A stretch of DNA of 64,000 nucleotides from Microbacterium hominis (GTDB lineage Bacteria; Actinomycetota; Actinomycetes; Actinomycetales; Microbacteriaceae), in NCBI RefSeq assembly GCF_013282805.1, contig NZ_CP054038.1:2604001-2668000 (forward strand), read 5' to 3'. Positions within the stretch are counted from its first letter, which is position 1; the number at the start of each line of letters is the position of its first letter. The notes beneath the pieces were generated by a model, which saw only the letters and a list, made by a program, of their open reading frames with translations, had not been told where the DNA came from and ran no database searches. Below are positions 1-64,000 of this stretch, piece after piece. The translations under genes were made by a program, and so were the position numbers.

Positions 1-252
1 GATCGCCGCGATCGGGATGGTCACCGTCGAGAGCGTGTTGCGCACGAGCACCGCCTCGGCGTCGACCCGGACGAGCGGATACCCCCACAGCACGTACACG
101 CACCACCACGCCAGGAGCACGAGCGGAATCAGCGACGGCAGGTCCCGCGAGGGGATGACCGCCGCCGCGGCGATCGACACCGCCGAGGCCAGCCCTCCGA
201 CCACGACGACCGTGCGGGCAGCGGGCCCGCGGAACTCCGCAGCATCCACCAT
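1..252 (-). CDS. PH-domain-like small membrane protein, 3' part outside window
   Basis: The reading frame starts with ATG at 252 and runs off the window, so only 84 codons are visible. The N-terminus is short and polar, followed by two hydrophobic segments (about residues 15-32 and 40-58, with a WWCVYVLWGYP stretch). It then turns polar with 'VRVDAEAVLVRNTL', which resembles the start of the bacterial PH-like domain of small actinobacterial membrane proteins. The start is supported by a -10-like TACTCT six bases upstream (leaderless layout) and by the lack of a Shine-Dalgarno sequence. Function unknown; the PH-domain call is an inference from a short stretch. Confidence 0.55.
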   Translation of the reverse strand, partial: MVDAAEFRGPAARTVVVVGGLASAVSIAAAAVIPSRDLPSLIPLVLLAWWCVYVLWGYPLVRVDAEAVLVRNTLSTVTIPIAAI

Positions 253-258
253 CGCCTC

Positions 259-264
259 AGAGTA
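259..264 (-). promoter_or_regulatory. -10 box of leaderless promoter for the partial membrane protein
   Basis: TACTCT on the minus strand ends six bases before the ATG at 252. It has the TANNNT pattern shared by many genes of this window, which places transcription start at or next to the start codon. Confidence 0.45.
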
Positions 265-266
265 GA

Positions 267-305
267 GCGACCGCCGCCCCCTCGCCAGAGGTGGACGGCG
301 GTCGC
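267..305 (-). terminator. hairpin terminator downstream of secA
   Basis: A perfect 10-bp stem (267-276 with 296-305, GCGACCGCCG and its complement) encloses a 19-base loop that can pair further (CCTC with GAGG). It lies 22 bases past the secA stop codon. There is no T-run, which is usual for high-GC actinobacteria. Confidence 0.6.
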
Positions 306-326
306 GGAGCGCGCGGGGGCGCGGGA

Positions 327-3149
<2,823 letters not shown>

Positions 3150-3330
3150 GGAGTGTCTCCATACTGTCGGGAATGGCGCGATCGGCGCCGCTGCCGCCCG
3201 GCGCTCCCGCGCTCAGGCATACCTGCCCATGTTATCCGGCCGTGACCTTGACGTGCGCTGGACGATGGATGCTTCGCCCGGCGCGAACACGCCGCGGCGC
3301 GAACACGCCAGGCGCACCGATGCTTCCCTT

Positions 3331-3390
3331 TGCATGCCCGGTATGCATATACTCGGCAACCAGATACCCGGTATGCATACCCGGCATGCA
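3331..3390. promoter_or_regulatory. large inverted repeat, probable PadR operator
   Basis: 3331-3348 and 3373-3390 are inverted copies matching at 17 of 18 positions (half-site ATGCATACC then GGCATGCA), centres about 42 bases apart. A 13-base direct repeat (CCCGGTATGCATA) at 3337-3349 and 3367-3379 is spaced exactly 30 bases apart, about three helical turns. GTATGCATAC (3371-3380) is itself a palindrome. A -10-like TATACT (3348-3353) lies between the arms. The element ends 15 bases before the padR start, a natural place for autorepression by a PadR dimer pair. Confidence 0.75.
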
Positions 3391-3405
3391 GATAGGAGCC
3401 CACCG

Positions 3406-4026
3406 ATGTCGGTGCGACAGAGCCTGTTGGCGATCCTCGACCAGGGGCCGTGCTACGGCTACCAGCTGAGGACGGAGTTCGACCGCCGGACCGGGTCGAC
3501 CTGGCCCCTGAACGTCGGCCAGATCTACAACACCCTCGACCGGCTCGAGCGAGACGGGCTCGTCGAGAAGGGCGACGTCGACGAGCACGGCCACGTCTAC
3601 TGGCAGATCACGCCCGCGGGCTCGGCCGAGGTGGCGGCGTGGCTCTCCTCCCCCGTCGAGCGCTCCGGCGGCACCCGCGACGAGCTCGCCATCAAGCTGG
3701 CGGTGGCCGCGACGCTCCCTGGCGTCGACGTCGCCGCGGTGATCCAGACGCAGCGGCGGGCATCGCTGGCCCAGCTCCAGTCGCTGCAGCGCGCCAAGTA
3801 CGCCGGCGCCGACCCGCACGGCCCGGAGGAGCTCGCCTGGGCCCTGGTCGTCGACTCCATGATCTTCGCTGCCGAGGCCGAGGTGCGCTGGCTCGACCAC
3901 ACCGAGCAGCGCCTGGCGCTGCATCCCGAGCACGCCCTGGCCCTGGAGCTGTCGACCGAGCGGCCCAAGCGCGGGCGCCCCGCGAAGGCCGACGGCGCCG
4001 CGATCGAGACGGCGGGCTCGCGATGA
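3406..4026 (+). CDS. PadR-family transcriptional regulator
   Basis: A 206-residue repressor. The N-terminal winged helix (about 1-85) shows the PadR pattern: 'LLAILDQGPCYGYQL', 'NVGQIYNTLDRLERDGLV', 'YWQITPAG'. A helical C-terminal dimerisation region and a basic tail (RPKRGRPAK) follow. The ATG at 3406 is chosen because AGGAG sits seven bases upstream and because translation from earlier in-frame codons would cross the operator repeats. The stop overlaps the next ATG (ATGA), so it is translationally coupled to an ABC ATPase and permease. PadR proteins commonly repress adjacent exporter genes in response to a small molecule or antimicrobial; the ligand here is unknown. Confidence 0.9.
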   Translation: MSVRQSLLAILDQGPCYGYQLRTEFDRRTGSTWPLNVGQIYNTLDRLERDGLVEKGDVDEHGHVYWQITPAGSAEVAAWLSSPVERSGGTRDELAIKLAVAATLPGVDVAAVIQTQRRASLAQLQSLQRAKYAGADPHGPEELAWALVVDSMIFAAEAEVRWLDHTEQRLALHPEHALALELSTERPKRGRPAKADGAAIETAGSR

Positions 4027-4739
4027 CCGCGGCGGTGCTTCGCCTGATCGGCGTGACGCAGCAGTACGGCTCGGGGCCGACCGCGGTATCGGCGCTGTCG
4101 GGCGTCGACCTCGCCGTCGCGGCCGGCGAACTGGTCGCGATCATGGGCGCCTCGGGCTCAGGCAAATCGACGCTGCTGTCGATCGCGGGGGGCCTCGCCA
4201 CGCCGACCTCGGGCGAGGTCGTGATCGAAGGTGCGCACCTGTCGACGCAGACCCCGCGGCAGCTCGCGGCGCTGCGACGCCGGTCGCTCGGCTTCGTCTT
4301 CCAAGATTTCAATCTCATCCCGACCCTCACGGCGCTCGAGAACGTGACGCTGCCCCTCGAGCTCGACGGCTTCCGAGCCCGGGTGGCGCGCCGTGCGGGT
4401 CGGGATGCCCTCGCATCGGTCGGCCTCGCCGAGAAGGGCGACGCCTACCCCGACGATCTCTCCGGCGGTCAGCAGCAGCGTGTCGCGATCGCCCGGGCGG
4501 TCGTGGGCGGGCGGCGGCTGATCCTCGCCGACGAGCCGACCGGTGCGCTGGACTCCGTCACGGGGGAGCTCGTGCTGCGGATGCTGCGGGCGAGAGTGGA
4601 TGCCGGTGCCGCCGGCATCCTCGTCACCCACGAGGCCCGGCACGCCGCGTTCGCCGACCGGATCGTGTTCCTGCGCGACGGCCGCATCATCGACGAGTCG
4701 CGCCGCGATGGCGCCGAGACCCTCCTGGCCCGCGCGTGA
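4023..4739 (+). CDS. MacB/LolD-type ABC transporter ATP-binding protein
   Basis: A 238-residue ABC ATPase with Walker A GASGSGKST (about 40-48), Q-loop 'FVFQDFNLIPTLTALENV', signature LSGGQQQR, Walker B LILADEPTGALD and the H-loop 'ILVTHEA'. The 'FNLIPTLTALENVTLP' segment is typical of the MacB/LolD/FtsE branch that partners with FtsX-fold permeases, matching the next gene. It overlaps padR by four bases upstream and the permease by four bases downstream (GTGA). Likely energises a mechanotransmission-type exporter or detoxification system; substrate unknown. Confidence 0.93.
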   Translation: MTAAVLRLIGVTQQYGSGPTAVSALSGVDLAVAAGELVAIMGASGSGKSTLLSIAGGLATPTSGEVVIEGAHLSTQTPRQLAALRRRSLGFVFQDFNLIPTLTALENVTLPLELDGFRARVARRAGRDALASVGLAEKGDAYPDDLSGGQQQRVAIARAVVGGRRLILADEPTGALDSVTGELVLRMLRARVDAGAAGILVTHEARHAAFADRIVFLRDGRIIDESRRDGAETLLARA

Positions 4740-7597
4740 CCGGCGTGCTGGAGGCGCCCGCCGCTGTCGACGACGCCGCCCCCGCGCCGGCGCGCCCGCG
4801 CGGGGCGACCGCAGCGCGGTGGCGGGTCGCCGGCCGCCTCGCGCGCAGGCAGGTGCGCCGCACCGGCCTGTCGAGCCTGCTCATCGCGACCCTCGTCGCA
4901 CTCCCCATCGCCGCGATGACCGCCTACGGGGTGTTCGCGGCGAGCACCCTGGGCACCGCCGAGGACAAGGCGGACGTGGAACTCGGGAGCATGCAGGCGT
5001 GGATCGCGCCGGTCGGGGTGCCCGGCGAGGGGTTCTGGCAGGCGCCGACGCAGCCGCTGTGGAACGGGTACCCGGCCGAGCCCGGCCAGGGCTGGGTCGT
5101 CCCCGAGGGCGATCCGGTGGAAGACCCGACCGCGTTCCTGCCCGCCGGCACCGAGTCGCTGCTGATCGCGGAGGGAAGCGCCCGTGTGGAGACGCGCGCG
5201 GGCCTGGGCCTCGTGCCGGCGTGGACGGGCGACACGTGGGACCCGCGGTTCGCGGGCGCCTTCGACCTCGTCGACGGCGCCCGCCCGACGGGTCCCGACG
5301 AGGCGATGGTGACCCCCGCGACCCTCGAGCGCCTCGGCGTCGGGATCGGCGGCGACCTCGTGCTCGCCGACGGGACCGCGACCTTCGAGATCGTCGGCAC
5401 TCTGGATGCCGGCATCCTGCGTGACGAGGAGAGCGCCGTGTTCCTCCCCGGCACGGCCGCGGTGCGCGCGCTCGTCGGCGGCGACCAGCGCTGGTATCTG
5501 CCCGATCTCGCCCTGACGTGGGACGACGTGCAGGCCCTCAACGAGGAGGGCGTCGTGGCGTACTCGCGGGAGGTGATGCTCGATCCGCCGACGCAGCTGC
5601 GCGAAGAGGTGAAGGGGTCGGTCGCCGACAGCTGGTCGATGATGTGGCAGACCGTGCTGGTCGCGTCCGCGGGCGGCCTGTTCGCCGCGTACGTCGTCGT
5701 GATGCTCGCCGGCGCCGCGTTCGCGGTGGCGGCCCGCCGCCAGCAGCGCTCGCTGGCGGTCGCCGCGAGCGTCGGGGCCGACCGACGCGACCTCTCGCGC
5801 ACGATCCTGCTGCAGGGCACCGCGCTCGGCGCCGTCGGCGGGCTCGCGGGCGTGGTGCTCGGCATCGGCCTCGCCGCACTCATCATGACCCTCACCGCCG
5901 ACGGCAGCGCGATCCAGTTCTGGGGCTTCCACGTGCCGTGGCCGGCCCTGGCGGCGATCTTCGTGTTCGCGGTGGCGGTGGGGACGGCATCCGCCCTGGT
6001 CCCCGCCCGCACGGTCGCCCTCACCGACGCGCTGAGTGCGCTGCGCGGCGCGCGGCGCCCGCAGAAGCCGAAGGGCGCGCGCCCGGTATGGGGCTCGATC
6101 GTGCTCGTCGCGGGTGTGGGGGTCACGATCGCCTGCGCGTTCATCGTCGCGGCCGTGAACGCGTCGGATCTGCCGTGGGATTCGCCGTGGCGCTACATCC
6201 CGGCGTACGGGATCGTCATCGGGCCGATCCTCGCGCAGATCGGCATCCTGATGTCCGGTCGCTGGCTGCTGTGGGTCACCGCGCGCGGTCTGTCGCGGGT
6301 GGGGCTGGCCGCCCGGCTCGCCGCGCGGGATGCCGCCGCCAACGCGGGGCGGACCGTTCCGGCGTTCGCGGCGATCGCGGCGACCGTGTTCATCGGCGTG
6401 TTCGCCGTCGCGCAGTCCTCGATGCAGACGGCGCAGAACGCTCGGAACCACTACTACCAGGCGCCGCTCGGCACCGTCGCGATCAGCGTCTGGCCGGGGT
6501 GGGAGCCGACCACGGGCGAGGTCGAGGCCGAGGATGCCGGGGCCGGTGCCGCCGCGGCGCGGGAGCTCGCCGCCGATGCCGGCGCGACCGATGCCGCCGT
6601 CGTCGCCCGCCAGCAGGGGTTCTGGGCGTACGCGTCGGAGAGCCAGGTGCCCGACGACGCGGTGTGGGTCATGGCGGTGCTTCCCGAGGAGCATCTGCTG
6701 GACCCGGAGGTGCAGGACACGTGGATCGGTGCCGACCCGGACAACCCGCTGTCGGTGATCGACCCCTCGGAGCTCGAGACGGCGCTCGGGACGGACCTCT
6801 CCCCCGCGCAGCTGGACGCCTATCGGGAGGGCGCCGCGCTCGTCGCCGACGAGCGCTTCGTCACCGACGGCACGGTCGAGATCGGCGCCTGGGCAGGAGC
6901 CGACCACTACGCCGGCCGCACCCCCTTCAACATCTGGATCCGCGATGCGTCCGCCCCCGCCGTGGCCGATCCGCTGCGCGAGGAGCGTGTCGACGCGATC
7001 GTCGTGGATGCCCCGCTGCAGCCGGTGACGATCGCCGTCGCGCCCGCGACCGCCGAACGGCTCGGCATGGCGGCGACTCCGGAGCGCGTCGTCGCCACCT
7101 TCGCCGAGCAGCCGACGACCGTTCAGCGCGACCGCATGCAGGCGGAAGCGGAGCTGCGCAGCGGTGGGGACTTCACCCTCGGCGTCGCCGTCGAGGACGG
7201 CCCTCCCAGCGATCTGCCGTGGCTCGTTCCGCTGCTCGCCGTCGTCGCCGTGCTCGTGCTCGGCGCCTCGGCCGTCGCCCTGGGCCTGGCCCGGTTCGAG
7301 CGGCGCCCCGACGACGCGACCCTCGCGGCCGTCGGCGGCACACGGTCGCTCCGCCGACGCATCGCGTTCTGGCAGGGCCTGGTCATCGCGGGCTTCGGCA
7401 CCCTCGCGGGCGCGGCCGCCGGCATCCTCCCGCCCATCGGCTTCGCCATCCAGTCGCAGGGGAACCTGCTGCTCGGCGATGTGCGGTGGGCCCTGCTCGG
7501 CGTGTTCTGCCTCGGCCTGCCGCTGGCGATCGCGCTGGCGAACGTGATCGTGCCGCCGCGGCATCCCGACCTCACCCGGCGCACCGCCATCACGTGA
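4736..7597 (+). CDS. FtsX-like ABC transporter permease (two MacB/FtsX domains)
   Basis: A 953-residue membrane protein that starts with GTG overlapping the ATPase stop. A basic stretch precedes a first membrane helix (about 45-63). A long extracytoplasmic domain follows (about 64-305), then three helices of the first FtsX domain (about 310-420). A central helix pair leads into a second long external domain (about 560-815) and the final three helices. This fused layout of two FtsX repeats with large external domains is common in Gram-positive PadR- or TetR-linked antimicrobial-peptide or lipid exporters. Substrate cannot be told from sequence. Confidence 0.9.
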   Translation: MTGVLEAPAAVDDAAPAPARPRGATAARWRVAGRLARRQVRRTGLSSLLIATLVALPIAAMTAYGVFAASTLGTAEDKADVELGSMQAWIAPVGVPGEGFWQAPTQPLWNGYPAEPGQGWVVPEGDPVEDPTAFLPAGTESLLIAEGSARVETRAGLGLVPAWTGDTWDPRFAGAFDLVDGARPTGPDEAMVTPATLERLGVGIGGDLVLADGTATFEIVGTLDAGILRDEESAVFLPGTAAVRALVGGDQRWYLPDLALTWDDVQALNEEGVVAYSREVMLDPPTQLREEVKGSVADSWSMMWQTVLVASAGGLFAAYVVVMLAGAAFAVAARRQQRSLAVAASVGADRRDLSRTILLQGTALGAVGGLAGVVLGIGLAALIMTLTADGSAIQFWGFHVPWPALAAIFVFAVAVGTASALVPARTVALTDALSALRGARRPQKPKGARPVWGSIVLVAGVGVTIACAFIVAAVNASDLPWDSPWRYIPAYGIVIGPILAQIGILMSGRWLLWVTARGLSRVGLAARLAARDAAANAGRTVPAFAAIAATVFIGVFAVAQSSMQTAQNARNHYYQAPLGTVAISVWPGWEPTTGEVEAEDAGAGAAAARELAADAGATDAAVVARQQGFWAYASESQVPDDAVWVMAVLPEEHLLDPEVQDTWIGADPDNPLSVIDPSELETALGTDLSPAQLDAYREGAALVADERFVTDGTVEIGAWAGADHYAGRTPFNIWIRDASAPAVADPLREERVDAIVVDAPLQPVTIAVAPATAERLGMAATPERVVATFAEQPTTVQRDRMQAEAELRSGGDFTLGVAVEDGPPSDLPWLVPLLAVVAVLVLGASAVALGLARFERRPDDATLAAVGGTRSLRRRIAFWQGLVIAGFGTLAGAAAGILPPIGFAIQSQGNLLLGDVRWALLGVFCLGLPLAIALANVIVPPRHPDLTRRTAIT

Positions 7598-7652
7598 GAC
7601 GGATCACACCCCCGTCGACACTCGCTTCATGAACCGTCAGAGAGGACCCGCC

Positions 7653-7760
7653 ATGCCCCAGAACCGTCCGCCCATCGACCCGGCCGCCCTGCATCTGCCG
7701 CCCACCGAGGCGATCGACATCTCCGAGATCCTCGCGCTCGAGGCCGCTCAGCCCCGCTGA
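7653..7760 (+). CDS. small ORF, 35 residues, hypothetical
   Basis: ATG at 7653 is preceded by GAGAGGA with a six-base spacer, a good ribosome-binding site. An in-frame ATG at 7629 lacks one. The product is proline-rich at the start and has an acidic, leucine/isoleucine-rich second half ('IDISEILALEAAQP'). It has no cysteine and no membrane segment. It lies 55 bases after the ABC permease and its last 13 bases overlap the 3' end of the convergent SulP gene. It could be a conserved small protein of the PadR-ABC operon or a chance ORF; function unknown. Confidence 0.45.
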   Translation: MPQNRPPIDPAALHLPPTEAIDISEILALEAAQPR

Positions 7761-9454
7761 GAGCCCCTGCCCTGCCCGGCGCCCGGGAAGGCCCTGACGG
7801 CGGTGTCGAGGTCGGCGTAGACGTGATCGTCGGGCACCCGGCCGCGCAGGCCGTAGATGCGCAGGGTCTCGAGCACGTCGGACTCGGGTCGCGCCACGAT
7901 GAGGTCCACACCGTGGGCGTCGAGCCAGTCGATGAGGCCCGAAAGCGCCACGCCCGCCGAGTAGTCGATGTCGGAGATCCCGGCAGCGTCGAGGATCAGC
8001 CAGCGCACGGGGTGCGGCGCCCCCGTCACGAGCCGCTGCACCTCCTCGACGAAGCGCGTCGCATTGGCGTAGAACAGGTCGGCGCCGTAGCGGAACACGA
8101 TCAGCCCCGGCGCGCTCTCCCCGCCGGGGGCGGCGGGCACGTACTCGTAGCCGCGCTTGCCGCGCACACCGAGCACGAAGGCGTGCGCGAGGTACTGCCT
8201 CCCGACGACGTCCAGCAGCGACAGGGCGATCGCGAGGATGACCCCGGCGCCCACTCCCACGATGAACACCGTCAGCGCAGTCGCGGCGGCGATGAAGAAC
8301 TCGCGCCGGCGCACGCGGGCGACCCGCACGAGACCTTTCACGTCGATGAGCTCGAGGCCGATGACGAAGACCACTCCGCCGAGCACGGCCTTGGGCAGGT
8401 CGGTGAGCAGGTCGGTGAGGAAGAGCAGCACCACCAAGGTCACGGCGACGACCGTGAGGTTCGCCACCTGCGTGCGCCCGCCCTGGCCGTCGAGGATCTG
8501 GGTCTTGGTCGGCGAGCCGTTGACCACGAAGGTCCCGCTGAATCCGGCGGCGAGATTGGATGCCGCGAGCCCGACGATGTCGCGGTTCACATCCGCGCGA
8601 TCGCCGTGCTTCATCGCGAAGCTGCGGGAGGTCGCCGCACTCTGGGCGATGATGATGATGAAGCAGGCGAAGGCCGTGGACAGGACCGCCGGCAGGTCGC
8701 CCCACGTGATGCCCGCGGGCAGCCCGATGGGCGGGAGCCCGCCCTGGATGGCGCCGACGACCTCCACACCGTACGCGGAGGCATCCGTCACCGTCGCGAG
8801 GATGAGCAGGCCCACCACCGCGATGATCGCGCCGGGGATCTTGGGCAGCCACGCCTTGAACGCGAAGATGACGGCGATCGTCGCCGCGCCGTAGCCCAGC
8901 GTCGGCCAGGAGACGCTGCCGAGGGAGGTCAGCCAGGCCCACTGCTGCTCGAACCAGTTTCCCGAGCCCTTCGGGACGCCGAGGATGTCGGGGATCTGGC
9001 CCGTCGCGACCTGGATGCCCACCCCGGTGAGGAACCCGATGAGCACCGACGACGACAGGAAGTCGCCGATGAACCCGAGCCGGGCGATCCGCGCGATCAC
9101 CAGCAGCACGCCGCACACGAGCGCGGTCAGACTCGTCAGCCCCACCCACTCGGGCGAGCCGGGGGTGGCCCCCGAGACGCCCGCGGCCACGAGCCCCGAG
9201 GCGAGGATCGCGGCCGTCGCCGAGTCGCCCCCGACCACCAGCATCTTCGACGAGCCGAGCAGGGCGAACGCGAGCAGCGGCAGCAGGATCGTGTAGAGGC
9301 CCGTCACGATCGGGGTCTGGGCGATCGAGGTGTAGCCCATCACCTCGGGGATGGCGATCGCCGCGAGCGTCACGCCCGCCAGCACATCCCGCGGCAGCCA
9401 GGCCGCCTTGTACCCGCGCATCGACACCGGCACGAGCGCTTTCGGCAACGCCAT
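7748..9454 (-). CDS. SulP-family inorganic anion transporter with STAS domain
   Basis: A secondary transporter of the SLC26/SulP family (sulfate, bicarbonate or other anions). The membrane part (about 1-400) begins with 'ALVPVSMRGYKAAWLPRDVLAGVTLAAIAIPEVMGYTSIA', the conserved SulP signature. A cytosolic STAS domain follows (about 440-550, with 'DIDYSAGVALSGLIDWL'). I prefer the ATG at 9454 because GGGGAGGGA lies just upstream on the minus strand; an in-frame ATG at 9487 would add 11 residues and has a poor site. It is divergent from the helicase gene. The transported ion is not predictable; there is no carbonic anhydrase next to it. Confidence 0.92.
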   Translation of the reverse strand: MALPKALVPVSMRGYKAAWLPRDVLAGVTLAAIAIPEVMGYTSIAQTPIVTGLYTILLPLLAFALLGSSKMLVVGGDSATAAILASGLVAAGVSGATPGSPEWVGLTSLTALVCGVLLVIARIARLGFIGDFLSSSVLIGFLTGVGIQVATGQIPDILGVPKGSGNWFEQQWAWLTSLGSVSWPTLGYGAATIAVIFAFKAWLPKIPGAIIAVVGLLILATVTDASAYGVEVVGAIQGGLPPIGLPAGITWGDLPAVLSTAFACFIIIIAQSAATSRSFAMKHGDRADVNRDIVGLAASNLAAGFSGTFVVNGSPTKTQILDGQGGRTQVANLTVVAVTLVVLLFLTDLLTDLPKAVLGGVVFVIGLELIDVKGLVRVARVRRREFFIAAATALTVFIVGVGAGVILAIALSLLDVVGRQYLAHAFVLGVRGKRGYEYVPAAPGGESAPGLIVFRYGADLFYANATRFVEEVQRLVTGAPHPVRWLILDAAGISDIDYSAGVALSGLIDWLDAHGVDLIVARPESDVLETLRIYGLRGRVPDDHVYADLDTAVRAFPGAGQGRGSQRG

Positions 9455-9513
9455 GGTCCCTCCCCAGACGAGGTCGTCGCGTGGCATCCTGTCGTCTCAC
9501 AGGCGTCGCGCAC

Positions 9514-9519
9514 TACTCT
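9514..9519 (+). promoter_or_regulatory. -10 box of leaderless promoter for the DEAD-box helicase
   Basis: TACTCT ends five bases before the GTG at 9525. No Shine-Dalgarno sequence can fit, so the mRNA probably begins at the start codon. Confidence 0.5.
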
Positions 9520-9524
9520 GAACT

Positions 9525-11387
9525 GTGACCGAAACCGAGAGCCTTGTCGAGAGCGCGGCAGCCGAGCAGCCCGTCGAGACCCCCCGCGAGAAGACGTTCG
9601 CAGACCTCGGGCTCGGTGAGGCGGTGCTCAAGGCCCTCCGCGAGATCGGGTACGAGACCCCGTCGGCGATCCAGGCGGCGACCATCCCGACACTCCTCGA
9701 CGGGCGCGATGTGGTCGGAATGGCCCAGACCGGCACCGGCAAGACCGCGGCCTTCGCGCTGCCCATCGTCGACCGGCTCGACGTCTCGCAGAAGAGCCCG
9801 CAGGCCCTCGTGCTCGCCCCGACGCGGGAGCTCGCACTGCAGGTGTGCGAGGCGTTCGAGAAGTACGCGTCGCACCTGCGGAACGTGCACGTGCTGCCCG
9901 TCTACGGAGGCCAGGGCTACGGCGTGCAGCTGTCGGCGCTGCGCCGCGGCGTGCACATCGTCGTGGGCACCCCCGGCCGCATCATCGACCACCTCGAGAA
10001 GGGCACCCTCGACCTCTCGGAGCTGAAGTACCTCGTGCTCGACGAGGCCGACGAGATGCTCAAGATGGGCTTCGCCGAAGACGTCGAGACGATCCTCGCC
10101 GAGACGCCGGACACCAAGCAGGTCGCCCTCTTCTCCGCGACGATGCCCGCCGCGATCCGCAGGATGTCGAAGCAGTACCTCCACGAGCCCGAAGAGATCA
10201 CGGTCAAGACCAAGACCACGACCTCCGCCACCATCACCCAGCGCTACCTGATCACGGCGTGGCAGCAGAAGATGGACGTGCTCACGCGCATCCTCGAGGT
10301 CGAGAACTTCGACGGCATGATCGTGTTCGGAAGGACCCGCTCGGTGACCGAGGAGATCGCCGAGAAGCTGCGCGCCCGCGGGTATTCCGCCGCAGCGATC
10401 AACGGCGACATCGCCCAGCCGCAGCGCGAGAAGACCGTGAACCAGCTGAAGTCGGGCAAGCTCGACATCCTCGTCGCCACCGACGTCGCCGCCCGCGGAC
10501 TCGACGTCGAGCGCATCTCGCACGTGGTCAACTACGACATCCCCACCGACACCGAGTCCTACGTGCACCGCATCGGCCGCACCGGCCGCGCCGGCCGCTC
10601 GGGCGATGCGATCTCGTTCGTGACGCCCAAGGAGCGCTGGCTCGTGCGCGCCATCGAGAAGGCGACGCGCCAGGAGCTCACCGAGATGGGCCTTCCCAGC
10701 GTCGACGAGGTCAACGAGACCCGCCTGTCGCGCTTCGACGACCGCATCACCGCGGCCCTCGCCGAGAACGAGCGCGTCGACCGCTTCCGCGACATCGTCG
10801 CCCACTACGTGCGCCACCACGACGTGCCCGAGGTCGACGTCGCGGCGGCCCTCGCGATCGTCGCCCAGGGCGAGACGCCCCTGCTGCTGGAGCCCGACCC
10901 CGAGCCCAAGCGCGAGCGGGGCGAGCGCGCCGACCGCGGTGAGCGAGGCTTCGACCGCGACGACCGCGAGCGCGGCCCCAAGCGCGACCGCACGCCGCGC
11001 GAGGGCTTCGCGAACTACCGCATCGCCGTCGGCCGCCGCCAGCGCGTGGAGCCGCGTCAGATCGTCGGCGCGCTCGCCAACGAGGGCGGCCTGCGCCGCG
11101 ACGACTTCGGCGCGATCCAGATCATGCCGGATTTCTCGCTCGTCGAGCTTCCCGCCGACCTTCCCCAGGACACCTTCGACCGCCTGGCCGACACCCGCAT
11201 CTCGGGTCAGCTGATCGAGCTGCGCCTGGACACGGGGCGTCCGCAGCGCCGCGACGGCGACCGCAAGCCGTTCCGCAAGGACGACCGCTCCGGCGACCGC
11301 CCGCGCCGCGGATACGGCGATCGTGACGACCGGCCGCGCCGCGACTACGGCGACCGCAAGCCGCGGCACAAGCGCGACGAGGGGTGA
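9525..11387 (+). CDS. deaD: DEAD-box ATP-dependent RNA helicase (DeaD/CsdA type)
   Basis: An RNA helicase, likely for ribosome assembly or mRNA turnover. Of 620 residues, 20-230 carry the Q motif '[14 protein letters not shown]', [29 protein letters not shown] and FSAT. The second RecA fold has 'VFGRTR', '[11 protein letters not shown]' and '[10 protein letters not shown]'. A DbpA-like RNA-binding domain (about 490-570) follows, starting '[21 protein letters not shown]'. The Arg/Asp-rich linker and tail ([38 protein letters not shown]) are low-complexity RNA-binding regions. Start is GTG 9525, immediately after a -10 box. Confidence 0.93.
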
Positions 11388-11458
11388 GCCTGCGCGCGAC
11401 TGCGCGGACCGCCGGGCCGCGGCATCCACAGCCTTCAGCCGCCTCCCAGAACGCCCCA

Positions 11459-11464
11459 TAGGAT
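11459..11464 (+). promoter_or_regulatory. -10 box of leaderless promoter for the coiled-coil protein
   Basis: TAGGAT lies seven bases before ATG 11472, the same hexamer and spacing as before 31925. Confidence 0.5.
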
Positions 11465-11471
11465 CGAAGGC

Positions 11472-12827
11472 ATGGCCGGATTCTGGGGCAGACGCAAGCG
11501 CGAGCAGGAAGAGCTGGCGGCGCAGGACGCCGATCTCGCGCGTCGCGCGAAGACGGCGCTGGTCGCCGCCGACGAGCGCATCCGCGTGACCTCCGACGAG
11601 CTGGTGTTCGCCGACGCCGAGCTCGGTCCCGGGGCCACGAGCGAGCTGCGCGACGCCGTCGAGTCGGTGCGAACGCACCTGCAGGAGGCGTTCCACCTGC
11701 ACCAGCTCAACCACGACGAGATCCCCGACACTCCCGAGGAGCTGCGCACCCGCAACGCGCGCATCGTGCAGCTGTGCGAGTGGGCCGAGGATCTGCTCGA
11801 CGATCGCACGTCGGCGCTCGCCGAGCGCATCGCGCTGGCCCGCCGGGCTCCCGAGATCATCGCGAAGGTCCGCAGCGATGCGGTGCGGCTGCGGGCGCGC
11901 ATCCCCGATGCCCGCGACACCGTGCAGCGCATGGGCGCGAGGTACTCCCCCCACGCGCTGGCGCAGATCGAGGCGAACCCCGCCGAGGCCGATCAGCTCC
12001 TCGGCTTCGCCGAGCACAGCGCCGGCATCGCCGAGCGCCGCCGCGAGGCGGGGCAGCGCGAGCAGGCGAACATGGCGCTCGAGGCCTCCACGGAGGCGGT
12101 GCGGCGCGCCGAGACGCTGCTCGACGCGGTCGAGACGTTCGAGGTCGAGGCGCTGCGCGCGGAATCCACCCTCGCCGCCATCGTCGAGGACTCCCGCGAA
12201 GACCTGGTGGTCGCCCTCCGCGAGCCGCAGACGCCGGGGGTCACCACGGCGATCGCCGCGCTGCAGCGGGCCCTCGCGGCCCTGCCGGCGGCGGGGGTCA
12301 ACACCGACCCCTTCGAGCAGCTCACGCGCCTGCGCGAGGCGAATGCCGGGCTGGATGCCGCCATCGCGGCCGCCCGCGAGCGCGCGGCGCGTCCGATCCC
12401 CCCGCTCGAGCACGTGCGCCACGCGATCGACGACGCGGATCGGCAGCTGGCGGTCGCCCGCGATGTGATCGCCGGGCACCGCGGCTGGATCGGCGCCGAC
12501 GCGCGCACCCGGATCGCCGAAGCCGAGCGCGTGCGGGTCGACCTCGACCGGTACCTCGGCACCTCGGCGGCGGCCGCCGTGAACATCGACGAGGACCACC
12601 GCGAGCAGGCCTTCGCCATGGCGCGACGCGTCGCCTTCCTCGCCAGCGAGGCGCTGCAGCTGGCGCAGCGCGACATCGACCAGTCGCGTCCGCAGGGCTA
12701 CGACCAGTGGGGCGGCGGCCCCCAGGGCGGCTGGGGCGGCGGTCGCCGCGACGGCGGCAGCGGGGTGATGGGCGGCATCCTCGGCGGCCTCGTGATCGGC
12801 AGCCTCCTCGACGGCATGTTCGACTGA
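11472..12827 (+). CDS. helical protein resembling the C-terminal region of TPM-domain proteins, without TPM domain
   Basis: A 451-residue Ala/Glu/Arg-rich, largely helical protein. The run 'ALVAADERIRVTSDELVFADAELGPGATSELRDAVESVRTHLQEAFHLHQLN' and the 'RAPEIIAKVRSDAVRLRARI' repeat resemble the coiled-coil C-terminal half of actinobacterial TPM-domain (PF04536) membrane proteins. Here it begins directly after a basic MAGFWGRRKREQEE start, with no signal peptide, no TPM domain and no upstream membrane helix. The end is glycine-rich with a short hydrophobic stretch (VMGGILGGLVIGSLLDGMF), again as in those proteins. Single-gene unit between the helicase and the convergent hpf. Function unknown. 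Confidence 0.75.
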   Translation: MAGFWGRRKREQEELAAQDADLARRAKTALVAADERIRVTSDELVFADAELGPGATSELRDAVESVRTHLQEAFHLHQLNHDEIPDTPEELRTRNARIVQLCEWAEDLLDDRTSALAERIALARRAPEIIAKVRSDAVRLRARIPDARDTVQRMGARYSPHALAQIEANPAEADQLLGFAEHSAGIAERRREAGQREQANMALEASTEAVRRAETLLDAVETFEVEALRAESTLAAIVEDSREDLVVALREPQTPGVTTAIAALQRALAALPAAGVNTDPFEQLTRLREANAGLDAAIAAARERAARPIPPLEHVRHAIDDADRQLAVARDVIAGHRGWIGADARTRIAEAERVRVDLDRYLGTSAAAAVNIDEDHREQAFAMARRVAFLASEALQLAQRDIDQSRPQGYDQWGGGPQGGWGGGRRDGGSGVMGGILGGLVIGSLLDGMFD

Positions 12828-12888
12828 TCACCCGCCCCGCCCCTTCCTCCCCGCGCCGAGGGTGCATCGCCGCGTCGAGGGTGGGTCT

Positions 12889-12930
12889 GCACGCCGAGAG
12901 AGCGGCGCGAATGGTGCTCTCTCGGCGCGC
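12889..12930. repeat. intergenic inverted repeat
   Basis: A perfect 12-bp inverted repeat (12892-12903 and 12916-12927, CGCCGAGAGAGC and complement) extends to 15 bp with one mismatch, around a 12-base loop. The flanks contain further partial copies of GCCGAG/TCGAGGGTG words (12853-12900) and ACTCTCGC. It lies just past the 11472-12827 gene and before the hpf terminator. It could end that transcript or be a dispersed REP-like element. Confidence 0.55.
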
Positions 12931-12978
12931 AGATGGACTCTCGCTGCGTGGTCGGTGGCGGGCGGGGCCGCACACGAC

Positions 12979-13008
12979 CGCGCCCCGGACCTCGAGGCCC
13001 GGGGCGCG
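12979..13008. terminator. bidirectional hairpin terminator of hpf
   Basis: A perfect 10-bp stem, CGCGCCCCGG (12979-12988) with its complement (12999-13008), with a 10-base loop. It is located 19 bases beyond the hpf stop and between convergent genes. Confidence 0.65.
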
Positions 13009-13027
13009 TGTCGAAGAGTGGATGCCT

Positions 13028-13687
13028 CTACGAGGCGACCGCCTCGGGTGCGGCCTGCGTCGTCAGCGAGATGACGCCGTAGTCCCAGCCCTTGCGCCGG
13101 TACACGACGCTCGGGTGGTCGGTGCGGGCATCGACGAAGAGGAAGAAGTCATGGCCCACGAGCTCCATGCGATCGACGGCCTCCTCGACCGTCATCCATT
13201 CGGCGTCGAACTCCTTCGTGCGGATCACGACCGGCGTGTAGTCGGCCTCCTCCGCGTCGGGGGTGATGACCGGGATCTCTCCCGTGGCCACCGCCCGCAG
13301 CATGTCGACCGAAGCGGGCTGCACATCGATGCCCTGCAGTGCGCCGCTCCCCTTCTCGAACTTGGCCCCCCGCGGGTGGTTCCGAGCGTCGACGCGCTTG
13401 TCCTTCGCGCGCCGCAGCTGCTCGCAGAGCTTGTCGACCGCGAGGTCGAGCGCGGCGAACTTGTCGCCGTCGGTCGCCTCGGCGCGCACGAGCGGGCCCT
13501 TGCCGGTGACCGTGAGTTCGACCGTGTCGTCCTCCATCCGGCCGTTGTGGTAGGCGCGGTGGGTGACCTTGATATCGACCCGCTGCGCGCGCGGAGCGAG
13601 GTGCTCGATGCGGGTTGCCTTGTCTTCGACAACCGAGCGGAATCGATCGGTGATTCCCACTCCCACGCCGACGATGCTGGTATCCAT
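13028..13687 (-). CDS. hpf: long-form ribosome hibernation promoting factor
   Basis: Binds idle 30S subunits and promotes 100S dimers in stationary phase. The 219-residue product has the S30AE/RaiA domain (about 1-105, 'SIVGVGVGITDRFRSVVEDKATRIEHL') and the C-terminal dimerisation domain (about 160-215, 'DAEWMTVEEAVDRMELVGHDFFLFVDARTDHPSVVYRRKGWDYGVI'), so it is the long form. ATG 13687 is chosen because a full AAGGAGGTCA ribosome site lies three bases upstream; an upstream in-frame start at 13720 would run through that site. It follows the comF-like gene in the same direction, as in the mycobacterial Rv3242c-Rv3241c order. Confidence 0.95.
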   Translation of the reverse strand: MDTSIVGVGVGITDRFRSVVEDKATRIEHLAPRAQRVDIKVTHRAYHNGRMEDDTVELTVTGKGPLVRAEATDGDKFAALDLAVDKLCEQLRRAKDKRVDARNHPRGAKFEKGSGALQGIDVQPASVDMLRAVATGEIPVITPDAEEADYTPVVIRTKEFDAEWMTVEEAVDRMELVGHDFFLFVDARTDHPSVVYRRKGWDYGVISLTTQAAPEAVAS

Positions 13688-13775
13688 CCCTGACCTCCTT
13701 GTTCCGGTCCACCCGGCCAAGGGCGGACCATCAGTCGCCTTGTCCCCACCACGGTAGCCGTGGACCGCTCCCCTG

Positions 13776-14468
13776 TCACCTGTGAGTTTCGAATGCGACA
13801 GATCCCGTTCCGGCTCCCGACATGCGGGGGCTGTACCGGCGCGGCGTGGCGGCCACCGCGGCCGCGGACACGACCTCGGCGCCGGCTGCCCGGAGCGCCC
13901 GCACGGCCTCGGCGAGCGTCGCCCCGGTGGTCACGACGTCGTCGATCACGATGACGCGCAGCCCCGCGGCATCCCGCGCCCGGAGGGTTCCGGCGACGTT
14001 GCGCCGCCGGTCGTCGCGGCCGAGCCCGCGCTGGTCGGCCGGTGCGCGCACGTGGGCCAGCAGCCGCGCCGTGGGCAGTTCGGCGCGCCGGGCGATGAGG
14101 TCCACGACCCGGTATCCGCGCCGCCGGAACGCCGCGCGTGTCGTCGGGATGGGCACCACGACCGCGCCCGCACCGGCGGTGCCGGCGTCCGCCGCCGCGC
14201 GCAGAGCCGGTGCCAGTGCCCGGGCGAGTCCGGTGCGTCCGTCCTCTTTCAGCGCACGCAGCACGCGCGCGGGCACCCCGTCGAAGGCGAGTCCCGCCCA
14301 CACGGGCACCCCGCCGGCCTCCCCGGACCGGCGGGGATCCGGCCTCAGCGCCGCGCTGCACGCCTCGCACAGCCCGATGTCGGGCTCGTCGCACCCGGCG
14401 CACTCCACGGGCAGCAGCAGCGTCAGCGCGCCGGTCAGGGCCGCGCGCACGGCGGGATCCAGTGGCAT
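13776..14468 (-). CDS. ComF-family phosphoribosyltransferase-like protein
   Basis: A 230-residue protein with a type I phosphoribosyltransferase fold. Four cysteines (C23, C26, C34, C37) form the N-terminal zinc-finger-like motif of ComF/GntX proteins. The PRPP-binding loop 'VIVIDDVVTTGATLAEA' is clear (about 172-188). ComF is needed for DNA uptake in naturally competent bacteria, but family members are conserved in bacteria not known to be competent. It lies between lpqB and hpf, the usual actinobacterial position. No other competence gene is visible here, so the role is open. Confidence 0.9.
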   Translation of the reverse strand: MPLDPAVRAALTGALTLLLPVECAGCDEPDIGLCEACSAALRPDPRRSGEAGGVPVWAGLAFDGVPARVLRALKEDGRTGLARALAPALRAAADAGTAGAGAVVVPIPTTRAAFRRRGYRVVDLIARRAELPTARLLAHVRAPADQRGLGRDDRRRNVAGTLRARDAAGLRVIVIDDVVTTGATLAEAVRALRAAGAEVVSAAAVAATPRRYSPRMSGAGTGSVAFETHR

Positions 14469-14575
14469 GAGGACACTCTGGGCGCGCGCAGCCCCGCCGG
14501 CGCGCGCGGAGGGGCACCTGTGGAGCGAAGCAGACCCTCACGCTCCTGGGGAGGAGGCGAAGCGACGGCTCGGCG

Positions 14576-16252
14576 CTATTGGGGCGTGCCCTGCTGGGTG
14601 GCGAGGACCAGCACCCCGGTGGCGGTCTGCGTCCAGTTCACCCCGCGCTGCACGAGCAGCGCCCCGTCGTCGAGGTGCACGCGGAGATTCGACGCCGTCG
14701 CGCCACCGGCGAGGGTCAGCGACCCCGTCGGGGCGGCGCTGGTCTCGCCGGGACCGCCGACGGGCTGCTCGAGCACCGTCGGCTCCGCCTCGCCGGCGAC
14801 CAGGACCGCCACGGTGGCGTCGTCGATCCACGTGAGACCCCGCGCCGCGCTCGGCAGCTCCCCCAGCACGGCCGGTTCGCCGAGTCGCTCGGGGACGCCG
14901 TCGGCGCGCACGATCCCCGCGATCCAGACCTCGGCGCGGCCGCCGACGGTCACGGCCGCCGCGAGACGGGTGCCGTCGCGGGAGACCGCGATCGCGGAGA
15001 TGCCGGTGGCGCCCGGCAGATCGCCGGCGAGATCGATCACCGTGTCATCGGGTGTGACCGCCCACAGTGCGGACGGGAGCCCCGTCGGCACGGACCACAC
15101 CGTCCCGGTCCCGTCGACGCTGGGATCGACAAGTCCCGCCCTCTCATCGACCGTGGCGACCTGCCCGTCGTCGCGCACGCGCACAACGAGGCCGTCGCCG
15201 GTGCGCACCGCGGCGACGTCGCGATCGGGAGCGACCTGCACCGCCGCCGGCGAGAGATCCGCGATCGCCGGCGACAGTCCGTCGACGGGCGTGAGGTCGT
15301 CGCCGACGAGGAACCCGAAGCCGGCCTCGGTGAGCACCAGCGGCGGACCGGCGACCCTCGTCGACCGGGTGGCGACCGTGCTGGCGCTGAGCGCCGTGTC
15401 CGACACCGACATCTCGACATCGCTCACGCCGGCGGTGGCCAGGCTCGTGACCAGCTGGGTCTGCATGCGGTCGAGCGTCTCCTGGTCGAGGGTGAGCGCC
15501 TCCGCGGAGAGCGAGACGTCAGCGACGCCCGCCGACAGCGGCACGGAGGCCGGGTCCAGCGTCACCGCGTCGGGGAACGCGTTCACCACGGACTCGGCGA
15601 GCCACGGGCTGGGCGCGCCGTCGGCGAGGGCGTCGACGATGCGCACGCGCGCCGTGTTCGTCGGGAACCAGCGCAGATCGGGCACGAGGTACGTCCAGGT
15701 GGGGTCGAAGTACTGCACCGCGTAGGCGTGGAAGACGCTCGGGAACACGTCCTCCGCCAGCACGATCCCGTCGGGGGCGGCCGTGATGCGCCACTCCCCG
15801 TCGTCCTGCAGAGCGAGCGAGAACGTGAGGTCGCTGGCGGCGCCGTCGCTGGGCGCGTACGTCCCCTGCGCGTCGACGATCGCCTCGGTCTGCAGGGTCG
15901 CCACGACCGTGCCCTCGCCGGTCGCGACGTAGGTGCGGTCGCCGCTGTCGATGGTCACCTGCGCCGAAGGATTCCAGGTGCCCCGGAACGACGGAGCGAG
16001 ATACTCCTGAGCCCGCGCCCAGTTGGCCGTGGCGCCGGTGCCGGCGCGGATGAACCCGTCGACGATCTGCTCCGGCGTGGCGCCGGGCTGGGGCAGCGCG
16101 GGCCGGAAGGCGAAGTCCGGCTCGCCCAGATCCTCGCCCGCGGCCAGGCCCGGGGTGACCGGCCCGGTCGTGGGCAGGCCCGCGCACGCGGCGAGGGCGA
16201 GCGCGGCCACGAGCGCCGTCGCGGCGCTGAGCAGTCGGCGCGGCATCCTCAC
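14576..16252 (-). CDS. lpqB: LpqB lipoprotein, MtrAB accessory protein
   Basis: A 558-residue lipoprotein with signal peptide and lipobox LAAC (cysteine 23). A GerMN-like domain follows (about 60-290, with 'DEWRITAAPDGIVLAEDVFPSVFHAYAVQYFDP'-type sequence), then a beta-propeller-like C-terminal half. In actinobacteria LpqB sits outside the membrane and influences signalling by the sensor kinase MtrB. GTG 16252 overlaps the mtrB stop by four bases, so it is translationally coupled to mtrB, which fits a joint role. Confidence 0.93.
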   Translation of the reverse strand: MRMPRRLLSAATALVAALALAACAGLPTTGPVTPGLAAGEDLGEPDFAFRPALPQPGATPEQIVDGFIRAGTGATANWARAQEYLAPSFRGTWNPSAQVTIDSGDRTYVATGEGTVVATLQTEAIVDAQGTYAPSDGAASDLTFSLALQDDGEWRITAAPDGIVLAEDVFPSVFHAYAVQYFDPTWTYLVPDLRWFPTNTARVRIVDALADGAPSPWLAESVVNAFPDAVTLDPASVPLSAGVADVSLSAEALTLDQETLDRMQTQLVTSLATAGVSDVEMSVSDTALSASTVATRSTRVAGPPLVLTEAGFGFLVGDDLTPVDGLSPAIADLSPAAVQVAPDRDVAAVRTGDGLVVRVRDDGQVATVDERAGLVDPSVDGTGTVWSVPTGLPSALWAVTPDDTVIDLAGDLPGATGISAIAVSRDGTRLAAAVTVGGRAEVWIAGIVRADGVPERLGEPAVLGELPSAARGLTWIDDATVAVLVAGEAEPTVLEQPVGGPGETSAAPTGSLTLAGGATASNLRVHLDDGALLVQRGVNWTQTATGVLVLATQQGTPQ

Positions 16253-17955
16253 AGTCCCTCCCGGCCGGCGGCATCGCGCAGCTGTCCGGCGTCGTCGATC
16301 ATGACCTCGATCGGCTGTGTGAGCCCGAGGTCGTCGATCCCGGCGACGCTGTCATCGCCTGGATCGACCGCGATGGGCGAGTGCGTCCCGACCTCCGCGC
16401 CGGCAGTGCGCGGGATGGTCAGCACGAAGTGCGAGCCGCGGCCGAGCTCCGACCACACCGCCAGCCGGCCGCCGTGCAGGCGCGCGTCGCCGAGGGCGAT
16501 CGACAGGCCCAGCCCGGTGCCCCCGATCGTGCGGGTGCGCGACGGATCGGCGCGCCAGAACCGGTCGAACACGCGATCGACGTCCTCGCGTCGCATCCCG
16601 AGGCCGTAGTCGCGCACCCCGAGCGCGACCGTCTGCTGATCGCTGTCGACGGTCACCACGATCGGCCGCCCCTCGCCGTGCTCGATCGCATTGCCCAGGA
16701 GGTTCCGGAGGATCCGGCGCACCCGGCGCGGGTCCATGTCGACCGGGGAATATCCTCCCGGCGCGACCAGTCGCACATCGCTGCCGTGCTGCTCGGCGAG
16801 CTGGCTCATCGATCCGATGACGTCCTCCGCGAGGTGGGCGATACTGGTCGGCTCGAGCTCGAGCTGCACCGAGCCGGCGTCGTAGCGGCTGATCTCCAGG
16901 AGGTCGGTGAGCAGGGTCTCGAACCGCTGCACCTGGGCGTTCAGCAGCTCCGCGGCGCGCGCGGTGGCCGGGGCGAAGTCCTCGCGCTGGTCGTTGATCA
17001 TGTCGGCGGCGAGGCGGATGGTGGTCAGCGGCGTCCGCAGCTCGTGCGAGACGTCGGAGACGAAGCGCTGCTGCACGAGCGAGAGGTCGGCCAGCGCCTT
17101 GATCTGGGACTGGATGCTGTCGGCCATCGCGTTGAACGACCGGCCGAGGGTGGCCAGCTCGTCTTCGCCGTGCACGTCCAGGCGCACCCCGAGGTCGCCG
17201 GCGGCGAGCTTGGCACTGGTCTCGGCGGCCTCGCCGATGGGCGTGGTGACCGACCTCAGCACGAACCATGCGATGCCGCCGATGATGAGCACGAGGGCGA
17301 TGCCGACGACCCAGAGGGTGCCGTGGATGAACCCGAGCGTCTGCGACGCGCTGTCGAGGTCGTACCCGAGATACAGCTCGAACGCGCCGACGTCGTCGAC
17401 GATCAGCTGCTGGCCGACGATGATGCCCGGGATGGGGTCGCCTCCGTCGATCGGGAGCCCCACCGACTGCCACCACTGCTGCGTCGCGTCGGAGCGCACG
17501 GCCTCGCGCATGCCGTCGGAGATGATCTGCTCGTCGAACTGGCGCGAGGTGAAGTCCTGCACGACCGTGGAGGGCGCGCCGATGCGCAGCGCCGCGATGA
17601 CGTCGCTCGACGACTGCTCGGCGAGGGTGTTCTGCACGTCGAGCCACAGGTTCTGCAGCGCCGCGGTGTCCCCCTGCGTGTCGGCGGAGTCCAGGGTGGT
17701 CTGGGCGGCCTGGGTGGCCCGTCGCGCGTCGATCAGCACCTGGTCCTTGCGCGCCTGGAACAGGTCGTTCTGGATCGCGAGCGCCATCCACACGCAGGCG
17801 ATGAGGATCGCCAGCACCGTGAGGGCGAGGGTGATCACCAGGGTGCGGAACCGCAGCGATCGCCGCCAGACGCCCGCGAGCGTGTCGGGCCAGGCGCGCC
17901 ACGCCCGCCATCTGCTCGTCGGGGTGACGCCCGTCACCGTCGGCGAGGTGACCAT
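16249..17955 (-). CDS. mtrB: sensor histidine kinase MtrB
   Basis: Membrane sensor of the MtrAB two-component system, which controls cell-wall, division and osmotic genes in actinobacteria. Of 568 residues, membrane helices lie at about 38-60 and 213-233 with an extracytoplasmic sensor region between them. HAMP covers about 231-285. The phospho-acceptor is H304 in SHELRTPLT. The ATPase domain carries the N-box 'NLLGNAIEH', 'DYGLGM' and 'GGTGLGLSIA'. It lies between mtrA upstream and lpqB downstream, 7 bases past mtrA. The start used here is ATG 17955; no strong ribosome site stands out, and coupling to mtrA is likely. Confidence 0.96.
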   Translation of the reverse strand: MVTSPTVTGVTPTSRWRAWRAWPDTLAGVWRRSLRFRTLVITLALTVLAILIACVWMALAIQNDLFQARKDQVLIDARRATQAAQTTLDSADTQGDTAALQNLWLDVQNTLAEQSSSDVIAALRIGAPSTVVQDFTSRQFDEQIISDGMREAVRSDATQQWWQSVGLPIDGGDPIPGIIVGQQLIVDDVGAFELYLGYDLDSASQTLGFIHGTLWVVGIALVLIIGGIAWFVLRSVTTPIGEAAETSAKLAAGDLGVRLDVHGEDELATLGRSFNAMADSIQSQIKALADLSLVQQRFVSDVSHELRTPLTTIRLAADMINDQREDFAPATARAAELLNAQVQRFETLLTDLLEISRYDAGSVQLELEPTSIAHLAEDVIGSMSQLAEQHGSDVRLVAPGGYSPVDMDPRRVRRILRNLLGNAIEHGEGRPIVVTVDSDQQTVALGVRDYGLGMRREDVDRVFDRFWRADPSRTRTIGGTGLGLSIALGDARLHGGRLAVWSELGRGSHFVLTIPRTAGAEVGTHSPIAVDPGDDSVAGIDDLGLTQPIEVMIDDAGQLRDAAGREGL

Positions 17956-17962
17956 GGATGCC

Positions 17963-18643
17963 TCACACGGCCGCGCCGGCGCGATAGCCCACCCCGCGCA
18001 CCGTGGTCACGATGCGGGGGTTGTCGGGATCGCGCTCGACCTTGGCGCGCAGCCTCTGCACGTGGACGTTCACCAGGCGCGTGTCGGCCTTGTAGTGGTA
18101 GCCCCACACCTGCTCGAGGAGCATCTCGCGCGAGAACACCTGCTGCGGCTTGGAGGCGAGCGCCACGAGAAGCTCGAACTCCAGCGGCGTCAGGGCGATG
18201 GGCGCGTCGTCGCGGCGCACCTCGTGGGCGGCGACGTCGACGAACAGGTCGCCGATGCGCAGGGTCTCGGCGGCGCTCTGGCCGGCCGGGCGCAGCCGCG
18301 TGCGGATGCGGGCGACGAGCTCCTTCGGGTTGAACGGCTTGACGATGTAGTCGTCGGCGCCCGACTCGAGCCCCTTGACCACGTCGGCGGTGTCGGTGCG
18401 CGCGGTGAGCATGATGATCGGGATGCCGGACTCGGCGCGCACGCGCGTGCAGATCTCGATCCCGTCCATGCCGGGCAGCATCAGGTCGAGGAGGATCAGG
18501 TCGGGTCGCTCGGCCCGGAAGACCTCGACCGCCTGGGCCCCGTCGGCGCAGAACACCGTGTCGAACCCCTCCGTGCGCAGCACGATGCCGATCATCTCGG
18601 CGAGGGCGGTGTCGTCGTCGACTACCAGGATGCGTGATGTCAT
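17963..18643 (-). CDS. mtrA: response regulator MtrA
   Basis: An OmpR/PhoB-type regulator of 226 residues. The receiver domain (1-120) has phospho-acceptor D53 in LLDLMLPGMDG, conserved T81 region and K103 in 'DDYIVKPF'. The winged-helix DNA-binding domain (about 130-225) contains 'LTPLEFELLVAL' and 'VNVHVQRLRAKVERDPDNPRIVTTVRGVGYR'. ATG 18643 is chosen since MTSRILVVDDD is the usual MtrA start; AAGGA lies about 12 bases upstream. First gene of the mtrA-mtrB-lpqB unit. The 204-base gap to the divergent 18848 gene must hold promoters for both directions, but I see no clear -35/-10 pair. Confidence 0.96.
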   Translation of the reverse strand: MTSRILVVDDDTALAEMIGIVLRTEGFDTVFCADGAQAVEVFRAERPDLILLDLMLPGMDGIEICTRVRAESGIPIIMLTARTDTADVVKGLESGADDYIVKPFNPKELVARIRTRLRPAGQSAAETLRIGDLFVDVAAHEVRRDDAPIALTPLEFELLVALASKPQQVFSREMLLEQVWGYHYKADTRLVNVHVQRLRAKVERDPDNPRIVTTVRGVGYRAGAAV

Positions 18644-18847
18644 CTCGCGCGTTCGTCCTTTGCGTCGGGCAGGCGGATGGTGACGGCGAGGGCCGTCCGG
18701 TGCGCTCCCCACAGATTAGTCGACGCGGGCGGGAGTTCGGCCGAGCCGTGCCACGATAGGGACACGGCGGCGTTTCGAGCGCCGAGGTCCGCACCCGCCG
18801 CCGCCACCGCCGCCCGTGCGCGGGCGGGAGCACCGCGAGAGGACACC

Positions 18848-20158
18848 GTGACCGCCTACCCGGCCTGGACCCCGGCCTCACGGCCCGGGATCATCCCGCT
18901 GCACCCGCTGACGTTCGGCACGATCCTGGGCCGCTCGTTCGCGGCCCTGCGCCACAATCCGCGCGTGCTGCTGGGCTTCGCGCTGGGCGTGCAGGCGATC
19001 GCGTACGTCGTGGTGCTGCTCGCGGTGGGCGGCATCGCCTTCCTCGCCTTCTCGCGCCTGGACACACTGCGCCCGGGCACCGACGAGTTCGACCAGGTGA
19101 TGGCGGGGTCGATCGCTCTCACCATCGTCGCGGGCGTCGTGCTGGGGCTCGCGGCCGGTGCGCTCTCGGTCGTCGTGCAGGCGATCGTGATCGTGGAGGT
19201 CGCCCACGCCGCGGTCGCCGAGAAGCTGACCCTGGCGCAGCTGTGGCAGCAGGTGCGCCCCGTCATCTGGCGGCTGATCGGGTACACGGTGCTGCTCATC
19301 CTCGCCGTGCTGGTCTCATTCGTGATCGTGGGCGCCGCCATCGCGGCGTCGGCACTGGCGACCCCCGTGGCGGCGGTGCTGCTGGGCATCCTCGCCGTGC
19401 TGGCGGCGATCCCCCTCTACCTGTGGCTGGCGACGAAGCTGCTGCTGGTGCCGGCGGCGATCGTGATCGAGCACGCCACGATCGGCCAGGCGATCGGACG
19501 GGCGTGGACGCTCGTGCGCGGGCGGTTCTGGCCCGCGCTCGGCATCATCGTGGTGATCTCGCTCGTGTTCAGCACGGTCGCACAGGTGGTGGGGCTGCCC
19601 TTCGGATTCCTGTCGACCGGCCTCACCACGATCATCGCGCCGACGGGCGCCCCCGAAGCCTCCGCGATCGTCGGGATCGTCGTGCTCGGCCTGCTCACCC
19701 AGGTGGTGACCCTTCTGGTGCAGGCGGTCGCGCTCGTCGTGCAGGCCACGGCAACCGGCATCCTCTACATCGACTGCCGCATGCGGCGCGAGGGGCTCGA
19801 CCTCGATCTGCTCGCCTACATCGACCGGCGCGACGCCGGCGCGTCCGACCTCGCCGACCCGTACCGCGCGCACATCGGGCGCGTCATCGCCCCGCGCCCT
19901 CCGGCACCGCCGCCCGCCGCAGCGCCCGGGTACGCACCGCCGCCCGCCGCGGCTCCCGGGTACGCACCGCCGCCCGCCGCGGCTCCCGCATACCCCGCAC
20001 CGCCCGCCCCCGCTGCGCCCGCCACGCCCGCGAGCCCGGCGCCCGCACCGCCCGTGAGTCCGCAGCCCACGAGCCCGCCGCCGGCACCCCACCGATGGGC
20101 AGCGCCCGGGCAGACCGCGCCGGCGGAGCCGAGCCCGGACGCGCCGACGGACCGGTGA
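18848..20158 (+). CDS. multi-pass membrane protein with proline-rich tail (Rv3689-like)
   Basis: 436 residues. About 1-330 form a membrane domain with roughly six hydrophobic segments and 'LHPLTFGTILGRSFAALRHNPR', 'HATIGQAIGRAWTLVRGRFWPALG', 'GILYIDCRMRREGLDLDLL'. This is the pattern of the glycerophosphodiester phosphodiesterase-type membrane domain family (no catalytic domain). The last about 90 residues are Pro/Ala-rich and include three copies of a 10-residue unit. GTG 18848 is chosen because AGAGG lies seven bases upstream. It starts the gene run followed by DUF4129, DUF4350, MoxR and DUF58, the same order as mycobacterial Rv3689-Rv3693. Role unknown. Confidence 0.85.
   Translation: MTAYPAWTPASRPGIIPLHPLTFGTILGRSFAALRHNPRVLLGFALGVQAIAYVVVLLAVGGIAFLAFSRLDTLRPGTDEFDQVMAGSIALTIVAGVVLGLAAGALSVVVQAIVIVEVAHAAVAEKLTLAQLWQQVRPVIWRLIGYTVLLILAVLVSFVIVGAAIAASALATPVAAVLLGILAVLAAIPLYLWLATKLLLVPAAIVIEHATIGQAIGRAWTLVRGRFWPALGIIVVISLVFSTVAQVVGLPFGFLSTGLTTIIAPTGAPEASAIVGIVVLGLLTQVVTLLVQAVALVVQATATGILYIDCRMRREGLDLDLLAYIDRRDAGASDLADPYRAHIGRVIAPRPPAPPPAAAPGYAPPPAAAPGYAPPPAAAPAYPAPPAPAAPATPASPAPAPPVSPQPTSPPPAPHRWAAPGQTAPAEPSPDAPTDR
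19905..19994. repeat. 30-bp tandem repeat, three copies, inside a CDS
   Basis: Units 19905-19934, 19935-19964 and 19965-19994 differ by only a few bases and encode APPPAAAPGY, with the third ending AY. It is a likely site of length variation in the proline-rich tail of the membrane protein. Confidence 0.85.
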
Positions 20159-20823
20159 TGGCCGGTCTGCTCCGGATGACGTCGGGGGTGCCTCCGCTCA
20201 CGCCCGACGGCGAACAGGGGCGCGACTGGGCGGAGCGCGAGCTGTCCGACCCGCGGTACGAAGCAGCCCAGCCGACGCTGTTCGACCGCATCGCACGGGC
20301 GATCGGCGAGTTCTTCGAGAACCTCTTCTCCTCTCAGCTGCCGGCCGACTGGGGTCCGACCTTGGCGCTCATCGCCGCCGTCGTCGTGGTCGCGGTCATC
20401 GTCGCGGCGGTCGTGGTGTGGGGCCTGCCGCGCGCGACGCGCCGGGCACCGGCATCCCTCGGCTCGCTCTTCGACGACGCCGACGAGCGATCGGCCGCCG
20501 AATTGCGCCGCGACGCGCAGGCGCACGCCGCACGTGAGGAATGGACGCCCGCGATCGTGCTGCGCTTCCGGGCGCTCGCCCGCGCCGTGCACGAGCGCGG
20601 GATCGTCGACACCCCTCCGGGGACGACCGCGCACGGATTCGCGCGTGCCGCGGCCGCGCCGTTCCCGGCCCACGCCGCGGCGATCGAGCAGGCGGCGGGC
20701 GCCTTCGACGACGTGCGCTACCTCCGCCGGCCCGGCACGGCCGCCGCCTACGAGCGCGTGGCCGCGGCGGACGCGTCCGTGCAGGCCGCGCGCCCGCGGA
20801 TCGCCGACGAGGTGGGCGTGTGA
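20158..20823 (+). CDS. DUF4129 domain membrane protein
   Basis: A 221-residue protein with one central hydrophobic segment (about 65-87). A C-terminal cytosolic DUF4129-like region (about 115-220) has 'DAQAHAAREEWTPAIVLRFRALARAVHERGIVDTPPGTTAHGFARAA', typical of proteins coded next to MoxR/DUF58 genes. Start: ATG 20158 overlaps the previous stop (GTGATG); the GTG at 20155 is an alternative. It is coupled downstream to the DUF4350 gene by a four-base GTGA overlap. Probably part of a membrane-bound MoxR assembly; mechanism unknown. Confidence 0.85.
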   Translation: MAGLLRMTSGVPPLTPDGEQGRDWAERELSDPRYEAAQPTLFDRIARAIGEFFENLFSSQLPADWGPTLALIAAVVVVAVIVAAVVVWGLPRATRRAPASLGSLFDDADERSAAELRRDAQAHAAREEWTPAIVLRFRALARAVHERGIVDTPPGTTAHGFARAAAAPFPAHAAAIEQAAGAFDDVRYLRRPGTAAAYERVAAADASVQAARPRIADEVGV

Positions 20824-22001
20824 GCACCCTCGAACGGGCCCCCGCCGCCACCGGCGCGCGCCGACGACGCGGCGTGATCGGCTGGATCGCCATCGGCGTG
20901 ACGCTGCTGGTCGTCGGCGCCGCGGGGGCGGCCATCGCCGGGCTCGGCCAGTGGGCGCAGCGCGATGCGCTCGACCCGGAGTCGTTCGGCGCCGCCGGCA
21001 CACGTGCGCTCGCGGAGGTTCTGCGCGCGCAGGGCGTCGAGGTGCGCGTCACGCGCCAGCGCGACGAGGCGGTGCGCCTGCTCGGTGCGGAGCGTGCCAC
21101 GCTGGCGCTGGCCGATCCGGCCGCCCTGTCCGATGAGGCTGTGCTCGCGCTGGCCGCGGCGGCCGTCGACACGGTGCTGCTCGACCCCCGCTCGCGCACC
21201 CTCGACCTGCTTCTGCACGCCACCCGCCCCGCCGGCGAGGCGCCCATCGACGTCGTCGACCCGTCGTGCGCACTGCCCGACGCCCGTCGTGCCGGCCCCG
21301 TCGTCCCCGGCGCCGTCTACACGCCCGGCTCTGCGGCGGATGCGGCGTGCTACCCGGTCGGCGACGCCTACGGGCTGGTCGTCTCCGACGACGGCGCCCG
21401 GCGCGTGAGCGCGCTCGACGGACGGGCGATGCTCGCCAACGACCGCCTCGCCGACAACGGCAACGCGGCCCTCGGGGTGAACCTCCTCGGCCGGAATCCG
21501 CTCGTCGTCTGGTACGTCCCGACCCTCGCCGACACCGACATCGCCGACACCGACCCCTCGCTGGGCGATCTCACCCCGCCGTGGGTCAGCCCCGTCATCG
21601 TGCTGGCGCTGGCCGCGGGGCTCGCCGCCGCCATCTGGCGCGGCCGGCGGTTCGGCCCCCTCGTCGCGGAGCGGATGCCGGTCACGGTGCGCGCCTCCGA
21701 GACCACCGAGGGCCGCGCGCGACTGTACGCCCACTCCCGCGACGCGGGGCACGCGGCCGACCAGCTCCGCCTCGCCGCCCTTCCCCGCCTCGCGCGTCTC
21801 CTCGGCCTCAGCGCGAGCGCCTCGGCGGGCGAGATCGCCGATGCCGCCGCCGCCCGCATCGGCGCCGACCGCGGTGCGGTGCGGGGAGTACTGTTCGACA
21901 TCGTGCCCGAGGGCGACGCCGATCTCGTCGCCCTCCACACCCGCCTGCAGGAGCTCGAGCGCGCCGTCGCCCGGGCGGCCCGCCCCGAAAGGACCCCGTG
22001 A
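20820..22001 (+). CDS. DUF4350 domain membrane protein
   Basis: 393 residues. One N-terminal membrane helix (about 19-42) leads into an extracytoplasmic DUF4350 domain ('DPESFGAAGTRALAEVLRAQGVEVRVTRQRDEAV'), which has a GATase-like fold in this family. A second helix (about 260-278, 'WVSPVIVLALAAGLAAAIW') precedes a cytosolic tail. GTG 20820 overlaps the DUF4129 stop and the gene's stop overlaps the MoxR ATG (TGATG). The topology suggests it links an outside domain to the MoxR ATPase inside; that link is inferred from context. Confidence 0.87.
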   Translation: MSTLERAPAATGARRRRGVIGWIAIGVTLLVVGAAGAAIAGLGQWAQRDALDPESFGAAGTRALAEVLRAQGVEVRVTRQRDEAVRLLGAERATLALADPAALSDEAVLALAAAAVDTVLLDPRSRTLDLLLHATRPAGEAPIDVVDPSCALPDARRAGPVVPGAVYTPGSAADAACYPVGDAYGLVVSDDGARRVSALDGRAMLANDRLADNGNAALGVNLLGRNPLVVWYVPTLADTDIADTDPSLGDLTPPWVSPVIVLALAAGLAAAIWRGRRFGPLVAERMPVTVRASETTEGRARLYAHSRDAGHAADQLRLAALPRLARLLGLSASASAGEIADAAAARIGADRGAVRGVLFDIVPEGDADLVALHTRLQELERAVARAARPERTP

Positions 22002-23011
22002 TGACCGACGAGAACGCTGTGCCCGCACACACCGCCGCCCCCGCGGCCGGCGCCGCGACCGACGACGCCCTGAGGGAGTCGATGAACCGCGTGCGCCTCG
22101 AGGTGGGCAAGGCGGTCGTCGGTCAGGACGGCACGGTGACGGGCCTGCTGATCGCCCTCCTCGCCGGCGGTCACGTGCTGCTGGAAGGCGTGCCGGGCGT
22201 CGCGAAGACGCTGCTGGTGCGGGCGCTCAGCACGGCGCTGGGCCTGGACACCAAGCGCATCCAGTTCACGCCCGACCTGATGCCCGGCGATGTGTCGGGA
22301 TCGCTCGTGTACGACGCGCGCACCGGCGAGTTCGAGTTCCGCGAAGGGCCCGTCTTCACCCACATCGTGCTGGCGGACGAGATCAACCGCACCCCGCCGA
22401 AGACCCAGGCCGCCCTGCTGGAGGCCATGGAGGAGCGCCAGGTCTCGACCGACGGCGTCACGCGTCGGCTCCCCGACCCCTTCCTCGTCGCCGCGACCCA
22501 GAACCCGGTCGAGCACGAGGGCACGTACACGCTGCCCGAGGCCCAGCTCGACCGGTTCCTGCTGAAGCTGCTGGTCGAGACGCCCTCGCGCGACGCCGAG
22601 TTCGCGTTGCTGCGCCGCCACGCCGACGGCTTCGACCCGCGCGACCTCGCCGCCGCGGGCCTTGGGCAGGTGGTCAGCGCCGACGAGGTGCGCGCGGCGC
22701 GGCGCGCCGCGGCCGCGGTCGAGGTCTCGGACGACCTGATCGGCTATGTCGTCGACCTCGCGCAGGCGAGCAGGCGCAGCCCCTCGGTGCAGCTCGGCGC
22801 GAGCCCGCGCGCGGCGACCGCGCTGGTGGCGACCGCGAAGGCGTGGGCGTGGCTTGGCGGCTACCCCGCGATCACCCCCGACCACGTGCAGACGATGCTC
22901 GTGCCCACCTGGCGGCACCGCATCCGCCTGCGTCCCGATGCCGAGCTCGAAGGCGTGTCGGTCGACGCGGTTCTGGGCTCGGTCGTGCAGCAGACCCGCG
23001 TGCCGCTGTGA
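22001..23011 (+). CDS. MoxR-family AAA+ ATPase
   Basis: A 336-residue AAA+ chaperone-like ATPase with Walker A GVPGVAKT (63-70), Walker B 'IVLADEINRTPPKTQ' (about 120-134), sensor 1 'LVAATQNP' and sensor 2 'GASPRAATAL'. MoxR proteins act with partner proteins, often VWA- or DUF58-containing, to mature or remodel complexes at the membrane. The DUF58 gene follows 22 bases downstream. Matches MoxR2 (Rv3692) by position in the conserved gene order. Confidence 0.94.
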   Translation: MTDENAVPAHTAAPAAGAATDDALRESMNRVRLEVGKAVVGQDGTVTGLLIALLAGGHVLLEGVPGVAKTLLVRALSTALGLDTKRIQFTPDLMPGDVSGSLVYDARTGEFEFREGPVFTHIVLADEINRTPPKTQAALLEAMEERQVSTDGVTRRLPDPFLVAATQNPVEHEGTYTLPEAQLDRFLLKLLVETPSRDAEFALLRRHADGFDPRDLAAAGLGQVVSADEVRAARRAAAAVEVSDDLIGYVVDLAQASRRSPSVQLGASPRAATALVATAKAWAWLGGYPAITPDHVQTMLVPTWRHRIRLRPDAELEGVSVDAVLGSVVQQTRVPL

Positions 23012-23033
23012 CCTCGTCGAACGCCCCGAGCGC

Positions 23034-24347
23034 ATGTACCTGACCGGCCGCGCCCCCCTGTTCGTCGCCGCCGGCGTGGTGCCGGTGGTGCTGCTGTCGA
23101 CGGCGGGCGTCGACGCGTGGCTCGCCGCCGCCGGCTGGATCGCCCTGTGCGCGGTCGCCTTCGCCCTCGACGCCCTCGCCGCCCCGGATCCGCGGCAGGT
23201 GCGCATCCGGCGCTCGCTGCCCGCGCGCGTCGGCCGGGGCCGCCCGGTGGTCAGCGAAGTGCGCGTGCAGAATCTCGGCGCACGCACGCTGCGGCTGCGG
23301 CTGCGCGACGCCTGGCAGCCCACCGCCGGAGCCCCGGCCGACCGGCCGCGCCTGGTCGTTCCGCCGGGCGAGAGCCGCGCGGCGGCGATCCCGCTCCTGC
23401 CGCGCCGTCGCGGCGAGATCGCGAGCGGGTTCGTCGTGCTCCGCTCCGACGGGCCGGTGCGTCTGGCCGGCCGCCAGGCGCGCATCGCCTCCCGCGGCGC
23501 GGTGCGCGTGCTGCCGCCGTTCACCGCGCGCCGCCATCTCCCCTCGCGGCTGGCGCGGCTGCGCGAGCTCGACGGCAACACGAGCGTGCAGGTGCGCGGT
23601 CAGGGCACGGAGTTCGACAGCCTGCGCGAGTACGTGCGCGGCGATGACGTGCGCTCCATCGACTGGCGCGCCACCGCGCGCGCAGGCAGCACCATGCTGC
23701 GCACGTGGCGGCCCGAACGCGACCGCCACGTCGTGATCGTCGTCGACACCGGGCGCACGGCGGCCGCGCGCGTGGGCGACGGGGTCCGGCTGGATGCCGC
23801 GATGGAGGCCGCGCTCCTCCTCGCCGCCCTCGCCTCGCGCGCCGGCGACCACGTGCACCTCCTGATGTTCGACCGCGTCACCCGCGCGCGGGTGACGCGG
23901 GTGGACGGCGCCGCCCTCCTGCCGGCTCTGGTCGACGCGATGGCGCCCGTCGAGCCCCAGCTGATCGACACCGACTGGGATGCCGCCTTCGCCGCCGCCC
24001 GGCAGCTGAGCTCACGCCCCGCGCTGGTGGTGCTCCTGACCGCACAGGATGCGGCCGAAGCCGCGCGGGGATTCCTCGGCTCACTCCCGGCCCTGGCTGC
24101 CCGCACCCACGTGCTGGTGGGGGCGGTGACCGATGAGGCCGCCGCGGCAGGCGCTCCGGCCTCCGAACGGCCCGATGCCGACGACGTGTACCGGCTCGCC
24201 GCCTACGCGCGCGCCGAGCGCGACGCCGCCACGGTCGCGGCGGCGATCGGACGGGCCGGCGCCGAGGCGATCGCGGGCACGCCCGAGGATCTGCCGCCAC
24301 GGATCGCCGACAGGTATCTCGCGCTGAAGGCGGCCGGCCGGCTCTGA
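23034..24347 (+). CDS. DUF58 domain protein, MoxR partner
   Basis: 437 residues. Two closely spaced hydrophobic segments at the N-terminus (about 8-45), then a beta-rich region. The DUF58 core (about 190-290) has 'GQGTEFDSLREYVRGDDVRSIDWRATAR', and a VWA-like end carries 'HVVIVVDTGRTAAARVG'. The DxSxS metal-binding motif of VWA domains appears degenerate (DTGRT). ATG 23034 is the first plausible start after the MoxR stop. Last gene of the coupled run before the aquaporin/furA-katG interruption. Confidence 0.9.
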   Translation: MYLTGRAPLFVAAGVVPVVLLSTAGVDAWLAAAGWIALCAVAFALDALAAPDPRQVRIRRSLPARVGRGRPVVSEVRVQNLGARTLRLRLRDAWQPTAGAPADRPRLVVPPGESRAAAIPLLPRRRGEIASGFVVLRSDGPVRLAGRQARIASRGAVRVLPPFTARRHLPSRLARLRELDGNTSVQVRGQGTEFDSLREYVRGDDVRSIDWRATARAGSTMLRTWRPERDRHVVIVVDTGRTAAARVGDGVRLDAAMEAALLLAALASRAGDHVHLLMFDRVTRARVTRVDGAALLPALVDAMAPVEPQLIDTDWDAAFAAARQLSSRPALVVLLTAQDAAEAARGFLGSLPALAARTHVLVGAVTDEAAAAGAPASERPDADDVYRLAAYARAERDAATVAAAIGRAGAEAIAGTPEDLPPRIADRYLALKAAGRL

Positions 24348-24449
24348 ACGCGCAGGCACGCGGCGATGACACGTCGATGTCGATCCGTCGCGCCTCCTGA
24401 CGTTGCGCTCCCCCTCCCGCTACTCTCTGGCCGAGGAAAGGAGTCCGCC

Positions 24450-25238
24450 ATGACGGATACCACCACCGAGCCCAAGATGGCGACCAAGCTCATCGCCGAG
24501 GCGTTCGGAACCCTGCTGCTCGTCTTCGGCGGCGTCGGCACCGCGCTGATCGCCTCCGCGTTCCCCTACGACGACGCGGCCAATCCACTCGGCGTGGGCT
24601 TCGTCGGCGTCGCGCTCGCCTTCGGGCTGACCGTCGTCGTCGGCGCCTACGCGTGGGGCCCGGTATCGGGCGGTCACTTCAATCCCGCCATCACGCTCGG
24701 ACTCGCGGCATCCGGCCGGTTCCCGTGGAAGGACACGATCGGCTACATCATCGCGCAGCTGATCGGCGGGGTGGTCGCGACGACCCTCATCGTGCTGATC
24801 GGGGTCTTCGGCCCCGACGGCTGGCTCTCCAGCGCCCAAGACGGCGGCTTCGCCTCAAACGGCTTCGACGCGCTCTCGCCCGGGGGCTTCGGGCTCGGCG
24901 CGGCCATCGTGGCGGAGATCCTGCTGACCGCGATCTTCGTGCTCATCATCCTGGGCGTGACCCACCCCACCCGCGGGAACGCGCTGCTCGCGCCGCTGGC
25001 GATCGGCCTGACGCTGACCCTCATCCACCTCATCTCGATCCCGATCGACAACACGTCGGTGAACCCCGCGCGGTCGCTCGCCGCCGCGATCTACGGCGGT
25101 CCCGAGCCGCTGGCCCAGCTGTGGGTGTTCATCGTCTTCCCGATCGTCGGCGGTCTCATCGCCGGCTGGGTGCACCGGGCGCTCCTGGAGAAGACCCCCG
25201 CTCCGCCCGCCGAGGAGACCGCGCGCGTCGAGCCCTGA
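24450..25238 (+). CDS. MIP-family channel, aquaporin Z-like
   Basis: A 262-residue channel with six membrane helices and both half-helix NPA motifs (HFNPAIT at 78-80 and SVNPARS at 205-207, followed by selectivity-filter R208). Spacing and the absence of the glycerol-facilitator aspartate after the second NPA (NPARS rather than NPARD) point to a water channel rather than a glycerol facilitator. GAGGAAAGGAG lies seven bases before the ATG. TACTCT at 24421-24426 may be the -10 box. Its own strong terminator follows. It sits inside a gene order that is otherwise conserved (see findings). Confidence 0.94.
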   Translation: MTDTTTEPKMATKLIAEAFGTLLLVFGGVGTALIASAFPYDDAANPLGVGFVGVALAFGLTVVVGAYAWGPVSGGHFNPAITLGLAASGRFPWKDTIGYIIAQLIGGVVATTLIVLIGVFGPDGWLSSAQDGGFASNGFDALSPGGFGLGAAIVAEILLTAIFVLIILGVTHPTRGNALLAPLAIGLTLTLIHLISIPIDNTSVNPARSLAAAIYGGPEPLAQLWVFIVFPIVGGLIAGWVHRALLEKTPAPPAEETARVEP

Positions 25239-25259
25239 CCGCCGCGTCCCCCGCGAACG

Positions 25260-25293
25260 GAAGCGGCCCGCCCCCTCGGGGACGGGCCGCTTC
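25260..25293. terminator. bidirectional terminator between aquaporin and katG
   Basis: An 11-bp perfect stem (25260-25270 with 25283-25293, GAAGCGGCCCG and complement) with an inner CCCC/GGGG extension across one bulged A. It lies 22 bases past the aquaporin stop and 21 bases past the katG stop on the other strand, so it serves both convergent genes. Confidence 0.85.
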
Positions 25294-25313
25294 GTGCATC
25301 GCGGTGACGCGGG

Positions 25314-28104
<2,791 letters not shown>

Positions 28105-28111
28105 GCCCTCC

Positions 28112-28117
28112 ACCTTA
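28112..28117 (-). promoter_or_regulatory. -10 box of furA-katG promoter
   Basis: TAAGGT on the minus strand, seven bases before GTG 28104. The -35 region falls inside the 23-base palindrome. Confidence 0.5.
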
Positions 28118-28120
28118 CCC

Positions 28121-28143
28121 TTGTTTTGATTGAATCAAAACAA
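28121..28143. promoter_or_regulatory. perfect 23-bp palindrome, FurA operator
   Basis: Two perfect 11-base arms (TTGTTTTGATT and its complement) flank a single central base. It is strikingly AT-rich in a GC-rich setting and lies 17-39 bases before the furA start. The 7-1-7 core resembles Fur/PerR-class boxes, and mycobacterial FurA is known to bind an AT-rich site at this place. Binding should block the furA-katG promoter. Confidence 0.85.
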
Positions 28144-28154
28144 CAGGCGAATGG

Positions 28155-29150
28155 CTATCCGGAGACCAGCGTGGCCGCCCCCGTCTCGAATTCGGTGAGG
28201 TCGCCGGTCTCGCCGCGGCGGTGCGCGCGGCCGCCGATGAGCACCATGTAGACCACGAAGGCGCCGAGTGCGAGCGCGCCGATGCCGATCTTGACCGGCC
28301 ACGGCCACGGCTGCGCGGTGACGAACCCCTCGATGAGCCCGGCCGCCGCGAGGGCGATCACGAGCCCGATCGCCACCGTCGCCAGCGACCTCCCGGCCGC
28401 CGCCAAGGCCGCACCGCGGGTGCGCGGCCCCGGTGCCACCCACGCCCAGAAGATGTGGAGTCCGGCCGCCGCGGCCGTGAAGACACAGGTCAGCTCGAGC
28501 AGGCCGTGCGGAAGGATGTAGAGCACGAACACATCGCCACGCCCGAAGGCGAGCATGACGGCCGCAGCCGTCCCGACGCCGACCGCGTTCTGCACCAGCA
28601 CCATGAGCGGCCATACGCCGGTGACCCCGAACAGCACGCACTGGGCGGCGATCCACGCGTTGTTGGTCCACACGGTGCCGGCGAACACGGCCGCCGGGTT
28701 CTCGCTGTAGTACTCGGTGAACTCGTTCTGCGCGTACTGCTCCAGCGCGGCCCTCGGGCCGAGACTCGCCACGAGAGCCGCGTCGCCCGACACCCACAGG
28801 GCGACGGTGGTCGCCACGACCACGAACGCGACCGCGATCACGAGCGTCGTCCACCGGAGGCGGTACAGTGCCGCCGGAAGCTGCCGCACGAAGAACCGCG
28901 GCACCTGCCGCAGCACGTTCTCCGGCCCGCCGGTCAGGCGCAGGCGCGCGCGGGCGAGCATGGTCGACACGTGATCGCCCTGCACGGAGCGGCCCGCCGA
29001 GCTCTTCGCGTCGGCGAGATCGGCCGACGCGGCGCGGTAGCGCACCACCAGCTCGTCCACCTCGGCGCCGGTGAGCCGACGCTCGCGGCTGAGCTCGTCC
29101 AGCCGCTCCCACTCCCCACGCCGGGCGGCCGTGAGTGCGTCGAGGTCCAT
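28155..29150 (-). CDS. SpoIIM-like (stage II sporulation protein M family) membrane protein
   Basis: 331 residues. A polar N-terminal helical region (about 1-100, 'DLDALTAARRGEWERLDELSRERRLTGAEVDELVVRYRAASADLADAKS') leads into about six membrane helices (from 'LRWTTLVIAVAFVVVATTVALWV' on) with 'NNAWIAAQCVLFGVTGV' and 'HGLLELT', typical of the SpoIIM/DUF95 family. The host type does not sporulate, so a general membrane role is likely. ATG 29150 is chosen because TACAGT lies seven bases upstream. Divergent from the RDD gene with only 16 bases between starts. Same place and orientation as Rv3694c in mycobacteria. Confidence 0.88.
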   Translation of the reverse strand: MDLDALTAARRGEWERLDELSRERRLTGAEVDELVVRYRAASADLADAKSSAGRSVQGDHVSTMLARARLRLTGGPENVLRQVPRFFVRQLPAALYRLRWTTLVIAVAFVVVATTVALWVSGDAALVASLGPRAALEQYAQNEFTEYYSENPAAVFAGTVWTNNAWIAAQCVLFGVTGVWPLMVLVQNAVGVGTAAAVMLAFGRGDVFVLYILPHGLLELTCVFTAAAAGLHIFWAWVAPGPRTRGAALAAAGRSLATVAIGLVIALAAAGLIEGFVTAQPWPWPVKIGIGALALGAFVVYMVLIGGRAHRRGETGDLTEFETGAATLVSG

Positions 29151-29157
29151 GTGCTTC

Positions 29158-29163
29158 ACTGTA
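29158..29163 (-). promoter_or_regulatory. -10 box of leaderless promoter for the SpoIIM-like gene
   Basis: TACAGT on the minus strand ends seven bases before ATG 29150. It lies in the 16-base gap before the divergent RDD gene. Confidence 0.45.
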
Positions 29164-29166
29164 CCC

Positions 29167-30021
29167 ATGCCCGATGGACCGGCCCCCGCGCCCCGTGCGG
29201 TCGACATCCATCAGGACGAGGTGCTCACCGGCGAGGCGGTCGCGCTCGACGTGCAGCCGGTGGGATTCTTCCTGCGCGCCCTCGGCACACTGCTCGACAT
29301 GCTGCTCGGGGTCGCGGTGTTCGTGCTGTTCGGGCTGCTGGCCACCTGGCTGCTCGGCGAGAGCCTGCTCGACGGCGCGGTGCTGCCCATCCTCACGATC
29401 GCGGTCGTCGTGATCGTGACGATCGTCGTGCCCACCGCGGTGGAGACCGCCTCGCGCGGACGCAGTCTCGGCCGGCTGGCGGTCGGCGGCCGCATCGTGC
29501 GCACCGACGGCGGCGCCGCGGGATTCCGTCACGCCTTCATCCGGGCTCTCGTCGGCGTGTTCGAGCTGTGGCTCACCTTCGGCGCCGTCGCCGCGCTCGT
29601 GGGCGCGTTCACGCCGCGCGCGCAGCGCCTGGGCGACCTGCTGGCCGGCACCTACAGCGAGCGCACGCGCACACCGCGACTGCCTGCCCCGCCGGGGGGC
29701 GTCCCCTCGGAGCTGGTGGCGTGGGCGGCGACGGCAGATGTCGCGCGCCTTCCCGACCGCCTCGCGCGGCGCATCTCGCGCTTCGGCGCGTCGGCGGCGA
29801 ACCTCGACCCCGTGGCGCGGCGACGGCTCGCGCTCGCGCTGGCCGAGGAGACCGCGGCGCACGTCTCGCCCGTGCCGGAGGTCGACGCGGAGACGTTCCT
29901 GCTCGGGGTCGCCGCCGTCCGCCGTGATCGCGAGCTGCGCGCCCTCGCACTCGAGGCGGCGCGCGTGGATGCGCTCACCGCCACGGCCGCTGCGGGCACC
30001 CGCGGGTTCCCGCGGCGCTGA
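29167..30021 (+). CDS. RDD-family membrane protein
   Basis: 284 residues. The RDD domain (about 25-165) has the family residues 'FFLRALGTLLDMLLGVAVF' (R, D), 'SRGRSLGRLAVGGRIVRTDGG' and 'TPRAQRLGDLLAGTYSERT'. A cytosolic helical C-terminal extension follows (about 180-284, rich in Arg and Ala). ATG 29167 is chosen; no clear ribosome site, and the 5' region is shared with the divergent SpoIIM-like gene. Same place as Rv3695. Substrate or role of RDD proteins is poorly known; transport of small solutes has been proposed for some. Confidence 0.88.
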   Translation: MPDGPAPAPRAVDIHQDEVLTGEAVALDVQPVGFFLRALGTLLDMLLGVAVFVLFGLLATWLLGESLLDGAVLPILTIAVVVIVTIVVPTAVETASRGRSLGRLAVGGRIVRTDGGAAGFRHAFIRALVGVFELWLTFGAVAALVGAFTPRAQRLGDLLAGTYSERTRTPRLPAPPGGVPSELVAWAATADVARLPDRLARRISRFGASAANLDPVARRRLALALAEETAAHVSPVPEVDAETFLLGVAAVRRDRELRALALEAARVDALTATAAAGTRGFPRR

Positions 30022-30040
30022 GGCGCTCCGGCTCCCACAG

Positions 30041-30054
30041 CCGGGCGCGCCCGG
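30041..30054. terminator. GC palindrome between convergent RDD and ahcY genes
   Basis: A perfect 14-base palindrome (CCGGGCGCGCCCGG) in a 66-base gap between converging genes. It may form a short hairpin; weak evidence. Confidence 0.3.
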
Positions 30055-30087
30055 TCGGCGACGCGGCGGACCCGCGTGCGACGCGCG

Positions 30088-31566
<1,479 letters not shown>

Positions 31567-31612
31567 CCCGCCATTGTCCCACCCGCCCGCCGCGCGCGGG
31601 GAATCGAGCGCG

Positions 31613-31819
31613 TCAGACCCGGAGGGTCTCATGGCGCACGACCACCCAGCCGCGCGGCACCGACAGTCGATCGGTGTGGATCGCGCACAGGTCGTGGGCG
31701 TGGGGATCGCCCTCGCGGCCGAGCGGGCCGAGAGCGGCCATCTGGTCGCCATAGTCGTACGTGAGGGTCGACACCGCCTCGCGGGCGCACCCGACCTTGG
31801 AGCAGAGTCTCTCGCGCAT
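31613..31819 (-). CDS. DUF3499 family small protein
   Basis: A 68-residue protein matching the actinobacterial DUF3499 pattern: '[30 protein letters not shown]' and '[23 protein letters not shown]'. Three cysteines (C5, C10 and the one in LCAIH) with a histidine could bind zinc. ATG 31819 is chosen from the family start and a TACGGT -10-like box seven bases upstream. Divergent from the metallopeptidase-family gene, as Rv3258c and Rv3259 are. Function unknown. Confidence 0.9.
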
Positions 31820-31826
31820 CGCCCCC

Positions 31827-31832
31827 ACCGTA
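31827..31832 (-). promoter_or_regulatory. -10 box of leaderless promoter for the DUF3499 gene
   Basis: TACGGT on the minus strand, seven bases before ATG 31819. The intervening GGGGGCG could also act as a ribosome site, so the leaderless reading is tentative. Confidence 0.4.
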
Positions 31833-31911
31833 CCGATGCCGGAACGCCGATCCGGGATGCCGCGCCGCGGCGCGTCCCGCCATGTCCGGCATCGCCCTCG
31901 GCGCACGCGCC

Positions 31912-31917
31912 TAGGAT
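31912..31917 (+). promoter_or_regulatory. -10 box of leaderless promoter for the zincin-family gene
   Basis: TAGGAT, seven bases before ATG 31925, identical in sequence and spacing to the box before 11472. Confidence 0.55.
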
Positions 31918-31924
31918 GGTGCGC

Positions 31925-32371
31925 ATGGCGTGGCGCAAGACCAGGAGCACCGATCGGGGACGGGCGCCACGACGACCGGCGCGGCACGGCCGCCACGGCA
32001 GAGAAGGCCGCAGCCCCGTGGTGCGGCCCCCGCTGCCGCCGCTGGAGACCCGCATGGAGCGCTTCGACATCGCCGTGGGGACGACCGCCGAGTTCCTGCG
32101 GTCGGCGTGGCCCGAGCTGCGCGAGGTGAGCTTCGAGATCGCCGAGATGCCCGGAGCCGCCGATGCCGACGGCATCCCCCGGTGGAGCGTGCACGCCGAC
32201 GCGAAGCGGATCGTGCTGTACCGCATGCCCATCGAGCGGCTCAGCCACCTGCACCGCAACGACGACTTCCACCGCCGCATGATGATCGAGAGCTGCGTGT
32301 TCCGTGCGGCCGCCGAATACCTGGACCGCGACCCATGGGACCTCGGCCCCGAGCGCTTCCGGTTCTTCTGA
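31925..32371 (+). CDS. metallopeptidase-family (zincin-like) protein lacking HExxH
   Basis: 148 residues. After a very basic N-terminus ([25 protein letters not shown]) comes a compact domain '[34 protein letters not shown]', then '[51 protein letters not shown]'. The layout is that of the actinobacterial relatives of the minimal zincin family (PF06262; Rv3259 position). The usual HExxHxxG zinc motif is replaced here by '[13 protein letters not shown]', so protease activity is unlikely. Role unknown. Confidence 0.8.
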
Positions 32372-32420
32372 GGCCGCCCCGTCGCATCCCGGCCGCGACC
32401 GCACGGCGCGCGGGCCGCCC

Positions 32421-33839
32421 CTACGGATAGACCGTGATGGGGGGCGCCGCCGCATCGACCGGCCACACCGGGAATCCCGACAGTGCGCCGTCCGCGGCGA
32501 GCGACACCGATGCGCGCACGCCCTCGCCGGAGGGCTGGAGGCGGTACACCGTGCGCGGCGACAGCCGCGCCGTCGTGGTGCCGCCGGCAGCCACCGTCAG
32601 CTCGGTCGAGAAGGCACCCGACTCGATCGAGAGGGCGACGGTCTGCACCTCGTCGGTCGGATTGACCAGCGACAGGGTGGCTGACGGCCCCACCGGCACC
32701 GCGAACAGCGCGGCGCGCTCGATGAGCGGGGCCGGGGCGTACCAGGCGAAGTCGTCGCCCTTCTCGAAGCCGGTGGTGTGCCATACGCCCGCCACGACCG
32801 GATCCTCGCCGCTCACCTCGACCGTGTAGGTGCCCGCGGAGAGATCTCCCACCGACACCTCGGTGGGAACCCCCGCCGACAGTGGCACGGTGATCGGGTC
32901 GGGCTGCGTGCCGCCGCGGCCGACCGAGCGGACCACGATCGTCGCGGTGGTGTCGGCATCGGGAGCCAGCACGCGCACCCGCGTGGCCGCGCCCGCGGAG
33001 CCTTCCCGGGGCGAGCGCAGCACGGTGATGCCCGTGATCACCTGCCGGGTCTCGGGCCCGACCGCCGGCCCCACCTGATCGGCGCCGATCGGCGTGAGCA
33101 CCTGCGTCGCGCTCGTCTGCAGCGAGGCCTGCACCGGCGCGCCGACGGCGCTCACCCGCACGACCGGGCTCTCCTCTCCGAGCACCAGGCCCGCCAGCGG
33201 TACCGCCAGCTGCTCCCCCGCACGCACGATGACGTCTCCTCCGCCCGGGGGTACGAGCCCGCCATCGGCGCTGTAGACGGTGAGCTGGACGGTCGCCGCG
33301 ACCTGACCCGGGTTCGAGATGAGCACGAGGTCGGCGGCGCCCGTGGATGCCGACCCGCCCACCAGCCAGGACTCCAGCAGCGGCGGGCGGCAGGCGGAGG
33401 CCGAGTAGCCCGAGATGTCGTCCGCGGTGATCGTCGAGGATCCGGATGCGGCCAGATCGACGCGCTGGCGGCCGGTGGGGGGTGCGGTGAAGACGGCCGC
33501 ACCCTCGTCGGCGTCCTCGGCCGGCGAGACGAGCCGGGTCTCGACCGGCTCGGGCGCGCCGGCCTCGGTCCCCATGGTCACCACCTGGCGGGTGGCCGAG
33601 ATCGGCACCTGCGCGTCCTCGACGTCGCGCCCGATCACCATCAGGCCCCCCGTGCAGGCGAGCACCGTGGCCGCCGGGGCCGGAACGGCCGACACCGCGA
33701 CCGGATCGCGCGAGACCGTCGGCCACGGGATCGAGACGCCCGTGACCACGCCCACCACAGCGACGGTGGCCACGACAGTGCCCGCCATCATGCGCGTGCC
33801 GTTGGTCGCCCACCGGAAGGTGCGCTCCGGTCTGCTCAT
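32421..33839 (-). CDS. DUF5719 family secreted or membrane-anchored protein
   Basis: 472 residues. A basic N-terminus and single membrane segment (about 15-38, '[23 protein letters not shown]') anchor a large extracytoplasmic, beta-rich, Thr/Val/Pro-rich region. Its repeated '[24 protein letters not shown]' and '[21 protein letters not shown]' units look like Ig-like folds. ATG 33839 overlaps the stop of the large glycosyltransferase by four bases and has GGAGGAGGG upstream, so the two products are probably made together and may act as a pair at the cell surface. Confidence 0.85.
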
Positions 33840-36688
33840 CGGCCCTCCTCCCAGTGCGGGCCCACCACGCGCGGGCTTCGGCGCGCGGCGCGGCGGGCCG
33901 CCGCGGTGGGGATGGCCAGCAGCAGCGCGACCCCCACCACGATCAGCTGGGTCAGCGCGATGACCTGCGCGGTGCGCTCCACCTCCGCCGAGGCGGCGGG
34001 GCGCGGCGCGGGGGCCCGCGCCACGCGCCACAGCGATCCCTTGGCGGTATCGCCCACGGCATCCAGCCCCTCCCGCTGGTCCAGGGCGGTCGAGGCGCTC
34101 AGGCGCAGGGCGCGCGCCGCGGAGGTCTCCTCGCCCGGCGCCGGGGCCAGCACGACGAAGCCGATGCCGTACGCGCGGAGGTCGGCGACGACGTCGTCGG
34201 CGGCCAGGGTGATGAGGTCGGCCGCGAGCACCGCCACCCGACGATCGTCGGCGTCGGCCGAGGTGCGCGTGGAGACGATGGTCGCCTGCGAACCCAGCGT
34301 CTCGCTTCCGCCCCAGACCACCCGGGCGGCGACGCCGCCGGTCGGCTGCGGGGTGAGCACGATCGTGCCGATGTCGGGATCGTCTCGGCCCTCGGCGGCG
34401 ATGTAGGCCGGCAGCGTGCTCGCGGGCCCGTTGGTGAGGAAGCTCGTCCCCCGCGCCATCGAGGTGAACGCCGGCACCGCCAAGGTCGCGACCGCGGCGC
34501 ACACCAGCACCGCCGCGAGGCCCCGCAGGGCGCCCACGCGAGGGGCGAGGCCGGCATCGAGCGAGACCAGCGCGCCCGACACGAGCCCGAGCCAGGCGAG
34601 GCTGAGGCCGGCCCCCGGCCACAGGGCGACGGAGGTCGACTCGACGAACGACACCGAGACGCCGGCCGCGAAGAAGGCGGTCGCCACCCCGAGCACCGTC
34701 AGGCCGAGCATCGTGATGCCGGCGGCCCAGCGCTGCGTGATGGGAGCGGCCAGGGCGAGCAGGAACAGGGGCGCGGTCAGCAGCGGCACCCACCAGGTCG
34801 GGCCCTCCGGCAGGAGCTCGGCCCAGCCCGCGAAGTCGGGAGTCGGGATGCCGGCGGCGAGCAGCGAGCGCCCGGCGGCGTCTGCGGCCACCTGCGGTCC
34901 CGCCCACACGACGCCCGGATCGGCGACGAGACTCCACGGATCGGCGCCGGCGAGCGCATGCCACACCAGCGGCGCGCCGAGGACGGCGGCCGGCACGAGC
35001 ATCCAGACGACGCGCGCGAGCCCGCGGCCCGCCCGAAGCGAGAGCGTGAGCACGATCGCGGTCGCGACGAGCACCACCAGGGCGGGCGCGAGGGAGGGCG
35101 TGCAGGCGACCACGGCGGCCAGCAGGAGCGAGGCGCTCCCCGCCGCGACCCAGGAGCGATGCGCGACGACGCCGGCGTAGAACAGCCACGGCAGCAGCAG
35201 GTGGGTGAGCACCGCCGTGGGGCGCCCGTCGGTGAGGGCCGTGAGGAACGTCGGCGACAGCGCCCACAGCGTGCCCCCGACGAGGCGGAGCACGGCGCGA
35301 TCGGTGACGCGGGTGCTCACGACCCAGCCTCCGAGGGCTGCCAGCGGCAGGGCGAGCACCCAGAGCACGACGAGGGCAAGCGAGGGCGCGAGGGGCGACA
35401 GCGATCCGACCGCGGCGACCACCGCCGCGAACGGATCGGCGGGGCCTACCGTGTCGAGGCCCAGGGCGCGCACACCGTACGCCGCATCGGCCCACAGCTG
35501 CGCGACCGTCGCGCGCATGGGCGCAAGGGCGCCGCCGCCGAGCACCGGCCAGGCCAGCAGCGCCGGGAAGGCGATGACCGAGAGCACGAGCATGCCCAGC
35601 ACCAGCCACGCGCCGCCACCCGAGAAGAAGTTCAGCTCGCTGCGCCGGTAGGCGCCGGCCGGGCTGTCGTCGGGCTCGTCCTCGCGCCGCTCGCGCACGA
35701 GCGCCCAGCTCACGCGCAGCGGGGCGAGCTGACCCCACGAGGCTTCGCGATGGGTCGCGATGCGCCGGCGCGCCCGGGCGACCGCGAACGGCCGGACGGC
35801 CACCACCGCCGCCGCGCCCCACTCCGGCAGGATCGCCCCCGGCTCCTTCGCGAGCAGCTGCAGCACGGTGCGCCACAGCGCGAGAGGAAGCAGCGACAGC
35901 CAGTGCAGCACGACCACCGGCAGCGGCGCGTAGACCAGACGCCGATGCAGCTGCGCCACCCGCCCCGCGAACACGAGACGACGGCGGCGCTCGGGGCTCA
36001 CCGGGGCGGCGGGACCGGCGACGCCGTCGCCGGCCACCGCGACCAGCGCCGTGGGCACCAGCCCGACCCGCTTGCCCGCAAGGCGTGCGCGCACGCCCAG
36101 GTCGAGCCCCTCGTCGGCGCCGGCCAGCGCGGGATCGAGCCCGCGCAGCGTGCTCCATGCGTCGGCGCGCACCAGGATGCCGCGCACGTCGGCGCCGAGC
36201 ACGTCCTCCGCGGCGTCGTGCTGCCCCTGGTCGAACTCCCCGGCGGCGAGTTCGACAGCGGCGCCGAAGCGGGTCATGCCGACGCCGAGGGACACGATCT
36301 GGCTGCGATCGTCCCAGCGCACGAGCTTGGGCGCAGCGAAAGCCAGCGACGGGGAGAGCTCCAGCGCACCGGCCAGGCGGGCCAGCGCATCGGGCTCGGG
36401 CGCCGTGTCCTGCGAGAGGAGCCACACGGTGTCCCCTGCCAACCGCGGCGTGGCCAGCGACAGCGCGGCGGCGAAGCGCGTCGTGGCGGGGGCGGCGATG
36501 ACCGCCTCGGCCGGGGCGGCCGCCGCGAGCTCTTCGGCAGCCGGGTGCTCCCCGCAGAAGACGATCGTCAGGTCGTCGACCGGGCGGGTCTGCGCCGCGA
36601 CGGCGGCGAGGGTGCGGCGCAGGTGGAAGGCGACGGGTGCGCGACCGTCTGGGCGGACGACGAGCAGAGCGTGGACACGGGCGGGCAT
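33836..36688 (-). CDS. GT2-type membrane glycosyltransferase, large fusion with multi-pass domain
   Basis: 950 residues. A GT2-like N-terminal domain (about 1-230, with '[18 protein letters not shown]' and a '[20 protein letters not shown]' region) is followed by two helices near 270-300. A C-terminal membrane domain (about 360-800) has ten or more helices and an extracytoplasmic end, then a last helix near 920. Such fusions in actinobacteria lie upstream of DUF5719 and near whiB2. Substrate unknown. The DXD motif is not obvious; 'QDTAPE' occupies its place. ATG 36688 lies nine bases after TAGGCT, so the mRNA leader is at most a few bases. Confidence 0.87.
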
Positions 36689-36697
36689 GACGTGGTC

Positions 36698-36703
36698 AGC
36701 CTA
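36698..36703 (-). promoter_or_regulatory. -10 box upstream of the large membrane glycosyltransferase
   Basis: TAGGCT on the minus strand, nine bases before ATG 36688. Same hexamer as before manA. Confidence 0.45.
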
Positions 36704-36775
36704 AGCGGTCGGCACGGACGACTCCGCCGCACGCGCCGCGCGCGGTGGATCACCGCGCGGACGCGACGGGGCGGA

Positions 36776-37102
36776 TCAGCCCGCGCGCCGCTTCAGCTTG
36801 CGGCGCTCGCGCTCGCTGAGGCCTCCCCAGATCCCGAAGCGCTCGTCGTTCTGCAGCGCGTACTCGAGGCACTCCCCGCGCACGTCGCACGAACTGCAGA
36901 TGCGCTTCGCGTCGCGCGTGGAGCCGCCCTTCTCTGGGAAGAACGCCTCCGGATCGGTTTGCGCGCACAGCGCGTCGGTCTGCCATGCCAGCGCGTTGTC
37001 CTCGACAGCTTCGCTGACCCGACGGACCCCCGGCACTCCGAGATGAACCGGGTCGACGAACCAGTCCTCGGGAACGCCGGAACGGTACTCTGCTCCCGCC
37101 AT
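36776..37102 (-). CDS. whiB2: WhiB-family iron-sulfur transcription factor, WhiB2/WhmD type
   Basis: 108 residues. Four cysteines C46, C69, C72 and C78 (C-x22-C-x2-C-x5-C) bind a [4Fe-4S] cluster. GIWGG (90-94) and the basic tail ERERRKLKRRAG complete the WhiB domain. The N-terminal 'PEDWFVDPVHLGVPGVRRVSEAVEDNALAWQTDALCAQTDPEAFFPEKGG' is typical of the WhiB2/WhmD group, which is essential for septation in mycobacteria and streptomycetes. It has its own strong promoter (37148-37176) and a GGGGGG site about nine bases before the ATG. Neighbours (manA, DUF3499, zincin family) match the Rv3255c-Rv3260c neighbourhood. Confidence 0.94.
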   Translation of the reverse strand: MAGAEYRSGVPEDWFVDPVHLGVPGVRRVSEAVEDNALAWQTDALCAQTDPEAFFPEKGGSTRDAKRICSSCDVRGECLEYALQNDERFGIWGGLSERERRKLKRRAG

Positions 37103-37147
37103 TTCGTAACCCCCCGTGCTACTCACGCCGGTTCGCGTGTACGGATA

Positions 37148-37176
37148 ATTACACCGGTGTAGTTCCCCAGGGTCAA
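37148..37176 (-). promoter_or_regulatory. whiB2 promoter, near-consensus -35 and -10
   Basis: On the minus strand TTGACC (37171-37176) and TGTAAT (37148-37153) are separated by exactly 17 bases. Predicted transcript start is near 37141, giving a leader of about 39 bases. One of the most consensus-like promoters in the window. Confidence 0.75.
37150..37161. promoter_or_regulatory. 12-bp palindrome overlapping the whiB2 -10 box
   Basis: TACACCGGTGTA is a perfect palindrome covering part of the -10 hexamer and the spacer. A protein bound here would block RNA polymerase, so it is a candidate operator for whiB2. Confidence 0.5.
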
Positions 37177-37262
37177 GTCGCAGATCGTAAATGCTCAACC
37201 GGGCGTTTAACCTTCACGACGCGCCGACGGCGTGTCGCACTGTGATAACAGTCCGGCGTCGC

Positions 37263-38402
37263 TCAGCCCGGGAGGGCGATGTAGACCCGTCCCTCGCCCC
37301 CCACGGCAACGGTCTGCTCGTCCGCCGTGACCAGCGCCGCCTGGCCCGGTACGAGGGAGATCGACTCGGCGCCGGCCGACACTGTGGGCGCGCCGGCCGT
37401 GGCCACGACGATCGCGGGGCCGCCGAGCCAGACCGGTGCAGGGAACGGGCCCGGCGCCACCGTGAGCATCGCGAAGTCCGTCACCGGCACCGGGAACCGC
37501 CCGACGCCGGGGCCGATCGCCTCGGCGCGCACCACCGCCGGCTCGCCCGGCACCGGGTCGAGCACGGTGAGCAGCTCGGCCACATCGATGTGCTTGGGGG
37601 TGAGTCCCCCGCGCAGCACGTTGTCGCTGGCTGCCATCAGCTCGACGCCGAGGCCCTCCAGATACGCATGGAGCACACCCGCCGGCACGAACAGGCCCTC
37701 ACCGCGCCGCAGGACGACGAGGTTCATGAGCAGGGCGACGACGATGCCCGGGTCGCCCGGGTAGGCCGCCTCGAGCTCCCGCACCAGCGACAGCTCGCTC
37801 GCGAACTCCGCGGACTGCACCGCCAGTGCCGCGCCGATGATCGCGTGCACGTCGGGCCCGGCATCCTCCGACAGCACCCAGCCGACGACCTCACCCAGAT
37901 CGGCGTCGCCCTCGAGCCGCCGCGCGAGCGGCGCGGCGGCCGACCCGAGCGCTGCCACGAGGGCGCGCGTGCGCTCGAGCGGCCGCAGGCCCGCGAGCGC
38001 ACGGAACGTGTCGCTGACCGCCACGATCAGCTCGGGCTTGTGGTTCTCGTCACGGTAGGTGCGCTCGCCCGCGTCGCGGGGGATGCCGGCCGCCTCCTCG
38101 CGGGCGAAGCCCTCCTGCGCCTGCGCGATAGAGGGGTGCGCCTGGATCGACAGCGGCGAGCCGGCCGCGAGCACCTTGAGCAGGTAGGGCAGTCGGGTGG
38201 TGCCGCCGTGGGCGCGCCCCTCCTCGGCGAGCCACACGTCGAGGGTGCGACCGTCGGGAGTGATCGCCGGCGCCCCGGCGTGATCGCCGTACCAGACCTC
38301 GGCCTCGGGCGATCCCGAAGGCGCGCGCCCCTCCAGTTCGGCGAGAAGGGTCGTGGAGCCCCACGCGTAGTCGCGCGGCGTGTTGGTCAACGGCAGCAGC
38401 AT
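37263..38402 (-). CDS. manA: mannose-6-phosphate isomerase, class I
   Basis: Interconverts fructose-6-phosphate and mannose-6-phosphate, feeding GDP-mannose synthesis for envelope glycans. 379 residues of the type I cupin fold. Zinc ligands are seen in 'SIQAHPSIAQAQEGF' (Q, H), 'ENHKPELI' (E/H) and 'VPAGVLHAYLEGLGVELMAASDNVLRGGLTPKHID' (H plus the catalytic Arg region). ATG 38402 follows TAGGCT by six bases. Mycobacterial manA lies next to manB; no phosphomannomutase is visible here. It is divergent from the first O-antigen-ligase-like gene, linking it to the glycan region. Confidence 0.95.
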   Translation of the reverse strand: MLLPLTNTPRDYAWGSTTLLAELEGRAPSGSPEAEVWYGDHAGAPAITPDGRTLDVWLAEEGRAHGGTTRLPYLLKVLAAGSPLSIQAHPSIAQAQEGFAREEAAGIPRDAGERTYRDENHKPELIVAVSDTFRALAGLRPLERTRALVAALGSAAAPLARRLEGDADLGEVVGWVLSEDAGPDVHAIIGAALAVQSAEFASELSLVRELEAAYPGDPGIVVALLMNLVVLRRGEGLFVPAGVLHAYLEGLGVELMAASDNVLRGGLTPKHIDVAELLTVLDPVPGEPAVVRAEAIGPGVGRFPVPVTDFAMLTVAPGPFPAPVWLGGPAIVVATAGAPTVSAGAESISLVPGQAALVTADEQTVAVGGEGRVYIALPG

Positions 38403-38408
38403 GCGCTC

Positions 38409-38414
38409 AGCCTA
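38409..38414 (-). promoter_or_regulatory. -10 box of leaderless promoter for manA
   Basis: TAGGCT on the minus strand, six bases before ATG 38402, with no room for a ribosome-binding site. Confidence 0.55.
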
Positions 38415-38433
38415 TGCGGGGCCAGCGGGACGG

Positions 38434-38439
38434 TACCCT
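38434..38439 (+). promoter_or_regulatory. -10 box upstream of the ligase-like gene pair
   Basis: TACCCT lies eight bases before ATG 38448. That ATG opens a short frame which is out of register with the O-antigen-ligase-like gene (see findings). Confidence 0.4.
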
Positions 38440-38518
38440 TTCAGACGATGGCCGTCCACACCCAGCACCCGGTCGCGGGGCCCCCGCTCCCCCGGTCCGC
38501 GAGAAGACGGGGCACCTC

Positions 38519-39844
38519 ATGCTGCGCGGGTGGTGCATCTTCGTGATCTTCTCGGCGCTGGCCGGCACCGCCTGGGTGAACGCTCTCGGCACTCTCGGCG
38601 CCGCCGCGGTGGCGATCGGCGGCGGGCTCGTGACCGTCATCGTCTGGGCGCTGGTGCGCCCACCGCTGCAGGTGAGTCGTCTGCCCTGGTATGCGCTGGG
38701 CTATGTGGCGTGGGCGCTGGCGTCGCTGGCGTGGTCGGCGTGGCCGCAGACGAGCGCCCTCACCCTGCTGCTGCTGGTCATCACCACGATCCAGGCGCTG
38801 TTCGTCGCGGTGTCGCTCACGTGGCGTGAACTGGTCCGCTCGATCGCCTCGGCGCTGAAGTGGGCACTGAGCCTTTCGCTCGTGTTCGAGCTGTGGGTCT
38901 CGATCTTCGTGCAGGCACCGGTGCTCCCGGGCTTCGTCGTCGGCACCGCCGACGACCCCATCGAGTACTGGTCGCGCGACAACCTCTTCGACGGCGGGCG
39001 CATCCAGGGCATCTGGGGAAACGCCAACCTCCTCGCGCCGGTCGCCCTGCTCGCGATCATCGTGTTCGCGATCCGGTTCGCCGCGCGGTCGCCGCGCCGA
39101 CCGGTTCTGGTGGCATGGATGGTGCTCGCGGCGTACCTGTTCGTGCGGGCGTCGTCGGCCACGGCCTACATCGCCGCGGCGGGGGTGGCGATCGTGCTGG
39201 TGACGGTGCTGCTCATGCGCACCGCGCGCCGACCCGGCGAACGCACCCGGTACTACGTCGGGTACGCCGTCGTGGGACTCGGCGGCGCGCTGGCCCTGTG
39301 GCTTCTGCGCGACACCGTGTTCACCGCGCTCGGCCGCGGCGCCGACCTCACCGGTCGGGAGGGCATCTGGGAGGACGTGCTCGCGCGCGCGAACGAGCGC
39401 CCGTGGGCGGGCTGGGGCTTCGCGACACCCTGGGCGCCCTGGGATCCGGCGTTCGACGGCTGGATCATCGACCACGGACAGACGGTGCTCCAGGCCCACA
39501 GCATGTGGATCGACGTCTACCTTCAGCTGGGCATCGTGGGCCTGGTGCTGATCAGCCTGACCTTCCTCGCGTTCGTCTGGCGCGCCTGGTTCTTCGCCGT
39601 CGATCGGCCCCGCTGGGATCTGCGCGACGACCGCCCCTACTCCCCCCTGACGCTGCTGCCCACCCTCGTCGGAGCGATCCTGCTCGTGCAGGGCCTCGCC
39701 GAGTCGTCGCCGCTGCTGCTGTGGGGGTGGATGTTCCTGGTCATGCTCGGGGCCAAGATCAAGCAGTCCCCCCACGTCGGCGTCGGGCCCGCCGAGCAGC
39801 GCGTGGCGATCGAGCGCGGCGAGAATCTGAAGCGGCTGCCGTGA
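38519..39844 (+). CDS. O-antigen ligase/polymerase-like (Wzy/WaaL family) membrane protein, first copy
   Basis: 441 residues from ATG 38519, with about 11 membrane helices. A Wzy_C/O-antigen ligase core is visible in 'GIWGNANLLAPVALLAIIVFAI' and 'GREGIWEDVLARANERPWAGWGFATPWAP', followed by a periplasm-facing 'DGWIIDHGQTVLQAHSMWIDVYLQLGIVGLVL' with the conserved H. Such proteins transfer or polymerise lipid-linked glycans outside the membrane. No in-frame start exists between 38450 and 38519. The probable true N-terminus begins at 38448 in another frame, which suggests a one-base contraction in the C-rich run near 38478-38492. Overlaps the next ligase-like gene by GTGA. Confidence 0.88.
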   Translation: MLRGWCIFVIFSALAGTAWVNALGTLGAAAVAIGGGLVTVIVWALVRPPLQVSRLPWYALGYVAWALASLAWSAWPQTSALTLLLLVITTIQALFVAVSLTWRELVRSIASALKWALSLSLVFELWVSIFVQAPVLPGFVVGTADDPIEYWSRDNLFDGGRIQGIWGNANLLAPVALLAIIVFAIRFAARSPRRPVLVAWMVLAAYLFVRASSATAYIAAAGVAIVLVTVLLMRTARRPGERTRYYVGYAVVGLGGALALWLLRDTVFTALGRGADLTGREGIWEDVLARANERPWAGWGFATPWAPWDPAFDGWIIDHGQTVLQAHSMWIDVYLQLGIVGLVLISLTFLAFVWRAWFFAVDRPRWDLRDDRPYSPLTLLPTLVGAILLVQGLAESSPLLLWGWMFLVMLGAKIKQSPHVGVGPAEQRVAIERGENLKRLP

Positions 39845-41172
39845 CCGGCTCCGCCCACGACCACGACCATCGGCGTGGGGGCGCGGTCCCGGCCCTGCTG
39901 GGCTCCGCCGCCTTCGCACGCGCCTACACGCTCACCGTGCTGGGCGCGGTGTTCTCGTCGTTCCTCATCGAGCGCACCGCGGGGCTGGTGACCTACGCGA
40001 CCGTGATCGCGGGGTTGTGCGTGCTGGGCGCGGCGATGCTCGTGGTCCGCCGCCGGGAGATCTCCCTGGTGCGGCTCGTCCCGATGACGCTGGTCGTCTA
40101 CCTCGTGTGGCTGCTGTCCAGCGTCGTCTGGAGCACCGACCAGGCCATGTCGATGGCGAGCTGGGTCTCCACCGCGGCGATCGCGTTCCTCGCCGTGACG
40201 ATCGGCCACGTGCGCGACACGCTCCAGACCGTCCGCGCCCTCGGCGACGTGCTGCGAGTTCTGCTGAGCGTGTCTCTGGCGGTCGAGGTGCTCTCCGGCA
40301 TCCTGCTGGACACGCCGTTCGGATTCCTGGCCGTTCAAGGGCGCCTGGCGGAGCTCGGCCCGATCCAGGGCATCTTCGGCTCGCGGAACCTGCTCGGCTT
40401 CGTCGCGGTGCTCGCGCTCATCACCTTCCTCATCGAATACCGCACGCAGTCCGTGGGCCCCGGCGTCTCGTTCGCGTCCGTCGTGCTCGCGGGCGGGCTC
40501 GCCGCGCTCAGCGACTCCCCCACCGTGCTCGTGCTCGCCGTCGCGGTGGGGCTCGCCGTGGGCGCCCTCGCCCTCGTGCGGCACACCCGCCCCGAGCGCC
40601 GCACGGCCCTGCAATGGACCCTCGGCGTGATCGTGATCCTCGGCGTGATCGTGGGCTACGTGGCGCGGCACCCCATCATCCGCCTCCTCGACGCCGGCAC
40701 CGACTTCTCGATGCGGGTCGACCTGTGGAACATCATGGTCGACTACATGCGCGGTCGCCCCGTGCAGGGATGGGGCTGGTTCGGGCCGTGGTCGCCCGGC
40801 GACCTGCCCTTCAACGCGATCAACTTCCAACTGGATGCCGCGCACGCGACCGGTCTGAACGCCTACTTCGACGTGCTGATGCAGACGGGGCTCGTCGGCC
40901 TCGCCCTGTTCCTCGGATTCGTGGGGATCGCCATGGTGCGCGCCTGGCTGGCCGCCAGCGAGCGTCGGTCGGTGATCTACGCGTGGACGCCGCTGATGCT
41001 GGTGGCGCTGCTGGTCGACTCGATGTTCGAGAGCTTCACGCTCTCGGGCCTGGGCTGGCTGATGCTCGTGGTGTGCGCGGTCCGCGCCGGCCAGTCCCGA
41101 TCGTGGCGCGAGCGCATCGACCGCGTCCCCGACCTGCCCCATGAGGGCGAGACCATCCCGCCCGTTCGGTGA
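39841..41172 (+). CDS. O-antigen ligase/polymerase-like membrane protein, second copy
   Basis: 443 residues, about 11 helices, paralogous to the preceding gene. Shared elements are 'GPIQGIFGSRNLLGFVAVLALITFLI' (compare 'GIWGNANLLAPVALLAI'), 'DLWNIMVDYMRGRPVQGWGWFGPW' and 'DAAHATGLNAYFDVLMQTGLVGLAL' with the conserved H. GTG 39841 overlaps the previous stop by four bases, so the two are co-translated. Two ligase-like proteins side by side suggest two attachment or polymerisation steps, or a heteromeric unit; acceptor unknown. Confidence 0.9.
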   Translation: MTGSAHDHDHRRGGAVPALLGSAAFARAYTLTVLGAVFSSFLIERTAGLVTYATVIAGLCVLGAAMLVVRRREISLVRLVPMTLVVYLVWLLSSVVWSTDQAMSMASWVSTAAIAFLAVTIGHVRDTLQTVRALGDVLRVLLSVSLAVEVLSGILLDTPFGFLAVQGRLAELGPIQGIFGSRNLLGFVAVLALITFLIEYRTQSVGPGVSFASVVLAGGLAALSDSPTVLVLAVAVGLAVGALALVRHTRPERRTALQWTLGVIVILGVIVGYVARHPIIRLLDAGTDFSMRVDLWNIMVDYMRGRPVQGWGWFGPWSPGDLPFNAINFQLDAAHATGLNAYFDVLMQTGLVGLALFLGFVGIAMVRAWLAASERRSVIYAWTPLMLVALLVDSMFESFTLSGLGWLMLVVCAVRAGQSRSWRERIDRVPDLPHEGETIPPVR

Positions 41173-41201
41173 TGTCAGAGGAGACGCCCGCCCGCGCAGG
41201 G

Positions 41202-41207
41202 TAGGCT
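41202..41207 (+). promoter_or_regulatory. -10 box of the glfT2 promoter
   Basis: TAGGCT here predicts a transcript start near 41214. This gives a leader of about 42 bases before GTG 41256, or a leaderless TTG start at 41214. The leader holds an ATCTCC/GGAGAT inverted repeat (41237-41250) that would partly cover the GGGAG ribosome site. Confidence 0.45.
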
Positions 41208-41255
41208 TCTCACTTGGCTCACGCCTCGGTTGCCCTATCTCCTGGGAGATCCCAC

Positions 41256-43166
41256 GTGCCCCACCTGCTCCACAAGGTCGTATTCCCCCTCGATCGAGAC
41301 CCCGACCTCCTGCCGCTTTACGTCGACCCCGAGACCTGGTCGGTGATCGACGAGGAGCCGGTGCGGGTGTCCAGCCGCGGCCAGCTCGGCAACGTGCTCG
41401 ACCGCACGCGCGCACGCATCAACGCCGGGCGCCGCGTGTCGTTCGGCACCTACTTCAACGCGTTCCCCGCTTCGTACTGGCAGCACTGGACCGCGGTGCG
41501 CGATGTCACCCTGACGGTGCGCACCAACGGACCGGCGACGATCCTGCTGTACCGCTCCAACGGCTCCGGGGTGAAGCAGCGGATCGAGACGCGCGAGGTC
41601 GACGGCACCGCCGTGTCGCAGTTCGACGTCGTGCTCGATCAGTACAGCGACGGCGGGTTCATCTGGTTCGACATCGTCGCCGACGAGAAGAACGCGACCT
41701 TCGAGGGCGCGGAGTGGACGACCGAGCAGGAGCCCGCCCGCGCCGGCAAGGCCTCGCTCGGGATCACGACCTACAACAAACCCGACTACTGCGTCTGGAC
41801 GCTGCTGAGCCTCGCCGATGCGCCCGAGGTGCTCGAGGTCGTCGACCGCATCTTCCTCATCGATCAGGGCGATCGCCGCGTCGACGCGCAGCCGGAGTAC
41901 GGCGAGGTCGCCGAGCGGCTGGGCGAGACGCTGCAGGTGATCACCCAGCCGAACCTGGGCGGCTCGGGCGGCTTCGCGCGCGCCATGGCCGAGACGCTCG
42001 CGCGGCCCGACAGTGACTTCGTGCAGCTTCTCGATGACGATGTGCGCATCGAGCCCGAGTCGGTGCGGCGCTCCATCGTGTTCGGACGGTACGCGACGGT
42101 GCCGACCATCGTCGGGGCCCACATGTTCGACCTGCTGGACCGACCCAAGCTCCACGCCTGGGCGGAGGTCGTCGACGATGCCCCGTTCATGTGGCGCGCG
42201 CTGTACCAGGAGAAGCTCCCCCACGACTTCAGCGTGGCCAATCTCCGGCAGTCGCCGATGCTGCACATGCGGCTCGATGCCGACTACAACGGCTGGTGGA
42301 TGTGCCTGATCCCCGTCGAGGTGATCCGCGAGGTCGGGTTGGCCCTGCCGGCCTTCATCAAGTGGGATGACGCGGAGTTCTGCCTGCGCGCCCGCGAGAG
42401 CGGGTACCCGACGGTGTCGGTGCCCGGCGTCGCCCTGTGGCACGTGTCGTGGGTCGGCAAAGACGACTCCATCGACTGGCAGGCCTACTTCCACGCCCGC
42501 AACCGGATCGTCTCCGGTCTGATCCACTCGCCCGTCCCCGCCGGCGGCACGCTGCTGAGGCACAGCCGGCGCATGGACCTCAAGCACCTCATGATGATGC
42601 AGTACTACCCGGTGGCGCTGCGGCACCGGGCCATCCGGGACATCCTCTCCGGCCCCGCGCACATGCGCGCGAACCTCGCCACCGCGATGCCCGAGGCCCG
42701 GGCGCTGGCGGCATCGTTCCCGGAGACGACCGTGCACCGCGACTCCGGGGTGCCGCTGCGGGCGCGCCGCGGGCGGGCCGTGTTCACGAAGCTCAAGCTG
42801 AATGAGTTCGACTCCCCCACCGGCCTGCGCCTGCGCTGGTTCACCCTTTCAACGCTCGTGTCGCACTGGCTGCACGCGCCGCGGCCCGAGAACGTCCAGC
42901 AGCCGGAGATCGAGTTCGGCAAGGGCGACGCGCACTGGTGGCGCCTGCCCCTGTACGACAGCGCGCTGGTCAGTGCCGCCGACGGCTCGGGCAAGAACAT
43001 CTACACCCGCGACCGCGGAAAGTTCCGTCGGATGCTGGTGGACAGCGTGCGCCTGCACCGGCGCCTGCGCCGCGAGTGGCCGCGACTGTCCAAGCAGTAC
43101 CGCGACGCAGCCCCCGAGCTGACCTCGCTCGAGTCCTGGAAGAAGACCTTCGGAGACGACGCATGA
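41256..43166 (+). CDS. glfT2: galactofuranosyltransferase GlfT2 homologue
   Basis: In mycobacteria GlfT2 polymerises the galactan of arabinogalactan from UDP-galactofuranose. The 636-residue product keeps the family architecture: N-terminal beta domain ('SFGTYFNAFPASYWQHW'), GT-A core with the metal-binding D260-D261-D262 ('QLLDDDVRIEPES'), catalytic W370-D371-D372 ('FIKWDDAEF'), H396 ('LWHVSW') and 'DWQAYFHARNR', and a helical C-terminus. GTG 41256 is chosen because GGGAG lies seven bases upstream; a TTG at 41214 right after a -10 box is the alternative. It overlaps the next GT2 gene by ATGA. Glf (45713-46849) would supply the donor sugar. Confidence 0.93.
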   Translation: MPHLLHKVVFPLDRDPDLLPLYVDPETWSVIDEEPVRVSSRGQLGNVLDRTRARINAGRRVSFGTYFNAFPASYWQHWTAVRDVTLTVRTNGPATILLYRSNGSGVKQRIETREVDGTAVSQFDVVLDQYSDGGFIWFDIVADEKNATFEGAEWTTEQEPARAGKASLGITTYNKPDYCVWTLLSLADAPEVLEVVDRIFLIDQGDRRVDAQPEYGEVAERLGETLQVITQPNLGGSGGFARAMAETLARPDSDFVQLLDDDVRIEPESVRRSIVFGRYATVPTIVGAHMFDLLDRPKLHAWAEVVDDAPFMWRALYQEKLPHDFSVANLRQSPMLHMRLDADYNGWWMCLIPVEVIREVGLALPAFIKWDDAEFCLRARESGYPTVSVPGVALWHVSWVGKDDSIDWQAYFHARNRIVSGLIHSPVPAGGTLLRHSRRMDLKHLMMMQYYPVALRHRAIRDILSGPAHMRANLATAMPEARALAASFPETTVHRDSGVPLRARRGRAVFTKLKLNEFDSPTGLRLRWFTLSTLVSHWLHAPRPENVQQPEIEFGKGDAHWWRLPLYDSALVSAADGSGKNIYTRDRGKFRRMLVDSVRLHRRLRREWPRLSKQYRDAAPELTSLESWKKTFGDDA

Positions 43167-44152
43167 CCGCCCCTGCCCCGAAGGCCCCGTTCGATCCCGC
43201 GTCGGCGACGATCGCCATCGTGACCTACAACCGGTCCGGACTGCTCACGCGGCTGCTCACCAGCATCGCCGGCATGGAGCCGAAGCCCGGACACGTCGTC
43301 GTCGTGGACAACGCCTCGGCCGACGACACGACGCAGGTCGTCGAGTCGTTCCGCGATCGCCTCGGCACCGAACTGGTCTACCTCCGCCTCGACACCAACA
43401 CCGGCGGCTCGGGCGGATTCAGCGAGGGCATGCGCGTGGCGTACGAGCTGGGCTCGGAGTGGATCTGGCTCATGGATGACGACGTCGAGGTGATCCCCGA
43501 CGGCCTCGCCAAGATGGGCGCGTGGGCGCCCCGGTTCAAGAGCATCCAGGGCCGGCGCTACGACTACGACGGCAGCGAGTTCTACTGGCAGTACCGCGTG
43601 GCCGAGCCGCTCGGCATCCCGATCCCGTTCGCCCCGGCGGGCTTCGACGCGTCGAACTACAAGGAGATGAACTCGGGCTGCTTCGAGGGCATGTTCATCC
43701 ATCGCGACATCGTCGGACAGATCGGGCTGCCCGACCCGCGGTTCTTCATCTACTGGGACGACCAGGTGTACGGGTGGCTCGCCTCGCGGCTGACCACGTC
43801 GGTGATCGTGAACGAGTTCGTGCTGCGGCGCACCCGCGAGATCAAGCAGTGGGACATGGGCGTGCGCCACATGAACGCCTCGAGCAACGCGTACCGGTAC
43901 TACATCATGCGCAATCGCGCATACATCAAGCACTACTACCGCTCGCTCGGCGTCTACCGCCGCATCCCGTTCGCCGCCGGCACCGCGCTCACCTTCGTCA
44001 AGGAGCTGATCCGCCTGGTGTTCGTCGAGCGCACGGTGCGCGGCACGAGCAACCTCTTCCGCGGCCTCCGCGACGGCGGACGGATCGCGCGCGACGCATC
44101 GTGGCGGCCGATGCCGCCGCTGGCGACCTCGGACGCGCCTCAGACCGCGTAA
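43163..44152 (+). CDS. GT2 glycosyltransferase, GlfT1-like candidate
   Basis: 329 residues of GT-A fold: 'IAIVTYNRSGLLTRLLTSI', 'VVVVDNASADDT', 'NTGGSGGFSEGMRVAYELGSEWIWLMDDDVEVIPDGL' (metal-binding DDD) and 'DPRFFIYWDDQVYGWLA' (catalytic WDD). The NTGGSGGF and DDD motifs are of the galactofuranosyl/rhamnosyl transferase type. Position next to glfT2 and the Wzm/Wzt exporter parallels mycobacterial glfT1 (Rv3782) beside Rv3781/Rv3783, so it may start the galactofuran chain. ATGA coupling with glfT2. Its last 13 bases overlap the convergent ATPase gene. Confidence 0.88.
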   Translation: MTAPAPKAPFDPASATIAIVTYNRSGLLTRLLTSIAGMEPKPGHVVVVDNASADDTTQVVESFRDRLGTELVYLRLDTNTGGSGGFSEGMRVAYELGSEWIWLMDDDVEVIPDGLAKMGAWAPRFKSIQGRRYDYDGSEFYWQYRVAEPLGIPIPFAPAGFDASNYKEMNSGCFEGMFIHRDIVGQIGLPDPRFFIYWDDQVYGWLASRLTTSVIVNEFVLRRTREIKQWDMGVRHMNASSNAYRYYIMRNRAYIKHYYRSLGVYRRIPFAAGTALTFVKELIRLVFVERTVRGTSNLFRGLRDGGRIARDASWRPMPPLATSDAPQTA

Positions 44153-44883
44153 TCGGCGTTGTACCGGTCGACGACCTCGGCGATCGGCCCGTCCATCACG
44201 AGGCGGCCCTTGTCGAGGTAGATGCCCCGGGTGCAGAACCGCAGCAGATCGCGCTCGCTGTGGCTGACGAAGAAGAGCGTGCGCCCGTCGGCGAGGAGCT
44301 CGTCGATGCGCGTGTAGCACTTCTCGCGGAACGCCTTGTCCCCCACGGCGAGCACCTCGTCGACCAGCAGGACGGGCTCTTCGAGCTGCGACACGACGGC
44401 GAACGCGAGGCGCACCTTCATGCCGTTCGACAGGTGCTTGTAGGGGGTGTCCTGGAAGTCCTCGAGCTCGGCGAAAGCGATGATCCCGTCGTACCGGGAG
44501 GCGACCTCGGCGCGCGACATCCCGTGCAGGCCCGCCGTGAGGCGTACATTCTCGCGGACCGTCAGATCTCCGACGAACCCGCCCGTGATCTCGATGAGGG
44601 GGGCGACGCCGCCGTTGACCCGCACCTCGCCCTCGTCGGGGATCAGCACGCCGGCGACGAGCTTGAGCAGCGTCGACTTGCCCTGGCCGTTGCGACCCAC
44701 GACGCCGATGGACTCGCCCGGCTGCACGTCGAAGCTCACCTCGCGCAGCGCCCAGAATTCGCCGGGCTTGGAGCGGCGGGACGAGTCCGAGAAGAGGTCC
44801 TTGATGCTGCGCCGGCCCCGCCGATTGCGGCGGAAGCGCACGCCGAGTCCGTCGACCTGGATGGCAAGACCCGATGCCGTCAT
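44140..44883 (-). CDS. Wzt-like ABC transporter ATPase for polysaccharide export
   Basis: A 247-residue ABC ATPase of the Wzt/TagH/Rv3781 type. A long N-terminal linker ('RFRRNRRGRRSIKDLFSDSSRRSKPGEFWALREVSFDV') precedes Walker A GRNGQGKST. Then follow 'PLIEITGGFVGDLTVRENV', signature LSNGMKVRLAFA, Walker B VLLVDEVLAVGD and H-loop VSHS. It ends shortly after the nucleotide-binding domain, without the C-terminal carbohydrate-binding module of O9a-type Wzt, as in teichoic acid and mycobacterial exporters. It overlaps the permease stop by one base (TGATG). Confidence 0.93.
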   Translation of the reverse strand: MTASGLAIQVDGLGVRFRRNRRGRRSIKDLFSDSSRRSKPGEFWALREVSFDVQPGESIGVVGRNGQGKSTLLKLVAGVLIPDEGEVRVNGGVAPLIEITGGFVGDLTVRENVRLTAGLHGMSRAEVASRYDGIIAFAELEDFQDTPYKHLSNGMKVRLAFAVVSQLEEPVLLVDEVLAVGDKAFREKCYTRIDELLADGRTLFFVSHSERDLLRFCTRGIYLDKGRLVMDGPIAEVVDRYNADYAV

Positions 44884-45689
44884 CACAGCTCCTTCAGCAT
44901 CGGTCGCTCCAGACGCCGGAAGGCCAGCATCCCGATCCCCAGGAAGGCGAAGCTCATGACGGCGCCGATCGCGACCACCCACGGATCCCACTCGCTCGGG
45001 AAGAACCCCATGCGGTAGAGCGCGAAGATGCCGGCGAGAGGGTTGAAGGCCGCGAGGGTCTCGAACACTCCGGGGAGGTCGGAGACCCCGTAGATCACCG
45101 GCGACGCATAGAACAGTGCGCGCAGGATGAGCTTGGTGGTGCGCTCCAGGTCGCTCCACAGCACGCACAGCGGCGCGACCAGCAGCCCGAGTCCGACCAG
45201 CAGCACGGTCTGCAGCAGCACTGCCACGGGCAGCAGCAGCAGTCCCCAGCCGACCTGCGCGGGCGTGTCGGTGAACCAGGAGGCGACGACGAAGATGGCG
45301 AGCACGGGCAGGGAGAAGAGGAACTCGACGCCCTTGGAGAGCACGATGCGATTCACCCAGATCGAACGCGGGATCGCCGTCGAGCGGACGAGCCGCGCGT
45401 CCTTGCTGAAAGCGCGCGTGAAATCGCCCACCGAGGCGTTGAACCACACCCAGGGCAGGAGCGCCGTGATGAGGAAGACGATGTACGGGTCGTGTCCCAC
45501 CGACCGCTCGAAGATCTGCGTGAACACGAACCAGTAGATCGCGCTCATCACGAGCGGGTCGAGGACCGACCAGAGGTACCCGAGGGCGCTGGTCGAGTAC
45601 CTCACTTTGAGGTCGCGCGCCGACAGCAGCCACAGCGAGTGCAGATAGCGCTGCGGCGAGCCGGGAGCGCCGACGGCGGCGATGGTCAC
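44883..45689 (-). CDS. Wzm-like ABC transporter permease for polysaccharide export
   Basis: A 268-residue ABC-2 permease with six membrane helices. N-terminal amphipathic 'LWLLSARDLKVRYSTSALGYLWSVLDPLVMSAIYWFVF' is the hallmark of Wzm/TagG/Rv3783. With the Wzt-like ATPase it should flip a lipid-linked polysaccharide, here plausibly a galactofuranan given glfT2, the GT2 and glf on both sides. GTG 45689 lies six bases after TAGACT, so the start is supported by a leaderless promoter. Confidence 0.93.
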   Translation of the reverse strand: MTIAAVGAPGSPQRYLHSLWLLSARDLKVRYSTSALGYLWSVLDPLVMSAIYWFVFTQIFERSVGHDPYIVFLITALLPWVWFNASVGDFTRAFSKDARLVRSTAIPRSIWVNRIVLSKGVEFLFSLPVLAIFVVASWFTDTPAQVGWGLLLLPVAVLLQTVLLVGLGLLVAPLCVLWSDLERTTKLILRALFYASPVIYGVSDLPGVFETLAAFNPLAGIFALYRMGFFPSEWDPWVVAIGAVMSFAFLGIGMLAFRRLERPMLKEL

Positions 45690-45695
45690 GATGCG

Positions 45696-45701
45696 AGTCT
45701 A
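45696..45701 (-). promoter_or_regulatory. -10 box of leaderless promoter for the Wzm/Wzt pair
   Basis: TAGACT on the minus strand, six bases before GTG 45689. The same hexamer precedes 49851, 54594 and 55671. Confidence 0.55.
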
Positions 45702-45712
45702 GGGTCGCCGGC

Positions 45713-46927
<1,215 letters not shown>

Positions 46928-46965
46928 CTACCGGCCGGGTCGCCCCGAGCACGTCGAACCCCCGC

Positions 46966-48441
46966 CTATCCGGACGACGCGGCCGATCTGAGGACGGTCA
47001 CCTCGAAGAGCCTGTCACCCGCGTCGACGGGGGCGATCGCGACGAGGTGGCCCGCCCACACCTGCAGCTCCCCTGCGGGGGACGTGGACCAGGATTCCGC
47101 GCCCGTGTCGAGGTCGTAGGCGCTCAGCCTGCCGTCGCCGGGATCGAGGACGAGCACCCGGTCGTCGTCATAGGCGAACAGCCGGCGGCCGTCGAGGGCG
47201 ATGTCGACCGTCTCCTCGCCCGCGAGGGCGTGGATGCGGGCCAGCGAGGTGTCGGCGGTGAACTCGAGGAGACGTCCCGCCACCACGTCGTAGAACAGCT
47301 CGGGGTCGACCGTGCCGGCCGTGGCGACCTGCTCCCCCGCGGCGTCGTAGCGGCGCACGATGTCGTCGTCGGAGATCTGCAGCCAGCCGCCGTCGACGGT
47401 GACCGCGTACCTCAACGGCTGCGGTTCGCCGCACGCCGACCCGGTCGCGGGGTCCACCCGCACGATCGTGGAGCCGTCGCCCGTGTCGACGAGGAAGCCG
47501 CCCACCTGCAGGAGCCCTCCCGCCTCTTCGCGCGGCACGGACCCTTCCCAGCCGAGCGGGGTGCCGTCGCCGCGGGCGAGCGCCCGGCCGTCGGCGAGCA
47601 CGATGTCGGCCAAGGCGACCGCCGAGCCGAAGGACGCGTTCTCGGTCTGCCACAGCGGCGTCTCCAGTCGCCTGGGATCGAGGGCCCAGGTGGATCCGAT
47701 CCCGCCGAGCACGATCACCCCGTCGCGCCCGGTCGCCGTGAACGACTGCGAGAAGCTGCCGTTGTAGGTCGCGATCCGGCGGCCGACGGGCAGCGCAGCG
47801 TCATCGACCTCGACCGAGGAGACGATCGAGCCGTCGTCGAGCGCGTAGGAGGTGAGCGTCGTGACGGGCAGATCGGTCGCGTTCTGGCCCTGCCAGGCGA
47901 TGACGATCTCGCCGCCGCCGGTGTCGTGGGGTGTCCCCACCACGACCGGCTGGGTCGGCGATGCCGGAGGCCCCGGCAGGGCGATCTCCCACCGCACCTC
48001 AGCGGAGGGCATCTCGACGAGCATCAGTCGCTCCGGGCCGCTGCCCGGGCTGACGAAGTCCTGATGCACCAGCACGAGGCCGTCGTCGACGGTCGTGCCG
48101 GTGACGACGTAGTCGGCGGGATCCGCCGTCGCGGGCCCGGCCAGGGTCAGTCGCGCGCCGCTCGGCTCCGGCGCGGTCGGAACGGCCACGAGCGTGTGCG
48201 CGGCATCCTGCCAGGAGACCGCGAGCGGCTGCACGCAGCCTGGTGGGGCGCCGGCGGCCGTCGGGGTCGAGGCCGACGCAGACGCAGACGCCGAGGGCTG
48301 GGGCGCACGATCTGTGCCGGGCGTCGTGGCGATGACGACGCCCGCGATCAGCGCCGCGCCGGCCATGCCACCGGCGATCGCCCACGGAATCCACCGCCGT
48401 CGGGGTGCCGAGGCCGCCGGGGCCGAGGACTGGTCGGACAT
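46966..48441 (-). CDS. membrane-anchored beta-propeller (PQQ-like) protein
   Basis: 491 residues. A short cytosolic N-terminus, one membrane helix (about 17-39, 'WIPWAIAGGMAGAALIAGVVIATT') and a Ser/Ala/Pro linker lead to an extracytoplasmic domain with repeated blades ('LVLADGRALARGDGTPLGW', 'LFAYDDDRVLVLDPGDGRLSAYDLDTGAESWS') of the PQQ/quinoprotein-like fold. No PQQ-enzyme active-site residues are evident, so a scaffold or binding role is more likely. GGAGGAG lies five bases before the ATG. Lies between glf and wecC-type genes; role in the glycan locus unproven. Confidence 0.8.
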   Translation of the reverse strand: MSDQSSAPAASAPRRRWIPWAIAGGMAGAALIAGVVIATTPGTDRAPQPSASASASASTPTAAGAPPGCVQPLAVSWQDAAHTLVAVPTAPEPSGARLTLAGPATADPADYVVTGTTVDDGLVLVHQDFVSPGSGPERLMLVEMPSAEVRWEIALPGPPASPTQPVVVGTPHDTGGGEIVIAWQGQNATDLPVTTLTSYALDDGSIVSSVEVDDAALPVGRRIATYNGSFSQSFTATGRDGVIVLGGIGSTWALDPRRLETPLWQTENASFGSAVALADIVLADGRALARGDGTPLGWEGSVPREEAGGLLQVGGFLVDTGDGSTIVRVDPATGSACGEPQPLRYAVTVDGGWLQISDDDIVRRYDAAGEQVATAGTVDPELFYDVVAGRLLEFTADTSLARIHALAGEETVDIALDGRRLFAYDDDRVLVLDPGDGRLSAYDLDTGAESWSTSPAGELQVWAGHLVAIAPVDAGDRLFEVTVLRSAASSG

Positions 48442-48476
48442 GCGCTCCTCCTCGACCTCACGCTATCCGCCCGGCC

Positions 48477-48507
48477 CGGTGGGTCCCGGCCGCGCCGGAG
48501 CCCACCG
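48477..48507 (-). terminator. hairpin terminator downstream of the wecC-type gene
   Basis: A 7-bp stem CGGTGGG/CCCACCG continues through a two-base internal mismatch into CCGG/CCGG around a CCGCG loop. It lies 52 bases beyond the stop codon at 48559 on the minus strand. Confidence 0.5.
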
Positions 48508-48558
48508 TTGCCGAAGCGTTACGGAACCAGGTACTGCGCGAGGATCTCGCGCACCGAC

Positions 48559-49851
48559 TCAGGCGGTGCCGACGACGATGCGGGGCGTGCCCGCCCACGT
48601 CGCAGCGTCGGTGGCGTTGCGGCCGTCGACGATGAGACGGATGCCGGGGAGCTGCCCGGGGGAGAGCTCGCGGTAGTCGGCGTGATCGGTCTGCAGGATC
48701 GCGAGGTCGGTCTCGTCGCCCAGGGCGAACGGCTCGAAGCCGAGCGAGCGCAGCTCGTCGTCGGAGTAGAGCGGGTCGTGCACCCGCACCTGCGCGCCGC
48801 GGCTCTTGAGCGCCTCGACGGTCGGGAAGACCCCCGAGAACGCGGTCTCCTTCACCCCGCCGCGGTACGCGGCGCCGAGCACGACGGCCCGGGTGCCCTC
48901 CAGCGAGCCGAGCAGGCCCTCCGCCTGAGCGACGAGCCGCTCGGGCATCGAGGCGTTCAGCAGGCGCGCGGTGCGCACGATGTCGGCGTCGGGATCGGTG
49001 GACAGGTACAGGCGGGGGTAGACCGGGATGCAGTGCCCGCCGACGGCGATGCCGGGACGGTGGATGTGGCTGTAGGGCTGCGAGTTGCAGGCCTCGATCA
49101 CCTGGTAGACGTCGATGCCGTTGTCGGCCGCGAAGAGGGCGAACTGGTTGGCGAGCCCGATGTTGACGTCGCGATAGGTCGTCTCGGCGAGCTTGGCCAT
49201 CTCCGCGGCCTCGGCCGTGCCGAGGTCCCACACGCCGTTCGGGCGGGCGAGGTCGGCGCGCTCATCGAACTGGAGCACGGCCTCGTAGAACTCGCGGGCG
49301 CGCTGGGCGCCGGCTTCCGAGAGCCCGCCGATGAGCTTCGGGTACTTGCGCAGGTCGGCGAACACCCGGCCGGTGAGCACGCGCTCGGGAGAGAACACGA
49401 GGTGGAAGTCGGTGCCTTCGACCAGGCCCGAGCCCTCCTCCAGCATGGGCTTCCAGCGGCCGCGCGTGGTGCCGACCGGCAGGGTCGTCTCGTAGGAGAC
49501 CAGAGTGCCGGGGGTCAGATGCTCCGCGAGCGAGCGGGTCGCGGCATCCATCCAGGCGAAGTCGGGCTCCCAGGTGGCGTCGTTGACGAACAGCGGGACG
49601 ACGAGCACGACAGCGTCGGCGCCGGGGATGGCCTCGGCGTAGTCGGTGGTGGCGCGCAGGCGGCCCGCGGGCACCAGGTCGGAGAGCTTCTCCTGCAGGT
49701 GCGCCTCGCCGGGGAAGGGCTCGATGCCCGCGTTGATCGACTCGACCGTCTTCGGGTTGACGTCGACGCCGATCACCTCGTGACCGGAATCTGCGAACTG
49801 GACGGCGAGGGGAAGGCCGATCTTTCCGAGGGCCACGACGGCGATGCGCAT
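48559..49851 (-). CDS. wecC: nucleotide-sugar 6-dehydrogenase, WecC-type
   Basis: An NAD-dependent four-electron oxidation of a UDP-sugar to a UDP-uronate, most likely UDP-ManNAc to UDP-ManNAcA given the WecB homologue nearby. 430 residues: Rossmann 'MRIAVVALGKIGLPLAVQFADSGHEVIGVDVN', 'YETTLPVGTT', 'FSPERVLTGR', 'LAETTYRDVNIGLANQFA', catalytic cysteine C274 in 'AVGGHCIPVYP', then the C-terminal domain. UDP-glucose or UDP-N-acetylglucosamine dehydrogenase specificity cannot be excluded. ATG 49851 lies seven bases after TAGACT. Divergent from the CWB2-epimerase gene. Confidence 0.9.
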   Translation of the reverse strand: MRIAVVALGKIGLPLAVQFADSGHEVIGVDVNPKTVESINAGIEPFPGEAHLQEKLSDLVPAGRLRATTDYAEAIPGADAVVLVVPLFVNDATWEPDFAWMDAATRSLAEHLTPGTLVSYETTLPVGTTRGRWKPMLEEGSGLVEGTDFHLVFSPERVLTGRVFADLRKYPKLIGGLSEAGAQRAREFYEAVLQFDERADLARPNGVWDLGTAEAAEMAKLAETTYRDVNIGLANQFALFAADNGIDVYQVIEACNSQPYSHIHRPGIAVGGHCIPVYPRLYLSTDPDADIVRTARLLNASMPERLVAQAEGLLGSLEGTRAVVLGAAYRGGVKETAFSGVFPTVEALKSRGAQVRVHDPLYSDDELRSLGFEPFALGDETDLAILQTDHADYRELSPGQLPGIRLIVDGRNATDAATWAGTPRIVVGTA

Positions 49852-49858
49852 GGGTTCC

Positions 49859-49864
49859 AGTCTA
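49859..49864 (-). promoter_or_regulatory. -10 box of leaderless promoter for the wecC-type gene
   Basis: TAGACT on the minus strand, seven bases before ATG 49851. Confidence 0.55.
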
Positions 49865-49935
49865 GGCGGCGGCGTCTGGCACCGACGTCGGCGACCGCCT
49901 ATGCTGGCGGGCACCGACCAACGCGCGGAGGTGAC

Positions 49936-51882
49936 ATGCGCCGCTTTCGGCGAGGTGTGCTCGCAACTCTCACGGCGACCGCGATGACCGTTGCAGCGCT
50001 CCCCGCGCTGGCTGCCGAGCGCCCGGCCACTTCGTTCGCGTCGATCTCCGAGCCGGCGAACGTGGAACGACTAGCAGGGGCGGATCGATACCAGACGAGC
50101 CTCGAGGTGTCGCGCCGGTTCCCGCCGCAGGTCAGCGCCGTGTTCGTCGCGACCGGGCTCGACTTCCCGGACGGGCTCGCGGCCTCGGCAGCGGCGGCCA
50201 CCCTGGGCGGCCCGCTCATCCTGACGCGCCCGGGCTCCCTCCCCCCGGGTGTTGCGGACGAGATCGCACGACTCCAGCCGGAGCACATCTACGTGCTCGG
50301 CGGCCCGAGCGTCATATCCGAAGCCGTCCGCACGGCGCTCGGGAGGATCGCGCCCACCGAACGACTCGCGGGCGTGGACCGCTACGCCACGGCGGAGCGC
50401 ATCATCGATGTGACATTCGTCAGGGCACCGCGCATCCTGCTCGCCACCGGCAGGCTCTTCCCCGATGCCCTCGCCGCCGGTGCGGCAGCGGGCAATATCG
50501 GATCACCGCTCCTGCTCGTCGATGGAACCCGGGCGACGTTGCCCTCCGCCACGCTCGCCGCGCTGCGCCGCTGGGGCGTGTCGGAGGTGATGATCGCGGG
50601 TGGCCATGGCGCGGTCGATCTGCGCATCGAACAGCAGTTGCGGGCCAACGGATACACCGTGGCACGTGCTTCAGGGATCTCCCGCTACGAGACCGCTGTC
50701 GCGATTGCGGACACGGTTGGGCTCGTCGGGACCGAGAACGTGCTTCTCGCAACCGGAAGCGACTTCCCCGATGCCCTGTCGGGGGCGGCCCTTGCCGGCG
50801 AACGCGGCGCGCCGTTGCTTCTCACGCGGCCCACATGCACGCCGTGGAAGGTGCACGATACGATTCTGCGCAGCGGGGCGACGACCCGCACGATCCTCGG
50901 CGGCACCGGCGTCGTGTCGGAGAGCGCGGCAGCCAATACCGCGTGCAGTCCCGCGCCGCAGCGCGAGGCCGACTTCGCGACGACCGGCTGGGAACTGCGA
51001 TCAGGCGTACCCGTCCCGTACTCGGATCGGGCTCCGGTCGACGTGCGGGACCCCTCGATCGCGATCGACTCGAGCGGACTCCGGGTGTATCTCCGTCGGG
51101 ATACCGGCCAGAGAGCGGACCATCCGGTGGCGTATGCCCAGTACGGCATCTCGGCGCTGATGGAGTGGCAGCGCACCGGAGAGCGAGTGTGGCTCGACCG
51201 CGCTGTGCGACATGCGCAACGGCTCTCGGAGATCCGCACGGAGCGGGACGGCGCCTGGTGGTTTCCCTATCTGTTCCCGTGGACCTACTACGAGCGGACG
51301 ATGACCGTTCCGTGGTGGTCGGGAATGGCGCAAGGGCAGGCGTTGTCGCTGTTCGTGAGGCTTCACGCCGCCACGGCCGATCAACGGTGGGCGGACGCAG
51401 CCCACTCGACGTGGCGGAGCTTCCTCCAGCCGCGTGAGGACGGCATCCCCTGGTCGACGTTCGTCGAGGACGGGTTGCTCTTCTTCGAGGAGTACGCCGG
51501 GAATCAGCCCCCGCTCAAGGTCCTCAACGGACAGATCTTCGCCGCATTCGGCGCGTACGATTACTGGCGGTCGACCGACGATCCCGAGGCCCGCCGGTAC
51601 GTGGACGGCGCTGCGACGACCGTTCTCGCGATCATGCCGGCTGTCAGGGTGCCGGGAGGGATCTCGTACTACTGCGTCCAGCGTGGGTACTGTCAGAGCC
51701 CGCTGTGGCAGAACGCTACATACCACTCCATCCATTCCTGGCAGCTCGACACTCTGGCCCGCCTGACGGGCGATACGCAGTTCGCCTCGTGGGCCGGCCT
51801 GCTCCGATCCGACTGGGTCCCGATGGCCCGTCTCGGGACTCCCCCGGAGGTGCTCGGCTGGCCGGACGGACCGCCGCAGTGA
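49936..51882 (+). CDS. secreted protein: three CWB2 cell-wall-binding repeats fused to a D-glucuronyl C5-epimerase-like domain
   Basis: 648 residues. Sec signal peptide (1-27, MRRFRRGVLATLTATAMTVA then ALPALA). Three CWB2 repeats (about 44-140, 142-240, 245-337) carry the 'ERLAGADRYQTS' and 'VFVATGLDFPDGLAASAAA' signatures, followed by the C-terminal domain (about 350-645). This has 'VAYAQYGISALMEW', 'WWFPYLFPW', 'PWWSGMAQGQALSLFVRLHAAT' (459-480), 'KVLNGQIFAAFGAYDYW' and 'YHSIHSWQLDTLARLTGD', the pattern of the glucuronyl C5-epimerase C-terminal family (PF06662). Such enzymes invert C5 of uronic acids inside a polymer. Clear GGAGG site before ATG 49936. Substrate is inferred only from the neighbouring wecC/wecB-type genes. 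Confidence 0.88.
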   Translation: MRRFRRGVLATLTATAMTVAALPALAAERPATSFASISEPANVERLAGADRYQTSLEVSRRFPPQVSAVFVATGLDFPDGLAASAAAATLGGPLILTRPGSLPPGVADEIARLQPEHIYVLGGPSVISEAVRTALGRIAPTERLAGVDRYATAERIIDVTFVRAPRILLATGRLFPDALAAGAAAGNIGSPLLLVDGTRATLPSATLAALRRWGVSEVMIAGGHGAVDLRIEQQLRANGYTVARASGISRYETAVAIADTVGLVGTENVLLATGSDFPDALSGAALAGERGAPLLLTRPTCTPWKVHDTILRSGATTRTILGGTGVVSESAAANTACSPAPQREADFATTGWELRSGVPVPYSDRAPVDVRDPSIAIDSSGLRVYLRRDTGQRADHPVAYAQYGISALMEWQRTGERVWLDRAVRHAQRLSEIRTERDGAWWFPYLFPWTYYERTMTVPWWSGMAQGQALSLFVRLHAATADQRWADAAHSTWRSFLQPREDGIPWSTFVEDGLLFFEEYAGNQPPLKVLNGQIFAAFGAYDYWRSTDDPEARRYVDGAATTVLAIMPAVRVPGGISYYCVQRGYCQSPLWQNATYHSIHSWQLDTLARLTGDTQFASWAGLLRSDWVPMARLGTPPEVLGWPDGPPQ

Positions 51883-51934
51883 CCCTCCGGTGGGTCCCGC
51901 GAGAGGCTGAGCACCGCGGTCGGCTGATGCCCGG

Positions 51935-53527
51935 TCAGTAGGTGGGGGCGGCGGGCTGCCCCAGGTACTCCTCGAGGGTCGCGAACCCGCCCGACCGGTA
52001 GTCCCACGAGAGCGTCGTGCCGACGTAGCGCAGATGCCACGGCTCGCTCAGGTAGCCGGTGATCGCCGTCATGCCGTCCCGGTAGCGCACGATGAAGCCG
52101 TATCGGTGGGCGTTCTGGGCGACCCACCTCCCCTGCGCGGTGGCCGCGAACCCGTCGAGGCTGCCGCACCCGCTACCGCACGCCACGACGTCGACGGCCC
52201 AGCCGGTCTGGTGCTCGCTGTAGCCCGGTCGTGCGGAGGCCTGCAGGGCCCGCTCCAGCCCGAGGTCGCGGATCAGGCGCTCGTGCGTGGCCTTCTGCGT
52301 CGCGTAGGAGCGGTACGCGCTGGCGTTGCCGATGACGCCCGCGCCGGCTGCCGCCGAGGCGGCAGCGAGCTGCTCGAGGGCGGCGGCGGCCTGCGCCCGC
52401 AGGGGCCCGCCTCCCGCCCCGCGGATGTTCGGCGTGCGCAGATCGGCGGGCGCGTAGGTGAGCGGCGAGATCGGGTTGCGCTTGTTGACCAGCACCCACG
52501 GACTCGTCGCTGCCGTGATGCTCTGGCACGGCGTCGCCGATCCCACCAGCCCGCGCAGCACACGCGGGCCGCCCAGAAGCACGCGGGACGTGACCGCGGC
52601 GCGCGTCAGCATCGCCCGTGTGGATGCCGGCGCGCAGAGCGCGGGCGACAGCAGCACGGGCGCGCGATCGCGTGCGGCCAGCGGCACCACGGCGGTCGCA
52701 TCGGCGAAGCCCGCGCCGGTCGACACGTACACCCGCGTCGGCGAGCCGAACTCCTTGGCGATCTGGACCGCGGTGTCGTAGCGGTCGGTGCCCGCGATGC
52801 GCCGCCAGGTGGCGCCGGATGCGGCGGCGACCTGACGAGCCACCGCATCGCGGACGACTGCGGCGCCGCCCAGCACGATGGCCTCGCCGGCCCCGAGCAC
52901 GCGCACCGCCTCGGTGGTGGGGACGTCGATCCCGGCGGCGGTCCCGTCCACCAGCACGAGGGGGGCCTGGCGGACGGCCGCCAGCGCGGAACCCGCGAGG
53001 GCGTCGGGGTAGTCGCGCCCCGTCGCCACGACGACCCGCGCCGCGCCGTCGGGGAATCCGTAGGCGGCGATCAGACGCGAGGTCTCGTAGCGGTCTGCGC
53101 CGGCGATCCGCTCGACGACGGGTGCGAAGTCGCGCAGCGCGGTCGCCACCTGCGTGCTGATGGCTCCCGTACCGCCCACGACGACGATCTTCTGGGGGGC
53201 GAGGCGACGCAGCTCCTCCCGAGCGGACGCCGGGAGCGAGGCGGTGGCGCTCAGCAGGACGGGCCCGCCGAGGCGCGCCGCGACGGGCCCGACCGACAGG
53301 CTGTCCGCGTAGACGGTGCCGCTCGCGACGAACGCGACCGGCACGCCCGCCTGCGGGAAGGCGGTGCGCGAGATCAGGGCGGCGGTCGCGTACCGGTCGT
53401 CCCCGAAGATGCGGCTGACGGCGACGGCCGCCGAGGCGGCTGGGGCGACGAACACGGCCCCCGCGACGACCGTCGTGACGGCGAGGGCGACCGCCAGGGA
53501 GCGACGGAGACCGCGCGCCGACCGCAT
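51935..53527 (-). CDS. secreted CWB2-repeat protein with LAS (M15/VanY-type) peptidase domain
   Basis: 530 residues. Signal peptide (about 1-33), three CWB2 repeats (about 36-335, 'RIAGADRYETSRLIAAYGF', 'VVVATGRDYPDALAGSALA') and a D-Ala-D-Ala carboxypeptidase-type domain (about 345-525). The zinc-site residues H439 (GYSEHQTGWAVDVV), D446 and H498 with catalytic E495 (SEPWHLRY) are intact. It should trim peptidoglycan stem peptides at the wall. ATG 53527 follows the wecB stop by two bases (TGACGATG), so it is co-transcribed with wecB. Convergent with the CWB2-epimerase; its three CWB2 repeats give the two proteins a common anchoring module. Confidence 0.92.
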   Translation of the reverse strand: MRSARGLRRSLAVALAVTTVVAGAVFVAPAASAAVAVSRIFGDDRYATAALISRTAFPQAGVPVAFVASGTVYADSLSVGPVAARLGGPVLLSATASLPASAREELRRLAPQKIVVVGGTGAISTQVATALRDFAPVVERIAGADRYETSRLIAAYGFPDGAARVVVATGRDYPDALAGSALAAVRQAPLVLVDGTAAGIDVPTTEAVRVLGAGEAIVLGGAAVVRDAVARQVAAASGATWRRIAGTDRYDTAVQIAKEFGSPTRVYVSTGAGFADATAVVPLAARDRAPVLLSPALCAPASTRAMLTRAAVTSRVLLGGPRVLRGLVGSATPCQSITAATSPWVLVNKRNPISPLTYAPADLRTPNIRGAGGGPLRAQAAAALEQLAAASAAAGAGVIGNASAYRSYATQKATHERLIRDLGLERALQASARPGYSEHQTGWAVDVVACGSGCGSLDGFAATAQGRWVAQNAHRYGFIVRYRDGMTAITGYLSEPWHLRYVGTTLSWDYRSGGFATLEEYLGQPAAPTY

Positions 53528-53529
53528 CG

Positions 53530-54594
53530 TCAGGCCCCGGCGAGGAGTGCGTCGATGACGCGGCGCGCGGCGAAGCCGTCGCCGTACGGAGCCGCATCGG
53601 TGTCGGCGGGCCGAGGACGGGTGACGCCCGCGGCGATCTCCTCCGCCGTATTGGCGAGCACGTTCCAGCCGAGCTCGATCGTCTCCACCCATTCCGTCTC
53701 GGTGCGCACGGTCGTGCACGGCACGCGCAGCAGGAACGCCTCCTTCTGGAGGCCCCCGGAGTCGGTCACGACGCCCGCGCTCGACAGGGCGGCGGCGATG
53801 AGGTCGGGGTAGGCCAGCGGCGCGTGGGCGATGAGGGAGCCCTGGGTGAGAGAGATGCCGTGAGCCGCCGCCTTGGCGACCACCCGCGGATGGGCCAGGA
53901 GCACGACGGGCTTGTCGAGCCCCGCGAGTCCGGCCGCGACCTCGGCGAGGCGGGCGGGATCGTCGGTGTTCTCGGCCCGGTGGATCGTGGCGACGTAGTA
54001 TCCGCCCGGCTCGAGGGAGAGCTCCTCCAGCAGCGCAGACGCGGTCTGGCCGACCTGGTCGCGCACCTCGAAGAGCACGTCGGTCATGACGTCGCCGACC
54101 AGCACGGTGCGCCCGGTCAGACCCTCGTGGGCCAGGTGGTCGACCGCCACCTGCGTCGGCGCGAGCAGGAGGTCGGCGGCGTGGTCGGTCATGACCCGAT
54201 TGTGCTCCTCGGGCATGCGGCGGTTGAAGCTGCGAAGCCCCGCCTCCAGGTGCGCCACCGGCAGGTGCATCTTGACGGCGCTGAGGGCGGCGGCGACCGT
54301 CGAGTTGGTGTCGCCGTACACGAGCACCCAGTCGGGCCGGTGCTCGTCGAAGACGGCGTCCAGCGCCGCGAGCATGGCTCCGGTCTGCACGCCGTGCGAG
54401 CCGCTGCCCACCCCGAGGTGCACGTCGGGCTTGCCGATCCCGAGGTCGTCGAAGAACACATCGGACAGCATCGGATCGTAGTGCTGGCCGGTGTGCACGA
54501 TGACGTGGTCGACCCCGGCCGCGCGGGCGGCCTTGGCGATGGGGGCGAGCTTGACGAACTGCGGGCGCGCGCCGACGACGCTGACGATCTTCAC
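53530..54594 (-). CDS. wecB: UDP-N-acetylglucosamine 2-epimerase (non-hydrolysing)
   Basis: Interconverts UDP-GlcNAc and UDP-ManNAc. 354 residues with the family motifs 'VVGARPQFVKLAPI', 'HTGQHYD', 'VYGDTNSTVAAALSA', 'HLEAGLRSFNRRMPEEHNRVMTDHAAD', 'ATIHRAENTDD' and 'GVVTDSGGLQKEAFLLRVPCTTVRTETEWVET'. GTG 54594 lies eight bases after TAGACT. First gene of a pair with the CWB2-peptidase. With the WecC-type dehydrogenase it would give UDP-ManNAcA, a building block of teichuronic-acid-like wall polymers. Confidence 0.94.
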   Translation of the reverse strand: MKIVSVVGARPQFVKLAPIAKAARAAGVDHVIVHTGQHYDPMLSDVFFDDLGIGKPDVHLGVGSGSHGVQTGAMLAALDAVFDEHRPDWVLVYGDTNSTVAAALSAVKMHLPVAHLEAGLRSFNRRMPEEHNRVMTDHAADLLLAPTQVAVDHLAHEGLTGRTVLVGDVMTDVLFEVRDQVGQTASALLEELSLEPGGYYVATIHRAENTDDPARLAEVAAGLAGLDKPVVLLAHPRVVAKAAAHGISLTQGSLIAHAPLAYPDLIAAALSSAGVVTDSGGLQKEAFLLRVPCTTVRTETEWVETIELGWNVLANTAEEIAAGVTRPRPADTDAAPYGDGFAARRVIDALLAGA

Positions 54595-54602
54595 GACAGA
54601 TC

Positions 54603-54608
54603 AGTCTA
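54603..54608 (-). promoter_or_regulatory. -10 box of leaderless promoter for wecB
   Basis: TAGACT on the minus strand, eight bases before GTG 54594. Confidence 0.5.
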
Positions 54609-54618
54609 GGCGGCCCGG

Positions 54619-55671
54619 TCAGAACACCCGGCGGACGAACGGCACGCGGCGGGCGGCGATCGCGATCGCGAAGGAGATCACGACGACGAGGATCCACAGG
54701 AGGAGCGCGATCGGCAGCGACCGGTCGGCGGGGACGAAGGCCGGAATCAGGAGCCGCAGACCGACGAGAACGACGAAGTGCACGAGGAAGACGCCGAACG
54801 ACGCGTCTGACAGAGTCACCAGCGCGCGCCGCACGGCCGGCTTCGGTCTCCATGCCGCCGCCAGCCCGACGACCGCGAGGAACAGGCAGACCGTGGCGAT
54901 CATCGTCGGCAGCGAGGTGTAGCCGACCGGGAGGATCGCCCGCAATGCCGTGCCCGGCTCGGCGGCCCCGTACTCCCAGACGATGCCGGCGAGCACGATC
55001 GCCGCGACCGCCAGTGCGATCAGCGCCCGGGAGCGGCGGAGCACGATCCCGCTCAGGGCGAATCCCGCGACGAAGTAGCCGACGTACGGGAGCCACTGCG
55101 TGAACGCGCTGAGCTGAAGGGTGCGTGTCACGCCGCCCCATGTCAGGACCGCTGCGGTGGTGTACGCGAGCGCCGTGACCAGCAGCAGCACGCCGGCGAG
55201 GGCCAGGCCGCGACGCCGGTCGCCATCGCGCAGGAAGGGCCAGATCACGGGCGCGACCGCGTAGAGCCCGACGATGAGCCAGAGGAAGTAGAGGTGCGTG
55301 TACGGTGTGCCGTCCGCGAGCAGCTGCACCACGGTGCCGAGCGGGAGCTCCTGCCCGCTCATGCCCGCACGCACCACCCAGAGGTAGAAGACCTGCCAGA
55401 ACACGAACGCCGGTCCGAGCCGGAGCAGGCGCTTGCGGTAGAAGTGACCGGGTCCGCTGTCCTGGGCGCGTGACGTGAGCAGCAGGGCACCGCTGACGAG
55501 CACGAACATCGGGACCACCCAGACGAATCCGAGGTCGATCGCGACGGCCGCCCACCACGTCGCGCTCCCCCGGACATCGGGGTTCCCCACGATCGCGCCG
55601 AACACGTGGATCGCGATCACCCCGATAATCGCGATCACGCGCAGGAGGTCGAGTGCCGGCTGCCGTTCCAC
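54619..55671 (-). CDS. acyltransferase-3 family membrane protein (OafA/WecH-like)
   Basis: 350 residues, about ten membrane helices. The family start 'ERQPALDLLRVIAIIGVIAIHVFGAI' includes the conserved R and H (H22 region) of acyltransferase-3 proteins, and 'LSDASFGVFLVHFVVLVGL' is the typical late motif. These enzymes move an acetyl or other acyl group from a cytosolic donor onto glycans outside. Likely O-acetylates the polymer made by this region. GTG 55671 lies eight bases after TAGACT. Divergent from the GT4 gene. Confidence 0.9.
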   Translation of the reverse strand: MERQPALDLLRVIAIIGVIAIHVFGAIVGNPDVRGSATWWAAVAIDLGFVWVVPMFVLVSGALLLTSRAQDSGPGHFYRKRLLRLGPAFVFWQVFYLWVVRAGMSGQELPLGTVVQLLADGTPYTHLYFLWLIVGLYAVAPVIWPFLRDGDRRRGLALAGVLLLVTALAYTTAAVLTWGGVTRTLQLSAFTQWLPYVGYFVAGFALSGIVLRRSRALIALAVAAIVLAGIVWEYGAAEPGTALRAILPVGYTSLPTMIATVCLFLAVVGLAAAWRPKPAVRRALVTLSDASFGVFLVHFVVLVGLRLLIPAFVPADRSLPIALLLWILVVVISFAIAIAARRVPFVRRVF

Positions 55672-55679
55672 GATGTCCG

Positions 55680-55685
55680 AGTCTA
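55680..55685 (-). promoter_or_regulatory. -10 box of leaderless promoter for the acyltransferase
   Basis: TAGACT on the minus strand, eight bases before GTG 55671. Confidence 0.5.
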
Positions 55686-55718
55686 TGGTCGCCGTCCGCC
55701 ACCGCCGACCCCGGTTGA

Positions 55719-55724
55719 TAGCGT
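55719..55724 (+). promoter_or_regulatory. -10 box of leaderless promoter for the GT4-GT2 pair
   Basis: TAGCGT, six bases before GTG 55731. It supports that codon over the in-frame GTG at 55725, which directly abuts the box. Confidence 0.5.
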
Positions 55725-55730
55725 GTGCTG

Positions 55731-56822
55731 GTGCGCATCCTCATCGTCACACCGTGGTTCCCCACGGCCGGAGCGCCGCAGACGGGCCTGTTCGTGGCGC
55801 GGGAGGCGGAGGCCCTCGCCGAGGCGCACGACGTGCGCGTGCTGCACCTCGACTGGACGGGACCGGCCGGATCGCCGTCGGCACCGGCTCCCACGCCGTA
55901 CACGGTGGAACGCGTCCGGCTGCGCCGCTTCTCGCCGCTGGACGACCGGCGCGCGCGGCACCTCGTGCGCACTGCCGCGCGCGACGCCGACGTCGTCCAC
56001 ACGCACGCGCTCACGCTGCTGCTCCCCTGGCTCGCGACGGGCCGCCCGGCCGACCTGCCCTGGATCCACTCCGAGCACTGGTCCGCTCTCACGGCGCCGG
56101 AGACGGTGCGCGGCGCGCTCGCGGTCGCGCTGCGCCTGCTGCGGCCGATGCTGCGCCGACCCGACGTCGTCGTCGCCGAGAGCAGCCGGCTGGCCGCTGC
56201 CGTCGACGCGATCCGCACCGGACCCACCGCGATCGTGCCGTGCGTCGTGCCCGAGGTCCCGGTGCTCGAGCCTCCCGGCGGGGAGCCGGTGCGCCTCATC
56301 GGCATCGGCGGGCTCATCCCGCGCAAGGGACCGCTGCTGGCGGTGCGCACCCTCCGTGAACTCGTCGCGGACGGCATGCCCGCGGAGCTCGTGTGGGTCG
56401 GCGACGGCCCGGAGCGGGCGGCCGTGATCGCCGAGGCCGCGCGGCTCGGTCTCGCCGATCGGGTCGATCTCACCGGCGTGCTCGACAGCGCCGGCGTCGG
56501 CGCGCAGCTCGACGCGGCCCATGCGCTGCTGCTGCCGACGCAGGGCGACAACTTCTGCGTGGTCGCCGCCGAGGCGCTCGTCCACGGCCGGCCGATCGTC
56601 AGCGGGTCCGCGACCGGTGCCGTGGACTACGCGCAGCCGCGCGTGAGCCGGTTCGTATCGGACCAGCGGCCGGCGGCGTATGCCGCAGCGGTCCGCGAGC
56701 TGCTCGCCGACACGGCCGCGCTGTCGGCGGCGGATGTCGCCGCGACGGTCGCCGATCGCTTCACGCCCCGCGCCGTTCGCACCGCGCTCGAGGACGTCTA
56801 TCGTCGGGCGGGCACGTCGTGA
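55731..56822 (+). CDS. GT4-family glycosyltransferase
   Basis: 363 residues with two Rossmann domains. N-terminal 'MRILIVTPWFPTAGAPQTGLFVAREAEAL' and 'DVVHTHALTLLLPWLA'; C-terminal 'IGIGGLIPRKGPLLAVRTLREL', 'VWVGDGPERA', 'VDLTGVLDSAGV' and the donor-binding 'LLPTQGDNFCVVAAEALVHGRPIVSGSATGAVDY' with the E-x7-E-like region. A retaining glycosyltransferase for an envelope glycan; sugar unknown. Coupled to the next gene by a GTGA overlap. Confidence 0.9.
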   Translation: MRILIVTPWFPTAGAPQTGLFVAREAEALAEAHDVRVLHLDWTGPAGSPSAPAPTPYTVERVRLRRFSPLDDRRARHLVRTAARDADVVHTHALTLLLPWLATGRPADLPWIHSEHWSALTAPETVRGALAVALRLLRPMLRRPDVVVAESSRLAAAVDAIRTGPTAIVPCVVPEVPVLEPPGGEPVRLIGIGGLIPRKGPLLAVRTLRELVADGMPAELVWVGDGPERAAVIAEAARLGLADRVDLTGVLDSAGVGAQLDAAHALLLPTQGDNFCVVAAEALVHGRPIVSGSATGAVDYAQPRVSRFVSDQRPAAYAAAVRELLADTAALSAADVAATVADRFTPRAVRTALEDVYRRAGTS

Positions 56823-57892
56823 GCGCGCAGGTCGACGTCGTCGTCGCGGTGCACGACCCCGCGCGCCCGGTCGACCGGGCCGTGCGGTCCGCGCTGTCAG
56901 CCGCGGCTCCCGGCGTCGTGCGTGCGATCGTCGTCGCGCACAACACCGACCCCGCAGGCATCGGCGAGCGCCTCGGCGTCCTCGCGCGGCATCCCGATGT
57001 GCGACTCCTCGACCTGCAGGACGGCATCCGCAGCCCGGCGGGACCCTTCAACGCCGGGCTGGATGCCGTCACCGCACGGTTCTCGTCGGTGCTCGGCTCG
57101 GATGACGAGCTGGCGCCCGGGGCCGTCGCCTCGTGGCTGCGACGCGCGGACTGCACCGGTGCGGACGCGGTGATGACACGTCTCCGGCACGCGGGCGGCG
57201 CGGTCGTGCCGACGCCGCCGGTCCGGGCACTGCGGATCGGTGCGCTGGATCCGGTGCGCGATCGGCTGAGCTACCGCTCGGCGCCCCTCGGCCTCGTCTC
57301 GACGGCGCGCTTCGGCGACCTGCGGTTCGCGACCGGCCTCCCGGTCGGCGAAGACGTGCCCTACGTCACGCGCCTGTGGTTCTCGGGCGCCCGCATCGCA
57401 TACGACCGCCGCGGCCCCGCGTACCTGATCCACACCGACGTCGGCGGCCGGACGACGGTGGCGCCGCGCCCGATCGCCGACGAGCTCGCATACGTTCCGG
57501 TCGTGCTCGACGACCCCTGGTTCACCTCGCTCGCCGCGGACGCGCGTGCGGCCATCGCCGTGAAGCTCGTGCGCATCCACGTGTTCGGCGCGGTGACCAA
57601 TCGACCCGACCCGGCCGCGTGGAGCACCGCTGACCGCGAGGCGCTGCGCGAGCGGGCCGCGCGCATCCTCGCGTCCGGCGCCGGCATCGAGCGAGTGCTC
57701 TCGCGACGAGATCGGGCGGTGCTGGATGCCGCGCTCGATCCGTCGACCGACACGGCGATCCTCATCGAGCGCGCGCGGCTGCGGCGGCAGCGCGCGCACC
57801 CCGATGCACTGCTGCCGCGCGACCTGCGTCACACGCTGCATCGCGAAGCGCCGCTGCGGCTCAGCGCCGCTTCCGCGCTCCAGCTGCTCTGA
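56819..57892 (+). CDS. GT2-family glycosyltransferase, copy A of a duplicated GT2/GT4 module
   Basis: 357 residues. GT-A core with 'VDVVVAVHDPARPVDRAVRSAL' and metal-binding 'SVLGSDDELAPGAVASWLRRA'. Later blocks are 'SAPLGLVSTARFGDLRFATGLPVGEDVPYVTRLWFSG' and 'AIAVKLVRIHVFGAVTNRPDPAAW'. Clearly paralogous to the GT2 at 61388-62485 over its whole length ('DPSRPIERAV', 'VMGSDDFLEPGAMAAWI', 'APLGLI', 'VGEDFAFG', 'LAIKLVRISVVGAVRSRP'). GTG 56819 overlaps the GT4 stop. Converges on the GT4-like gene with 12 bases between. Confidence 0.88.
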   Translation: MSAQVDVVVAVHDPARPVDRAVRSALSAAAPGVVRAIVVAHNTDPAGIGERLGVLARHPDVRLLDLQDGIRSPAGPFNAGLDAVTARFSSVLGSDDELAPGAVASWLRRADCTGADAVMTRLRHAGGAVVPTPPVRALRIGALDPVRDRLSYRSAPLGLVSTARFGDLRFATGLPVGEDVPYVTRLWFSGARIAYDRRGPAYLIHTDVGGRTTVAPRPIADELAYVPVVLDDPWFTSLAADARAAIAVKLVRIHVFGAVTNRPDPAAWSTADREALRERAARILASGAGIERVLSRRDRAVLDAALDPSTDTAILIERARLRRQRAHPDALLPRDLRHTLHREAPLRLSAASALQLL

Positions 57893-57904
57893 GGGCGGGG
57901 CGCG

Positions 57905-59029
57905 TCATCCGGCGAGCGCGTCGATCGCGCGCTTCCACACGAGCACCTGCGACTCGCTCGACAGCTCGCGCGCGTGCGCGTGCGACGCGGCCTTGAAGCC
58001 GTCGACAGCCGCCGCATCGATGCCGTCGATCGTCGCGGTGAGCGCGCCCGCGGTGAAGTCGGCCGTCACGGCGCCGACCCCGAACCCGGTGACGTACTCG
58101 GCCATCTCGGGCGACGGTCCCACGATCACGCCCAGGCGCGCCTGCACGTAGTCGAAGATCTTGTTCGGCAGCGCCCAGCGGTTGTTGAAGTTGACCGGGG
58201 GCAGGATGTGGATGCCGGCGTCGTACGCGCTGAGGGTCTCGGCGAGCTCGGCGTACGGCACCGGATCGTGCACCGTCACCCGGCCGGCCGACGCGGCCGC
58301 GCGCTCCTTCAGCTCGGCGAGGTACGCGGCGTCGTTCGGCGTCAGGTACAGGTCGAGCGTCGCGCCGCCGGCCGAGGAGGCGACGCCCTCGACGATGGTC
58401 TCGAGGTGGCGGTTGCGCAGGGCCGCGCCCGAGTGCACGTAGCGCGTCGGCGTGTGGGCAGGGGTCGGGGCGAGCTCGCGGTACGGCGCGGCGTTGGTCA
58501 CCACGGCGGGCGCGAAGCCGAACACGCGCTCGTACTCGCGGGCGAGCCCCCGGCTGACGGTCGACCACGACGCGGCCCGGGCGACGTGTGTGCGGCACAT
58601 CCACTCGATGAAGGGCTTCACGAACAGCCGGAACCGCAGCATCTCCTCGTGCTGGCGCGGCGAATACTCGTGGAGGTCGGCGTGCACGCCGCGCGCCGGA
58701 TCCAGCGAGAGCGCGAGGGGCACGGCATCCACATCGTCGGCGAGCACGATGTCGAACGTGCGCGCGGCGAGCCCGTCGCGCGCTGCCGCGACTGCGGCGT
58801 TCGACCAGTAGGCGCGGCGATACCGGCGGAGCACGACGTCGAGGCGTGGATAGCGCCAGATCGGGTGCTCGTCGGGCACCCGCACGTGCGCGGCGACCCC
58901 GTCGGGAGCCGGCCCGTAGCCGCACGTGGTCACCTCGTACTCGTCGCGCAGGAGCGCGACCTGCTTGAGGACGCGCGCGTCGGAGGCGATGGGCGAGAAC
59001 GACAGGATCAGCAGGCGGGTCTTCGTCAT
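57905..59029 (-). CDS. GT4-like glycosyltransferase, copy A of a duplicated module
   Basis: 374 residues. 'LLILSFSPIASDARVLKQVALLRDEYEVTTCGYGPAP', 'ADLHEYSPRQHEE', 'STVSRGLAREYERVFGFAPAVVTNAAPYRELAP', 'RYVHSGAALRNRHLETIVEGV' and 'YDAGIHILPPVNFNNRWALPNKIFDYVQARLGVIVGPSPEMAEYV' are almost the same as in the gene at 60255-61391. The two-domain GT-B layout and 'NKIFDYVQARLGV' region fit GT4. ATG 59029 overlaps the preceding stop by four bases, so it is the last gene of a five-gene coupled run (64000 to 57905, minus strand). Confidence 0.88.
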   Translation of the reverse strand: MTKTRLLILSFSPIASDARVLKQVALLRDEYEVTTCGYGPAPDGVAAHVRVPDEHPIWRYPRLDVVLRRYRRAYWSNAAVAAARDGLAARTFDIVLADDVDAVPLALSLDPARGVHADLHEYSPRQHEEMLRFRLFVKPFIEWMCRTHVARAASWSTVSRGLAREYERVFGFAPAVVTNAAPYRELAPTPAHTPTRYVHSGAALRNRHLETIVEGVASSAGGATLDLYLTPNDAAYLAELKERAAASAGRVTVHDPVPYAELAETLSAYDAGIHILPPVNFNNRWALPNKIFDYVQARLGVIVGPSPEMAEYVTGFGVGAVTADFTAGALTATIDGIDAAAVDGFKAASHAHARELSSESQVLVWKRAIDALAG

Positions 59030-60258
59030 GACGGCAGGAGTCCTCTCACGAGCTCGGCGGCGCGGCGGCCGGTGATCCGGACGTCGTATCGCTGCGCCCA
59101 GACGCGGCGCGGGTCGAAGGCGTCATCGGGGTCATCGAGCACGCGGCGTACCGCCGCCGCGATCTGCCCGGGGGTCGCGTCGGGCGCCACGAGCACGCCC
59201 GAGCCGAGGTCCTCCCCCACGATCTCCGGCGTGCCGCCGACGGCGGTCGCGACCACGGGGACGCCGTGCGCGATCGCCTCCATGATGCTCACCGGAACAC
59301 CCTCGCTGCTGCTCGCGTTGACGAAGACGTCCACGCGGTGCGAGGCGTAGAACCCGGTGACCTCGTCGTGCGCGGTGTGGCCGCGCAGCTCGATCCGCAG
59401 CCCGGCGGGTGCCGTGGCCGCGGCCGTGCACAGTGCGTCCAGACCGGGGCCCCCGCCGAAGTGCACCCACCGCACGGGGCTCCCGTCCGGCGATTCCGCG
59501 AGTTCGCGGACGGCATCGAGGACGAGGTCGACGCGCTTGACCGCCGTGACGGCCGAGCACGACACGATGACGCGCTCGGCTCCCCGCGGCGCGCGCGCGA
59601 TCGAGACCGGACCGGGAACCCCGAGGCGGCTCACGACCGTCTTCGCGTCGAGGCGCGGATCGCGGTACGCGTCGTGCAGGTGCTGTGCGGTTCGGTCGGC
59701 GATCGCGAGCACCCGGTCGGCGCGGGAGAACAGGAACGGCCGGAACGGCAGGTATCCGCTCGGCTGCTCCGCCTCGATCAGGTCGTAGCGGTGCAGGCGC
59801 ACCGCGCGCGCCGTGACGCCCGTCAGCCACGGCAGGCCGAGGCCGCCGCCCATGCCCCAGAACGCGTACGCCACCGTCCGGGGCGCCTGTGCGATCGCCT
59901 CGCGGACGGCAGGATGCTCAGCCTGCAGGATGCCCGCGCGAGCGCCCATCAGGAAGAGCCGCAGATGGCCGCGCAGGCGTCCGGCTCGCGACTCGGCACG
60001 CACCGCGGCGGCCAGCAGCCGCAGCACGCGCGGCTTCAGGGGTGCCGTGAAGCGCCACAGTCCGCCACCCGTGCGCAGACGCCCGCCGAGCACGACGTTG
60101 CCGGGCATCGGCACCGGCGCGGCCGACCCGTCGCGCGCATCGGTGAAGACGATCACCTCGTCGAAGGCCGCCGAGAGATCCTCGATCTCGTTGCGCACGA
60201 ACGACGTGTCGCCGCCCGGGAACGGGTAGCTGTTCGTGAACAGGAGGAGGCGGGTCAC
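59026..60258 (-). CDS. GT4-family glycosyltransferase
   Basis: 410 residues: 'TRLLLFTNSYPFPGGDTSFVRNEIEDLSAAFDEVIVFT', 'AYAFWGMGGGLGLPWLTG', 'VIVSCSAVTAVKRVDLVLDAVREL', 'WVHFGGGPGLD', 'IELRGHTAHDEVTGFYASHRVDVFVNASSSEGVPVSIMEAIAHGVPVVATAVGGTPEIV' (EGVPVSIMEA holds the E-x7-E motif). A standard retaining glycosyltransferase. GTG 60258 overlaps the previous stop (GTGA). Sits between the two paralogous GT4-like copies. Confidence 0.92.
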   Translation of the reverse strand: MTRLLLFTNSYPFPGGDTSFVRNEIEDLSAAFDEVIVFTDARDGSAAPVPMPGNVVLGGRLRTGGGLWRFTAPLKPRVLRLLAAAVRAESRAGRLRGHLRLFLMGARAGILQAEHPAVREAIAQAPRTVAYAFWGMGGGLGLPWLTGVTARAVRLHRYDLIEAEQPSGYLPFRPFLFSRADRVLAIADRTAQHLHDAYRDPRLDAKTVVSRLGVPGPVSIARAPRGAERVIVSCSAVTAVKRVDLVLDAVRELAESPDGSPVRWVHFGGGPGLDALCTAAATAPAGLRIELRGHTAHDEVTGFYASHRVDVFVNASSSEGVPVSIMEAIAHGVPVVATAVGGTPEIVGEDLGSGVLVAPDATPGQIAAAVRRVLDDPDDAFDPRRVWAQRYDVRITGRRAAELVRGLLPS

Positions 60259-61391
60259 CGCTTCCTCTTCGCCATCAGGCGCGTGATGATCGCCTCCCAC
60301 ACCTCGACCTGACGCTCGCCGGCGAGCTCCTCGGCGTGACGGTCGGCGTTGCTCTTGAAGCGGGCCACCGACTCCACGGTGAGCCGATCGAGGGCGGCCG
60401 TGGTCGCCTCGACCGTGAAGTCGTCGGCGATCTCGCCCACGTCGTAGGTCTCGACGTAGAACGCCATCTCCTCAGACGGGCCGATGAGCACGCCGAGGCG
60501 GGCCTGGATGTAGTCGAACAGCTTGTTCGGGAGGGCGAGCTTGTTGTTGAAGTTGATCGGCGGGAGCACGTGGATGCCGACATCGTACGCGGGGAGGGTC
60601 GCGGCCAGCTGCGCGTACGGCACGGGATCGTGCACGGTCACGCGCGAGGACGCGGCGGCGAACTCCTTGAGCTCTTCCAGGTACGGCGGATCGTTGGGGG
60701 TCAGGTAGAAGTCGAGGGTGACGTCGGCGGCTGCCGCCTCCACCGCCTCGGCCATCACGTGCAGTCGGCGGTTGCGCAGGCAGGCACCGCTGTGGACGAG
60801 GCGGATCGGCGCGGAGACGTCGCTCGGTGCGGCTTCCGAGAACGGCGCCGCGTTCGTGACCAGCTCCGCGCGGAATCCGAAGTTCTTCTCGTACTCGTCG
60901 ACGATGCCGCGGCTGACCGTGGTCCAGGCATCCGCTCGGGTGACGTAGCGGGCGACCACCCATTCGAACCACGGCGTGATGCGCTGGAACCACAGCGCGT
61001 TGTCGTCGTGGAGGCGCGGGCTGTACTCGTGCAGATCGGCGAGCACGCCGTGCCGCGGGCGGAGCTTGACGGCCACCGGGACCGCCTCGACGTCGTTGGC
61101 GATCGCGACATCGAACCGGCGACCGCGCAGCGCCTGCCGCGACCACTTCACAGCCGACAGGCGCCAGTACGCCGTGCGGTACCGCTTCAGCGTGATGAGC
61201 TTTCCGTCGAGGTCGTTGTACCGCTGGTCGTCGGGGATCGAGATGTGCTCGACGACGCCCTCGGGCGCCGGCCCGTAGCCGCAGGTCGTGACGTCGAAGT
61301 CCCGCGTGAACCGGGCCACCTGCTTGAGCACGCGGGCGTCGCGGGCGATCGGCGAATAGCTCAGGATGAGCATCGTCGGGCGGGAAGTCAT
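60255..61391 (-). CDS. GT4-like glycosyltransferase, copy B of a duplicated module
   Basis: 378 residues, paralogue of 57905-59029: 'LILSYSPIARDARVLKQVARFTRDFDVTTCGYGPAPEGV', 'ADLHEYSPRLHDDN', 'TTVSRGIVDEYEKNFGFRAELVTNAAPFSEAAP', 'RLVHSGACLRNRRLHVMAEAV', 'YDVGIHVLPPINFNNKLALPNKLFDYIQARLGVLIGPSEEMAFYV'. Four-base overlaps on both sides (ATGA with the GT2 upstream, GTGA with the GT4 downstream). Donor and acceptor unknown. Confidence 0.88.
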   Translation of the reverse strand: MTSRPTMLILSYSPIARDARVLKQVARFTRDFDVTTCGYGPAPEGVVEHISIPDDQRYNDLDGKLITLKRYRTAYWRLSAVKWSRQALRGRRFDVAIANDVEAVPVAVKLRPRHGVLADLHEYSPRLHDDNALWFQRITPWFEWVVARYVTRADAWTTVSRGIVDEYEKNFGFRAELVTNAAPFSEAAPSDVSAPIRLVHSGACLRNRRLHVMAEAVEAAAADVTLDFYLTPNDPPYLEELKEFAAASSRVTVHDPVPYAQLAATLPAYDVGIHVLPPINFNNKLALPNKLFDYIQARLGVLIGPSEEMAFYVETYDVGEIADDFTVEATTAALDRLTVESVARFKSNADRHAEELAGERQVEVWEAIITRLMAKRKR

Positions 61392-62485
61392 GGACGCGTG
61401 GCCTTTCGTTCGCGTTTGAGGACGTACAGCACGTAGCGGCGCAGCATCGTCTCGCGCCCGAAGCTGCGCAGCGGGTTGCGGGTGAGCCAGCGCTCCCGAC
61501 GCCCCGCGCGGGCCGCCCGCGCCGCGTCGGCGGTCGCGCGCGCCACCGTCGGCTCGGCGGCGAGACCGTCGAGGATGTGGCGGTCCTGCAGGTTGAACGG
61601 AGCGAGCACATCGGGGGCCAGAGCGATGAGGCGTCCGAGGATGCCGGCCAGGTAGGAGACCTCGTCGTCACCGCGCCACTGCGACGCCTGCGGTCGCGAC
61701 CGCACGGCACCCACGACGCTGATGCGCACGAGCTTGATCGCAAGGGCGCGCCGGTGCCGCGGAGACAGCTCGGCGGGCAGGCCGGCATCCAGCAGCAGCT
61801 CGATCGGCTCGAACGCCGTCTCCAGGCTCATCGGAGCGTGCGTGGTGCGCTCCCGCGCGTCGGTGCCGATCACGTAGCAGGGCGCCGACCCGAGGAAATC
61901 GATGCGGTCGGCGAGGCCGAACAGCCGGATGCCGAACGCGAAGTCCTCCCCCACCCGCACGTTCTCGGTCATGGTCAGCCCCAGCCGGCGCATCGTGTCG
62001 GTGCGGATGAGTCCGAGCGGGGCGGTGCGGTAGAACAGGCGGTCCTTCGCGGCATCCATGCGATGACGGCGGCCGAGCCGGGTGAGCGGGTTGGGCATGA
62101 TCGGCTGGCCGTCGATGCGGATGCGCGCGATGGCGAAGTCGGGCCGGGATGCCTCGACCTCGCCGATCCACGCGGCCATCGCGCCGGGCTCGAGGAAGTC
62201 ATCGGAGCCCATGACCGCGCAGTACTCCGCCTCGACCAGGCCGAGCCCGTGATTGAACGGACCGGCGGGGCTAGGGATCCCGTCGGCGAACTCCACGACG
62301 CGCCACATGCCGGGGATCGGCGCGAGCCGCTCCTCGAACGGGCCGGCCGGCTGACCGTGCGCGACCACCGTGACACGCACGCGCTCGCGGGCGACCGCAT
62401 CGCGCAGCACCGAGGAGACGGCGCGCTCGATCGGCCGCGACGGATCGTGGCAGGCGATCACCACGTCGACGAACGGCACGCTCAC
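61388..62485 (-). CDS. GT2-family glycosyltransferase, copy B of a duplicated module
   Basis: 365 residues. GT-A core 'VDVVIACHDPSRPIERAVSSVL', metal-binding 'AVMGSDDFLEPGAMAAWIGEV', 'DRLFYRTAPLGLIRTDTMRRLGLTMTENVRVGEDFAFGIRLFG', and a basic C-terminus (RERWLTRNPLRSFGRETMLRRYVLYVLKRERKATRP) that may bind the membrane. GTG 62485 overlaps the ABC exporter stop by four bases. Paralogue of 56819-57892. Coupling to an MsbA-type exporter suggests it builds a lipid-linked glycan that the exporter flips. Confidence 0.9.
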   Translation of the reverse strand: MSVPFVDVVIACHDPSRPIERAVSSVLRDAVARERVRVTVVAHGQPAGPFEERLAPIPGMWRVVEFADGIPSPAGPFNHGLGLVEAEYCAVMGSDDFLEPGAMAAWIGEVEASRPDFAIARIRIDGQPIMPNPLTRLGRRHRMDAAKDRLFYRTAPLGLIRTDTMRRLGLTMTENVRVGEDFAFGIRLFGLADRIDFLGSAPCYVIGTDARERTTHAPMSLETAFEPIELLLDAGLPAELSPRHRRALAIKLVRISVVGAVRSRPQASQWRGDDEVSYLAGILGRLIALAPDVLAPFNLQDRHILDGLAAEPTVARATADAARAARAGRRERWLTRNPLRSFGRETMLRRYVLYVLKRERKATRP

Positions 62486-64000
62486 GCCAGGCCCGCCAGC
62501 TGCGCCTGCTCGGCGAAGTTCGGCACGGCCTCCACGAGTTCCTCGAACGTGCCGCGGGCGGCGATCGTGCCGTCCTGCAGGAAGCAGATGAGGTCGCTGT
62601 CGCGGATCGTCGAGAGCCGGTGGGCGACCGAGACGATGGTCACCTCGCCCTTGAGCCCGCGGATCGCGGCCGTCACCAGAGACTCGGTCTTCGTGTCGAG
62701 GGCGCTGGTGGCCTCGTCGAGCACGAGGATGAGCGGATCGCTGTACAGGGCGCGGGCGATGCCGAGGCGCTGCCGCTGCCCGCCCGAGAGGGCCAGTCCG
62801 CGCTCGCCGATGCGGCCCTGCACGCCCCCCTCGCGCTTGGCGACCGTCTCCCACAGCTGCGCGCGCACGAGCGATTCCTGCACCTTGTCGAAGTCGATGT
62901 CCTCGTCGTCCCACGCGAGCGCGACGTTCTGCGCGATCGTGCCGTCGAACAGTGCGACGTCCTGCGGCACGTATCCGACGCGCGAGCGCCACGCGGCGAG
63001 GATGTCCTCCAGGTTCTGGCTGTCGAGCATGATCGTGCCCTGCTGCGGCACGAGCAGACCCAGCAGGACGTCGACCAGCGTCGACTTGCCGGCGCCGGAG
63101 CTGCCCACGAGTGCCAGCGAGCTGCCGATCGGGATGTCCAGGTCGATGCCGTGGAGGGCGGGGGTGTCCTCATGGCCGGGGTAGCCGAAAGACACCCCCG
63201 ACATGCGGAGCACCTTCGGGTGCCCGACGATCGGATCCTTGCCCAGCTTCTCGGCCGTCTCGATGTGCACCTGCGACGCCTTGATGTCAAAGATCACGCC
63301 CTGCACGTGCGGGACGTTGGCGGTGGTCGTGGTGACGATGCTCTGGAAGCCCGTCAGCGACGGGATCAGCCGGAAGCCGGCGACGGCGAACAGCGCCACC
63401 GACCCGATCGCCGCCTGCATCCCGCCCGTGACGTACCCCATCCCGCCCACGAGCACGAAGCCGCCCACGAGGGCCGCATTCAGCACGAACACCGGGACCG
63501 AGCCGAGGAAGGTCATGTTCGCGCGCGCCCGCGTGCTGAAGGAGCGGTTGTACTGCACGACGTCGGCGATCTCGGCGATCTTGTTGCGCAGCGTGATCTC
63601 CTTGAGCGCCTGGACCATCTCGGTCATGAGCGCGGAGACCTTCAGCGAGTAGTCGCGGGAGACCCGTCCCGCCTGCACCGACTTGCCCGACACGACCCAG
63701 TACAGCAGCGCCATGATCCCGCCCAGGTACACCACCGTGATGAGTGCCGTCAGCGGCTGCGCGATGATGAGCACCCCGAGGATCAGCACGAAGCTGACCA
63801 CCAGCGCCGGCAGCTGGATGATCGGCATGAGGAAGCCGGCCGTCGCGTTGGCGATGCCGACGTCGGCGATGCGCACGATCTGCGCGGTGTTGCGGGCCAG
63901 CCGGTGGGTCCAGGGCGCCTTGATGTACGAATCGAACAGCCGACGGCCGATCTCCAGCTCGAACGACGCGAAGCGCCGGGTGGCGAACCACTGCTGCAGC
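62482..64000 (-). CDS. MsbA/PglK-type ABC exporter (membrane and ATPase domains), 5' end outside window
   Basis: The visible 506 codons hold most of the type I exporter membrane domain (from 'LQQWFATRRFASFELEIGRRLFDSYIKAPWTHRLARNTAQIVRIADVG') and a complete ATPase domain: Walker A SSGAGKST, Q-loop 'YVPQDVALFDGTIAQNVAL', signature LSGGQRQR, Walker B LILVLDEATSALD and H-loop VAHR. Proteins of this kind fused as half-transporters (MsbA, PglK) flip lipids or lipid-linked oligosaccharides. The frame is open to the window edge with no stop, so the true start lies upstream of 64000. First visible gene of the coupled run with four glycosyltransferases. Confidence 0.92.
   Translation of the reverse strand, partial: LQQWFATRRFASFELEIGRRLFDSYIKAPWTHRLARNTAQIVRIADVGIANATAGFLMPIIQLPALVVSFVLILGVLIIAQPLTALITVVYLGGIMALLYWVVSGKSVQAGRVSRDYSLKVSALMTEMVQALKEITLRNKIAEIADVVQYNRSFSTRARANMTFLGSVPVFVLNAALVGGFVLVGGMGYVTGGMQAAIGSVALFAVAGFRLIPSLTGFQSIVTTTTANVPHVQGVIFDIKASQVHIETAEKLGKDPIVGHPKVLRMSGVSFGYPGHEDTPALHGIDLDIPIGSSLALVGSSGAGKSTLVDVLLGLLVPQQGTIMLDSQNLEDILAAWRSRVGYVPQDVALFDGTIAQNVALAWDDEDIDFDKVQESLVRAQLWETVAKREGGVQGRIGERGLALSGGQRQRLGIARALYSDPLILVLDEATSALDTKTESLVTAAIRGLKGEVTIVSVAHRLSTIRDSDLICFLQDGTIAARGTFEELVEAVPNFAEQAQLAGLA

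Follow-up and report, generated by a model that had tools for sequence, protein, structure and literature searches.

A candidate wall-anchored C5-epimerase linked to a predicted UDP-ManNAc3NAcA pathway in Microbacterium hominis

The glucuronyl C5-epimerase GLCE has a catalytic set that is given in section 6 of PMC13308652 as E499, Y500, N510, Y560 and Y578. The wall-binding module CWB2 is known from C. difficile, where its ligand is PSII according to PMC8881574. Among actinobacterial wall polymers, the teichuronic acid of Streptomyces griseus is described in PMC13274773 as made of ManNAc3NAcA-GalNAc repeats, with utr genes; the main text of that paper gives no match for 'C5-epimerase' and none for 'guluronic'. 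The 2-epimerase of T. thermophilus that acts on UDP-GlcNAc3NAcA is represented by the structure 8sxv (PMC10622841), and the same source names Trp307, Ala18 and Tyr96 (T. thermophilus numbering) as markers of the GlcNAc3NAcA type. Sugars of gulo configuration are reported from Vibrio: L-GulNAcA in a polysaccharide of V. alginolyticus (PMC7600630), and, for both V. anguillarum and V. ordalii, a 2,3-diacetamido uronate of that configuration (PMC3210612).

The window analysed here is a stretch of 64,000 nucleotides, positions 2604001–2668000 of a genome consisting of a single 3.9 Mb contig, and it carries the only PF06662 match in that genome. Microbacterium and other Microbacteriaceae supply the nearest relatives that bear a name, in keeping with the family named in the first-pass annotation. 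The gene is located at 49936–51882 on the forward strand, preceded by GGAGGTGAC-ATG, and encodes a protein of 648 residues. The first-pass annotation described the product as a secreted protein fusing three CWB2 repeats to a PF06662-type domain. A Pfam profile search recovers both domains, following a predicted signal peptide read by eye at about residues 1–26. Three CW_binding_2 repeats are matched with an E value of 1.7e-55 and C5-epim_C (PF06662) at residues 443–619 with an E value of 1.6e-27, the latter scoring 96.7 bits against a curated cut-off of 23.3. At E 0.001, Pfam finds no domains in the protein (P0001) besides PF04122 and PF06662, and an alginate-type C5-epimerase was set aside on this basis; the fold matches listed include no alginate epimerase either, which carries no weight by itself. 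PHROGs matches are confined to the CWB2 part.

In the predicted models, the three CWB2 repeats occupy approximately residues 40–336 and adopt the trimer fold, and are followed by a GLCE-like α/α barrel at approximately residues 357–631. The best fold matches are CWB2 trimers of C. difficile and human GLCE, with other folds far behind; the GLCE match spans residues 357–631 only. Profiles and models together thus make a strong case for assigning the protein to the PF06662 (GLCE-fold) family of enzymes, with a wall-binding-type CWB2 module attached.

Two checks proposed from the sequence at the outset, the PF06662 profile search and a comparison with human GLCE that included the catalytic tyrosines, both support this assignment: the profile score is the one given above, the predicted barrel matches, and the catalytic positions are kept in a sequence alignment. 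The counterparts of the human catalytic set are E519 and Y520 (E499 and Y500; codons 51490–51495), N531 (N510; 51526–51528), Y578 or Y579 (Y560; 51667–51672) and Y596 (Y578; 51721–51723), all on the forward strand and placed by profile alignment. The human Y560 pairs with Y578 in the human alignment and with Y579 in the zebrafish one, and is ambiguous by one residue. Conservation was counted over 120 rows, which include the window copy and leave out P0002, this being the window protein itself. N531, Y579 and Y596 are kept in 120/120 rows. The E519 position is E in 111/120, the Y520 position is Y in 109/120 and F in the other 11, and Y578 is present in 98/120. All five positions are kept together in 106 of the 120 rows.

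Divergent from the epimerase is a nucleotide-sugar 6-dehydrogenase of the WecC/WbpA kind (48559–49851, reverse strand; profile and PDB matches), and convergent with it is a VanY (LAS-type) peptidase with three CWB2 repeats (51935–53527, reverse). These are followed on the reverse strand by a UDP-sugar 2-epimerase nearest the WbpI type (53530–54594) and an Acyl_transf_3 acyltransferase (54619–55671), which is a candidate for O-acylation of the polymer. All four had been named in the first-pass annotation, and Pfam places them as it had described. Profile matches identify GT4-type glycosyltransferases at 55725–56822 (forward), 59026–60258 and 60255–61373 (both reverse). Weaker matches suggest GT2-type glycosyltransferases at 56819–57892 (forward; E 0.0012, under the Pfam cut-off) and 61388–62485 (reverse; likewise under the cut-off), and a glycosyltransferase-like protein at 57905–59029 (reverse). 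An ABC exporter, also found by profile match, occupies 62482–64000 on the reverse strand and continues beyond the window end to 64266; it is a candidate lipid-linked oligosaccharide flippase. Two Wzy_C (O-antigen ligase/polymerase-like) proteins are encoded at 38519–39844 and 39841–41172 on the forward strand, ABC pairs at 44140–45689 and 72632–74277, and an LCP protein at 77635–79092, coordinates past 64000 being extended ones. Glycosyltransferases, Wzy_C proteins, ABC exporters and an LCP protein are the genes on which a putative teichuronic acid locus is proposed here. Glf, a galactan gene, is co-located with the epimerase locus.

The identity of the sugar depends mainly on the 2-epimerase. 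Its best match among the enzymes compared is 8sxv, with 366 bits, against 241 bits for the UDP-GlcNAc 2-epimerase 4neq and 110 for 1f6d, which we take to be the E. coli enzyme. Two of the three WbpI-type diagnostic residues are present: W302, a Trp where the UDP-GlcNAc type has Arg, and Y93. The third position is L16 rather than Ala, and Leu is also found there in UDP-GlcNAc enzymes. The same W/L/Y triplet occurs in all 13 homologues (at least 64% identity) from the flanks of epimerase loci. Against this, the profile TIGR00236 (wecB) is matched over its cut-off. The 2-epimerase is nearest the WbpI type and is predicted to convert UDP-GlcNAc3NAcA to UDP-ManNAc3NAcA. Also on the other side of the balance, the dehydrogenase is nearest to UDP-ManNAc dehydrogenases, whose models outscore TviB.

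Genes of the three remaining kinds lie 1.5–4.2 kb beyond the window end: a GFO/IDH/MocA oxidoreductase (WbpB kind, 65534–66520), a DegT aminotransferase (WbpE kind, 66520–67617) and a hexapeptide acetyltransferase (WbpD kind, 67614–68222). Their NCBIfam matches are under cut-off and mostly name other enzymes, and the labels WbpB, WbpE and WbpD reflect enzyme kind and context. The best NCBIfam model for the oxidoreductase is UDP-GlcNAc 3-dehydrogenase, at 204 bits where the cut-off is 450; the best 60 of its 71 PDB matches include no chain with the name WbpB or WlbA. The aminotransferase matches WbpE with 224 bits and other PDB chains with up to 279, so that its best match is not WbpE; the acetyltransferase is closest to a lipopolysaccharide biosynthesis acetyltransferase. 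As judged by kind, all five UDP-ManNAc3NAcA enzymes are thus encoded together, the dehydrogenase and the 2-epimerase inside the window and the rest beyond it. The original suggestion was that WecB and WecC make UDP-ManNAcA. The linkage to a uronate sugar stands, while the sugar itself is to be revised: given the 8sxv match, the diagnostic residues and the WbpB-, WbpE- and WbpD-kind genes just past the window, UDP-ManNAc3NAcA is more likely than UDP-ManNAcA, which was set lower.

The association of PF06662 with this pathway extends beyond the window genome. At least one pathway gene (at least 57% identity) is found in the flank in 16/84 PF06662 loci, and four (L028, L065, L075 and L085) have all five; the other 68 have none in the flank available, some flanks being short. 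Among the 17 Microbacteriaceae loci, a family whose survey had been suggested as a check, at least one pathway gene is found in 9 and the WbpI type in 8, which bears out the linkage of the epimerase with uronate-sugar genes.

Co-occurrence was then counted over whole genomes. In 148 relatives, own genome included, the WbpI type is found in 9/9 genomes with PF06662 and 27/139 without (Fisher, p = 1.3e-6), and within Microbacterium in 4/4 against 13/85 (p = 0.001). WbpI genomes in this set number 36, all at 61% identity or above except G140, whose match is in two pieces (71% and 55%). WbpD is present in 60/148 relatives, including 36/36 WbpI genomes (p = 1e-18), and among WbpD genomes PF06662 is found in 9/36 with WbpI and 0/24 without (p = 0.006). 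In a class set of 394 genomes the WbpI type is found in 14/19 PF06662 genomes and 35/375 others (p = 2.5e-10), that is 49 in all, at an identity limit of 57% that was chosen after inspecting the table; the next lower value is 50% (G337, uncounted), and G280, with a 75% partial match, was counted. The 19 are those over the PF06662 cut-off, G297 having been dropped from 20 matches, and five of them (G251, G300, G301, G311 and G393) are without the WbpI type. The genomes in these tests are related and not independent, so the p-values overstate the independent evidence. Among 39 PF06662 genomes picked by hand from the best 80 of 190 loci (actinobacterial, mostly not short contigs, and many with pathway linkage already known), the WbpI type is present in 38, with G174 counted on a partial match, and absent from G171. 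As 27/36 WbpI genomes have no PF06662, the pathway does not normally include the epimerase.

Two other explanations of the co-occurrence were considered. A link to Glf was rejected, since Glf is not enriched with PF06662 (6/9 PF06662 genomes, 112/148 relatives overall). A link to any 2-epimerase was likewise rejected: enzymes of other types (37–50% identity, E at most 1e-60) occur alone in 1/19 PF06662 genomes and 90/375 others.

The fusion itself recurs in Microbacteriaceae, yet patchily, and is not confined to the window locus. Within the best 120 of 154 homologue matches, one of them the window protein, 100 of the other 119 have PF04122 together with PF06662, and named carriers among the matches listed are Microbacterium, Agromyces, Leifsonia, Diaminobutyricibacter, Mycetocola and a Bowdeniella MAG. 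PF06662 is present in only 9/148 relatives (own genome included), 4 of them Microbacterium, and the gene is therefore patchy. CWB2-bearing members are also found in Chloroflexota (L041, L055) and Bacillota (L042). In a domain tree with 88 members, of which 21 have CWB2, the CWB2 label needs at least five changes, gains and losses together, and the coupling may therefore have arisen more than once.

On the basis of these observations, we hypothesise, with a little more confidence than doubt, that the protein, bound to the wall, inverts C5 of D-ManNAc3NAcA in a polymer resembling teichuronic acid and so yields L-GulNAc3NAcA. The cytoplasmic enzymes (48559–49851, 53530–54594 and the WbpB, WbpE and WbpD kinds at 65534–68222) would make UDP-ManNAc3NAcA, and the local glycosyltransferases would join ManNAc3NAcA with other sugars into the polymer. 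This would be exported by the ABC exporter at 62482–64266, or by one of the ABC pairs at 44140–45689 and 72632–74277, and tied to the wall by the LCP protein. The signal peptide would take the epimerase out of the cell, and the three-repeat CWB2 module would hold it on the wall. There it would remove H5 from D-ManNAc3NAcA in the finished polymer and reprotonate the opposite face, much as the alginate and heparan epimerases act at polymer level on their own uronates. Inversion at C5 of a D-manno uronate gives the L-gulo sugar. Since the linked pathway is that of UDP-ManNAc3NAcA, the expected product is L-GulNAc3NAcA, and not GulNAcA or IdoA as first supposed. ManNAc3NAcA as the substrate is supported, albeit indirectly, and editing of the polymer on the wall is plausible.

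An alternative that we regard as rather unlikely is that the same wall-anchored enzyme acts on another uronate, converting D-GlcA to L-IdoA or using ManNAcA or GlcNAc3NAcA. Conversion of GlcA to IdoA is the name reaction of the PF06662 family, and section 3 of PMC13308652 describes a bacterial D-glucuronyl C5-epimerase active on O-desulfated heparin. The 2-epimerase carries one UDP-GlcNAc-type residue, and two UDP-glucose 6-dehydrogenase-like genes are found elsewhere in the genome (351 bits with the TuaD model and 624 with PRK15057, both under the cut-offs), so UDP-GlcA is probably made and GlcA should be kept in mind. However, PF06662 follows the WbpI type rather than WbpD alone (the 0/24 above) or other 2-epimerases, and in 83 loci no flanking ORF is nearest to the first UDP-glucose dehydrogenase (L091, the one of the two used as the query).

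Another possibility, which we consider improbable, is that the domain cleaves the wall polymer in turnover, as a polysaccharide lyase or hydrolase, or that its barrel serves another reaction. It is more improbable still that the protein is a wall lectin or structural protein, a CWB2 trimer carrying a dead epimerase fold. There are 14 of 120 rows in which at least one of the five catalytic positions is lost, among them second tandem copies from Agromyces without the E, and such tandem partners may be inactive regulators or lectins; the window copy, however, keeps all five, as do most rows. We retain the wall-bound C5-epimerase acting on ManNAc3NAcA as the preferred reading.

The open-licence PMC literature was searched for such a system. 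None of the matches listed reports that a CWB2-PF06662 protein is active, or describes such a system for a C5-epimerase with actinobacterial walls or teichuronic acid. Nothing on this system was found for Microbacterium with teichuronic acid or ManNAcA, as judged by titles and the start of abstracts, nor for CWB2 in Microbacterium, nor for a cell wall-binding repeat together with a C5-epimerase; PMC2997053, looked at for guluronic acid, has nothing relevant. What emerges is a PF06662 group, recurring but patchy in actinobacteria, in which the linked pathway suggests a different uronate, a diamino one, and editing that takes place on the cell wall. A broader and more tentative proposal, about which we are doubtful, is that a class of wall-anchored C5-epimerases edits D-ManNAc3NAcA to L-GulNAc3NAcA in finished actinobacterial teichuronic acid, with CWB2 binding the edited polymer. 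If true, editing would alter the shape of wall polymers and the spacing of their charges, and would place an alginate-like mechanism in the Gram-positive wall. Wall polymers serve as toxin receptors in Streptomyces (reported in PMC13274773), and possibly also as ligands for wall proteins. The enzyme might be of use for producing L-gulo-configured diamino uronates.

The protein is a variation on known enzymes and not a new kind of enzyme. With GLCE (PF06662; PDB 6hzz, 4pxq) it has in common the Pfam family, the α/α barrel and the catalytic positions. It differs in its CWB2 module and signal peptide, and in a linked pathway that points to ManNAc3NAcA rather than GlcA. Animal GLCE also has an N-terminal β-hairpin and a central β-sandwich; in the window protein the residues ahead of the barrel are CWB2 repeats. 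For the Bermanella RED65 C5-epimerase, an alignment in PMC13308652 suggests a GLCE-like mechanism. The abstract of PMC3005890 describes the teichuronic acid of Micrococcus luteus (ManNAcA-Glc), an actinobacterial wall polymer that, like the one predicted for the window locus, has a manno-configured amino-uronate, in its case without the 3-acetamido group, and mentions no C5-epimerase. The WbpA/B/E/D/I pathway of P. aeruginosa and T. thermophilus, as described in PMC10622841, has the same five gene kinds, and Tyr and Trp at two diagnostic positions; the window locus differs in having Leu for Ala and a dehydrogenase nearer the UDP-ManNAc dehydrogenases, and the other three genes are assigned by kind and context. 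The C. difficile wall proteins SlpA, Cwp6 and Cwp8 share the CWB2 trimer fold, the enzyme part of the window protein being by contrast a predicted C5-epimerase. The S. griseus utr locus, from what is described of it, resembles the locus described here in placing a dehydrogenase, an oxidase, an aminotransferase, an N-acetyltransferase, a 2-epimerase and an acetyltransferase within a wall-polymer locus.

In Agromyces, tandem pairs of CWB2-PF06662 genes are found at 8453-13024 of locus L015 and at 8456-13075 of locus L017. The second copy of each pair (L015 10988; L017 10949) has the catalytic glutamate replaced by G or A and carries F at the position of Y520, with the catalytic N, Y and Y positions retained. 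These second copies are possibly inactive partners.

The epimerase is not the only CWB2 protein encoded here. In the window, the gene for a CWB2-VanY peptidase (51935-53527) is convergent with the epimerase gene, with 52 bp between them. Two more CWB2 proteins lie near the locus in L095, one with three PF04122 repeats (10370-12385) and the other a fusion of CWB2 with a Beta-lactamase2 domain (18329-19993). The polymer cluster of L095 also contains a DUF6541 protein (6657-8618, 514 bits).

A galactan-type module adjoins the epimerase locus (window 38519-46849). It comprises a GlfT2-like protein, a glycosyltransferase, an ABC_tran/ABC2_membrane pair (44140-45689) and a UDP-galactopyranose mutase (Glf), the last being found in 112 of the 148 genomes of the relatives set.

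Within the same set, PF06662 is found in none of the 24 genomes that have the WbpD N-acetyltransferase without a WbpI-type 2-epimerase. The WbpI type is missing from 24 of the 60 WbpD genomes, and therefore a GlcNAc3NAcA polymer may be made there instead.
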